Position numbers and translations under genes: made by a program. Below are positions 1 through 39,786 of a stretch of 39,786 bases of DNA, one piece after another. Source of the stretch: Betaproteobacteria bacterium (lineage in GTDB: Bacteria > Pseudomonadota > Gammaproteobacteria > Burkholderiales > Rhodocyclaceae); NCBI GenBank assembly GCA_016208425.1, contig JACQYA010000174.1, positions 1-39,786 of the forward strand, given 5' to 3'. Position 1 is the stretch's first letter. Every line of letters begins with the position of its first letter. The notes under the pieces were generated by a model that saw only the letters and a list, made by a program, of their open reading frames with translations, was not told the DNA's origin and searched no databases.

Positions 1-219
1 GGCGGTCTCGTATTCGACGTGCGCGGTGTTGATCGTGATGCCGCGCGCCTTTTCCTCCGGCGCCGCGTCGATCTGGTCGTAGGCTTTGACCTCGACGCCG
101 AACTTCGCCAACAGGATCGTGGTGATCGCCGCCGTCAACGTGGTCTTCCCGTGGTCAACGTGCCCAATCGTGCCGACGTTTACGTGCGGCTTCGTCCGTT
201 CGAATTTTGTCTTAGCCAT
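1..219 (-). CDS. tuf: Elongation factor Tu, N-terminal part (cut by window edge)
   Basis: The first 73 residues of the translation GTPase that delivers aminoacyl-tRNA to the ribosome. The start [20 protein letters not shown] is near-universal for bacterial EF-Tu. The P-loop [10 protein letters not shown] follows at about residues 19-28, and the switch I region (EEKARGITI) is present. The rest of the gene lies beyond base 1. It is preceded on the same strand by tRNA-Thr, tRNA-Gly and tRNA-Tyr, the classical tufB-type arrangement of proteobacteria, so it is probably co-transcribed with them. Identity is near certain; only the copy (tufA or tufB) is inferred, from context. Confidence 0.98.
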
Positions 220-269
220 TGCCAGTACCTCAAAACGTTAGAAGTTAGATAACCTTCGGGGCGAAATCG

Positions 270-344
<75 letters not shown>

Positions 345-384
345 GCCGTATTTGCAACCTGAAACTATTTCTTCGGCGGCAGCG

Positions 385-458
385 TGGAGCGGGTGAAGGG
401 AATCGAACCCTCGTCTTAAGCTTGGAAGGCTTCAGCTCTACCATTGAGCTACACCCGC
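385..458 (-). tRNA. tRNA-Gly (TCC)
   Basis: Minus-strand cloverleaf with acceptor stem GCGGGTG/CACCCGC, D-arm GCTC/GAGC, anticodon loop CTTCCAA (anticodon TCC) and T-arm GAGGGTTCGATTCCCTT. The 3' CCA is encoded. The outermost pair of the anticodon stem looks mismatched (G-A), which does not affect the call. It is the second tRNA of the Tyr-Gly-Thr-tuf unit. Confidence 0.96.
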
Positions 459-523
459 AAAACCATTTACCCGCAATGCGGCCAACAACTCGGCCAACAA
501 ACTGCCGACTACAGCAAAATACT

Positions 524-608
524 TGGTGGAGGGAGAAGGATTCGAACCTTCGAAGGCAGAGCCGTCAGATTTACAGTCTGATCCCGTTGACCGCTTGGGT
601 ATCCCTCC
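524..608 (-). tRNA. tRNA-Tyr (GTA)
   Basis: An 85-nt class II tRNA with a long variable arm, as expected for tyrosine. The acceptor stem GGAGGGA/TCCCTCC, anticodon loop with GTA (CTGTAAA), T-arm GAAGGTTCGAATCCTTC and encoded CCA are all visible on the minus strand. It is the first gene of the tRNA-tuf unit. Confidence 0.97.
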
Positions 609-623
609 AACTCAGAACCGACG

Positions 624-652
624 AGTCTGACGCATCGCAAGCGATTTGTCAA
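624..652 (-). promoter_or_regulatory. Probable sigma-70 promoter of the tRNA-tuf unit
   Basis: On the minus strand a perfect -35 hexamer TTGACA (647-652) is followed after 17 bases by CAGACT (624-629), a weak -10. It lies about 15 bases upstream of tRNA-Tyr, where a stable-RNA promoter is expected. The -35 and spacing are convincing; the -10 match is only partial. Confidence 0.5.
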
Positions 653-839
653 GCCATCTCAGGAACGGGCGGTATTTTAACAGAAGTTCGCTCGCTCACA
701 CAGAACTTTTAGTTGGATTCAGCCCCCCCGAAGCATCGACAACCCATTGTCTATTTTGTGAGATACGTCAAAGGATGTTGCCGCAGAATGCCTACAATCG
801 AAGACTCGCTAAAATAGCGGTTCTCAACGGAGCACCCCC

Positions 840-1178
840 ATGAAATTTCTCCCATTTTTCGTCTCGTTGACGTTCGCCTCCCTAACGGTTTTCGCCGAGG
901 CGCCAAATGCCGGCATGGCCGCATTGCAAAACCTCGGCCAGCTCAACGGCCAGGCTTTGGCGTGCACACAGAGGGTGTTTTCGGGAAGGGCAAAGGCTCT
1001 GATGGTCAAGCACGCGCCCAAAACCCGCCGTTACGGGGAAGTCTTCGAGGAGGCAACCAACGCATCCTTTTTGGAACAGGGCAAAGCCCTTGATCATTGC
1101 CCATCCCCGAAAGAATTCGACCGCCGGCTTTCCGAACTCGCCGCCCGCTTGCAGGCCACACTCCCCCCGACGCTGTAG
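840..1178 (+). CDS. Small secreted protein of unknown function upstream of SCO
   Basis: A 112-residue protein that I do not recognise. Residues 1-19 form a clear Sec signal peptide (MKFLPFFVSLTFASLTVFA, cleavage near AEA). The mature part is about 92 residues, charged and probably helical, with two cysteines (in LACTQRV and DHCPSP) that could form a disulfide in the periplasm. A GGAG box sits about 10 bases before the ATG. The SCO-family gene starts 21 bases after its stop, so the two are probably transcribed together. That suggests, without proving, a role in copper or cytochrome oxidase biogenesis. Confidence 0.7.
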   Translation: MKFLPFFVSLTFASLTVFAEAPNAGMAALQNLGQLNGQALACTQRVFSGRAKALMVKHAPKTRRYGEVFEEATNASFLEQGKALDHCPSPKEFDRRLSELAARLQATLPPTL

Positions 1179-1199
1179 CCGGGCTGCGCAGATCCCCGA

Positions 1200-1847
1200 A
1201 TGAAGCTCCTACGCTTCGCATTGCTGGCGGCACTGGTGGCGCATCACCTTCCCGCCTTTCCCGCCGATACCGCGAGAAAACAAGCCTCTACCAGCGAATC
1301 CGGCGAATCCAGCAAGATCGTCGCCCGCTACCTGCTTATGGATGCCAACGGGCGCGCGGTAACCCATGAAGATTTCCCGGGCTACTTCCAGTTAATTGCC
1401 TTCGGTTACACCTTTTGCCCCGATATTTGCCCGACCACGCTTGCCGAAATGTCGGTCATCATCGAGAAGCTGGGGGAGCAATCCCAGCGCCTGCAACCGC
1501 TGTTTGTCACCGTCGACCCCGAGCGCGATACGCCTGCTAACCTGCGCACCTACACCGCGTTCTTCCACCCGCGCATACTTGGCCTGACCGGCTCGCCCGC
1601 GCTGGTGCGGCGTGCGGCGGACAACTTCAAAGTACGCTACGAAAAAGCAAGGGAACCGGGCGCTCCGGCAGACCAGTATGCGATCGATCATTCTGCAGGA
1701 ATGTATCTGCTTGGCCCGGACGGCCGCTATATCAGAAAATTTGCTTACGCCACGCCGCCGGCTGAAATCGCCGAACACATCGGCCAAATCATGGACGGCG
1801 TCGAAGACCGAACCCGCGACCGACGGAATCGGGCGACCCCGGAGTGA
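1200..1847 (+). CDS. SCO1/SenC family copper chaperone
   Basis: A 215-residue exported thioredoxin-fold protein of the SCO/SenC family, which delivers copper to the CuA or CuB centre of haem-copper oxidases or acts as a thiol reductase. A signal peptide covers about residues 1-22. The copper-binding CPDICP motif gives C73 and C77, and the conserved distal histidine is H164 (in [10 protein letters not shown]). [11 protein letters not shown] is a typical family motif. No strong ribosome binding site precedes this ATG, so translation may be coupled to the small secreted protein just upstream. No oxidase genes are in the window. Confidence 0.93.
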
Positions 1848-1944
1848 CGCTATAGCGTTTCGCCGCACGCCCGTGGGCGACGAGCGGGCGCGTTATAATT
1901 ACGGCGAATTTTCGCAGCACTCTAAGGACTACGGAGCTAATTTC

Positions 1945-2217
1945 ATGGCAAGAACGGTTAACTGCATCAAGCTAGGTCGCGAGGCCGAAGCACTCGACTT
2001 TCCTCCCTACCCGGGCGAGCTGGGCAAGCGCATCTATGAAGGTGTGTCGAAAGAAGCCTGGCAGCAGTGGATACGCATGCAGACGATGATTATCAATGAA
2101 AACCGCCTCAATCTCGCCGATGCGGGGCATCGCAAGTATCTGGCCGAGCAGATCGAAAAACACTTCTTCGGCTCCGGTGCCGACCAGGTACAGGGGTACG
2201 TTCCGCCGGGCAAGTGA
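1945..2217 (+). CDS. yggX: Probable Fe(2+)-trafficking / oxidative damage protection protein YggX
   Basis: A 90-residue cytosolic protein matching the YggX family end to end. It begins [11 protein letters not shown], with the conserved early cysteine (C7), and carries [17 protein letters not shown] and the C-terminal FFG motif. The family protects iron-sulfur clusters and handles labile iron. A GGAG ribosome binding site lies ten bases before the ATG. A TATAAT hexamer at 1894-1899 could be its -10, but no good -35 is seen. It converges with rpiA, leaving only 22 bases between the two stops. Confidence 0.95.
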
Positions 2218-2239
2218 CGCCGGACAAGGAGCCGGGAAA

Positions 2240-2902
2240 TCAGGATGCGGTCAGAATCTTCACGCCTTCGCCGGTGCCGAGCAGGCAAACATCGGCCGGA
2301 CGGCAGGCGAAAATGCCGTTGGTGACCACGCCGACGATCTGGTTGAGGCGAGTTTCCAGCGCGGCCGGATCGGCGATTTCCAGCCCTTTCAGATCGATAA
2401 TCAGGTTGCCGTTGTCGGTGACGAAGCCGTCGCGCACAACCGGCGTACCGCCCAGCGACGCCAGCTCCCGCATGATCTGGGCGCGCGCCATCGGGATCGC
2501 CTCGACCGGCAGCGGGAATTTGCCGAGCACCGGCACCAGCTTGGATCCGTCGGCAATGCAAACGAACTTTTCGGCCACCGCCGCAACGATTTTCTCGCGC
2601 GTCAGCGCGCCGCCGCCGCCTTTAATCATGTGCATCCTGGCGTTGATTTCGTCGGCGCCGTCGATGTAGACCGGGAGTTCGGTCACGTCGTTGAGGTCAA
2701 AAACTCTGATGCCGTGACCTTCGAGGCGCTTGCGCGTCGCCTCCGAACTGGCGACCGCACCCGCGATGCGATCCTTGATTTCGGCCAGTGCGTCGATAAA
2801 ACAGTTGGCCGTGGAACCGGTGCCGACGCCGACGATTTTGCCTTCGACCACGTAATCGAGCGCGGCGCGTGCAACCGCCTGTTTCAGTTCGTCCTGAGTC
2901 AT
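2240..2902 (-). CDS. rpiA: Ribose-5-phosphate isomerase A
   Basis: A 220-residue enzyme interconverting ribose 5-phosphate and ribulose 5-phosphate in the pentose phosphate pathway. The substrate-binding motif [16 protein letters not shown] lies at about residues 25-40, DGADEIN at about 81-87 and [11 protein letters not shown] at about 94-104; these include the catalytic Asp and Glu residues of the RpiA family. Length is normal. A GGGGA ribosome binding site lies 5-6 bases before the ATG. A TAGAAT box in the AT-rich stretch upstream is a possible -10. The region just upstream is a decayed exosortase gene. Confidence 0.97.
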
Positions 2903-3004
2903 TTTTGTCCCCTGTGTGGAAATTGCGAATTTTCTTATATTCTATCAGCCGCCGGGACATCTACCACACCTTCCCGTGATACGCCGAACTACCCGTTGCC
3001 GGAA

Positions 3005-3372
3005 TTATCCGCCGATGACCGCCAAGAGAAGGATGCGCGCTCCGATTCCGTTGCAACCCGGCTCTATCGAAACAACGAGACCGGCGGCCGGATTCCAGAG
3101 CGCTTTGCCAGGCGACAGAGTGTTGACGTCGAACCGCGTCACGAACAGGACGAGAACACGGAGTTTCGCCACCGAAGTCGTCCATGGCGACACTAGTGCT
3201 TAATTGCATAAGTAAGCGATTCTATTTCTAGCGATTAGCTATTGATTTTTAATGGAAATACACCTTTAAGTTCTTTTGCAACTAAGCACTAGATGCCGTT
3301 GCACCGGTTGCAGCAGCTCGAAACCGAAAAGGACGGTGCTGGGCGAAGAAAACCAGAAACAAAGCGGTACAT
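3005..3372 (-). pseudogene. Decayed exosortase (XrtH-like), split by a small inserted element
   Basis: The minus strand reads as pieces of one exosortase/archaeosortase-type membrane protease. From ATG 3372 the start MYRFVSGFL is followed, after a one-base frame change near 3335-3345, by LFGFELLQPVQRHLV. Coding then breaks at the inverted-repeat element at 3193-3292. It resumes at 3193 with SPWTTSVAKLRVLVLFVTRF and reaches AAGLVVSIEPGCNGIG, the exosortase block holding the catalytic cysteine. It stops (TAA) at 3005, without the C-terminal third that carries the catalytic Arg and His. Removing 96 bases between the two CTAG copies rejoins the frame as QRHLVSPW. Exosortases process PEP-CTERM or related anchors. 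Family assignment is from remembered motifs. Confidence 0.7.
3193..3292. mobile_element. 100-bp MITE-like element inserted at CTAG
   Basis: Arms CTAGTGCTTAATTGCA (3193-3208) and TGCAACTAAGCACTAG (3277-3292) are inverted repeats matching at 15 of 16 positions. The 68 bases between them are AT-rich, unlike the GC-rich surroundings, and code for nothing visible. Each end carries CTAG. Removing one CTAG with the interior (96 bases) restores an open frame through the exosortase remnant, so this is a real insertion. IS630-type elements are known to favour CTAG and duplicate the central TA, which makes an IS630/mariner-derived miniature element the best guess. Confidence 0.65.
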
Positions 3373-3506
3373 GGGTTCGCTGTCGGTTGTGCCTGACTGC
3401 ATAACTTACAAGGAGCGAGCCTTGCCCGCGATCTTCTGCACCCATCGCAGACCAGCTCACTCCTGCCATTCCTACAATTCGGCGAGCAATCGGCGGCGCA
3501 AGTCCG

Positions 3507-4124
3507 CTATTTGTTGACCGGCGATTCGGGGTCTAGCAATAACGCCACCAAGTGCTTGATCTGTTCTTCGTTCAAAGCCCCGACGTGCCCGAAGCGCGGC
3601 ATCTCGGAACACAGATTGTGGCCCTTCGCGTTGTAGATCTTGCTGTAGGCGTATTTTTGCATGTCTGCGCCATGACCCCGCAACCTGCCAAAATGAAAGA
3701 GGCTAGGGCCGACCGTGCCGAAGGAAATCTCTTTCGGGCCGATCTGGTGGCAGTTGTAGCAGTTGCCGCCGACCGGCAGTCCGGGATTGTCCGTCCAGGT
3801 GAACCCCCGCCCGCTTTGCGCGAGCGCCTCGCCTTCCTTCCAGTTGCCCATCAGTTTGCCGTCGGCCGGATATTTGACGCGCGCCAACTGGTCGGCTTCG
3901 AGCCGCTTGGCGATGTTCTCGGGAGGGCTGTTGCCGGTGCGGTTGCAGATAGCCTGAACGCCGTCTTCGTCGAGCCGGTCGAGCGACGCTTGGCCGCGCG
4001 GCTGGAAATCGGTTTTGAAGAGCGCGTTGGCCTTGCTCCGGTGAATCGCGTCGGCCTGTACGGGCAGCGTGGTAGCCACCAGCGCGGTGGACAGGGCAGC
4101 CAGAAAAATTGTTTTCTTGTTCAT
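3507..4124 (-). CDS. soxX: SoxX, c-type cytochrome of the thiosulfate-oxidising Sox system
   Basis: The small cytochrome subunit of SoxAX, which oxidatively links thiosulfate to the carrier SoxYZ in the periplasm. Of 205 residues, 1-24 are a Sec signal peptide (cleavage near VQA-DA). One haem c site, CYNCH, lies at 122-126 within the SoxX block GGNCYNCHQIGP. The likely axial methionine is M175 in LCSEMPRFG. It ends with the usual cytochrome c C-terminal helix (EEQIKHLVALLLDPESPV). A GGAGA box lies 9 bases before the ATG. It is the last gene of the soxB-soxA-soxX run, 30 bases after soxA. Confidence 0.95.
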   Translation of the reverse strand: MNKKTIFLAALSTALVATTLPVQADAIHRSKANALFKTDFQPRGQASLDRLDEDGVQAICNRTGNSPPENIAKRLEADQLARVKYPADGKLMGNWKEGEALAQSGRGFTWTDNPGLPVGGNCYNCHQIGPKEISFGTVGPSLFHFGRLRGHGADMQKYAYSKIYNAKGHNLCSEMPRFGHVGALNEEQIKHLVALLLDPESPVNK

Positions 4125-4154
4125 GTCTGTATCTCCTTTGCGAATCCTTGGCGT

Positions 4155-5045
4155 TCAGCGTTTGATCCCCGGCCCTTTGTAGAGTTGGCCGTTGGCGGTG
4201 CCGATCATGTAGGTCAGCAACGCGGTGACGACATCCGACGCGTACTTCGGTTCGGGAAACCGCTGCTGGCGAAAACAGTCGTTCATGCGCCACTGGTGGG
4301 TCAGCATCAGCCCGCCCGTCATCCGGTAGCCGGGCCACCCCTGTACGCCGATGATGGCGCCTTCCGGCTTGCTCAGGTTGGGCAGGTTCTGCATGCGGAT
4401 GCGCTTGCCGTCCGAGCCGTGGCAGGTGTTGCAGGAAAAATCGTAGGGACCGGCGCGATAGGCGGCGACTTCCTTGCCGGTCTCGAACACATCGCGCACC
4501 CTGGGGTCGTTCAGCGGAACGGCGATTTTCATGTTGCGCGACTGCGCGGCGACGTAGGTGACGATGCTGGTTTGATCCGGGGCACTGTTGCCGCTGGCAA
4601 AGGGCTTTTTGGCGATTTCGGCGAAATTGAACCCCTGCTTTTCGACCATGCACCAGACGATGCGCCGCTCGGCGTCCATCACCGCATCGGCGTCGGCGAA
4701 GTAGCGGGGCATCCCGACGTAGGCGCCCCCGACAACACCGATGCCAGAACCGAGATCGCAACTCTCGGCAAGGGAAACGTTTTTCAGACCGCGTTTCGAT
4801 TTCCAGAGATCTTCGCCCTTGGCCTCGAAAAGCTCGGCCGGACTGGCGTCTTCCATCTCGGCGCGATGCTTTTCAAAATCCAGCGTGGCGGCATCCTTCT
4901 CGACAGCTGCGGCAGCGGGTGCGGGCTTTGCCTTCGTCGTCGGAGCCTTGACGGCTGCACGCTTGGTGCCCGCCGTTACGGCGGGCGGCATCACCAGCAA
5001 GGCTGCCGTCACGCCCAGCGCGATCGGATACTTGATGTCTATCAT
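4155..5045 (-). CDS. soxA: SoxA, catalytic cytochrome of SoxAX (one visible haem motif)
   Basis: A 296-residue periplasmic protein. A signal peptide covers residues 1-25, followed by an Ala/Lys/Pro-rich linker to about residue 50. The only CXXCH is CNTCHG at 205-209. The active-site cysteine ligand is C257 in MNDCFRQQRFPE. In the N-terminal cytochrome-like domain, where diheme SoxA proteins carry a second haem, only two cysteines remain (C96 and C132). They could form a disulfide, so this looks like the monohaem type. The start is set by GGGAAG before ATG 5045. A gap of about 100 bases upstream, to soxB, holds a short hairpin (AGCAG/CTGCT) of uncertain meaning. Confidence 0.95.
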   Translation of the reverse strand: MIDIKYPIALGVTAALLVMPPAVTAGTKRAAVKAPTTKAKPAPAAAAVEKDAATLDFEKHRAEMEDASPAELFEAKGEDLWKSKRGLKNVSLAESCDLGSGIGVVGGAYVGMPRYFADADAVMDAERRIVWCMVEKQGFNFAEIAKKPFASGNSAPDQTSIVTYVAAQSRNMKIAVPLNDPRVRDVFETGKEVAAYRAGPYDFSCNTCHGSDGKRIRMQNLPNLSKPEGAIIGVQGWPGYRMTGGLMLTHQWRMNDCFRQQRFPEPKYASDVVTALLTYMIGTANGQLYKGPGIKR

Positions 5046-5147
5046 TTCGTCTTCCCCCTCAATTTAGGTGCATTAAGCAGCAAGGCTGCTCCCCCTCTTG
5101 GAACACCCGTATATGTCCTCTTTTCGCCCGCAAAGTTCAGTGCGCGC

Positions 5148-6872
5148 TCACGCCATTCCGGGGTTACCCGCCACGCCTTTCAATTTGGGCAGGTTCAGCG
5201 TACGCGGTTTGATGACTTTCTGGTTGCGGATGTAACGCGAAACGAGATCCCAGACCGGCTCGCCGCCCGCAGTCTTGGCTTCCTCGGATACCGGCGCCCA
5301 GCCGGCAACTTTGTAAACACGGGAGGCATCGAGCGGCTTGCCGCCCAGCATCATGTCCTGAATACGGCTGCCGCTCTTTGCCGCCGGATCGCAACTGTAT
5401 TGCAAACCGCCGACGCGCACCATGTCGCCGCCCTGCTGGTAGTAGGGGTCGGCGTTGAAGAGGTTGTCGCAGACATCTTCCAGTATGGTTTTGATCATTT
5501 CACCGCTCAGGTTGCTAACCGTCGTCCACGGGTAGGTGATCGCCGTCTGATCCATCACATGCTCGAAGGTGATGGCGTCCCCGGGCAGCAACGACGTGCC
5601 CCAGCGGAAACCTGGCGAAAAAGCAATTTCGGCGTTCTTCTCGGCGAGCAGCGCGTCGAGGATCAACTGATCGAAGGTGCCGTTGAAGTTGCCCCTCCGA
5701 TAGAGCACGCCTTCGGTAACGGCCAGTTTTTCGGAAAGCTTGCCGGCATAAGGCGCACGCACGCTCTCGATCAGCGCCGCCATCTCCTTGTCCGCCGGCA
5801 ACAGGTTGGCGAAGACGGGCATCAATTTGTAACGGAAGCCGGCGACCTTGCCGCCCTTCACGTCCAGATCGATCACGCCGAGGTACTTGCCGTTCGACCC
5901 GGCGTTCGTTACCAGCGTCTGCCCGCCGCCATTTTTGACGGTCACCGGTTGCGGTACCCCGTCGTGCGTATGGCCGCCGAAAATGACATCGATACCGCGC
6001 ACGCGCGACGCCATTTTGAGATCGACATCCATGCCGTTGTGCGAGAGCAGAACGACGACCTGCGCCCCCTTGCCGCGCGCTTCGTCGACCATCTTCTGCA
6101 TGTTTTCGTCCTGGATGCCGAAGTTCCAGTCGGCCACCTGCCAGCGCGGGTTGGCGATCGGGGTGTAAGGGAAAGCCTGTCCGACGACGGCGACCGCTAC
6201 ACCGTTGACGTTTCTGATGACATAGGGCTTAAAGACCGGGTCGCCGAAGTCGGCGGTCTTCACGTTCTGGGCGATGATGTCGATCTTGCCGACAAAGTCC
6301 TTTTCCTCGATTTCCTTCACGCGCGCCATGCCGTAGGTACTTTCCCAGTGCAGGGTCATCAGGTCGACGCCGAGCAGTTTGCACGCGTCGACCATATCCT
6401 GCCCGTTGCTCCACAACGCGGTGGCGGAACCCTGCCAGGTATCGCCGCCATCGAGCAGCAAGGCGCCCGGCCGCGCCGACCTGACTTTTTTGACCAGCGT
6501 GGCGAGGTGTGCAAAGCCGCCGACTTTGCCGTAAGTGCGCGCCGCTTTCTCGAAATCGAGAAAGGTGAAAGCATGCGCTTCTGGCGTGTTCGGCTTGACG
6601 CCGAAATGGTTGAGCAGACGCTCGCCCACCAGATGCGGGACTTGCCCCCGCATACCGCCAAGCCCCAGGTTGACATCGGGTTCGCGGAAGTAGATCGGCA
6701 GCAACTGCGCGTGACAGTCGGTAATGTGCATCAGGCTGACATTGCCGAACTTCGGCATCTCGTACATTTTCTCGGCGGCGGCTCCGGCTTGGGCGAAATC
6801 GCTGTGCAGCGAAAATCCGCCCGCCGATGCGGTGGCTAGCACTTGCAGGAACTCGCGGCGACTCATGCTCAT
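5148..6872 (-). CDS. soxB: SoxB, dimanganese thiosulfohydrolase
   Basis: A 574-residue periplasmic enzyme that hydrolyses the sulfate group from S-thiosulfonate bound to SoxYZ. It starts MSMSRREFLQVL, a twin-arginine signal ending near residue 33, so it is exported folded. Metal-binding motifs of the 5'-nucleotidase/calcineurin fold follow in order: MHITDCHAQ (about 49-57), LDGGDTWQGS (about 140-149), LLSHNGMDVD and FGGHTHDG (about 270-300). The C-terminal 5'-nucleotidase domain carries YSCDPAAKSGSRI. A GGGAGAGG box lies about 8 bases before the ATG. It starts 42 bases after the anti-sigma gene, in the same direction. Confidence 0.97.
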   Translation of the reverse strand: MSMSRREFLQVLATASAGGFSLHSDFAQAGAAAEKMYEMPKFGNVSLMHITDCHAQLLPIYFREPDVNLGLGGMRGQVPHLVGERLLNHFGVKPNTPEAHAFTFLDFEKAARTYGKVGGFAHLATLVKKVRSARPGALLLDGGDTWQGSATALWSNGQDMVDACKLLGVDLMTLHWESTYGMARVKEIEEKDFVGKIDIIAQNVKTADFGDPVFKPYVIRNVNGVAVAVVGQAFPYTPIANPRWQVADWNFGIQDENMQKMVDEARGKGAQVVVLLSHNGMDVDLKMASRVRGIDVIFGGHTHDGVPQPVTVKNGGGQTLVTNAGSNGKYLGVIDLDVKGGKVAGFRYKLMPVFANLLPADKEMAALIESVRAPYAGKLSEKLAVTEGVLYRRGNFNGTFDQLILDALLAEKNAEIAFSPGFRWGTSLLPGDAITFEHVMDQTAITYPWTTVSNLSGEMIKTILEDVCDNLFNADPYYQQGGDMVRVGGLQYSCDPAAKSGSRIQDMMLGGKPLDASRVYKVAGWAPVSEEAKTAGGEPVWDLVSRYIRNQKVIKPRTLNLPKLKGVAGNPGMA

Positions 6873-6914
6873 CTTCAGCCTCTCCCAGGATATACCGGTT
6901 GGTCGAACAGACCG

Positions 6915-7625
6915 TCACGCTTGCACATACCGCCATCCTTGGCTGAGTCTGGCGGCAAGCAGATACTCGGCCGAAGGCGCCTCGCGCACGACCGGCAGCA
7001 GATTGACCGCCACCCCGCGCTCGCGGAGCCGGTCTACCGTTTGCCGGCAGGCGAGAATCTGGAGATTGGGGTGCGCGTTGTGCTGCGCGACGACGCGCTC
7101 GGCGAACGGAGAACCCCCCGAGCGCAGCAGGTGTACGCCGGGGCCGTTGGCGATGAACTCGACCTGAATCGGGCGGCCGGACTTGTCCTTCGCCGATGCC
7201 AGTTTGTCTACCATGCGCAAGGCCGCTTCCATGCGCTCCGGCTCGTCCGACACCAGGTGGAGAACAACCCGGCTGCCGTCGGCGCGGATGGCCTCCATTT
7301 GCTGCGGCGTCAGCCCGTCCGCTTCGAGGCTTTCGCGCGCCAGCCAACCGGAGAGCGCCCCACCGACTATCAGGAAAGACGCGGCGATGCCCATCGGCCA
7401 GCGAAAAGGGCGCGACGGAGCCTTGAAAATCCCCCGTTTGGCGGACTTGTCCCGCACCGGCCGGTAGGCGCTGCGCAACATCTGTTTGAGCTGCCACAAT
7501 TCGCAGGCGCGCGACCTGATCTCGGCGTCGGCTGCGATGCGATCAAGAAGATGCGCTTTTTCGTCCGGTTCCAGCTCGTCGTCGATATAGGCGCCGAGCA
7601 CCTCATCGGAAATTTCCTGAATCAT
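6915..7625 (-). CDS. Anti-sigma factor fused to a periplasmic DsrE-like domain
   Basis: A 236-residue predicted single-span membrane protein. Residues 1-55 look like a cytosolic anti-sigma domain (SDEVLGAYIDDELEPDEK) but lack the HxxxCxxC zinc motif. A transmembrane helix lies at about 77-96. Residues 115-236, predicted periplasmic, resemble the DsrE/DsrF-like family: VVLHLVSDEPERMEAALRMV, then VEFIANGPGVHLL, a conserved-position cysteine C193 in LACRQT, and a C-terminal LSQGWRYVQA. Its ATG overlaps the sigma-factor stop (ATGA), the usual coupling of a sigma/anti-sigma pair. The inferred role is sensing reduced or sulfane sulfur in the periplasm and releasing the sigma factor for sox expression. 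The fold assignment is from motif resemblance; ligand and mechanism are inference. Confidence 0.75.
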   Translation of the reverse strand: MIQEISDEVLGAYIDDELEPDEKAHLLDRIAADAEIRSRACELWQLKQMLRSAYRPVRDKSAKRGIFKAPSRPFRWPMGIAASFLIVGGALSGWLARESLEADGLTPQQMEAIRADGSRVVLHLVSDEPERMEAALRMVDKLASAKDKSGRPIQVEFIANGPGVHLLRSGGSPFAERVVAQHNAHPNLQILACRQTVDRLRERGVAVNLLPVVREAPSAEYLLAARLSQGWRYVQA

Positions 7626-8176
7626 TTGACCCTCGACATCTTGCAGATCGCCGCTGTTTGCTCCGGTTCCCGCAGCTTTTCTTTCAGCGCAAAGCGCGCG
7701 CGGGAAAGGCGGCTCATCACCGTACCGATGGGAATATCCAGAATGGCGGCGACTTCACCGTAGGAACATTCCTCCAGGTCGACCAAAGTGATGACCTCGC
7801 GCTGCCCGACCGGCAGTTCGCCGACCGCCCGACGAACGCGGCGGATCGTCTGATTCTGCTGGCAGCCGTCTTCGGGTGTTGCGCCGTCCGGGAGTTGAAG
7901 ATCCGGAACATCGTCGATGTCCGTCGTGTCCCGATGTTGGCGCAGATGGTCGTGCCAGCAGTTGGCCATGATGCTGCACAGCCAGCCGTTCAGCAGCTCC
8001 GGTTCGCGTAGCTGCTTGTGTTTGACGAGCGCTTTGGCCAGCGTGTCCTGAACCAGATCGTCGCTCAAGGCGCGGTTATGGCTCCAGGAATAGGCGAGCC
8101 GCCACAGCCGGGGCCGACTCTCGCCAAGCCGTTCTTCGAAGCGCTGGGGGCGACTGATAAAACCTAGTAGATTCAC
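7622..8176 (-). CDS. ECF-type RNA polymerase sigma factor in the sox locus
   Basis: A sigma-70 family extracytoplasmic function factor of about 184 residues. Region 2 contains RLAYSWSHNRALSDDLVQDT and NGWLCSIMANCWHDHLRQ. Region 4 is LPVGQREVITLVDLEECSY followed by the helix-turn-helix GEVAAILDIPIGTVMSRLSR. The preferred start is GTG at 8176, with AAGGCGG eight bases upstream. A TTG at 8203 in the same frame would add nine residues but has no ribosome binding site. It overlaps the anti-sigma gene by four bases and heads the run sigma, anti-sigma, soxB, soxA, soxX. It probably controls sox genes, but no target promoter can be proven here. Confidence 0.92.
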   Translation of the reverse strand: MNLLGFISRPQRFEERLGESRPRLWRLAYSWSHNRALSDDLVQDTLAKALVKHKQLREPELLNGWLCSIMANCWHDHLRQHRDTTDIDDVPDLQLPDGATPEDGCQQNQTIRRVRRAVGELPVGQREVITLVDLEECSYGEVAAILDIPIGTVMSRLSRARFALKEKLREPEQTAAICKMSRVK

Positions 8177-8256
8177 GTTGCAGCCGCCTTGTTTGTCGGT
8201 CAATGGTAGGGAGACGGAACAGGCTGGCGATTTATTCCATCGCGGGCGAACTGCGC

Positions 8257-8286
8257 AAAAAAAAACGGAGCCGTTGCCGGCTCCGT
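8257..8286 (-). terminator. Rho-independent terminator after soxYZ
   Basis: A 9-bp perfect stem ACGGAGCCG/CGGCTCCGT (8265-8273 with 8278-8286) has a TTGC loop and, on the minus strand, a run of eight or more T residues. It lies 28 bases beyond the soxZ stop and before the ECF sigma gene, so soxYZ and the sigma-to-soxX run are probably separate transcripts. Confidence 0.92.
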
Positions 8287-8313
8287 TTGTGCTTGTTTAG
8301 CGCCCGCAACTAT

Positions 8314-8625
8314 TCAGGCGATGGCGCCTTCATCGGTACGCTTGTCGCCCTTATTGTCGACCCAGCTGACGACGATCTTGTCGCCCTTTGCGCCGCCCTT
8401 GAACTTGAAGGAGAGGTAGGGGTTCTTGGCGACCGAGGTGCCAAATTCGGCCTGCATCACCGTCTTTCCATTGTGCTGCGCGGTCACGTCGGTGATGAAC
8501 CAGGCGGGAACGACGGCGCCGGCCGCATCCTTGCGCTGGCCGGTTTCCATTTCGTGGCTCATCAGCACTTTAACTTCTGTTACGCCATCCTTGCTGGTGG
8601 CGCGTATCTTCATCGGGTCTGCCAT
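8314..8625 (-). CDS. soxZ: SoxZ, sulfur-carrier complex subunit
   Basis: A 103-residue protein of immunoglobulin-like fold that pairs with SoxY. It has no signal peptide, as usual, because SoxZ is exported with SoxY through the Tat pathway. Family blocks seen are VLMSHEMETGQRKDAAG (about 20-36), PAWFITDVTAQHNGK and the C-terminal KIVVSWVDNKGDKRTDE. It starts 37 bases after soxY, with GGAGCAA before the ATG, and is followed by a strong terminator. Confidence 0.97.
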   Translation of the reverse strand: MADPMKIRATSKDGVTEVKVLMSHEMETGQRKDAAGAVVPAWFITDVTAQHNGKTVMQAEFGTSVAKNPYLSFKFKGGAKGDKIVVSWVDNKGDKRTDEGAIA

Positions 8626-8662
8626 GTCGCTTGCTCCTGATTTCTAAATTGTCGCTTGTCCG

Positions 8663-9130
8663 TTAGCCGCCGCAGCCGCCGAGGGTGACTTTGACTTCCT
8701 TGGTGGCGAAGTAGTACTTGCCGTCTGCCTTGACCAGGGCGTGCAGATTGGACGTTTGCCCCATCTTCACGCGGGTCGTCACTTCCGCTTCGGTACCTTC
8801 CGGGATCGTGAAATTGGCGGCAACCATGCTCGGGTTTTTCTCGATCATGATGTAGATACGTTCCGTCTTGGCCAGCCGGGAGACGACCGATACCGGTACG
8901 ACTGCGCCGTTTTCCGCAATGTCGGGTGCGGTGATCGCGATTTCCTTGCTGGCGACCGGTTTGCCCGATCCGATGGCGCCGTAGGCGTCGTCCATCGTCT
9001 TGGCGTCGAACACCTTCTTGTCCCAAGCGGCCAGCGCCGCCTCCGGCTTGATGAGGCCAGCGGCAACAAATAGCCCCAGAACCCCCAAACCACCCCCGCT
9101 CTTCAGCGTATTGCGTCTTTGCTCGTTCAT
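8663..9130 (-). CDS. soxY: SoxY, sulfur-carrier protein
   Basis: A 155-residue carrier that binds sulfur substrates covalently on the cysteine of its C-terminal swinging arm. The protein ends VKVTLGGCGG, the exact SoxY signature. The N-terminus, MNEQRRNTLKSGGGLGVLG, is a Tat-type signal that carries the SoxYZ pair to the periplasm, with cleavage near ALA-AW. ATG 9130 is chosen because AAAGGAG lies eight bases before it; longer in-frame starts upstream lack a ribosome binding site and would bury the signal. It is the first gene of soxYZ and faces a 395-base divergent intergenic region. Confidence 0.96.
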   Translation of the reverse strand: MNEQRRNTLKSGGGLGVLGLFVAAGLIKPEAALAAWDKKVFDAKTMDDAYGAIGSGKPVASKEIAITAPDIAENGAVVPVSVVSRLAKTERIYIMIEKNPSMVAANFTIPEGTEAEVTTRVKMGQTSNLHALVKADGKYYFATKEVKVTLGGCGG

Positions 9131-9525
9131 CTTCAGTTTCTCCTTTGGGATATTGGCATCTCGGCTCCTTTTGTCGACCCACCGAATCAGTCGACAGAGT
9201 CGCTGCACGGATGTCGGAAAAAGCCTTCTCATCATCGAATATCGGATCTGTTGAAATGTATATTCAGCGAGAAGACAGAACAACCCCCTCCGGTTGGGTA
9301 TATCGCATACCCCCTTAGAGGTAATGCCCAAGGTGATACGGACTGCAATAATGCGGAAAACAACAACATAGTGAATGCGTTTCGCACTGGGGGAGATAAA
9401 TAGGGCAGTGATGGGTTCGCTTCGACTATACGTTGAAGTGTTCGTCCGCCAAGTCTATTTCCATTGACTCGAAATCACGCGTACATCTTGCCCGATGTTA
9501 CGCGGCAATTTACGGATTTTGAAAC
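9131..9525. other. Divergent intergenic region between soxY and the tetraheme cytochrome gene
   Basis: No convincing gene is seen in these 395 bases. They are AT-richer than their flanks and must carry the promoters of soxYZ (leftward) and of the cytochrome/flavocytochrome run (rightward). The clearest element is a palindrome at 9296-9312. A TTGACT at 9464-9469 could be a rightward -35, but no good -10 follows at the right distance. Confidence 0.6.
9296..9312. promoter_or_regulatory. Palindrome, candidate operator between the divergent sulfur operons
   Basis: GGGTAT, five bases, then ATACCC form a perfect 6+6 dyad inside the soxY/cytochrome divergent region, about 165 bases from the soxY start. 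Position and symmetry suggest a regulator binding site. The regulator is unknown, and the site does not match an operator consensus that I recognise. Confidence 0.35.
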
Positions 9526-10155
9526 ATGGCAGATATACCTCAACAAACCGTATGCAAGCCCGGATTTTTCAAGCGACTGTTAAATCCACCGAACTGTTCC
9601 ATGCTGCAGGTGATCGTGATTGGCACGATCGGCGGAATCTGTATCTGGGGTCTCCTCAATATAGGTATGGAGTGGACTAACCGCACCGAATTTTGCCTTT
9701 CCTGCCACGAGATGAGTATTCCGGCCGAAGAGCTGAAAAAGACCGTCCATTACAAAAATCGCAGCGGAACGACGGTGGCCTGCGCCGATTGCCATGTGGC
9801 GAGCAGCAAAAACCCGGTCGATTACGCCCGCAAGGCGACGATGAAGGTGATGGCCGCCCGCGATGTGATGGGGAAAATCACCGGGGTTGTGAATACGCCC
9901 GAGAAATTCGAGGAACATCGCCTGACGATGGCCAAACGTGTCTGGGAGAAGATGAAGGCGGCGGATTCCAAGGAGTGCCGGAACTGTCACGACTTCAAGA
10001 CAATGGATACGGAGAAGCAAAAGGATCGATCGGTGGTCAAGCACGAAGGCGCGATCGAGGACGGCAAGACCTGTATCGATTGCCACAAAGGCATTGCCCA
10101 CAAGCCGGTACACCAACTGCTTGAAAAAGAAGAGGCGGCCAAGAAGGAAGGCTGA
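9526..10155 (+). CDS. NapC/NirT-family tetraheme c-type cytochrome
   Basis: A 209-residue membrane-anchored cytochrome. One N-terminal transmembrane helix (about 27-47) is followed by four haem c motifs: CLSCH (57-61), CADCH (86-90), CRNCH (151-155) and CIDCH (183-187). This is the standard NapC/NirT/CymA layout. Family members oxidise membrane quinol and pass electrons to periplasmic partners, or run in the reverse direction. No nitrate or nitrite reductase is beside it; it is followed by another cytochrome and by flavocytochrome c, so its partner here may be a sulfur-oxidising enzyme. That link is inferred from gene order only. Confidence 0.92.
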   Translation: MADIPQQTVCKPGFFKRLLNPPNCSMLQVIVIGTIGGICIWGLLNIGMEWTNRTEFCLSCHEMSIPAEELKKTVHYKNRSGTTVACADCHVASSKNPVDYARKATMKVMAARDVMGKITGVVNTPEKFEEHRLTMAKRVWEKMKAADSKECRNCHDFKTMDTEKQKDRSVVKHEGAIEDGKTCIDCHKGIAHKPVHQLLEKEEAAKKEG

Positions 10156-10260
10156 CCCGCGCAGACGGGTTTGATTCCGCTTGGCGAACGGGCGCGCTAC
10201 GTATACATTTGGAACTGTTTGTCGCTCGATCATGAGCTTAAAAAAGGCGAGGATGTGTAG

Positions 10261-11163
10261 ATGAAAAAAATGACTTTGGCGGTATTGGGAATATTTGTTG
10301 CCGGTGGCGCGCTAGCTGCAGCGCCGGATTGGAGCAAGGCTCCAACCCGCAAGATGACTTTGTTTTTTCCGGGGCAGTCCGGCCTTGAGTGGGTGATGAA
10401 CAAGGCGGATCATTCGGCAGTACCCGATATCGTCGACAAAAAACGCGCCTGCGCCAAGTGCCACGAAGGCGACGCGCACGAGATCGGCGACAAGATCGTC
10501 AAGGGTCAGCCGGTCGGCAGCTCCAAGACGGTGCTTGAACCGACACCGCCGAAGGGCAAGGTCGGCTCTATTCCGGTGACCTTCCAGGCCGCCCATGATG
10601 GCGAAAAGATCTACTTCCGTTTCGAGTGGGTACCGCCACAGAACGGCGACAAGAAGATGGATAACAAGAACGAAGTCAAGCTGACCATGATGTTCGACGG
10701 CGGTGGCACGGTGGACGGTTCCAACCTGAACGGCTGCTGGGCCACTTGTCACAACGATCTGCGTTCGATGAAGGACGGCAAGGACGACAAAAAGACCAAA
10801 TACATCACCGGCGCCGATCTGGCCGGCGGCAAGTTCATGGATCTGATCCAGTTCCGCAGCGGTAAGGGCGAAAAACCGGTAGACGGCTACGTCACGGACG
10901 CCCGCCATATGGAAGGTGGCAAGGGTCTGGTCAAGGCCGAAGGGAAGAAGGAAGGCAATAAATGGGTTGTGACTTTCGAGCGTAGCCTGGCCGGGGGTGG
11001 GAAGGGCGACCACGCGATCACCGCCGACAAGGTCTACAACTTCGGTTTCGCCATCCACGAAGATTTCACGAACGCACGTTTCCACTACGTGTCGCTGGGC
11101 TATCAGTTCGGCTTGGACAAAACAGGGACAGAAAAGAACTATATCAACGTAGTCAAGCAGTGA
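10261..11163 (+). CDS. Periplasmic cytochrome with ethylbenzene-dehydrogenase-type haem domain and a CX3CH site
   Basis: A 300-residue secreted protein with a signal peptide at 1-20 (cleavage ALAA-AP). A normal haem site, CAKCH, lies at 64-68. A second site is spaced unusually: C159, then WAT, then C163-H164, giving CX3CH. The rest, from IPVTFQAAHDGEKIYFRFEW to a C-terminal FGFAIHEDFTNARFHYVSLG, resembles the DMSO-reductase-family cytochrome/ethylbenzene dehydrogenase gamma-type beta-sandwich that binds a haem. It sits between the tetraheme cytochrome and flavocytochrome c genes, all on one strand. It is probably an electron carrier or redox partner; the exact function is unknown. Confidence 0.78.
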   Translation: MKKMTLAVLGIFVAGGALAAAPDWSKAPTRKMTLFFPGQSGLEWVMNKADHSAVPDIVDKKRACAKCHEGDAHEIGDKIVKGQPVGSSKTVLEPTPPKGKVGSIPVTFQAAHDGEKIYFRFEWVPPQNGDKKMDNKNEVKLTMMFDGGGTVDGSNLNGCWATCHNDLRSMKDGKDDKKTKYITGADLAGGKFMDLIQFRSGKGEKPVDGYVTDARHMEGGKGLVKAEGKKEGNKWVVTFERSLAGGGKGDHAITADKVYNFGFAIHEDFTNARFHYVSLGYQFGLDKTGTEKNYINVVKQ

Positions 11164-11220
11164 AGCAAGATGTTGGCGTTGTACCAAGGACGTTTTTTCC
11201 AATTGCAAGAGGAGACGAAA

Positions 11221-11799
11221 ATGATAAAGACACGAAAGGGTTGGGCTTTGGCTGCCGGAATTCTGGCAGTTTCGACGACGGCTCTGGCGGCGCCCCCGTC
11301 GGCGGAAATGTTGTCCAACGCCTGTGCGGGCTGCCACGGTACGAACGGCGGTAGCGCGGGCTTGACCATGCCCAGCCTGGCGGGACAGTCGAAGGAAGCC
11401 ATCGTCGATGCGATGAAGAAATACAAGAGCGGCGAGCGCAAGTCCACGATCATGGGACGATTGGCGAAGGGCTATTCCGACGCGCAAATCGTCGCGATGG
11501 GAGAGTTTTTCTCGAAAAAGAAAATCCATGCGACGAATCAGACGCTCGACCCGGTCAAGGTTGCCAAGGGCGCCAGCCTGCAGGAAGCCAACTGCTCGCG
11601 CTGCCACCTCGAGGAAGGGCGGGAAGGGAAAGACGATACGCCCGCGATGGCCAGCCAGTGGCTGCCTTATTTGCAGATCCAGATGAATCAGTATCTGACC
11701 GATCAGCGCAAGATGCCGGAAAAAATGGCCGAAAAAGTCAAGCCGCTGTCGAAGGCCGATCTTGACGCCCTCTTGCACTACTACGCCAGCGTGAAATAA
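11221..11799 (+). CDS. fccA: Flavocytochrome c sulfide dehydrogenase, diheme cytochrome subunit
   Basis: A 192-residue c4-type diheme cytochrome with a signal peptide at 1-23 (ALA-AP). The haem motifs are CAGCH (35-39) and CSRCH (125-129), one per cytochrome domain. GGSAGLTMPSLAGQSKEAIV is typical of FccA and cytochrome c4. A good ribosome binding site (AGGAGA) precedes ATG 11221. It lies 13 bases upstream of the flavin subunit and would carry electrons from FccB to a soluble cytochrome c. SoxE would be an alternative name given the sox locus. Confidence 0.9.
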   Translation: MIKTRKGWALAAGILAVSTTALAAPPSAEMLSNACAGCHGTNGGSAGLTMPSLAGQSKEAIVDAMKKYKSGERKSTIMGRLAKGYSDAQIVAMGEFFSKKKIHATNQTLDPVKVAKGASLQEANCSRCHLEEGREGKDDTPAMASQWLPYLQIQMNQYLTDQRKMPEKMAEKVKPLSKADLDALLHYYASVK

Positions 11800-11812
11800 G
11801 GGAGACATCGAC

Positions 11813-13102
11813 ATGACACTGGATCGCAGAGATTTTCTGAAACTGATGGGCGCCGGCGCCGGCGTTTCCTTGGCGGGTTGCGCGACGCAGCAAACGGCGG
11901 CCGTTGGCGAAGCGATGTCCAAGAGCGGCGGCCGTCGCGTGGTAGTGGTCGGCGGCGGCTACGGCGGAACGGTTGCCGCAAAGTACATCCGTATGCTGGA
12001 TTCCTCGATTGAAGTCGTACTGATCGAGCCGAACAAACAGTTTGTTTCCTGTCCGTTCAGCAACCTGTACATTGGTGGCCTCCTCAAGGATTTGTCGTCG
12101 CTGACGATCGGCTACGACAAACTGGCCGCCAACCACGGCATCAAGATGGTGCATGACACCGTAACTGCGGTAGACCCGGTCAAGAAGACGGTGACGGTAT
12201 CCACCGGCACTATCGACTACGACCGTCTGGTAGTTTCTCCGGGCGTAGATTTCCGTGCCGAAGAACTGGAAGGCTACAACTTGGCGACAACGCCGGAAAT
12301 AATGCCGCACGCATGGAAAGCCGGCCCCCAGACGCTGCTTCTGAGAAAGCAGCTCGAAGCCATGCCGAACGGCGGAACGGTCGTTCTGACAGTCCCCGTA
12401 TCGCCGTTCCGCTGCCCGCCCGGACCTTACGAGCGGACGAGCATGATCGCGATGTATTTGAAGGAGCACAAGCCGAAATCGAAGATCGTGGTGCTCGACG
12501 CCAACCCGGACATCGCGTCCAAACCTGGGCTGTTCCGCAAAGGGTGGGCAAAGCATTACGCGTCGATCATCGATTACCGCAAAGCGCAGAAGGTCACTGC
12601 GGTCAACGAGAAGAATCGCTCGGTATTCGTCGAGGGCATCGAGGAAATCAAGGGTGACGTGGTCAACGTGATTCCGCCTCAACGCGCCGGCAAGATCGCC
12701 CAAGTGGCCGGTCTTATCGGCCCGGACAAGGCATGGTGCCCGGTCGACGCGACGACCTTCGAGTCCAAGCTGCACAAAAACATCCATGTCATCGGCGACG
12801 CCTGTATTGCCGGCGCGATGCCGAAATCGGGCTACTCCGCCAACTCGGAAGCCAAGGTGTGCGCGACCAACGTGGTGGCGATGATGAACGGCAAGGAAAC
12901 CACCGAACTTTCCGGTATCAACACCTGCTTCAGCTATATTTCCGCCAAGGAAGCGATCAGCGTGGCAGGGGTATACACCGTCAAGGGTGGCGCCATCATC
13001 GCCGTTCCGAACTCGGGCGGCGTATCGCCCGACCTGTCCGAGCTCGAAGCCATCTATGCCGAGAGCTGGTTGAAAAACATCCTGACCGAAATGTCGACCT
13101 GA
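11813..13102 (+). CDS. fccB: Flavocytochrome c sulfide dehydrogenase, flavoprotein subunit
   Basis: A 429-residue FAD enzyme that oxidises sulfide to sulfane sulfur in the periplasm. The N-terminus DRRDFLKLMGAGAGVSLAGC is a twin-arginine signal that also carries a lipobox (LAGC, C23), so the protein may be a Tat-exported lipoprotein. The FAD-binding VVVVGGGYGGTVAAKYI lies at about 42-58. C76 in FVSCPFSN is at the position that carries covalent FAD in FccB. Candidate redox cysteines are in FRCPPGPYER and INTCFSYI. GDACIAGAMPKSGYSANSEA is the usual second FAD block. GGGAGA precedes the ATG, and a terminator follows. Confidence 0.93.
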   Translation: MTLDRRDFLKLMGAGAGVSLAGCATQQTAAVGEAMSKSGGRRVVVVGGGYGGTVAAKYIRMLDSSIEVVLIEPNKQFVSCPFSNLYIGGLLKDLSSLTIGYDKLAANHGIKMVHDTVTAVDPVKKTVTVSTGTIDYDRLVVSPGVDFRAEELEGYNLATTPEIMPHAWKAGPQTLLLRKQLEAMPNGGTVVLTVPVSPFRCPPGPYERTSMIAMYLKEHKPKSKIVVLDANPDIASKPGLFRKGWAKHYASIIDYRKAQKVTAVNEKNRSVFVEGIEEIKGDVVNVIPPQRAGKIAQVAGLIGPDKAWCPVDATTFESKLHKNIHVIGDACIAGAMPKSGYSANSEAKVCATNVVAMMNGKETTELSGINTCFSYISAKEAISVAGVYTVKGGAIIAVPNSGGVSPDLSELEAIYAESWLKNILTEMST

Positions 13103-13129
13103 TCGGTTCGGGTCGTTTGATCGCCGGAA

Positions 13130-13159
13130 ATGGCTCCGCTACGCGGAGCCATTTTTTTG
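13130..13159 (+). terminator. Rho-independent terminator after fccB
   Basis: Stem ATGGCTCCG/CGGAGCCAT (13130-13138 with 13144-13152), loop CTACG, then a run of seven T. It lies 28 bases after the fccB stop and ends the cytochrome/flavocytochrome transcript. Confidence 0.93.
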
Positions 13160-13191
13160 CCGTTTTGAAGAATGGCGACAAAAATATAGGC

Positions 13192-13218
13192 AAAAAAAAC
13201 CCCGCACGGTTGGCGGGG
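13192..13218 (-). terminator. Rho-independent terminator after rpmG
   Basis: On the minus strand a stem CCCCGC/GCGGGG (13213-13218 with 13200-13205) is followed by eight T residues (complement of 13192-13199). It lies 28 bases beyond the rpmG stop and ends the rpmB-rpmG transcript. Confidence 0.9.
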
Positions 13219-13246
13219 AATTTTTTCCAGAAACTGGGGCGACGAT

Positions 13247-13402
13247 CTACTTCAGTTTCATTTCCTTGTAAGCTACATGCTTGCGAGCCTTGGGATCGTA
13301 CTTCTTGATCTCCATTTTTTCGGGCATTGTTTTCTTGTTCTTGGTGGTGGTATAGAAGTGCCCCGTACCGGCGGTCGACTCAAGCTTGATCTTTTCACGC
13401 AT
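13247..13402 (-). CDS. rpmG: 50S ribosomal protein L33
   Basis: A 51-residue ribosomal protein, [20 protein letters not shown] to [11 protein letters not shown], of the cysteine-free (zinc-independent) L33 type. It lies 15 bases downstream of rpmB in the usual bacterial pair, with GGAGCGA before the ATG and a terminator after the stop. Confidence 0.97.
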
Positions 13403-13417
13403 GGCTGTCGCTCCTTA

Positions 13418-13651
13418 TCAGATCTCGCCGCGTGCGCGCAAATCGGCGAGCACGACGTCGATGCCATTTTTGTCGATGACGCGCAGACCGGCGTTGGATA
13501 CGCGCAGACGCACCCAGTGGTTTTCGCTCTCAACCCAGAAACGGCGATACTGCAAATTCGGCAGGAAGCGACGCTTCGTTCTATTGTTGGCATGGGAAAC
13601 ATTGTTCCCAACCATCGGACCCTTACCCGTTACTTGGCAGACACGCGCCAT
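13418..13651 (-). CDS. rpmB: 50S ribosomal protein L28
   Basis: A 77-residue large-subunit protein with the standard start [20 protein letters not shown] and the [12 protein letters not shown] block that identify L28. It is the first gene of the rpmB-rpmG pair; its start faces the dynamin-like gene across about 195 bases that should hold both promoters. Confidence 0.98.
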
Positions 13652-13846
13652 GATTGTTGCTCCAATTGATCTTGGGGAGAAAGCCGGTCATTTTAGCCTA
13701 AAGTCGACCGGAACCTCAAGTATTTTTTGTCGTCCTGTTTTGTCGCCCGCCATTTTTTCTCGCTTGTCGATCCGTTCCACGGATTTATCGTTGTGATAAA
13801 GTCAACCGCATTCGGATATTCGACCCGTTGGAACCAGGACTCAGCC

Positions 13847-15820
13847 ATGACACTTGCCCAACACTTTGCCGCCTACAGCGACTGGCGAACCCAGTTGGCC
13901 AAAGGCCTCCAAAACTTCCAGGCCTGGCTGAACGAAAACGAATTGGGAGACGCGCAAACCGACACGCGGCTAGCTCATGTACTTGAAAAACTGCGCGAGG
14001 ATCGCCTGAACGTCGCTTTTGTCGCCGAATTTTCGCGCGGCAAGTCGGAGCTGATTAACGCCATCTTTTTCGCCGACTACGGCAGCCGCATGCTGCCTTC
14101 GGCGGCGGGCCGTACCACCATGTGCCCGACCGAACTGATGTTCGATCAGGACAGGCCGCCGTCAATCGAGTTGCTGCCCATCGAAACCCGCGAGTCGCAT
14201 ACCAGTATCAGCGAGTACAAACGGTTTGTCGACGAGTGGGATGTCGTTCCGCTCGCCACCGACTCCGCCGAATCGATGCAGGAAGCCTTGCATCATGTGA
14301 GCGAGGTGATCCGCGTCGACCGGGATACGGCGGAGAGGCTCGGTTTTGCGGCGGAAGCGGAGGATTCCGCGACGTTTCGCGTCGCGGAAGACGGCCTGAT
14401 CGAAATTCCGCGCTGGCGACACGCCGTCATCAACTTTCCCCACCCGCTGTTGCAGCAGGGGCTGGTGATCCTCGATACGCCCGGTTTGAATGCGATTGGC
14501 GCCGAACCCGAGCTGACCCTGTCGCTGCTTCCCAATGCGCACGCGGTTTTCTTTGTGCTGGCCGCCGATACCGGCGTCACGCAGTCGGACATGGCGATCT
14601 GGCGCGAACATATCGGAACACCGGGTGGCCGCAAAAAAGGGCGTATTGTCGTTCTCAACAAGATCGACGGTCTGTGGGACGATCTGAAGACACAGGAAGA
14701 AATCGACGCCGAGATTACCCGGCAGACCAACTCTTGCGCGTGGACGCTGGATCTGCCATCCAGCCAGATATTCCCGGTATCGGCGCAAAAGGCTTTGGTC
14801 GCCAAGATCAACAACGACGCGCCGTTGCTGCGGCGCAGCCGTTTGCCCGAACTCGAATACGCGCTGTCCGAGGAGCTGATCCCGGCCAAACAGGAAATCG
14901 TGCGCGACAACACCGAGACCGAATTTTCCGATCTCTACGGGCGTACGCGCAGCCTGCTCGAATCGCGCCTGGTCGGCCTGCGCGAACAGATCTCCGAGCT
15001 GAACGATCTGCGCGGCAAGAACAAGGGCGTCGTCGAATATATGATGGGCAAGGTGCGGGTCGAGAAGGAAGAATTCGAGGCCGGCTTGCAGCGTTACTAC
15101 GCGGTGCGCAGCATCTTTTCTCAGTTGACCAACAAGCTGTTCGGGCATCTCGGCCTCGATTCCCTGCGCTCGCTGACCCATACGACGCGGCAATCGATGA
15201 TCGACGCCACGTTTTCGCGTTCGCTTTCGGAAGCGATGAAGAAATTTTTCGCGCTGGCTCGCGCAAACCTCGGCAAATCGAATGCCGAGATCGGAGAAAT
15301 CATGACGATGATGGAGGCCATCTACAAGAAATTTTCCGTCGAACACGGCCTCCAGCTCGGCAAACCGACCGGTTTTTCGCTGGCGCCTTACGAGAAGGAA
15401 ATCAACCGTCTGGAGCAATGGTGCGACACCAATTTGAACACCATGTTCCAGTTGCTCCGACACAAGAAAAACAATGTGACGCAAAAGTTTTTCGAGGAAG
15501 TCGCGGTTCAGGTGCGTGCCGCTTTCGAAAGGGCGAACCGGGACGCCGAATCTTGGTTAAAAGCGATCATGGCGCCGCTGGAAACGCAGGTTCGCGAGCA
15601 TCAAGTCCAGCTCAAGCGTCGGCTGGAAAGCATCAAGCGCATCCACCAGGCGACGGACACTCTGGAAGACCGCATCGGCGAGCTGGCGCATGTCGAGGAG
15701 AGCCTAGCGCGACAAATAGCGTCGCTGGAGGAAATCGGCGACGACGTGCACAACATTCTGCACAGCGTTGTCAGAACGTTAGATGGATTTGAGGCCGCCG
15801 AAATGCGTAGCGCCGCCTGA
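13847..15820 (+). CDS. Dynamin-family large GTPase
   Basis: A 657-residue protein with an N-terminal dynamin-like GTPase domain. The P-loop is AEFSRGKSEL (about 60-69), an acidic-Phe variant typical of bacterial dynamins. A conserved threonine in AGRTTMCPTE suits switch I. G3 is DTPGLNAIG (about 213) and G4 is NKIDGLWDD (about 271). From about 370 to the end it is mostly long charged helices, as in the stalk and middle regions of bacterial dynamin-like proteins, which remodel or repair membranes. No transmembrane segment is obvious. The ATG follows an AGGA box; a longer upstream extension is less likely. A terminator overlaps the stop. No second dynamin gene, often found in tandem elsewhere, is adjacent. 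Confidence 0.85.
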   Translation: MTLAQHFAAYSDWRTQLAKGLQNFQAWLNENELGDAQTDTRLAHVLEKLREDRLNVAFVAEFSRGKSELINAIFFADYGSRMLPSAAGRTTMCPTELMFDQDRPPSIELLPIETRESHTSISEYKRFVDEWDVVPLATDSAESMQEALHHVSEVIRVDRDTAERLGFAAEAEDSATFRVAEDGLIEIPRWRHAVINFPHPLLQQGLVILDTPGLNAIGAEPELTLSLLPNAHAVFFVLAADTGVTQSDMAIWREHIGTPGGRKKGRIVVLNKIDGLWDDLKTQEEIDAEITRQTNSCAWTLDLPSSQIFPVSAQKALVAKINNDAPLLRRSRLPELEYALSEELIPAKQEIVRDNTETEFSDLYGRTRSLLESRLVGLREQISELNDLRGKNKGVVEYMMGKVRVEKEEFEAGLQRYYAVRSIFSQLTNKLFGHLGLDSLRSLTHTTRQSMIDATFSRSLSEAMKKFFALARANLGKSNAEIGEIMTMMEAIYKKFSVEHGLQLGKPTGFSLAPYEKEINRLEQWCDTNLNTMFQLLRHKKNNVTQKFFEEVAVQVRAAFERANRDAESWLKAIMAPLETQVREHQVQLKRRLESIKRIHQATDTLEDRIGELAHVEESLARQIASLEEIGDDVHNILHSVVRTLDGFEAAEMRSAA

Positions 15821-15834
15821 CGGCGGCGCTTTTC
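15809..15834 (+). terminator. Terminator overlapping the dynamin-like gene stop codon
   Basis: A 9-bp perfect stem AGCGCCGCC/GGCGGCGCT (15809-15817 with 15822-15830) has the TGA stop codon in its four-base loop and is followed by TTTTC. The short T-tract makes it moderate in predicted strength. It also separates this gene from the convergent ferredoxin gene. Confidence 0.7.
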
Positions 15835-15850
15835 AGGAAAAAAGTACCGC

Positions 15851-16129
<279 letters not shown>

Positions 16130-16630
16130 TCATTGAAATTTTTCGGATATTCTCTTGGCAAGCCGCTCGCAGATCGCCGGCTGGATAAACTTGCCGACAT
16201 CGCCACCAAGAATGGCAATCTCGCGAACCATCGTCGCCGAGATAAACATGTACTGTTCGCCCGGCGTCAGAAACACCGTCTCTACATCGGGATAAAGATT
16301 CCTGTTCATTCCGGCCATCTGAAATTCATACTCAAAATCGGACGCCGCCCGCAAACCACGCAGGATAATTTTTGCCCCTCTGGCATGCAGAAAATCCATC
16401 AGCAGCCCATCGAAACCACAGATCTCGACATTAGGGTACGGCGCCATAACTTCCCTGGCAATTTCGATGCGCTCGCCAAATTCAAAGAACGGCCGTTTCG
16501 ACCGGCTTTCGGCAATCGCCACGATGACGTGATCGAAAATACCTGCTGCCCGGCGCGCCAAATCCTCGTGACCCCGGGTCATCGGATCGAAAGTGCCCGG
16601 ATAGATGGCTATCCGCTTGTTGAGGGTCAA
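16130..16630 (-). CDS. coaD: Phosphopantetheine adenylyltransferase
   Basis: A 166-residue enzyme that transfers AMP from ATP to 4'-phosphopantetheine, the fourth step of coenzyme A synthesis. The nucleotidyltransferase motif [20 protein letters not shown] lies at the N-terminus (H20). The [15 protein letters not shown] block (about 90-104) and the [10 protein letters not shown] motif (about 127-136) are diagnostic of CoaD. It lies 13 bases after rsmD and 18 before fdx, so the three are co-transcribed. Confidence 0.98.
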
Positions 16631-16643
16631 TCGGTTTGCCTCG

Positions 16644-17174
16644 CTACTTATCCCGTTGCATCAAATGATAGTGTACTTGCCCCGCCTTGCCGTGGCGCGC
16701 GATCCGCCATTCGCCGCAGGATTCCAGCATGCGCTCCGCCTCGGCGTAGATCACCGCATCGCCGGTGAGTATCCTCGGCAGCAGCGGCGCCAAGCGGTCT
16801 ATCCACCCCTGGTTGAAAGGCGGGTCGAGAAACAGCACATCGAAGCGCAGCGCGGTCAGGGAGGCGAATTTTACCGCATCCGAACAAACAATCTCCAGAC
16901 GTTCGCTGGCGCCAAGCATTTTGTGGTTTTCTTCGAGCGCGGCCAAGACTCCCCGCGCGCTTTCGACCAGCACCACCTTGGCGGCTCCCCGCGATGCGGC
17001 CTCGAAGCCCAGCGCACCGCTACCGGCAAAAAGATCGAGACAGGACAGACCGTTCAGGTCTTGCCCCAGCCAGTTAAACAATGTCTCGCGGACGCGGCCG
17101 GGCGTTGGGCGCAAGCCGGCGGCGTCGGGAAAGCGCAACAGCCGGCGACGCCACTCTCCGCCAACGATACGCAC
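16644..17174 (-). CDS. rsmD: 16S rRNA (guanine966-N2)-methyltransferase
   Basis: A 176-residue SAM-dependent methyltransferase that modifies G966 of 16S rRNA. It starts [13 protein letters not shown]; the conserved [19 protein letters not shown] motif [18 protein letters not shown] (about 47-64) and catalytic FLDPPFNQG (about 115-123) are all in place. It lies 13 bases downstream of the smaller M16 peptidase gene and directly upstream of coaD, a conserved arrangement. Confidence 0.97.
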
Positions 17175-17187
17175 CGAGTTCAGGTTG

Positions 17188-18486
17188 CTACTCCGCCCCG
17201 CCGACGATCACCGTAACCAGATGCGCGGGTTTTACGTGGCGCGAAAATGCTGACTTGATGTCCGTTGCCGTGACCTTCTCTACGTTCTCGGCATAGCGGT
17301 CGAGATAGTCCAGCGGCAGGCCGTAAAAGCCGATCAGCGAAAGGTTGTCGAGGATCTTTTTGTTGCTGTCCAGGCGCAAAGGAAAGCTTCCGACCAGATT
17401 CTGTTTGGCGTCGCCCAGTTCGCTCTCGGTCGGCCCCTCCGCGAGAAAACCCGCCAGAACTTCCCGCGCTACCTTCAGCGCGTCGTCGGCCTGCGCCTTC
17501 TTGGTTTGCAGGCTGACCTGGAAAGGCCCGAGCTGTGCCATCGGCTGGAAGTAGCTATGTACGCTGTATGCGAAGCCGCGCTTGTCGCGCACTTCCTTCA
17601 TCAGGCGCGAGACAAAGCCGCCTCCGCCTAGCGAGTAGTTGCCGACCAGCAGCGGGAAAAAATCCGGGTCGCCGCGCTTGATCGCCGGCAAGCCCAACAT
17701 CAAATGGGCTTGCGCCGCCGGGTGGGGAATCCGCTGCTCGGCCGCCTCCGGCAATGCGGGTTCGCGCGGGCCGGGAGCGCCGGAACCCACGGGCAAACCG
17801 GCGGTCAGGCGCTGCGCGATTTTCTCGGCCTCGGCGCGCGACAGGTCGCCGACCATCGCCACGGAAGCGCGTTGTGCCGTGTAGTGCGTCCGGTAGAAAA
17901 GCGCCAGATCGTCGCGGGTCAATGCCGACAGCGATTCTGGCGTCGATTTCTGGCCGTAGGCATGCCCGCCGTACATCGCCGCCCAGAACGCGCGGCCGGC
18001 AATCGTTTCGGGTCGGGTCAACGCTTCCTTGAGGCCGGCCAGCGTGCGCGCTCTTTCGCGCGCAAACACATCGGCCGGAAATTGCGGGCCGACCAGCACG
18101 GAACGCAGTATGTCGAGAGCGGGGTCTCGTTTGTCGGCGGCCGAAAGCGTGCGCAGCGCGAGCGACGCACGATCTGTTTCAGCGGCGCCGCCAAGCTTGG
18201 CGCCCAGGTCGGCGAGACGGCTGGCAATCTGCGTCTCGTCCATGCCTTTTGCGCCCAAATCCAGCAACTGGTGGGTCAGCGATGCCAGCCCGGCTTTCTC
18301 GGGCTTCTCGTATGCGCTACCGGCCTCGAAGTCGACCTGTACATCGAGGATCGGCAAAGCGTGGTTTTCGACAAAAAACACGCGCGCGCCCGAAGGCGCG
18401 ACCCAGTGTTCGATCTTCGGGCCGGCTTCGGCCCACAGCGTGACCAGACTAAGGCAAAAGCCGCAAAGCAGCGAAACGGGTTTCAT
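17188..18486 (-). CDS. M16-family peptidase-like protein, likely non-catalytic partner
   Basis: A 432-residue insulinase-family (M16) protein with a signal peptide at about 1-21 (cleavage after LWAEA). The HxxEH zinc motif is missing: the equivalent position reads SLTHQLLDLGAKG, lacking the pair of catalytic residues. Substrate-handling blocks of the family remain, such as GGGGFVSRLMKEVRDKRGFAYS (here split as GGGGFVSRLMKE and VRDKRGFAYS). In bacterial M16 heterodimers one subunit keeps the zinc site and the other an R/Y substrate pair. The R-Y pair is seen here (RDKRGFAY), so this is probably the partner of the gene 22 bases upstream. Confidence 0.9.
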   Translation of the reverse strand: MKPVSLLCGFCLSLVTLWAEAGPKIEHWVAPSGARVFFVENHALPILDVQVDFEAGSAYEKPEKAGLASLTHQLLDLGAKGMDETQIASRLADLGAKLGGAAETDRASLALRTLSAADKRDPALDILRSVLVGPQFPADVFARERARTLAGLKEALTRPETIAGRAFWAAMYGGHAYGQKSTPESLSALTRDDLALFYRTHYTAQRASVAMVGDLSRAEAEKIAQRLTAGLPVGSGAPGPREPALPEAAEQRIPHPAAQAHLMLGLPAIKRGDPDFFPLLVGNYSLGGGGFVSRLMKEVRDKRGFAYSVHSYFQPMAQLGPFQVSLQTKKAQADDALKVAREVLAGFLAEGPTESELGDAKQNLVGSFPLRLDSNKKILDNLSLIGFYGLPLDYLDRYAENVEKVTATDIKSAFSRHVKPAHLVTVIVGGAE

Positions 18487-18507
18487 CGGCGATCTCTCAA
18501 CAACGGA

Positions 18508-19893
18508 TTAATGGCGGGGAGCGCCGCCGGCGCGCGGAAGGGCGGGTTGTGCCAGGGTTTGCGGGTCGAGTTCGGCGACGGTCAAAGCGTCGTCGCGGAA
18601 ATACTTGCGGACGACCGCCTGAACCTGCCCGGCGCCCACCGCCTGCAACTTTTCGATCATGCGCGCGGCCAGGGTGTGCGAAATACCGGCCGACTCCATT
18701 TGCCCGATTTCCATCGCCTGCGCAAACATCGAGTCGAGCTTGTAGATCTGGCCGGCAACCAGTTGCGCCTTGGCGCGCGCCAGCTCATCGGCGGTCACGC
18801 CATCCTTCTCGATACGCGCCAGCTCGGCGCGAAAACCGGCTTCCAGATCGGCTCTTGTCTTGCCCTCGCTGGGCGATCCTTGCAGATAAAACATGCCCGG
18901 GCCGCGCGCGGTCGAGTCGTAGCCGGAACCGGCCGTCACCGCCAGACGCTGTTCGCGCACCAGGTTTTTTGAGAAGCGCGCCGCGTCGTGGCCGTCCAGG
19001 ATGGCGGCCAGCATCTCAAGCGCGTAAGGATCGACATCGTTCTCCACGTCGCGGATTACCGGCACCTTGTATGCCATCAGCAGCACCGGAAGATCGGCCG
19101 GCGCCTTGACCGTCAGCCGGCGGATGCCGGCCTGCGCCGGTTCGACCTGAGGCTTGCGCTCGGGCAGCGCGCGGGAAGGGAGCGCGCCGTAGGTTTTTTC
19201 CGCCAGCCCGAACACCTGCTCGTGTTCGACATCGCCGACGATCACCGCATAGGCGTTGTTCGGCACATACCAGCGCTCGTACCAGTCGCGCGCGTCCCGC
19301 ACGGTCATGTTTTCCAAGTCGTTCATCCAGCCGATGATGGGCGTGCGATAGGGGTGAGCCTGGAAGGCAACGGCGCTCATCTGCTCGAAAAGCTTCGACT
19401 GCGCCTGGTCGTCGGTGCGCAGGCGGCGCTCTTCCATCACGACCTTGATCTCCTGCGCGAATTCGCCGGCGTCCAGCGTGAGGTGGCGCATGCGGTCGGC
19501 TTCGAGCCGCATCATCTCTTCGAGCTTCTGCTTCGGCACCTGCTGAAAATACGCGGTGTAATCGTGGCTCGTGAACGCGTTGTCGCGCCCGCCGGCCGCC
19601 GCGACGCGGCGGTTGAATTCGCCTGGTCCGGCGGTTGGCGTGCCCTTGAACATCATGTGTTCGAGCACATGCGCGACGCCGGTCGTGCCGTTCGTCTCGT
19701 CGACGCTGCCGGCGCGATACCAGACCATGTGCACCGCCGTCGGCGCCCGGTGGTCTTCCTTGACAATCACCCGCAGGCCGTTGCTCAACCGATGCTCGAA
19801 AGGGTTGGCCAGCACCCCGGCCGATGACGAAAGGATTGACGATACAAGTAAAAGGCGGGTGACCCGTCTCGCAAACTGTCTTGTGATGCGCAT
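18508..19893 (-). CDS. M16-family zinc metallopeptidase, catalytic subunit
   Basis: A 461-residue periplasmic peptidase. The signal peptide runs to about residue 29 (SSSAGVLA-NP). The inverted zinc motif is intact in AHVLEHMMFKGT (HxxEH, about 78-82), with the downstream glutamate region EIKVVMEERRLRTDDQ. It is the first gene of the minus-strand cluster and is separated by 22 bases from its inactive paralogue, with which it should form a heterodimeric clamp degrading short peptides. The substrate is unknown. It is divergent from ftsY. Confidence 0.93.
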   Translation of the reverse strand: MRITRQFARRVTRLLLVSSILSSSAGVLANPFEHRLSNGLRVIVKEDHRAPTAVHMVWYRAGSVDETNGTTGVAHVLEHMMFKGTPTAGPGEFNRRVAAAGGRDNAFTSHDYTAYFQQVPKQKLEEMMRLEADRMRHLTLDAGEFAQEIKVVMEERRLRTDDQAQSKLFEQMSAVAFQAHPYRTPIIGWMNDLENMTVRDARDWYERWYVPNNAYAVIVGDVEHEQVFGLAEKTYGALPSRALPERKPQVEPAQAGIRRLTVKAPADLPVLLMAYKVPVIRDVENDVDPYALEMLAAILDGHDAARFSKNLVREQRLAVTAGSGYDSTARGPGMFYLQGSPSEGKTRADLEAGFRAELARIEKDGVTADELARAKAQLVAGQIYKLDSMFAQAMEIGQMESAGISHTLAARMIEKLQAVGAGQVQAVVRKYFRDDALTVAELDPQTLAQPALPRAGGAPRH

Positions 19894-19944
19894 GGTCGGG
19901 AATCGCTTCTGGTAAAATTTGCCGATGTTTTGGCGTAGAGAACT

Positions 19945-19973
19945 TTGACGTAAAAAACACTCTGCGCTGGAAT
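19945..19973 (+). promoter_or_regulatory. Possible sigma-70 promoter of ftsYEX
   Basis: TTGACG (19945-19950), a 17-base spacer, then TGGAAT (19968-19973), located about 55 bases before ftsY in the 135-base divergent region. The -35 is good and the -10 modest. Confidence 0.4.
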
Positions 19974-20028
19974 CTTACCATCGACCTCCCTCCCGGATGC
20001 TTCTCAAAGGCTCAGATAAGGAAGTGCC

Positions 20029-21027
20029 ATGTTTGGTTTCCTGAAAAAATCTCCCGCCGAGCCTGATTCGCCGCTGAATGTGGCTGCTGCCGAAGCGCCC
20101 GCTCCGGCGCAAGCGCAGACATTATCCTGGCGGGATCGCCTGAAGGCCGGTCTGGCACGCACGCGCGCGAATTTCGGCGGAAAGCTGAAAACGGTCTTTT
20201 CGCGCGGCAAGGTCGACGACGAGTTGCTGGAAGACCTTGAAACGCTGCTCCTGACCAGCGATGTCGGCATGGAAGCCACCCGGCATTTGTTGCACGAACT
20301 CGGAACGCGCGCCAAGCACGGCCGGCTCGAAACGCCGGAAGCGATCCAGCAGGCGCTGGCCGACGCGCTCTACGAACTGTTGCAACCGCTCGAAAAAGCG
20401 CTCGATGTCCATACGCACCGGCCGTTCATCATCATGATCGCCGGCGTCAACGGTGCCGGGAAAACCACCTCGATCGGCAAGCTGGCCAAGTATTTTCAGG
20501 CGCAAGGGAAATCCGTGCTGCTCGCCGCCGGCGATACTTTCCGCGCCGCCGCGCGCGAACAGTTGCAGATCTGGGGCGAGCGCAACGGCGTGACCGTCAT
20601 CGCGCAGGAATCGGGCGACCCGGCGGCGGTCATTTTCGACGCCGTCGCGGCGGCCAAGGCGCGCGGCATCGACATCGTGCTCGCCGATACCGCCGGCCGC
20701 CTGCCGACGCAACTGAACCTGATGGAAGAGATCGCCAAGGTGCGCCGCGTCATCCAGAAAGCCGACCCTTCCGGGCCGCACGAAACGCTGCTCGTGCTCG
20801 ACGCTAACATCGGGCAGAACGCCCTGCAGCAGGTCAAGGCCTTCGACCGGGCGATCGAGGTCAGCGGCCTGGTGCTGACCAAGCTCGACGGCACGGCCAA
20901 AGGCGGCATCGTCGCCGCCATCGCGCGCCAATGCCCGAAGCCGATACGCTTCATCGGCGTCGGGGAAGGCATCGACGATTTGCGCCCGTTCGACGCGCGC
21001 GACTTTGTGGGCGCGCTGTTCGAATGA
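20029..21027 (+). CDS. ftsY: Signal recognition particle receptor FtsY
   Basis: A 332-residue SRP-type GTPase that docks ribosome-nascent chain complexes at the membrane. A short Ala/Pro-rich N-terminal region (about 1-45) precedes the N domain. The G domain holds P-loop GVNGAGKTTSIGKLA (about 140-154), DTFRAAAREQL, DTAGRLPTQLNLMEE and the TKLDGTAKGG motif near 285-294. The acidic A domain common in enterobacterial FtsY is nearly absent, as is usual for shorter FtsYs. Its stop overlaps the ftsE start (ATGA). Confidence 0.98.
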   Translation: MFGFLKKSPAEPDSPLNVAAAEAPAPAQAQTLSWRDRLKAGLARTRANFGGKLKTVFSRGKVDDELLEDLETLLLTSDVGMEATRHLLHELGTRAKHGRLETPEAIQQALADALYELLQPLEKALDVHTHRPFIIMIAGVNGAGKTTSIGKLAKYFQAQGKSVLLAAGDTFRAAAREQLQIWGERNGVTVIAQESGDPAAVIFDAVAAAKARGIDIVLADTAGRLPTQLNLMEEIAKVRRVIQKADPSGPHETLLVLDANIGQNALQQVKAFDRAIEVSGLVLTKLDGTAKGGIVAAIARQCPKPIRFIGVGEGIDDLRPFDARDFVGALFE

Positions 21028-21725
21028 TCGCGGCCAGCGCCCTCGGCAAGCGCTATTCCGAAGGCCTCGAAGCGCTGAAAGATGTCAGCTTCGAGATCGG
21101 CGACGGGGAGATGGTCTTCATTACCGGCCATTCCGGGGCCGGGAAGTCGACGCTGTTCAAACTGATCGCCGCCATCGAGCGCCCCAGCTCGGGCAGCATC
21201 GTCGTCAACGGCCAGAATCTCGCCGCGTTGAGCAGGGGCGCCGTCCCCTATCTGCGCCGCAACTTCGGCCTGATTTTTCAGGATCAAAAGCTGCTTTTCG
21301 ACCGCAACGTGCTGGATAACGTGCTGCTGCCGCTGTCCATCGTCGGCCAGACGGGCAAGGATGCCATCCGCCGCGCGCGCGCGGCGCTCGATAAGGTGGG
21401 GCTGCTGGCGCGCGAAAGAGCAACACCGGTCGCGCTCTCCGGCGGGGAACAACAGCGCCTCGCCATCGCCCGCGCCGTCGTCAACCGGCCCGCCGTCCTG
21501 CTCGCCGACGAGCCGACCGCCAATCTCGATAGCGGCTCGGCGGCCGACATCCTGGAAATCTTCCGGGCATTTCACCAAGTCGGCGTCACCGTCATCATTT
21601 CGACCCACGACCCGCAGTGGATGGCGCGTTTGTCGCCGCGCATCCTGTGTCTGGAAAAAGGACAAATAAAAGGGCAAATGCGCGGCACGGCGCGCGACCG
21701 GGCCGATGGCGGGGGTGCGCGGTGA
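21024..21725 (+). CDS. ftsE: Cell division ATP-binding protein FtsE
   Basis: A 233-residue ABC ATPase working with FtsX to control septal peptidoglycan hydrolases. The Walker A motif GHSGAGKSTLFKL lies at about 36-48. The Q-loop is in LIFQDQKLLFDRNVLDN, the signature is ALSGGEQQRLAIARA, and Walker B is VLLADEPTANLD. ATG 21024 overlaps the ftsY stop by four bases. The C-terminal tail (about 20 residues, GQMRGTARDRADGGGAR) extends beyond the usual FtsE end. Confidence 0.97.
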   Translation: MIAASALGKRYSEGLEALKDVSFEIGDGEMVFITGHSGAGKSTLFKLIAAIERPSSGSIVVNGQNLAALSRGAVPYLRRNFGLIFQDQKLLFDRNVLDNVLLPLSIVGQTGKDAIRRARAALDKVGLLARERATPVALSGGEQQRLAIARAVVNRPAVLLADEPTANLDSGSAADILEIFRAFHQVGVTVIISTHDPQWMARLSPRILCLEKGQIKGQMRGTARDRADGGGAR

Positions 21726-22621
21726 ACGCTTGGCTGGCGCAACACCTTGCCGCCTTGCGCGACGCGCTGCGCCGGTTGGCCGCTTCGCCGCTGAACAGCG
21801 CGCTTTCGCTGCTCGTCATCGGGATCGCCCTGACCTTGCCGACCGCCGGCTGGGTGGTCATCGAGAACCTTCACGAAGCGACGCGCAGCGCGTCCGGAAT
21901 CCAGCAGATCAGCGTCTTCATGGCGGCGGACGCCGGCAAACGCGACATCGGCGAGGTCGAATCGCGCTTGCGCGGCGCAAAAATCGGCACCTGGCGCTTC
22001 GTGTCCAGGGATGAGGCGCTCAAGCGCATGCAATCGCTGGAGGGGATGACAGAAGTTGTCGCCAGCTTGCCGCGAAACCCGCTGCCGGACGCCTTCGTCG
22101 TCGAACCGGCAGATGCGCGGCCAGAGTCGCTCGAAGTGCTGGCACAGACCTTTTCGGGGTGGCCCAAGGTTGCCCACGTGCAGCTCGATTCGGCCTGGGT
22201 CAAGCGTTTCGATGCCCTGCTGCGCATCGGCAAGCGTGTGGTCGCTTTGCTTGCTCTGCTTTTTGCCGGCGCGCTGGTCGCCGTCACCTTCAACACGATA
22301 CGCCTGCAAATTCTTGCCCAAGCCGCAGAGATCGAGGTCAGCAAGCTGATCGGTGCGACCGACGCCTTCATCCGTCGGCCGTTCCAGTATTACGGCGCCC
22401 TGCAAGGAGCTCTGGGCGGCTTGCTCGCCGCCGTTCTCGTCGCTGCGGGCGGGTATTTTCTCGCCGCCCCGGTGGCCGAGCTGGCCGCCCTTTATGGCGG
22501 TAATTTCGCGCTGCGCGGTTTGTCGCCGGGCGATACGGCTGTCCTGACAGCCGCCGGTGCGGCGCTCGGCTGGCTCGGCGCGCAGATTTCGGTGTCGATT
22601 CACCTGCATCAAATCGGGTGA
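21722..22621 (+). CDS. ftsX: Cell division protein FtsX
   Basis: A 299-residue permease-like partner of FtsE. The first transmembrane helix lies at about 27-48 (LNSALSLLVIGIALTLPTAG). An extracellular domain follows to about 165 and includes VASLPRNPLPDAFVV, a characteristic FtsX motif. The last three helices include LLALLFAGALVAVTFNTIRL and the EIEVSKLIGATDAFIRRPF loop. GTG 21722 is chosen because it overlaps the ftsE stop (GTGA); an earlier in-frame ATG would overlap ftsE by more than 100 bases. Confidence 0.95.
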   Translation: MNAWLAQHLAALRDALRRLAASPLNSALSLLVIGIALTLPTAGWVVIENLHEATRSASGIQQISVFMAADAGKRDIGEVESRLRGAKIGTWRFVSRDEALKRMQSLEGMTEVVASLPRNPLPDAFVVEPADARPESLEVLAQTFSGWPKVAHVQLDSAWVKRFDALLRIGKRVVALLALLFAGALVAVTFNTIRLQILAQAAEIEVSKLIGATDAFIRRPFQYYGALQGALGGLLAAVLVAAGGYFLAAPVAELAALYGGNFALRGLSPGDTAVLTAAGAALGWLGAQISVSIHLHQIG

Positions 22622-22724
22622 CCTGCCCCGTGCCGGCAACAGGCAAATCGGCGCGGCGAGCGGTGCGTTACAATGCGCGCTTCTGCGCCCGTATGCGCGC
22701 GGAAAAACGTGCAAGGTGCCGCAC

Positions 22725-22900
22725 GCCGGGTTTGCAAAAATCTCGGCGGCGGTTAAACGGGAAACGGGTGCGCTTCCGAAAGAAGCCATGCCCGTGCTGC
22801 CCCCGCAACGGTAAGCGAGTGATGTAGAAGGCGTGTCTTATGCCACTGGGCGAAAACCTGGGAAGGCGACACCACCAGACTCGCGAGCCCGGATACCGGC
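22725..22900 (+). ncRNA. Cobalamin (B12) riboswitch
   Basis: A cobalamin aptamer upstream of cobO and the exported CobN. GCCGG (22725-22729) and CCGGC (22896-22900) can form the closing stem P1. Between them lie GGGAAACGGGTGC, CTGCCCCCGCAACGGTAA, GCCACTGG (22842-22849) and GGGAAGGCGAC (22860-22870). The B12-box core GAGCCCGGATACCGGCC (22885-22901) matches the known box at nearly every position. In Gram-negative bacteria these switches usually repress translation or transcription of B12 and cobalt genes when cobalamin is plentiful. Confidence 0.95.
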
Positions 22901-22905
22901 CTTCG

Positions 22906-23062
22906 CACACTTTGGCGGAAGTGCTGCGGGGAAGCGGTCACGGAGTGCGGGGCGCAGCGCGAAAAACGCTGGCGCTTGCCCCTTTCGGATCGCCTCCCGG
23001 CAGCATCTCCATTATCAGTTCGCCGACTTGCGGGGACGCCCGTCGGCAACCGGGAGAGATCC
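22906..23062 (+). promoter_or_regulatory. Leader between riboswitch aptamer and first ORF (expression platform)
   Basis: About 160 bases without a convincing gene. A possible hairpin CCCG/CGGG around 23039-23054 borders the GGGAGAG ribosome binding site (23052-23058) of the 42-codon ORF and could hide it. This is a guess; no clear T-run terminator is visible, so translational control is the likelier mode. Confidence 0.35.
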
Positions 23063-23191
23063 ATGCATCCGCACAAGGCGCACGCGCCCATCGTACCCAT
23101 GGCGGCAACCGCCGCGACGGCTATCACCGCGCGGCTTCCCGATACGCGCTCCCCGCCATCGTCCCCCGCCCACCGAGCGCACAAACCGTGA
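23063..23191 (+). CDS. Short His-containing ORF translationally coupled to cobO
   Basis: A 42-residue ORF that I do not recognise. It starts MHPHKAHAPIVP, with three histidines in the first seven residues, then a small Ala/Thr-rich patch, a Ser/Pro-rich stretch, and ends AHRAHKP with two more histidines. GGGAGAG sits four bases before the ATG. It is the first reading frame with a good ribosome binding site after the B12 riboswitch, and its stop overlaps the cobO GTG start (GTGA). It may be a leader that couples cobO translation to the riboswitch, or a tiny metal-binding protein. It could also be chance. Confidence 0.4.
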   Translation: MHPHKAHAPIVPMAATAATAITARLPDTRSPPSSPAHRAHKP

Positions 23192-23811
23192 GCGGGGATC
23201 GGGGCAAGAGGGAGCGCCACAACGCCCGCATGGGGCGAAAAAAGGCGATCATCGACGGAAGGATCGCCGCCGCGCGGGAAGAGCGCGGCGTGCTCGTAAT
23301 CAACACCGGTAACGGCAAAGGCAAATCGACCGCCGCCTTCGGACTGATCGCCCGCGCCCTCGGCCACGGCATGAAGGTGGCGGTGATCCAGTTCGTCAAA
23401 GGGCGTACCGATACCGGCGAAGAAAGCTTTTTCCGGAGGATCGCCGAAACGGTGCCCGGCTACCTGAGCTGGCACGTCTCGGGCGAGGGCTTTACCTGGG
23501 AAACGCAAGACGGTTCGCGCGACGCGGCCGCCGCGCAAACCGCTTGGCAACTCGCCCGCAGCTACCTCGCCGACCCCGGAACCGGTCTCGTGGTGCTCGA
23601 CGAAATGACCTATGCCTTCAAGTATGGCTGGCTCGATCTCGCGCAAGTGCTCGATGCCGTCGCCGCCCGCCCGACCATGCAACACGTTGTCGTTACCGGG
23701 CGCGGCGCACCCGGAGCGCTGATCGAAGCGGCCGATACGGTGACCGAAATGAGCCCGGTCAAGCACGCCTTCAAGACCGGCGTGAAGGCGATGCCGGGCG
23801 TCGAGTTCTAG
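23188..23811 (+). CDS. cobO: Cob(I)yrinic acid a,c-diamide adenosyltransferase
   Basis: A 207-residue CobA/CobO/BtuR-type corrinoid adenosyltransferase, which attaches the upper adenosyl ligand in B12 synthesis or salvage. After a basic N-terminal helix (ARMGRKKAIIDGRIAA), the P-loop NTGNGKGKSTAAFG lies at about 39-52. VIQFVKGRTDTGEESFF, VVLDEMTYAFKYGWLD and VVTGRGAPGALIEAADTVTE are family blocks. The GTG start is chosen from the family's N-terminus and the four-base overlap with the short ORF upstream; no strong ribosome binding site of its own is seen. The exported CobN starts six bases after its stop. Confidence 0.95.
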   Translation: MSGDRGKRERHNARMGRKKAIIDGRIAAAREERGVLVINTGNGKGKSTAAFGLIARALGHGMKVAVIQFVKGRTDTGEESFFRRIAETVPGYLSWHVSGEGFTWETQDGSRDAAAAQTAWQLARSYLADPGTGLVVLDEMTYAFKYGWLDLAQVLDAVAARPTMQHVVVTGRGAPGALIEAADTVTEMSPVKHAFKTGVKAMPGVEF

Positions 23812-23817
23812 CCGGGC

Positions 23818-26800
23818 ATGGCGGAGTTTTCCCGCTCCCCGCCGCTACTGGCGGCGTTTGTCGGCGCCCTGCTGCTCGCCGCGACCGCACATGCCGCCAC
23901 GCTGTTCGGGGTCGTGACCGAACGCGCCGCGCCGGTCGCCGCCGATGCCGCACGCCTGCATCTACTGACCTATCCCGGCGACCGTATCGTCCTGCGCACG
24001 CCCGGCCAGCTGATGGCGGCACCCGAAAGGCAGGTCGTGCGCTGGCTGGCCGACGCCGACGCCGTGCTGGCGGTTGCGGTGTTCGGCGACGGCGCGCGCC
24101 GCTTGGGCGAACTGGCGCCGCGCCACGCGCGCAAGGCCGGGCGGGTGCTCGCCTTCAACGGCATGCAGGAACTGGCCGCGCTGACCCGGTACGACGCAGC
24201 AACGATGGCCGACTTTCCGGCCGAAACCTCGCGCCAGCTCGCCGCCGAAGTACCGACCGCAACCGCGCTCGCCGCCGCCCGCGCGCATCCGGTGGTACGC
24301 CGCTGGCTGGCCGCGCGGCAGACCTGGCAAGCCGGCGGCGCGGCGAATACGGCGCAGCTCTTCGACCACCTGCTGCGCCCGGAACTCATTGAGCTGCCGG
24401 CGCCGCAGCCCGAACCCGCGCTGCGCGTGCGGGTCGGCGAACGCGAATGGTCGGACGCCGCCGCGTGGTCCAGCAACGCGCTGCCGGCTGCGCTGTTGGC
24501 CAAACCGGCACTCGTCGTCCTCGACCTGTCGACTTCCGACCCGCAACCGGCCGGCGCGCTGTGCGGCGAGGCGCGCCGCCAGCAACTGCCCTGCGTGGCG
24601 ATCTTCGCGCGCTGGGGCGCAACGTCGCGCGAAGTCGTCGAACGCCTGCCCGAACTGATCGCGCCGGCCAGGCCCGCCGCGCTGGTCGTTCTGCAGGACT
24701 TCGTGGTCGGCGCCGCCGAAGGGCGCGAAGCCACGACCGCCGCCTTGAACAAGCTCGACGTCCCGGTGTTCAAGGCGATCCGCCTGACCGACCGCAGCGC
24801 GATGCAGTGGCGGCTGTCGCCCGATGGCCTGCCGTCCGACTCGGTGCAGTACCGCGTCGCGCTGCCCGAACTGCAGGGCGCCGGCCAGCCGGTCGTGATC
24901 GCCGCCGCCGGCCGACCGCTCGTCGACACGCGCACCGGCATCGAGATCAAGCGCCCGGAAATCCTCAATGCCGAAGTCGCCCGCCTCGTCTCGCGCGCCG
25001 TTCGCTGGCAGCGCCTGGCGACCAAGGCGAACCGCGACAAGCGCGTCGCCATCGTCTATTACAACCACCCCCCCGGCCGCCAGAACATCGGCGCCGACAA
25101 CCTCAACGTACCGGCCTCGCTGTTCGACACGCTGCACGCGCTGCAGGCCGCCGGCTACAACGTCGGCGATCCCGACAAACTGCCGGCTACCCCGCAAGCG
25201 CTGCTCGAACAAATCATGGCGCACGGCGTAAATTTGCCCGAAGACCGGCAGGCGCTGCGCGAGCTGGCGCTCGACGTGAATGGCGTCGGGCTCAAGGACT
25301 ACGCGCGCTGGTTCGCGCGGCTGCCGGCGCGCGTGCGCGGCGAGATGAGCGAAGGCCCGCTCGGCCGCCTGCACGCCGAAGTGCTCGAGGCCGAAGCCGC
25401 CGGCGAGCGCGCGCTCGGCCGGCGCAAGGCCGAGTCGGCGCTCAAGGAACTGCACCACCTGGTCTCCGGCGCCGACCATCCACAGCGGCTCGAGGCGATG
25501 CGCCTGCTAGACCGGCTGGCCGCCGGCTACGCCGCGTGCCTGGACAACAAGGCGAGCCAGCCGTGCGGCAAGCAGGCAGCGACCAAAGACCGCCTGAACA
25601 CGCTCAGAATCGAGGGCCTGCGCGGCTGGGGCGCGCCGCCCGGCAGGGTGATGGTCGAGGGCGAACGCCTGCTGGTGCCGGGGCTGACCTTCGGCAACGT
25701 CTTCATCGGCCCGCAGCCGCCGCGCGGCTGGGAGGTCGACGAGGAGCTGCTGCACGCCAACACCAGCATCACGCCGCCGCACCAGTACCTGGCCTTCTAC
25801 CACTGGTTGCGCGACGGCTTCCGCGCCGACGCGGTAGTCCATTTCGGCCGCCACTCGACCTACGAATTCCTGCCCGGCAAGGCCGTCGGCCTCGCCGCCG
25901 ACGACTACCCGAGCCTCGTCGCGTCCGACCTGCCGGGAATCTACCCGTACATCGTCGACGGCGTCGGCGAGGGCATCCAGGCCAAGCGGCGCGGCCTCGC
26001 GGTGATGGTCGACCACCTGACGCCGCCGATCGCCACGACGCCGCTCTACGACCAGCTCCTGACCCTGCGCCAGGTCGTCGAGAGCTTCGAGAGCGCGTCG
26101 TCCGACAGCCTGCGCACGCAGGCGGCGCGCGCCATGCGCGAGCAGGTCGACGCGCTGCAGCTGCGCGCCGAACTCGAGGCGTCGATGGCCGACGTGCTGC
26201 AGGTGCGCGGCATCGGCATCGACGACGCCGACGATGAACTGCTCGCGCACGAGGTCGGCCACTATCTGACCAAGCTGCAAGAGAAGTTCATGCCCTACGG
26301 CCTGCACGTCTTCGGACGGCCGTGGTCGGCCGGAAACCTCGACCTGATGCTGGCGTCGATGCGCGGTGGCGCCGCGCGCCCGGCGCTCGACCCGGCCGTC
26401 GTCGACAACCTCAAGCGCTCGCCTCGCCTCGAAATGGCCGGACTGCTCAATGCGCTGAACGGCGGCTTCGTCGCGCCGGGCAAGGGCAACGACCCGCTGC
26501 GCTCGCCCGAGGCGCTACCGACCGGCCGCAACTTCCACGCCGTCGACGGCGACATCCTGCCGACGCGGCTCGGCTACGGCCTCGGCAACAATCTCGCGGC
26601 CAAGGCGCTGAAAAAGACCGCTTTGGCAAAAGGCGACGACTCGGGCAGCGAAGCCGTCATCCTCTGGGCGTCCGACGCGGTGCGCGACGAGGGCGTGATG
26701 GTCGCCTTCACGCTCGCGCTGATGCGCGCCGAGCCGGTGTGGAACGCGCGCGGCATCGTCACCGACGTTCGCCTGCTGCCATCGACCGGCACGCCTCGGC

Positions 26801-28050
26801 GCGACGTGCTGGTCACCACCTCGGGACTTTTCCGCGACCTCTACCCCAACCTGCTCAAGCTGATCGACCGCGCCGGCCGCCTCGCACTCGCCGCCAGCGC
26901 GGCGACCCTGGCCGAGGCGCAACCGGAACTCAAGGAAGCGCTCGCCGAAGCGCTGGCGCCGATTGCCAACGCTGCCAATGCGCAGTGGGGCCACGAGCCG
27001 CTCGCCGCCAACCGCTTGGCCGAACGCTGGCAGGCGCGCGTAACGGCGCTGCTCGCGCAGGGCAAGCCGCCCGCCGAAGCCGGCAGGGAAGCCGCCTGGC
27101 GCATCTTCGGCGACGCGCCGGGCGCTTACGGCGCCGGCGTCAACCGCCTGACCGAGCGCTCGGGCGCCTGGCGCGAACGCGGCGAAATCGGCCGCGCGTA
27201 TCTCAACCGCCTCGGCCATGCGTACGCGCTCGACAGCGGCGGCGAGGCGGCGCACGCCGCTTTCGACAACGCGCTGCGCGACGTGACGCGCGCCTATCAC
27301 GGCCGCGCCAGCCACCTCTACGGCCTGCTCGACAACAACGACGCCTTCGACTACCTCGGCGGCCTGTCGCTGGCCGTCGAATCGCTGACCGGTCGCCGCC
27401 CGGACAGCCTGATCCTGCAGCACGCCGAAGCCGGTCAGGCGAGCGTCGAGCCGCTCACCTCTGCGCTGCTCGGCGAACTGCGCGGACGCTACCTCAACCC
27501 GGCGTGGATCAAGCCGCTGATGGCGCACGACTACGCCGGCGCGCGCACGATGGGGCAGGAATTCCTCGAAAACCTGTGGGGCTGGCAGGTCACCCGCCCG
27601 GACCTGGTGCAGAGCTGGGCGTGGGACGAGGTCAAGCGCGTCTATTTCGACGACGGCCATCAGCTCGGCCTGCCTCGGTTTCTCGGCGAGGGCGCCAACG
27701 CGCACGTCAAGGCGCACATGCTGGCGATCATGATGGTCGCCGCGCAGAAGAACTTCTGGCAGGCCGACGCGGCAACGATCCGCCGCCTCGGCGGCGAACT
27801 CGCCCGCCTGGTCGCCAAGAACGGCCTGCCGGGCAGCGGCCACACCGCGCCGAACCACCCGATGTGGGCGTGGCTCGCGCCACAGCTCGACGCCGCCGAA
27901 GCCGCGGCGCTCGGCGTGACGCTGGCCCGCGCGCGCGGTGAAAACGGCGCGACAGCCTACCCGGGCGCGCCGGCAAAAGCAGCCAGCCTGGCCGGCCTCG
28001 CGCTCGGCTGGCGCGATAGCGCTGCCCCCATTTTCCGGAGAAAACCATGA
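23818..28050 (+). CDS. CobN/HmuS-type chelatase with N-terminal signal peptide
   Basis: A 1410-residue member of the CobN/BchH large chelatase family. Unlike cytosolic CobN it begins with an export signal (hydrophobic LLAAFVGALLLAATAHA, cleavage near residue 27), so it should act in the periplasm. Family blocks include YYNHPPGRQNIGADNLN (about 417), VVHFGRHSTYEFLPGK (about 673-688) with the histidine and glutamate region typical of CobN, and PTGRNFHAVDGD (about 900). CobN normally inserts cobalt with CobS and CobT; neither is present. The next two genes encode an ExbB-like channel and a DUF2149 protein, as with HmuS in the hmu haem operon. It may insert or remove a metal from an imported corrinoid or haem. 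The substrate is unknown. Confidence 0.88.
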   Translation: MAEFSRSPPLLAAFVGALLLAATAHAATLFGVVTERAAPVAADAARLHLLTYPGDRIVLRTPGQLMAAPERQVVRWLADADAVLAVAVFGDGARRLGELAPRHARKAGRVLAFNGMQELAALTRYDAATMADFPAETSRQLAAEVPTATALAAARAHPVVRRWLAARQTWQAGGAANTAQLFDHLLRPELIELPAPQPEPALRVRVGEREWSDAAAWSSNALPAALLAKPALVVLDLSTSDPQPAGALCGEARRQQLPCVAIFARWGATSREVVERLPELIAPARPAALVVLQDFVVGAAEGREATTAALNKLDVPVFKAIRLTDRSAMQWRLSPDGLPSDSVQYRVALPELQGAGQPVVIAAAGRPLVDTRTGIEIKRPEILNAEVARLVSRAVRWQRLATKANRDKRVAIVYYNHPPGRQNIGADNLNVPASLFDTLHALQAAGYNVGDPDKLPATPQALLEQIMAHGVNLPEDRQALRELALDVNGVGLKDYARWFARLPARVRGEMSEGPLGRLHAEVLEAEAAGERALGRRKAESALKELHHLVSGADHPQRLEAMRLLDRLAAGYAACLDNKASQPCGKQAATKDRLNTLRIEGLRGWGAPPGRVMVEGERLLVPGLTFGNVFIGPQPPRGWEVDEELLHANTSITPPHQYLAFYHWLRDGFRADAVVHFGRHSTYEFLPGKAVGLAADDYPSLVASDLPGIYPYIVDGVGEGIQAKRRGLAVMVDHLTPPIATTPLYDQLLTLRQVVESFESASSDSLRTQAARAMREQVDALQLRAELEASMADVLQVRGIGIDDADDELLAHEVGHYLTKLQEKFMPYGLHVFGRPWSAGNLDLMLASMRGGAARPALDPAVVDNLKRSPRLEMAGLLNALNGGFVAPGKGNDPLRSPEALPTGRNFHAVDGDILPTRLGYGLGNNLAAKALKKTALAKGDDSGSEAVILWASDAVRDEGVMVAFTLALMRAEPVWNARGIVTDVRLLPSTGTPRRDVLVTTSGLFRDLYPNLLKLIDRAGRLALAASAATLAEAQPELKEALAEALAPIANAANAQWGHEPLAANRLAERWQARVTALLAQGKPPAEAGREAAWRIFGDAPGAYGAGVNRLTERSGAWRERGEIGRAYLNRLGHAYALDSGGEAAHAAFDNALRDVTRAYHGRASHLYGLLDNNDAFDYLGGLSLAVESLTGRRPDSLILQHAEAGQASVEPLTSALLGELRGRYLNPAWIKPLMAHDYAGARTMGQEFLENLWGWQVTRPDLVQSWAWDEVKRVYFDDGHQLGLPRFLGEGANAHVKAHMLAIMMVAAQKNFWQADAATIRRLGGELARLVAKNGLPGSGHTAPNHPMWAWLAPQLDAAEAAALGVTLARARGENGATAYPGAPAKAASLAGLALGWRDSAAPIFRRKP

Positions 28051-28481
28051 CTGAACTCGCCTCCTTCGACTGGCTGCACGAGGCCGTCAACTGGCTGCTC
28101 GCCCCGGCGCTCGCCGCACTGCTCTTCGGCTGCGCGGTCGCCGCGATTGAAAGCGGCCTGGCGCTCGGCGAACGCCTGGTCGGCCTCAAGCGCCTGCGCG
28201 CCGGCGGCGACCCGCTGCGCGTGCAGGCGATCGCGCGCCGCCGGCTGGAGCGCGCCGACCTCCTGGCGCGCATCCCGCCGATGCTCGGCCTGATGGCCAC
28301 CATCATCCCGCTCGGGCCCGGCCTCGCCGCGCTCGGCCACGGCGACCCGGGCAAGCTCGCCGCCGCCGTCACCGTCGCCTTCGACGCGACCGTCCTCGGC
28401 CTCGTCGCCGGCATCGTCGGCCTCGTCGTCGGCAAGCTGCGCCGGCGCTGGTACGAGGAACTGCTGGAGAGCATGGAATGA
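28047..28481 (+). CDS. MotA/TolQ/ExbB-type proton channel family protein
   Basis: A 144-residue inner-membrane protein with three predicted helices (about 15-38, 78-98 and 104-130). The second and third carry the ExbB/TolQ signature: PPMLGLMATIIPLGPGLAAL, then AAAVTVAFDATVLGLVAGI. It is much shorter than ExbB or TolQ and resembles HmuU-type proteins. The ATG overlaps the chelatase stop (ATGA), a sign of tight coupling. With the DUF2149 protein it probably forms a proton-driven motor serving the exported chelatase. Confidence 0.85.
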   Translation: MTELASFDWLHEAVNWLLAPALAALLFGCAVAAIESGLALGERLVGLKRLRAGGDPLRVQAIARRRLERADLLARIPPMLGLMATIIPLGPGLAALGHGDPGKLAAAVTVAFDATVLGLVAGIVGLVVGKLRRRWYEELLESME

Positions 28482-28900
28482 CGCACAGCCTTCCCCCCGA
28501 CCCCGTTCCCGAGGAGGGTGGTGATCGCGGTTCGGCCGCCAGTGCGGCTTCCGTTTCATTGAGCGCCGCCGGCCACGCGCCGCGCAAGCGGCTGCGCCTC
28601 TACTCGAAGCTCGACGCGCGTTTCGACCTTAGTTACGCAAATTCCGATGAAGACCCGCGCGCCAGCCTGGTGAACCTGGTCGACGTGATGCTCGTCTTCG
28701 CCTGCGGCCTGCTCGCGGCGCTGGCCGCCGGCAGCCAGAGTCCGCCGCAAGCGCCCAAGCCGGTCGAAAAGGGGCAGGAAATCGAACGCCCGGCCGCCGG
28801 CGCGACGCGGGGCGGAACCGGCTACGACCGCGTCGGCGAGGTTTTCCGCGACCCGAAGACGGGCAAGCTGGTACTCGTCGAGCCGGCGGGCGGAAAATAA
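28478..28900 (+). CDS. DUF2149 (ExbD-like) membrane protein
   Basis: A 140-residue protein overlapping the channel gene by four bases (ATGA). Residues 1-60 are cytosolic, Pro/Ser/Ala-rich and then basic. A single helix at about 63-84 (SLVNLVDVMLVFACGLLAAL) contains D69, at the place where ExbD and TolR carry their proton-conducting aspartate. The periplasmic tail of about 55 residues ends GEVFRDPKTGKLVLVEP, a DUF2149 hallmark. The same family is HmuT in the Bacteroidetes hmu operon. Its probable role is stator or energy transducer for the exported CobN-like protein. Confidence 0.85.
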   Translation: MTHSLPPDPVPEEGGDRGSAASAASVSLSAAGHAPRKRLRLYSKLDARFDLSYANSDEDPRASLVNLVDVMLVFACGLLAALAAGSQSPPQAPKPVEKGQEIERPAAGATRGGTGYDRVGEVFRDPKTGKLVLVEPAGGK

Positions 28901-29121
28901 TGCGGCCAACCGGTTTCAAAATGGTGCGCACCGCGATGCAGAAACCACCGGGGAAAAGCGTATCAGGATGAGCGGAATGGCTGCCTTTCTCCGTGAATTT
29001 TGCGCCTTTGCGCACTTTGGGCCAGAAGCGCTCCTATGCCTCGCGCCGGCCCGCCTTCGCCGCGCCCGCCCGACTGCTTCTGCCCCGAAGCACCGTTCCC
29101 CCTAACATGCAAAGGCTTGAT

Positions 29122-29799
29122 ATGCCCCATCGAAATCACCGTTATAGCGACGCCGAAATCGCTGCGCTTTGGCGCGTCCTGCGCGAACGCCGCGACATGC
29201 GTCACTTTGTCTCCGATCAGTTGCCCGAGGGTTTGATCGAGCGGCTGGTGCTGGCGGCGCATCTGGCGCCGTCGGTCGGCTTCATGCAACCGTGGCGTTT
29301 CATCCGCATCCGGGAACAGGCGCAACGCGAACGCATCCACGGCCTGGTAGACGACGAACGGCGGCGCACCGCGGCCGCGCTGCCCTCGCGCAACGAAGAA
29401 TTTCTCGGTGTAAAAATCGAAGGCATCCGCGAATGCGCCGAAGTGCTGGTCGTCGCCCTGATGCCGGGGCGCGAGCAACACATCGTCGGCCGGCGCACGT
29501 TGCCCGAGATGGATGTCGCCTCGGTCGGTTGCGCCATCCAGAACATGTGGTTGGCCGCACGCGCCGAAGGCGTAGGGCTCGGCTGGGTTTCCTTCTTCGA
29601 TCCGCAAACCCTCGGCGAACTGCTCCGCCTGCCGGAAGGCGCCCATCCGCTAGGCATCCTGTGCATCGGCCATGTACGGGAATTTTACCCGCGGCCGATG
29701 TTTGAAGATGCCGGCTGGGGCAAGCGCCTCGAACTGGCGCAGGTGTTGTTCGAGAATCTCTGGCCCGAGGATGCGGGGCGCACCCCTTGCACCTACTGA
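29122..29799 (+). CDS. bluB: 5,6-dimethylbenzimidazole synthase
   Basis: A 225-residue flavoenzyme of the nitroreductase fold that cleaves FMN with oxygen to make the lower ligand of B12. The RRDMRHF block (about 23-29), APSVGFMQPWRFI (about 50-62), GIRECAEVLVVAL and GLGWVSFFDP are BluB features. ATG 29122 is chosen because AAAGG lies six bases upstream; another ATG 15 bases earlier lacks a site. It lies 221 bases after the DUF2149 gene, a gap with no visible gene, and may be in the same B12-controlled transcript. Confidence 0.95.
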   Translation: MPHRNHRYSDAEIAALWRVLRERRDMRHFVSDQLPEGLIERLVLAAHLAPSVGFMQPWRFIRIREQAQRERIHGLVDDERRRTAAALPSRNEEFLGVKIEGIRECAEVLVVALMPGREQHIVGRRTLPEMDVASVGCAIQNMWLAARAEGVGLGWVSFFDPQTLGELLRLPEGAHPLGILCIGHVREFYPRPMFEDAGWGKRLELAQVLFENLWPEDAGRTPCTY

Positions 29800-29966
29800 G
29801 CGGGCGGAAAACTAATGGAATGCCAATTTGGCGGCATTGCGAAGACACACGCGGAGCTTCCGTGCGCATGCTGTTGTGGCGCAGCCGATTAGCGTACCGC
29901 ACCTGCTCGAGCAACTTGAGCGCCGGGGGAGAAGGGCGCTTGGTTTGTGGTCGGCCACGAAGGAAC

Positions 29967-31298
29967 TCATCCGGCGCGCTCCGAATGCGCCGTTTCCAGG
30001 TGGCGGAGCCTCTGGCGCACAAAGTTGATGTGCTCGCGCAAGGTATACAACAGGTCGGTGAAGGCGAGCGGAATGTTGCGGCGCTTGGCTTCTTCCTCGA
30101 TGCGGTCGAGCCGTTCCAGATACCCCAGATGTTGCGCCGGTTCGTAGTGTTGCCGGATATCGTTCTCGAGAAACTTGAGGTCGCCGTAGCAGCGGAAAAT
30201 TTTCCGCCGCACGCGCCAGGTATAGACGGCCGGCGCGACTTTCAGCAGGGGCAGGAGCAAGGCGAAAAACGGCAACAGCATGACGAACATGCGTTCGGCC
30301 AGTACCGCCACCCAGAACGGCAAATAGCGTTGCAGGAAAGGCGGCCCCGATTTGTAGTGCCGCCGTGCGTCTTCCGACAGCTCGAAGCTGTGATCCTTGT
30401 AGGCCGGGAATTCTCCGGCCGCCTGAAAAAAGCCGCTCTTGCCGTGAACTTCTCCCATCGCTTGCAAGAGAAGGCTGGCCAAGGCCGGATGCAAGCTGTC
30501 GGAGACGATCAGGTTGGCCGTCGTCGCCAGCAAGACCGTATCCTGCGGCGGGTTGTCGCGCACCAGGTCGATCACGCCGTGCGGCAAAACGATTTTCGAC
30601 AGAAAAGGGAAACGGCGGGTGTAAGCGTCGGCCTGGCTAAAGCTCATTACCCGCACGCCCGGCGAGCGCAGCAGTACCTGCACGACCGGCGCTTCGGGGG
30701 CTGCGATGATGAACGCGGCATCGATCCCGCCCTGCTGCAAGGCTTCGGCGGCCTTGAGTCCGGCCAGCGGCAGCAGGCGCTTGCTGTCGGTCGCCATCTC
30801 GTTGGCGGACAGCAACTGCAACGCCAGGCCGCGCACGCCGCTGCCCTCGGCGCCCACGGCGATCTTCAACCCCGCCAGTTGGTGCAGCTTGTCGAAGGTG
30901 CGCTCGCCGCGATAAAACACCCAGACCGGCTCGTAGGCCACGCTGCCCAGCGACGACGGCGAGCTCTCGTCGCCGCCGGTTCCGGGCGCCGGAATGCCGC
31001 CTTGCACCAGCGCGGCATCGGCCTCGCCCCGGCCGATGCGATCGAGGTTTTCGTACGATCCCGCCGAAGTTTTGACTTCCAGAGCGACGCCATTGCGCGC
31101 CAGGATCTCGGCGTAGCGCTTGCCGAACAGGTAATACGCGCCGCTTTCCCCGCCCGTCGTGAGCGTCAGTTGACGCGGCGGCGCCGGCTCGACGAACTGG
31201 TAGGCGACGACAAAGCCCAGCATCGAGACGAGGAGGATCGGCCAAGCCGTCGCCAGCAAATCGCGCAGCGAGAGCAGTCCGGAGCGTAGCGCCGCCAT
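29967..31298 (-). CDS. Membrane-anchored TAXI-type TRAP solute-binding protein
   Basis: A 443-residue protein with an N-terminal helix (about 17-36). A TAXI-family periplasmic binding domain follows (LTLTTGGESGAYYLFGKRYA to about residue 330), including GRGEADAALVQGG and LAGLKIAVGAEGSGVRGLA. A second helix lies at about 341-365 (VAVLAERMFVMLLPFFALLLP), and a charged cytosolic tail of about 75 residues rich in Arg, Glu and Leu ends the protein. Free TAXI proteins feed TRAP permeases; no permease is beside this one. The helix-domain-helix-tail form suggests a sensor or scaffold. Ligand unknown. Confidence 0.87.
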   Translation of the reverse strand: MAALRSGLLSLRDLLATAWPILLVSMLGFVVAYQFVEPAPPRQLTLTTGGESGAYYLFGKRYAEILARNGVALEVKTSAGSYENLDRIGRGEADAALVQGGIPAPGTGGDESSPSSLGSVAYEPVWVFYRGERTFDKLHQLAGLKIAVGAEGSGVRGLALQLLSANEMATDSKRLLPLAGLKAAEALQQGGIDAAFIIAAPEAPVVQVLLRSPGVRVMSFSQADAYTRRFPFLSKIVLPHGVIDLVRDNPPQDTVLLATTANLIVSDSLHPALASLLLQAMGEVHGKSGFFQAAGEFPAYKDHSFELSEDARRHYKSGPPFLQRYLPFWVAVLAERMFVMLLPFFALLLPLLKVAPAVYTWRVRRKIFRCYGDLKFLENDIRQHYEPAQHLGYLERLDRIEEEAKRRNIPLAFTDLLYTLREHINFVRQRLRHLETAHSERAG

Positions 31299-31313
31299 CT
31301 CGGGTTTCCGGGT

Positions 31314-32288
31314 TCAGGGGATCAGGATCGTCGAGCCGGTCGTCCTGCGCGCTTCGAGATCGCGATGCGCGGCCGCAACGTCGGCGAGCGCGTAGGTTTG
31401 GCGAACCTCGATCTTTACCTTCCCGGCGGTGACCATGTCGAACAGCTCGCCGCCCAGATCGAGCAGCTCGTCGCGGTGCGCCGTGTAGTGCGCCAGCGTC
31501 GGCCGGGTGATGAAGAGCGACCCTTTTTGCGAGAGCAGCAGGGGATCGAACGGCGCGACCGGCCCCGAAGCGTTGCCGAAGCTGACCATCATGCCGCGCA
31601 CGCGCAGGCTGTCGAGCGAGCCGGTGAAGGTGTCTTTCCCGACACCGTCGTAAACCGCCGCCACGCCTTCTCCCCCGGTGATCTCCCTCACTTTTTTCGC
31701 CACGTCCTCGCGCGTGTAGCGGATGATGTGGTCGCAGCCGTGCGCGCTGGCCAGCTCGGCTTTCGCTTCGCTGGAGACGGTGCCGATGACGGTCGCTCCC
31801 AGCGCCTTGGCCCACTGGCAGGCGATCAGCCCGACACCGCCGGCGGCGGCGTGGATCAGCACCGCATCTCCGGCCTGCACGCGATAGGTGCGACGCAGCA
31901 AGTAAGCGCTGGTCAGCCCTTGCAGCATCATCGCCGCACCGGTATTGAAACCGATGCTGTCCGGTAATTTCAGCAGGCGACCGGCCGGCATGCAGCGCAC
32001 CTGGCAATAAGCGCCCGCCGACCCGCCGGCATAGGCCACGCGGTCGCCGGCACGCAAGTCCGCAACGCCTTCGCCGACGGCTTCGACCACGCCCGCACCT
32101 TCCAGGCCGAGCACGGCGGGCAAAGGCAGGGGGTAGAGGCCGGTGCGATGGTAGATGTCGATAAAGTTGAGCCCGACCGCGCCGTGGCGCACGCGCGCCT
32201 CACCGGGCGCCGGATCGCCGACCGAGACTTCTTCCAACTGCATCGCGTCGGGGCCGCCGGTTTGGTGGATGCGGATCGCGACAGGCAT
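31314..32288 (-). CDS. qor: NADPH:quinone oxidoreductase (zinc-free MDR family)
   Basis: A 324-residue medium-chain reductase of the Qor (zeta-crystallin) type, reducing quinones with NADPH in the cytosol. It starts MPVAIRIHQTGGPDAMQLEE. GLNFIDIYHRTGLYPLPLP and VLGLEGAGVVEAVGEGV are Qor signatures. The dinucleotide site is AAAGGVGLIACQWAKALGA (about 149-167). No structural or catalytic zinc cysteines are present. ATG 32288 has GGGAG seven bases before it; in-frame codons further upstream are unlikely to be used. It lies 15 bases before the TAXI protein gene on the same strand. Confidence 0.94.
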   Translation of the reverse strand: MPVAIRIHQTGGPDAMQLEEVSVGDPAPGEARVRHGAVGLNFIDIYHRTGLYPLPLPAVLGLEGAGVVEAVGEGVADLRAGDRVAYAGGSAGAYCQVRCMPAGRLLKLPDSIGFNTGAAMMLQGLTSAYLLRRTYRVQAGDAVLIHAAAGGVGLIACQWAKALGATVIGTVSSEAKAELASAHGCDHIIRYTREDVAKKVREITGGEGVAAVYDGVGKDTFTGSLDSLRVRGMMVSFGNASGPVAPFDPLLLSQKGSLFITRPTLAHYTAHRDELLDLGGELFDMVTAGKVKIEVRQTYALADVAAAHRDLEARRTTGSTILIP

Positions 32289-32361
32289 GGCTATCTCCCG
32301 AGGTTGTGTCCGGCGGTTAGCGTATCCCATACCCGCTTTTCGGGCAAGCTGCACGAGAAGC

Positions 32362-32394
32362 TCCGTCATTCCGGGTCAAGCCCGGAATCACGGG
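32362..32394. repeat. REP-like palindrome
   Basis: CCGTC-ATTCCGGG-TCAAG-CCCGGAAT-C-ACGG forms an 8-bp perfect inner stem (32368-32375 with 32381-32388) extended by CCGT/ACGG. CGTCATTCCGGG-type palindromes are common dispersed intergenic elements in proteobacteria. Here it lies between the divergent qor and transglycosylase genes. Only one copy is in the window. Confidence 0.6.
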
Positions 32395-32519
32395 GTTGTC
32401 CCACGAATTCGCCGTAACCGCCCGTTTGCCCGAAGGCAAAAGATATGGCGCGAACCAAACCGCAGCTTTTGGAGTCTCCCAGATTGAAGGTAAACTCTTG
32501 TATCTTTTCCGGTCAACCC

Positions 32520-33458
32520 ATGCGCCCCCTTTTTCTTCTCTTCCTTTTATTGACGCTTGCCTGCGCCGGCGGAGCGCGGGCCGGCGATTTTGGCGGCTTG
32601 CCGCCGCGTGCGGTCGCCGCGCTGGAGCAGGGGCAAGCCGCCGAACAGGGGATCGGTGGCAGAAAGAATTTTGCGCTGGCGATCACGCTCTATTGCGACG
32701 TGGCACAAATGGGGGGCCCGGAAGGGTTTTTCCGCGTCGGCCGCGTTTTGTCGCGCGGGCCGGCATCCTTGCGTAACGTGCCGCTGGCCAACGCCTATCT
32801 GGCGCTGGCCGCCAGTCTCGGGCACCGGGAAGCCGCCGAACATCACGACCCCCGGGTAGCGAATGCGGCGCTCGGCGACAATTGCGGCGATTTCGTCCGC
32901 GACTGGAAATCTCCGGGTTTCGATCTCGATGCTTATCTGGCGGCACAACCGCTGGCCAAACGGAAAATTGCCGACCTCATCCGTCGCCATGCGCCGCGCT
33001 ACAACGTCGACACACGCGTCGCGCTGAGCGTCGCGCTGGCCGAATCGAACTTCGACGCGACGGCCGTTTCCGGGAAAAACGCACAAGGGGTCATGCAGCT
33101 CGCCCCGGTCACGCAAACACGTTTTGGCGTCAGCCGGCCGTTCGATGCGGAGAGTAGCGTGCGGGGCGGGCTGGCCTACCTGAAATGGTTGAGGGGGCGC
33201 TATGGCGACGATTGGAGCCTGATCGCCGCCGCGTACAACACCGGCGAGGGCGCTGTCGCCCGACATAAAGGGATTCCGCCTTATCCCGAAACGGTGCGCT
33301 ATGTACGGCGCGTGCTCTATTTTGCCGGGTTGTCGCCGTTGGAAACAAGCTGTTCCGATGCGCGACAACCTCCACCAAGGCCGGGAGTCATCTCTGGGGC
33401 GGGTCGCAAGCCACCCAAAAAGCCGGAAGATTTCTGTTTTCGTGCACTCAGTTTTTAG
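32520..33458 (+). CDS. Lytic transglycosylase (SLT domain)
   Basis: A 312-residue exported murein-cleaving enzyme. The signal peptide lies at about 1-21 ([15 protein letters not shown]). A Sel1-like helical region follows ([34 protein letters not shown]). The SLT domain is at about 160-275, with catalytic glutamate in [14 protein letters not shown], then [13 protein letters not shown] and [13 protein letters not shown]. The C-terminal tail is Pro/Lys-rich. No strong ribosome binding site is seen before ATG 32520; it is chosen because the signal peptide starts there. Confidence 0.92.
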
Positions 33459-33508
33459 GAGGGGATCGCGTTTTGCTAGAATGCCCGTTTCCCGACGCCA
33501 CGCATCCC

Positions 33509-35623
33509 ATGACCCGCAAGATCCTCGTTACCTCCGCGCTACCTTACGCCAACGGCGCGATACACCTCGGCCATCTGGTCGAGTACATCCAGACCGACAT
33601 CTGGGTTCGTTTCCAGAAAATGCGGGGTCACGAGTGCTGGTACGTCTGCGCCGACGATACGCACGGTACGCCCGTCATGCTGCGCGCGGAGAAGGAGGGC
33701 ATCACGCCGGAGGCGCTGATTGCCCGCGTTCACGGCGAGCATTCGCGGGATTTCGCGGGATTTCATGTCCGCTTCGACAACTATTACACGACGCACTCCG
33801 CCGAGACGCGCGACTGCGCCAACAACATCTACCGGCGCCTGCGGGACGCCGGCCTGATCGAGAAGCGCACCATCGAGCAGTATTACGACCCGGTCAAGGA
33901 GATGTTCCTGCCGGATCGCTTCATCAAGGGCGGGTGCCCCAAGTGTGCCGCGCCCGATCAGTACGGTGATAACTGCGAGCACTGTGGCGCGGCCTACACG
34001 CCGAACGATCTGAGAAATCCGTACTCTGCCGTTTCCGGCGCCAAACCGGAACTGCGCCGCTCGGAACACTATTTTTTCAAGCTTTCGGACGCGCGCTGCC
34101 AGGCATTTCTGAGGCGCTGGACGCAGGGCGAAGGACGCTTGCAGGCCGAGGCCGCCAACAAGCTGCAAGAATGGTTGGGCGCCGGCGAAAACGCGGGGGA
34201 AGAAAGCAGGCTCACGGACTGGGACATCTCGCGCGATGCGCCCTATTTCGGGTTCGAGATCCCCGATGCGCCGGGCAAGTATTTCTACGTCTGGCTCGAT
34301 GCGCCTATCGGTTACATGGGGTCGTTCAGGAATCTCTGCGCCAGGGAAGGCCTCGATTTTGACGAATTCTGGGAAGCCGGTTCGCAAACCGAGCTTTACC
34401 ACTTTATCGGCAAGGATATTCTTTACTTCCACGCGCTGTTCTGGCCGGCCGAGCTGGAGCACGCCGGATACCGCACGCCCAACAAGGTGTTCGCACACGG
34501 CTTTCTGACGGTGGACGGCGCGAAGATGTCGAAATCGCGCGGCACTTTTATCACCGCGGAATCGTACCTGCAGCAGGGGCTCAACCCGGAGTGGCTGCGC
34601 TATTACTTCGCGGCCAAGCTGACCGATACGATGGAAGATCTCGATCTCAACCTCGACGACTTCATCGCGCGCGTGAACTCCGACCTGGTCGGCAAGTTCG
34701 TGAATATCGCCAGCCGCTCGGCCGGTTTTGTCGTCAAGCGTTTCGCCGGCCAACTGTCGACCTGCGACGAATCGTTGCCGGCTTTCCGGCTTATCCGGGA
34801 ACGCGGCGCGGCCATCGCCGCTCTTTACGAGGCGCGCGAATTCGGCAAGGCGGTGCGCGAAATCATGGCGCTGACCGATGCCGCCAACCAGTATGTGGAC
34901 AGCGTCAAACCCTGGGAGCTCGCCAAGCGGGAAGGGCGCGGCACCGATCTGCACGCGGCGTGCACCAACGCGCTCAATCTTTTTCGCCAGCTCGCCATCC
35001 TGCTCAAGCCGGTATTGCCGGCGCTGGCGGCCGAGGTCGAAAGCTTTCTCAACGTCGCCCCTTTCGCCTGGAGCGACATCGGCACCACGCTGGCCGCCGG
35101 CCACGCGATCAAACCCTACGAGCACCTGATGGCGCGCGTGGACAAAAAGCAGGTCGACGCGCTGGTCGGAGCGAACCGGGGATCTCTGGTAGCGACGCCA
35201 CCGGCACCGCAGAAGCACGCCGAAAAGCAGGAAAAGGCCGCCGCGGTAGCGGTGGCACAAGCCGCCGTGCCGTCTGCGGACGGAACGCACATTTCGATCG
35301 ACGATTTCATGAAGGTCGATCTGCGCATTGCCAGAATTTCGGAAGCGACACCTGTCGAAGGCGCCGACAAGCTGGTGCGCCTCGTTCTCGACATCGGTGC
35401 CGGAGGAAAACGCCAGGTCTTTGCCGGTATCAAGGCCGCTTACGATCCGGCGCAACTGGTCGGCCGGCTGACCGTGATGGCCGCCAACCTGGCGCCGCGC
35501 AAAATGAAATTCGGCCTGTCCGAAGGCATGGTGCTGGCGGCTTCCGACCCCGGAAACGAGACGCCGGGCATCTTCTTGCTGTCGCCCGACGCCGGCGCCC
35601 AGCCCGGCATGCGCGTGAAATAG
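33509..35623 (+). CDS. metG: Methionyl-tRNA synthetase
   Basis: A 704-residue class I aminoacyl-tRNA synthetase of the long (MetG1) type. The HIGH-type motif is [14 protein letters not shown] (about 10-23). The zinc knuckle has CPKC and CEHC pairs (about 148-165). The KMSKS loop is KMSKSRGTF (about 340). The C-terminal EMAP/Trbp111 tRNA-binding domain (about 600-704) follows a Lys/Ala-rich linker, with [11 protein letters not shown] and [21 protein letters not shown] 33509 is chosen because [16 protein letters not shown] is the family N-terminus. Confidence 0.98.
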
Positions 35624-35633
35624 GCGCCTTTTC

Positions 35634-35876
35634 ATGCCTGGGCGGATGCGTCCGCAACTGGCGCCGAAGGTTCTGTTTTACGCCGCTTTTGATGGGCTCG
35701 GAATGCTGGCTTTTGCCGGCGGGGCGGTATGGCCCGGCAAAAAAGAATCTCTTTTCGTCGCAAGCTTTCCGGAGAGCAACTTTGAAGCCGTGTTGTCGCT
35801 TATCGGCGGCGGGGTCTTGATGCTCTGGGCTGCCGCACAAATTCTGCGCAAGCCGGTAGCTCGACAAGCGGAATAA
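35634..35876 (+). CDS. Small membrane protein of unknown function
   Basis: An 80-residue protein that I do not recognise. Two hydrophobic segments (about 13-32, VLFYAAFDGLGMLAFAGGAV, and about 50-70, AVLSLIGGGVLMLWAAAQIL) flank a short loop with WPGKKESLF. The start is uncertain between ATG 35634 and ATG 35646; neither has a strong ribosome binding site. It lies 10 bases after metG and may be co-transcribed with it. Confidence 0.6.
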   Translation: MPGRMRPQLAPKVLFYAAFDGLGMLAFAGGAVWPGKKESLFVASFPESNFEAVLSLIGGGVLMLWAAAQILRKPVARQAE

Positions 35877-36033
35877 GGTGCAGAAACAAAGAGTCTGTCG
35901 GCGGGGGATCTTTGCCGCAAATGATGCGTTATGCAACAACCCTCTACTCCGCATGGGGTAAATGCGATCCCCCGGTGTTTCTTGTAAGCTTCGCCCACGC
36001 AAGCAATTCAACCGAAGAGTTCCTGCCGCCTCC

Positions 36034-38043
36034 ATGACCGACCTGCTGCCGATTGACCAGATAATGATCGCCGCCACATGCTGGCTTGTGATCGGTGTCG
36101 TCGGCATCGCCTTTCCGCGCAACTTTTTTCTGATAAGCCGGGTGCTGTTTCCGCTCGGCGCGCTGTGTGGGCTGGCGCTTGCGCTTTTCGCGCTGGGCGG
36201 TATGGTCGCCGAACCGCAAGTGGCGGTTCTCCCCTTCGGCCTTCCCGATCTGCCGTTCCACCTGCGCCTCGACGCGCTTTCCTCGTTTTTCCTCTTTCTG
36301 CTGGGCGCGACCGCCGCCGGTATCTCGATCTACGCCGCCGGCTATTTCCGCAAGAGCGCGGGTGCGGCGCCGGGTCTGCAATGCCTGCTTTACCACGTGT
36401 TTCTGGCCAGCATGTCCGGCGTGTTTCTGGCCGACGACGCCTACGCCTTCATGGTGGCATGGGAGACGATGGCGCTGACATCCTTTTTCCTGGTGACTTC
36501 CGACCACAAGATCCCGGAGATCCGGCGCGCCGGTTATCTGTATTTGCTGGTCGCCCACATCGGCGCCGTCGGCATTCTGCTGTCTTTTGGTGTGATGGCG
36601 GGCAGCGCCGGCGACTACACCTTCGACGCCATGCGCGCCTTCGCAGACCGCGGTATCTGGCCGACGGTCGCCTTCCTGCTGGCGTTTTTCGGCTTTGGCG
36701 CCAAAGCCGGCGTGCTGCCCCTGCACATCTGGTTGCCCGAAGCGCACCCGGCGGCGCCTTCGCCGGTCTCGGCGATGATGAGCGGCGTGATGCTCAAGAC
36801 GGCCATCTACGGGATGCTGCGCGTCAGTTTTGATTTGCTGCAAGTGCAGTTTTGGTGGTGGGGCATCCTGTTGATGGCGCTTGGTCTGGCGACCGCCATT
36901 TTTGGCGTGGTATTTTCTGCCGTGCAGACCGACATGAAGCGTCTGCTGGCCTATTCGTCGATCGAGAATATCGGCTTGATCGTCGTCGGCATCGGCCTTA
37001 CCGTGACCTTCAAGTCCTTCGAGATGCCTTTGCTCGCGGCTTTGTCGCTTACCGCGACGCTGTATCACTGCATCAACCACGCTTTCTTCAAAAGCCTGCT
37101 CTTTCTCGCCACCGGGTCGGTGCTGCACGCGACGCGCGAACGCAACCTCGGCAAGCTGGGCGGCCTGATCCATCGCATGCCCTGGGTGACCTGGCTGGCG
37201 CTGGTCGGCGTCATTGCCTCGGCGGGCTTGCCGCCGCTCAACGGGTTCGTCTCCGAGTGGCTGTTGCTGCAAAGTTTTCTGTTTACCGCAGGGTTACCGC
37301 AGGGCTATCTGCATATGTTGTTGCCGGTGGCCGCCGCCTCGGTCGCGCTGATCGCCGCGCTGGCCGGGTTCACGATGGTGAAATTCTTTGGTGTTGTTTT
37401 TCTCGGCCAACCGCGCGAGGAAAAGCTCGGCCAGGCTCACGACGCCGGTCGTCTCGAACGTATCGGCCTGCTCTGGCTGGCTTCCGGCTGCTTCCTGCTC
37501 GGCATTTTGCCGAACGCGGTGATCGCGTTGCTCGACCCGGTCACCCGGCTCCTGGTCGGCAGCGGCCTGAGCGCGGCGGCCAGCGGCCACGGCTGGTGGA
37601 TGCTGGCGCCGATCAGCGAGGCGCGGGCGAGCTACAGCCCGGCGATCTTTTTGGTCAGTCTGGTCTGCTTTACGCTGCTCGTTTATTTTGTCGTGCGCGG
37701 CTTTTATCACGACCGGATCAAGCGTGGCGCGGCGTGGGACTGCGGTTTTCCGTTGCAGACAGGGCGCATGCAGGATACGGCAGAAGGCTTCGGCCAGCCG
37801 ATCCGGCAAATTTTTTCGCCCTTTTTTCGCATGATTAGCGAGCGGCCTTCGCCTTTTGACGCCCAGCCGCGTTACCGGAGAGTGTTTGAAGATCCGATCT
37901 GGTACGGGGTTTATCTGCCGGTTGCCAGGCTCGTCGAATTCGGTACCCGCCTGATCGCGTTCCTGCAAGAAGGGCGTATCGCCTTTTACCTGCTGTACAG
38001 CTTCATTACGCTGATTACCCTCCTGGTGTTGACCCGAGGATGA
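36034..38043 (+). CDS. hyfB: Proton-pumping membrane subunit, HyfB/HycC/NuoL-like
   Basis: A 669-residue multi-spanning protein of the Mrp/NuoL antiporter-like family, as in formate hydrogenlyase-4 and energy-converting hydrogenases. The core proton-channel block GAKAGVLPLHIWLPEAHPAA then PSPVSAMMSGVMLKTAIYG contains the conserved lysines, and DMKRLLAYSSIENIGLI the family helix motif. MVAWETMALTSFF supplies the conserved glutamate. The start is weakly supported (no clear ribosome binding site). It is followed by hyfC- and hyfE-like genes with overlapping ends. The name reflects family only; which hydrogenase or Ehr complex it serves is not shown here. Confidence 0.88.
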   Translation: MTDLLPIDQIMIAATCWLVIGVVGIAFPRNFFLISRVLFPLGALCGLALALFALGGMVAEPQVAVLPFGLPDLPFHLRLDALSSFFLFLLGATAAGISIYAAGYFRKSAGAAPGLQCLLYHVFLASMSGVFLADDAYAFMVAWETMALTSFFLVTSDHKIPEIRRAGYLYLLVAHIGAVGILLSFGVMAGSAGDYTFDAMRAFADRGIWPTVAFLLAFFGFGAKAGVLPLHIWLPEAHPAAPSPVSAMMSGVMLKTAIYGMLRVSFDLLQVQFWWWGILLMALGLATAIFGVVFSAVQTDMKRLLAYSSIENIGLIVVGIGLTVTFKSFEMPLLAALSLTATLYHCINHAFFKSLLFLATGSVLHATRERNLGKLGGLIHRMPWVTWLALVGVIASAGLPPLNGFVSEWLLLQSFLFTAGLPQGYLHMLLPVAAASVALIAALAGFTMVKFFGVVFLGQPREEKLGQAHDAGRLERIGLLWLASGCFLLGILPNAVIALLDPVTRLLVGSGLSAAASGHGWWMLAPISEARASYSPAIFLVSLVCFTLLVYFVVRGFYHDRIKRGAAWDCGFPLQTGRMQDTAEGFGQPIRQIFSPFFRMISERPSPFDAQPRYRRVFEDPIWYGVYLPVARLVEFGTRLIAFLQEGRIAFYLLYSFITLITLLVLTRG

Positions 38044-38993
38044 ACCTCTACGCGCTTATCGCCCAACTGCTGGAGCTGGCTCTTGCCCTGCTGGTGGCGC
38101 CGCTGCTGACCGGCTGGGTCAACCAGTGCCGCGCCTGGTTGCAAAACCGTAGCGCGCCGCCCTTGCTGCAGTCCTACTACACTTTGCACAAGCTGTTCCA
38201 CAAGGACGTGCTGGCCGCGCACAACGCCTCGTCGCTGTTTCTTGCCGCGCCCTATATCATCTTCGCCTGCATGGCGCTGGCTTCAGCGATTGTTCCGACG
38301 CTTTCGACGGAGCTGGTATTTTCGCCGGCGGCCGACGCTATCGCGCTCGTCGGCCTGTTTGCTCTGGCCCGGGTCTTTATCGCGCTGGCCGGAATGGATG
38401 TCGGTACCTCCTTCGGCTCGCTCGGCGCACGGCGCGAAATGCTCGTCGGATTTCTCGCCGAACCCGCTCTGCTGATGGTGTTTTTCACCGCCTCGCTGAT
38501 CTCGCAATCGACCTCGCTGTCGACCATCGTCGAGGCGCTGGCGCACACCGACTTTGTGCTTTATCCCAGCCTGGCGTTTGCCGGCGTCGCCTTTACGATG
38601 GTTTCGCTGGCCGAAAATGCCCGCATTCCGGTCGATAACCCGACCACCCACCTCGAATTGACAATGATTCACGAGGCGATGATCCTGGAGTACTCCGGCC
38701 GGCATCTGGCGCTCATCGAGTGGGCGGCCAGCCTCAAGCTGTTTGCCTACTCTTGCCTCGGTATCGCTCTGTTTTTCCCCGTTGGCATACCCGCTCTGGC
38801 GGATCCGGCCTCGCTGGGGCTAGCGTTGCTCATCCTCGTTTCCAAGCTGGTGCTCGGCGGGTTCCTGCTGGCGCTGATCGAAACCGCCAGCGCCAAGATG
38901 CGTATTTTCCGCGCCCCCGAGTTTTTGGGCACGGCTTTTCTGCTCGCCGTGCTGGCCATGCTGGTGCACATGCTGCTGGAGACCGGCTCGTGA
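38040..38993 (+). CDS. hyfC: HyfC/HycD/NuoH-like membrane subunit
   Basis: A 317-residue protein of the respiratory complex I subunit 1 family. About eight hydrophobic segments are seen. The quinone/coupling loop ENARIPVDNPTTHLELTMIH then EAMILEYSG is characteristic of HyfC/HycD-type subunits. ATG 38040 overlaps the hyfB stop (ATGA). It anchors the peripheral hydrogenase-like module to the membrane; that module lies beyond the window, if it exists. Confidence 0.9.
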   Translation: MNLYALIAQLLELALALLVAPLLTGWVNQCRAWLQNRSAPPLLQSYYTLHKLFHKDVLAAHNASSLFLAAPYIIFACMALASAIVPTLSTELVFSPAADAIALVGLFALARVFIALAGMDVGTSFGSLGARREMLVGFLAEPALLMVFFTASLISQSTSLSTIVEALAHTDFVLYPSLAFAGVAFTMVSLAENARIPVDNPTTHLELTMIHEAMILEYSGRHLALIEWAASLKLFAYSCLGIALFFPVGIPALADPASLGLALLILVSKLVLGGFLLALIETASAKMRIFRAPEFLGTAFLLAVLAMLVHMLLETGS

Positions 38994-39733
38994 ACCAGGC
39001 GTTGCACCACGCGATTCCGCTCGGCAGCCAGCTCATCAACCTGTTTGCGGCGATCATGTTGTTGCTCGGTTTCGCGATGCTGGCGCAACGGAAAGTCATC
39101 ACGCTCATCAATTTGTTTACGGTGCAAGGGGCGGTTCTTTCGCTGTCGACGCTGGTCGTTGCGGCGACCACCGGCCAGTCGCACCTCTATTGGTCGGCGG
39201 GTCTGACTTTCCTGCTCAAGGTGCTCGTGCTGCCGCTGATCCTGCACCGCTTGATCCGCAAGCTGTCGGTCAAGTGGGATATCGAAACGCTCATCAACAT
39301 CCCGACGACGATGTTGGCCGGTATCGCGCTCGTCATTATCTCCTTCAACGTCGCGCAGCCGATTTCGCAGCTCTCGGGCGCGATTACCCGCGCCACGATA
39401 GGCATCGCTCTGGCCTGTGTGCTGCTGGCATTCCTGATGATGATTACGCGCAGCAAGGCGGTGCCGCAGGTGATCGCCTTTCTGGCGATGGAGAACGGCC
39501 TTTTCTTCGCGGCGACCAGCGCCACTTACGGTATGCCGATGGTCGTCGAACTCGGTATCGCGCTAGACGTTCTGGTCGGCATGGTCATCCTCGGCGTTTT
39601 CTTCTTCCAGATCCGGGAGCAGTTCGACAGCCTCGACATCCGGCACATGGAACGGATCAAAGAAGAATATGCCTATGAACCATTTTCAGTTTTTCCTGCC
39701 GAACGTAATGGGATCAACGAGATAAGGGGTTGA
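38990..39733 (+). CDS. hyfE: HyfE/NuoK-like membrane subunit
   Basis: A 247-residue membrane protein with seven or so helices. The NuoK-like part includes VIAFLAMENGLFFAATSAT, with the conserved membrane glutamate, and FLLKVLVLPLILHRLIRKL. GTG 38990 overlaps the hyfC stop. The normal end is probably near RHMERIKEE; the following residues (YAYEPFSVFPAERNG to EIRG) run into the presumed insertion and may be foreign or partly out of the native sequence, so the C-terminus may be altered. Confidence 0.85.
   Translation: MNQALHHAIPLGSQLINLFAAIMLLLGFAMLAQRKVITLINLFTVQGAVLSLSTLVVAATTGQSHLYWSAGLTFLLKVLVLPLILHRLIRKLSVKWDIETLINIPTTMLAGIALVIISFNVAQPISQLSGAITRATIGIALACVLLAFLMMITRSKAVPQVIAFLAMENGLFFAATSATYGMPMVVELGIALDVLVGMVILGVFFFQIREQFDSLDIRHMERIKEEYAYEPFSVFPAERNGINEIRG
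39669..39725 (+). pseudogene. Start of a hyfF-like gene, cut short
   Basis: Overlapping the end of hyfE in another frame, ATG 39669 (or 39675) opens MPMNHFQFFLPNVMGSTR and stops at TAA 39723. The position, directly after hyfE, and the hydrophobic start are what a hyfF/NuoN-like gene should have, but it ends after 18 codons. A transposase-like start follows 12 bases later, so an insertion between about 39700 and 39725 is the likely cause. The right-hand part of the gene is outside the window. Confidence 0.45.
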
Positions 39734-39736
39734 ATC

Positions 39737-39786
39737 ATGAAAACGACCACGACGAACCTGGTAGATTGGCAGAAACGGTTTGGAAC
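39737..39786 (+). mobile_element. Probable IS1595-type transposase start (cut by window edge)
   Basis: ATG 39737 begins MKTTTTNLVDWQKRFGT and runs off the end. The block NLVDWQKRFGT resembles the N-terminus of IS1595/ISXO2-family transposases, where it precedes a zinc-ribbon domain. With only 17 residues visible the call rests on resemblance and on the disrupted hyfF just before it. The left inverted repeat of the element could not be placed. Confidence 0.5.

Follow-up and report, generated by a model that had tools for sequence, protein, structure and literature searches.

Exported relatives of class I chelatases and the locus

Class I chelatases are familiar as cytosolic enzymes driven by ATP. 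For exported members of the class, there is to our knowledge no agreed energy source and no known substrate outside heme. The closest known systems to the locus described here are HmuS-HmuU-HmuV and the Zur-controlled PA1922-PA1925 operon. HmuS-HmuU-HmuV of the Bacteroidota (BtuS1/BtuS2 in B. fragilis) unites an exported chelatase relative with an ExbB-like protein and a DUF2149 protein, and PMC12583661 reports that recombinant HmuS removes the metal from heme. PA1922-PA1925 of Pseudomonas aeruginosa, in the Zur regulon, encodes a TonB receptor and CobN-like, ExbD-annotated and hypothetical proteins and, according to PMC4542158, is induced by zinc starvation; it differs from the present locus in its zinc control, the two being compared by gene description. 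A third kind of CobN-related protein is the BtuS family (Rodionov 2003), as cited in PMC6460266. Among the literature matches listed, none described a CobN-ExbB-DUF2149 trio controlled by a B12 riboswitch, and Rodionov et al. 2003 (JBC) may hold part of such a description.

The window, 39,786 nucleotides of a Rhodocyclaceae contig (JACQYA010000174.1), carries a trio of this composition (Table 1). We use CobN* for the exported CobN-like protein of the window and for its clade. A sequence-only reading had likened the trio to HmuS-HmuU-HmuT; the likeness in composition stands, but the DUF2149 gene of hmuYRSTUV is hmuV, not hmuT. The order, reading frames and four-base overlaps of that reading agree with the coordinates: CobN* starts 6 bases after the end of cobO, and ATGA overlaps join the CobN* stop to the ExbB start (28047-28050) and the ExbB stop to the DUF2149 start (28478-28481). 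Its placement of the trio behind a cobalamin riboswitch, between cobO and bluB, was likewise correct, and both flanking genes score above their model cutoffs. The riboswitch reached 143 bits with a local model, R1, whose training set includes the window itself. No promoter consensus and no terminator-like site were found between 22500 and 23260.

Table 1. Features of the riboswitch-cobO-trio-bluB region of the window
Feature	Coordinates	Strand	Evidence and remarks
Cobalamin riboswitch aptamer, RF00174	22700..22918	+	87.2 bits, E 2.4e-20; gathering score 31.5
cobO, corrinoid adenosyltransferase	23230..23811	+	PF02572 208 bits; NF004637 262.8 (cutoff 185); start taken as the MGRKK methionine, ORF open from 22840
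CobN*, exported CobN-like class I chelatase subunit, 1410 aa	23818..28050	+	CobN-Mg_chel 812.5 bits (Pfam)
ExbB/TolQ/MotA-like channel protein, 144 aa	28047..28481	+	MotA_ExbB PF01618 34.8 bits (cutoff 22.9)
DUF2149 (HmuV-like) protein, 140 aa, one membrane helix	28478..28900	+	PF09919 36.4 bits (cutoff 27.1)
bluB, 5,6-dimethylbenzimidazole synthase	29122..29799	+	TIGR02476 241 bits (cutoff 150); start inferred, ORF open from 28993

Conservation of the trio and its riboswitch

The trio is conserved as a unit. Among 80 fetched relatives, an ExbB gene adjoins CobN* in 79 and a DUF2149 gene in 78; both are present in 78, and the exceptions stop at contig ends. The absence of these neighbors from close relatives, which the sequence-only reading had named as grounds for abandoning it, was not observed among them. 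In a CobN* locus on a Marinobacter plasmid, neither ExbB nor DUF2149 was matched within the 27 kb read, and this counts against a machine built from all three proteins. No AAA+ partner was found in the 80 loci.

Cobalamin riboswitches turn genes on at low B12. One lies in front of CobN* in 71 of the 80 relatives, either directly ahead (within 800 bp in 44 loci, four of them weak) or at the head of a codirectional operon (27 loci). The nine loci that served as controls, with canonical DUF2149 (L006 and L024-L031), gave no riboswitch match, and an Rfam scan of 11 short loci was empty because each spans only about 3.2 kb. The neighbors of the trio in the 80 loci include a TonB-dependent receptor (44), cobO (29), cbiA (28), bluB (23), btuF (19), cobD (18), btuC (16), cbiB (15), cbiP (13) and a 189-amino-acid importer-like protein (12), one example of which matches PDB entry 8c7p, "Cobalamin ABC transporter," at 8.9e-56.

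Proximity to transport genes raises the alternative that no chelation takes place. Periplasmic CobN*, energized by ExbB/DUF2149, might instead hand corrinoids to an inner-membrane importer or strip their axial ligands. In its favor, many loci have the trio next to btuB and genes for importers, an importer is found in only 28 of the 80 (those with btuC or the 189-amino-acid protein) within the stretch read, and PMC13227078 proposes a heme transport role for HmuTUV of P. gingivalis. The same 28 loci speak against hand-off insofar as an importer already sits beside the trio. Moreover, contig C74 of the window's genome carries a riboswitch followed by btuB-btuC-btuD, which weakens inner-membrane B12 transport as the role of the trio. 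His679 of CobN* (HmuS His538) is kept in 82 of 82 aligned rows and Glu683 in 81, and plain binding would need neither catalytic residue. We consider hand-off rather unlikely.

The CobN* protein and its putative motor

CobN* appears to be exported. Its N terminus, read from the sequence, is MAEFSRSPPLLAAFVGALLLAATAHA followed by ATLF; its core is hydrophobic, and an AHA-A site lies at the junction. A signal-like N terminus, in line with the signal peptide of the sequence-only reading, recurs across the clade: hydropathy over the alignment places a hydrophobic segment at the N terminus of 81 of 82 CobN* rows; four cytosolic CobN/ChlH rows are without it. The remaining row, L060, perhaps reflects a start or frame error. 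The CobN* of the window has no C-terminal membrane helix; the count of C termini leaves out L096 and L087, which are cut by contig ends, and the count of cysteine parity leaves out these two and L060. The window's protein has cysteine pairs at 249/259 and 574/583, the first kept in 80 of 82 rows and the second present as both or neither in all 82, and the four cytosolic rows have 4, 9, 10 and 16 cysteines. Paired cysteines of this kind support an oxidizing compartment for CobN*.

By sequence comparison, CobN* is a sharply separate clade. The identification as a CobN-family protein held at the level of Pfam, but the window's protein falls below the curated CobN cutoffs (TIGR02257, 515 against 822; NF004645, 597 against 1619; NF004644, 563 against 1248) and under the ChlH models too (BchH, 548 against 829). 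CobN-CobS-CobT and CobN-ChlID have a homologous large subunit, and in many operons CobN* has cobO, cbiA and cbiP around it, where the aerobic step would be expected. CobN*, however, is exported, below cutoff, lacks a detected AAA+ partner in the window's genome and the 80 loci, and mostly occurs where the ring-synthesis marker is absent. Score, export and the absent marker led us to reject an ordinary CobN of the aerobic pathway. Asp1175 is common to three of three CobN rows but is no mark of corrin use, because seven of nine canonical trio rows also carry it; the canonical group in this comparison comprises those nine rows, the CobN rows of L024 and L025 having been missed by the filter and L030 having ExbB and DUF2149 matches with no CobN match.

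Nor, by the features compared, is CobN* an orthologue of HmuS. Both systems have a TonB-dependent receptor in the operon and the catalytic histidine, and the predicted head and neck of CobN* resemble HmuS (TM-score, 0.59) more than CobN (0.50) or ChlH (0.34 to 0.35), whereas Foldseek E-values for the model favor CobN and ChlH over HmuS. HmuS has 301 residues between aligned stretches (626-926), including a Met-rich insertion, where the window has 101 (764-864), with 5 Met in about that stretch. The heme ligand His254 of HmuS corresponds to Glu301 in the window, to Glu in 71 of 82 rows and to His in none of the 81 shown, an equivalence taken from the alignment of the head, which is less conserved. 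The separate clade, the missing insertion and the replaced ligand led us to reject orthology. Moreover, HmuS goes with iron control and HmuY, and CobN* with a B12 riboswitch and corrinoid genes. Action on heme or another porphyrin, with the B12 operon setting a matter of chance, would account for the homology and the partners in common with HmuS-HmuU-HmuV, but given the replaced ligand, the missing insertion and the riboswitch in most loci, we regard it as highly improbable.

The putative motor resembles TonB-ExbB-ExbD and MotAB-type systems. The ExbB-like protein belongs to the ExbB family by Pfam, has hydrophobic stretches at 13-41, 78-97 and 103-132, and keeps T85 and T115 unchanged in all 49 aligned rows. 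Its one-helix partner carries the membrane aspartate seen in the sequence-only reading, D69, which does not vary among the 54 rows aligned; the alignments took 53 of 68 extracted DUF2149 proteins and 48 of 74 extracted ExbB proteins, plus the window. DUF2149 differs from ExbD in being short, and an ExbD-like periplasmic domain was not modeled with confidence. Its predicted structure (mean pLDDT, 65) is of good confidence for the membrane helix alone, and this poor model counts against a metal-inserting machine. Profile searches against the PDB returned only MotA for the ExbB-like protein (E, 0.0017) and only a chance match for DUF2149 (E, 0.66). The client of TonB-ExbB-ExbD is TonB, whereas the putative client here would be a chelatase relative.

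Insertion, exchange or removal of a metal

Most CobN* carriers seem unable to build B12 from scratch. The ring-synthesis marker CbiC is absent from 44 of 50 CobN* genomes (completeness unstated) and present in 6; it is also absent from the window's genome and from G025, G072 and G116. A CbiP-grade match occurs in all 50 genomes, and 46 have a further match of CbiA grade. In the order sample, by comparison, 27 of the 146 genomes without CobN* reach at least 170 bits (35 at a threshold of at least 135 bits). Genes of CbiP/CbiA grade are also seen where CobN* is missing, for example in G020, G067 and G111, three members of the same family, and a ring-less late operon working "from cobyrinic acid" has been described in Cupriavidus. 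Thus, these genes alone do not prove that the substrates are metal-free. In the window's genome (96% complete, 199 contigs), CbiA and CbiP were not found (best GATase_3 match, 32.7 bits), against the trend and against insertion, although this may be a chance gap at that completeness.

CobT was without a match in this genome, in keeping with one half of the CobS/CobT absence noted in the sequence-only reading (no separate search was made for CobS), and ChlID model TIGR02442 gave only weak AAA matches of 29.0 and 19.9 bits (cutoff, 779). A search for a second, signal-less cobN found a second gene, on contig C189, whose product is exported and accompanied by ExbB-like and DUF2149 genes; both CobN-family genes detected in the genome have a signal. 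Zur-like boxes in the C189 stretch were not above chance.

By sequence, the locus combines an export signal, a class I chelatase fold with its catalytic residues, ExbB-like and DUF2149 partners, and a riboswitch in front. We consider it likely that the trio is exported, motor coupled and directed at corrinoids; its probable role is to mend or finish salvaged B12-like rings beyond the cytoplasm. That the trio is an inner-membrane/periplasmic machine that loads or exchanges metal in scavenged corrinoids when B12 is short is a reading that we hold tentatively, at slightly less than even chance. A corrinoid delivered by BtuB would be bound by CobN*, and the putative ExbB/DUF2149 pair would use the proton motive force to drive a conformational cycle of CobN*, in place of the ATP-driven CobST/ChlID motor, which would be unworkable in the periplasm. 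Cobalt might then enter a metal-free corrinoid, or a wrong metal might be replaced, and the product could be imported via BtuCD or a BtuM-like importer and finished by CbiA, CobO, CbiP and the nucleotide-loop enzymes. The earlier proposal of a periplasmic, proton-motive-force-driven corrinoid machine is upheld in its export, partners, riboswitch and salvage-gene setting; by the features compared, the protein is not a member of CobN proper.

The direction of the reaction could be reversed. Like HmuS, periplasmic CobN* might take the metal, cobalt or another, out of corrinoids or metal complexes and so serve to acquire or recycle cobalt. In the PDB, the CobN* profile matches HmuS, itself a reported de-chelatase, most closely (464 bits), ahead of CobN (432) and ChlH (426). 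Canonical trios also lie beside metal-uptake genes, as in PA1922-PA1925, in a stretch with nikR and, elsewhere, among hyp genes, and the canonical trio of pGLOV01 accompanies CbiMQO-type genes and TonB receptors in a ring-synthesizing cluster. In most CobN* genomes, however, the lack of CbiC means that cobalt is no substitute for B12 and that released cobalt could hardly be built into it, which favors insertion or exchange in a salvaged corrinoid over removal. Moreover, the 80 CobN* loci have corrinoid genes and no match to CbiM, CbiQ, CbtA or CbtB in a reference set that does not include NiCoT/HupE-type permeases, and expression at low B12 would destroy a scarce cofactor. We therefore judge removal unlikely. 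Insertion or exchange has difficulties of its own, in that the characterized exported homologue removes metal, and does so as a recombinant protein, so that the chemistry may proceed without the motor. The six genomes with CbiC also count against insertion, and Azotobacter chroococcum has a CobN* (L126) while a plasmid of another strain carries a CobN-AAA-VWA set, which would make insertion by CobN* redundant there. Insertion or exchange as the direction is thus possible, at somewhat under an even chance.

A widespread CobN* clade lies behind B12 riboswitches, and its hosts mostly lack CbiC and keep the steps that flank cobalt insertion. This gives a clear reading to test, in which the proton motive force powers the salvage of corrinoids that lack cobalt or hold the wrong metal. 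If true, B12 ecology would gain a further class of nutrient, and ExbB-type motors a new role. We speculate, with more doubt than confidence, that an inserting chelatase with ExbB/DUF2149 in place of CobST/ChlID loads cobalt into metal-free or mismetallated corrinoids scavenged by auxotrophs, and that CobN-ExbB-DUF2149 trios form a wider family of proton-motive-force-driven machines for tetrapyrroles or metal ligands, each regulated by the sensor for the metal concerned (heme/Fe, Zn, Ni or Co/B12). Finally, CobN* genes that bear the annotation "cobaltochelatase CobN," as one does on the Marinobacter plasmid, should not be taken as a sign that B12 is made de novo.

Conservation and riboswitch control of the trio

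The trio of CobN-like, ExbB-like and DUF2149 genes is real and conserved. Its order and overlaps are as the sequence-only reading claimed, with ATGA at both junctions; the riboswitch proposed ahead of it was recovered with the family model (see table), and the N-terminus of the CobN-like protein, judged by eye and hydropathy, resembles a classical export signal. We call this protein and its clade of relatives CobN*, and trios outside that clade canonical. When the CobN* profile was searched against 150 genomes of the order, four genomes scored 2475-2847 bits and any other match at most 299 bits, a gap that marks CobN* as a sharply bounded subfamily. Relatives were sought across genomes of named species; of the 269 detected, we kept the best 80. 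These belong to the beta- and gammaproteobacteria, Nitrospirota, Nitrospinota and Myxococcota, and the proteobacterial bearers include Massilia, Duganella, Zoogloea, Dechloromonas, Methylobacillus, Pseudomonas, Azotobacter and Halomonadaceae. The expected neighbors were present in these best 80, with ExbB next in 79 and DUF2149 in 78, and in the exceptions (L087 and L096) the fetched stretch ends at that point.

Features of the window and of the second trio in the same genome
Feature	Position	Strand	Basis
Three tRNA genes	273-608	-	sequence scan
Cobalamin riboswitch	22700-22918	+	RF00174, 87.2 bits
cobO	between riboswitch and CobN*	+	profile matches
CobN-like ORF (CobN*), 1410 aa	23818-28050	+	ORF and profile matches
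ExbB-like ORF	28047-28481	+	ORF and profile match
DUF2149 ORF	28478-28900	+	ORF and profile match
bluB	after DUF2149 ORF	+	profile match
Canonical CobN-ExbB-DUF2149 trio on contig C189, TonB-dependent receptor at head	L006 (C189 stretch), 9176-16676	-	gene matches

The survey of trios with B12 riboswitches that the sequence-only reading had proposed used a local model of 21 sequences (the window's switch, four from three fetched relatives, the one on contig C74 of the window's genome, and a single switch from each of 15 among the 80 loci). A riboswitch lay within 800 bp upstream in 44/80 CobN* loci, weakly matched in L097, L118, L123 and L129 (E 9.5e-5 to 0.042), and headed a co-directional operon in a further 27/80. 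Among the other nine loci, L093, L105, L110 and L111 lie near a contig edge, the switch of L104 is on the opposite strand, and L053, L114, L116 and L122 have a switch farther off. The nine controls, loci whose DUF2149 is canonical (L006 and L024-L031, of which L030 is without a CobN match), had no riboswitch.

Gene order varies among bearers. Typical for Methylophilaceae is riboswitch, btuB, a 189-aa protein matching PDB 8c7p ("Cobalamin ABC transporter"), cobO, cbiA, CobN*, ExbB, DUF2149 and often bluB, and for Azonexaceae btuB, btuC, btuD, cobO, CobN*, ExbB and DUF2149; many loci of Massilia, Duganella, Zoogloea and Pseudomonas have the trio by itself after the riboswitch. Two Zoogloea loci (L067 and L070) carry both kinds: some 7 kb upstream of the CobN* trio there is a canonical-type CobN trio, and downstream of the CobN* trio come corrin-ring genes. 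On a plasmid of Marinobacter sp. M3C (L032, 5038-18319), the order is riboswitch-btuB-btuFCD-cbiA-CobN*-cobO-cbiP-bluB.

Kinship and anatomy of CobN*

By the features tested, CobN* is a member of neither CobN nor HmuS, the exported heme de-chelatase whose partners are HmuU (ExbB-like) and HmuV (DUF2149). A quick 42-row tree, unsure in its deeper order and in the fragment-built HmuS row, placed CobN* in one clade (SH-aLRT 100), distinct from CobN and from the canonical clade (99). The catalytic His538 of HmuS corresponds to His679 of the window protein, a His in 82/82 CobN* rows, and Glu683 is kept in 81/82. Arg678 (82/82) and Ser680 (81/82) flank the catalytic His in CobN* and in 0/14 other rows. 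Asp1175, at the position of HmuS His1209, is Asp in all 80 CobN* rows with a letter there, in 3/3 CobN rows and in 7/9 canonical rows, and His in HmuS and ChlH; by itself it is no mark of corrin use, because CobN and most canonical rows have Asp too. Features that define HmuS, as named in the cited text, are His254, a Met-rich insertion and Met79 (PMC12583661); in contrast, the window protein has Glu301 in place of His254, and CobN* lacks the insertion.

Cysteines occur as pairs: 249 and 259 are both present in 80/82 rows, 574 and 583 occur both or neither in 82/82, and 67/79 mature proteins have an even number of cysteines. Of 80 CobN* proteins, 70 appear to have a membrane helix at the C-terminus; those of the window and Marinobacter do not. 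The predicted head and neck (pLDDT 90) had class I chelatases at the top of its structure-match list (CobN 7c6o, E 2e-12; ChlH, E 2e-11; HmuS 9d26, E 2e-10); the best TM-score, 0.59, was that of HmuS 9d26, and VIA-align gave ChlH Z 14.5 (15.0 A, 304 aligned), CobN Z 12.7 (6.0 A, 314 aligned) and HmuS Z 12.1 (4.0 A, 318 aligned). We regard the window trio as a new form of exported CobN/ExbB/DUF2149 system.

Probable place in B12 salvage and possible direction of reaction

The genome that holds the window as contig C151 (3.54 Mb, 199 contigs, 96% complete) has two CobN-family genes. The signal-less second CobN that was sought did not appear: the other copy, on C189, also bears an export-type N-terminus; ExbB-like and DUF2149 genes come after it, a TonB-dependent receptor gene lies shortly ahead of it, and the 20 kb examined held no riboswitch. 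The neighborhood also includes another TonB receptor and a TonB gene; a Fur-box-like site (L006, 4225-4243; 3 mismatches, none in shuffles) lies some 320 bases ahead of the tonB-like gene. CobT is missing from the genome, as claimed; ChlID gave weak AAA matches at most, CbiC, the marker of corrin-ring synthesis, was not found, and CbiA/CbiP gave no full-strength match. Another B12 riboswitch, on C74, stands at the head of btuB-btuC-btuD. On this gene content, the organism looks like a corrinoid salvager that has an ordinary importer.

Among 50 of the 80 genomes, picked from records not marked MAG, CbiC was absent in 44 (their completeness is not stated). By score grade, a CbiP-like GATase_3 match (179-208 bits) occurred in 50/50 and a second, CbiA-like one (69-126 bits) in 46/50; CobN*-negative genomes of the order sample, only a rough background because their taxonomy differs, had a match of at least 170 bits in 27/146 and of at least 135 bits in 35/146. 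CbiA (CobB), CobN, CobO and CbiP (CobQ) act one after another in the late-cobalt pathway that starts from hydrogenobyrinate. Thus, CobN* stands at the cobalt-insertion position, in organisms mostly unable to make the ring. The substrate of CobNST, per the review section cited, is hydrogenobyrinic acid a,c-diamide (PMC7689651). Earlier work on Cupriavidus reported a late operon "from cobyrinic acid" (PMC2864759), and kin of the window's genome carry CbiP-grade genes without CobN*, which means that CobN* supplements a salvage route already in place. Next to the trio of Cognatazoarcus halotolerans (L071, 15900-18000) are a cobL-like match that is weak and a cobM-like one that is clearer, though CbiC was not found in that genome.

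How CobN* would be driven is suggested by its neighbors. ExbB T85 and T115 are invariant in 49 aligned rows and DUF2149 D69 in 54, and invariant residues of this sort would suit a proton path. The ExbB/DUF2149 pair is probably the motor for CobN*. CobN itself requires CobS, CobT and ATP, as stated in the part cited (PMC7689651). A Spirosoma plasmid encodes cobyrinate a,c-diamide synthase, CobN, a "putative cobaltochelatase" (read as ChlID from its name), cobyric acid synthase, an aminotransferase and CbiB, a set that is likely the cytosolic counterpart. Against the proposed mechanism counts the Marinobacter CobN* locus, where no ExbB or DUF2149 match was found in the 27 kb examined.

We favor metal insertion or exchange over removal, because cobalt alone cannot cure a lack of B12 in a cell that makes no ring. 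Removal is what HmuS performs as recombinant protein, per the text cited (PMC12583661), and this counts against insertion or exchange, as do the want of a full-strength CbiA/CbiP in the window's genome and the presence of CbiC in some CobN* bearers.

Canonical trios and other metals

Canonical trios carry signs of several metals. In the passages cited, PA1922-PA1925 is Zur controlled, with an induction of 45- to 147-fold when znuA is mutated (PMC4542158), and hmuYRSTUV is iron responsive (PMC10434189). On a Runella slithyformis plasmid (L134, 1-13821), a canonical trio and a TonB receptor sit amid hypB, hypF, hypC-type, hypD and hypE genes, with a weak NicO-like protein in the same stretch, and the hyp setting hints at nickel. 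The canonical trio of pGLOV01 has TonB receptors and, unlike the nine control loci, riboswitches, beside ring-synthesis and cobalt-transport genes. Together with nikR in the stretch of an Azospirillum trio (below), these Zn, Ni, Co and Fe signs suggest, from a few loci, a single type of machine adapted to several metals. ExbB-like and DUF2149 genes also occur in L030 (genome G058, 6495-7258), with no CobN match in the 19 kb examined. On a plasmid of Azospirillum brasilense Sp7 (L132, 11614-23572), a B12-riboswitch match (16481-16666) lies just behind a canonical trio, and the last genes of the stretch are nikR and one for a TonB-dependent siderophore receptor.
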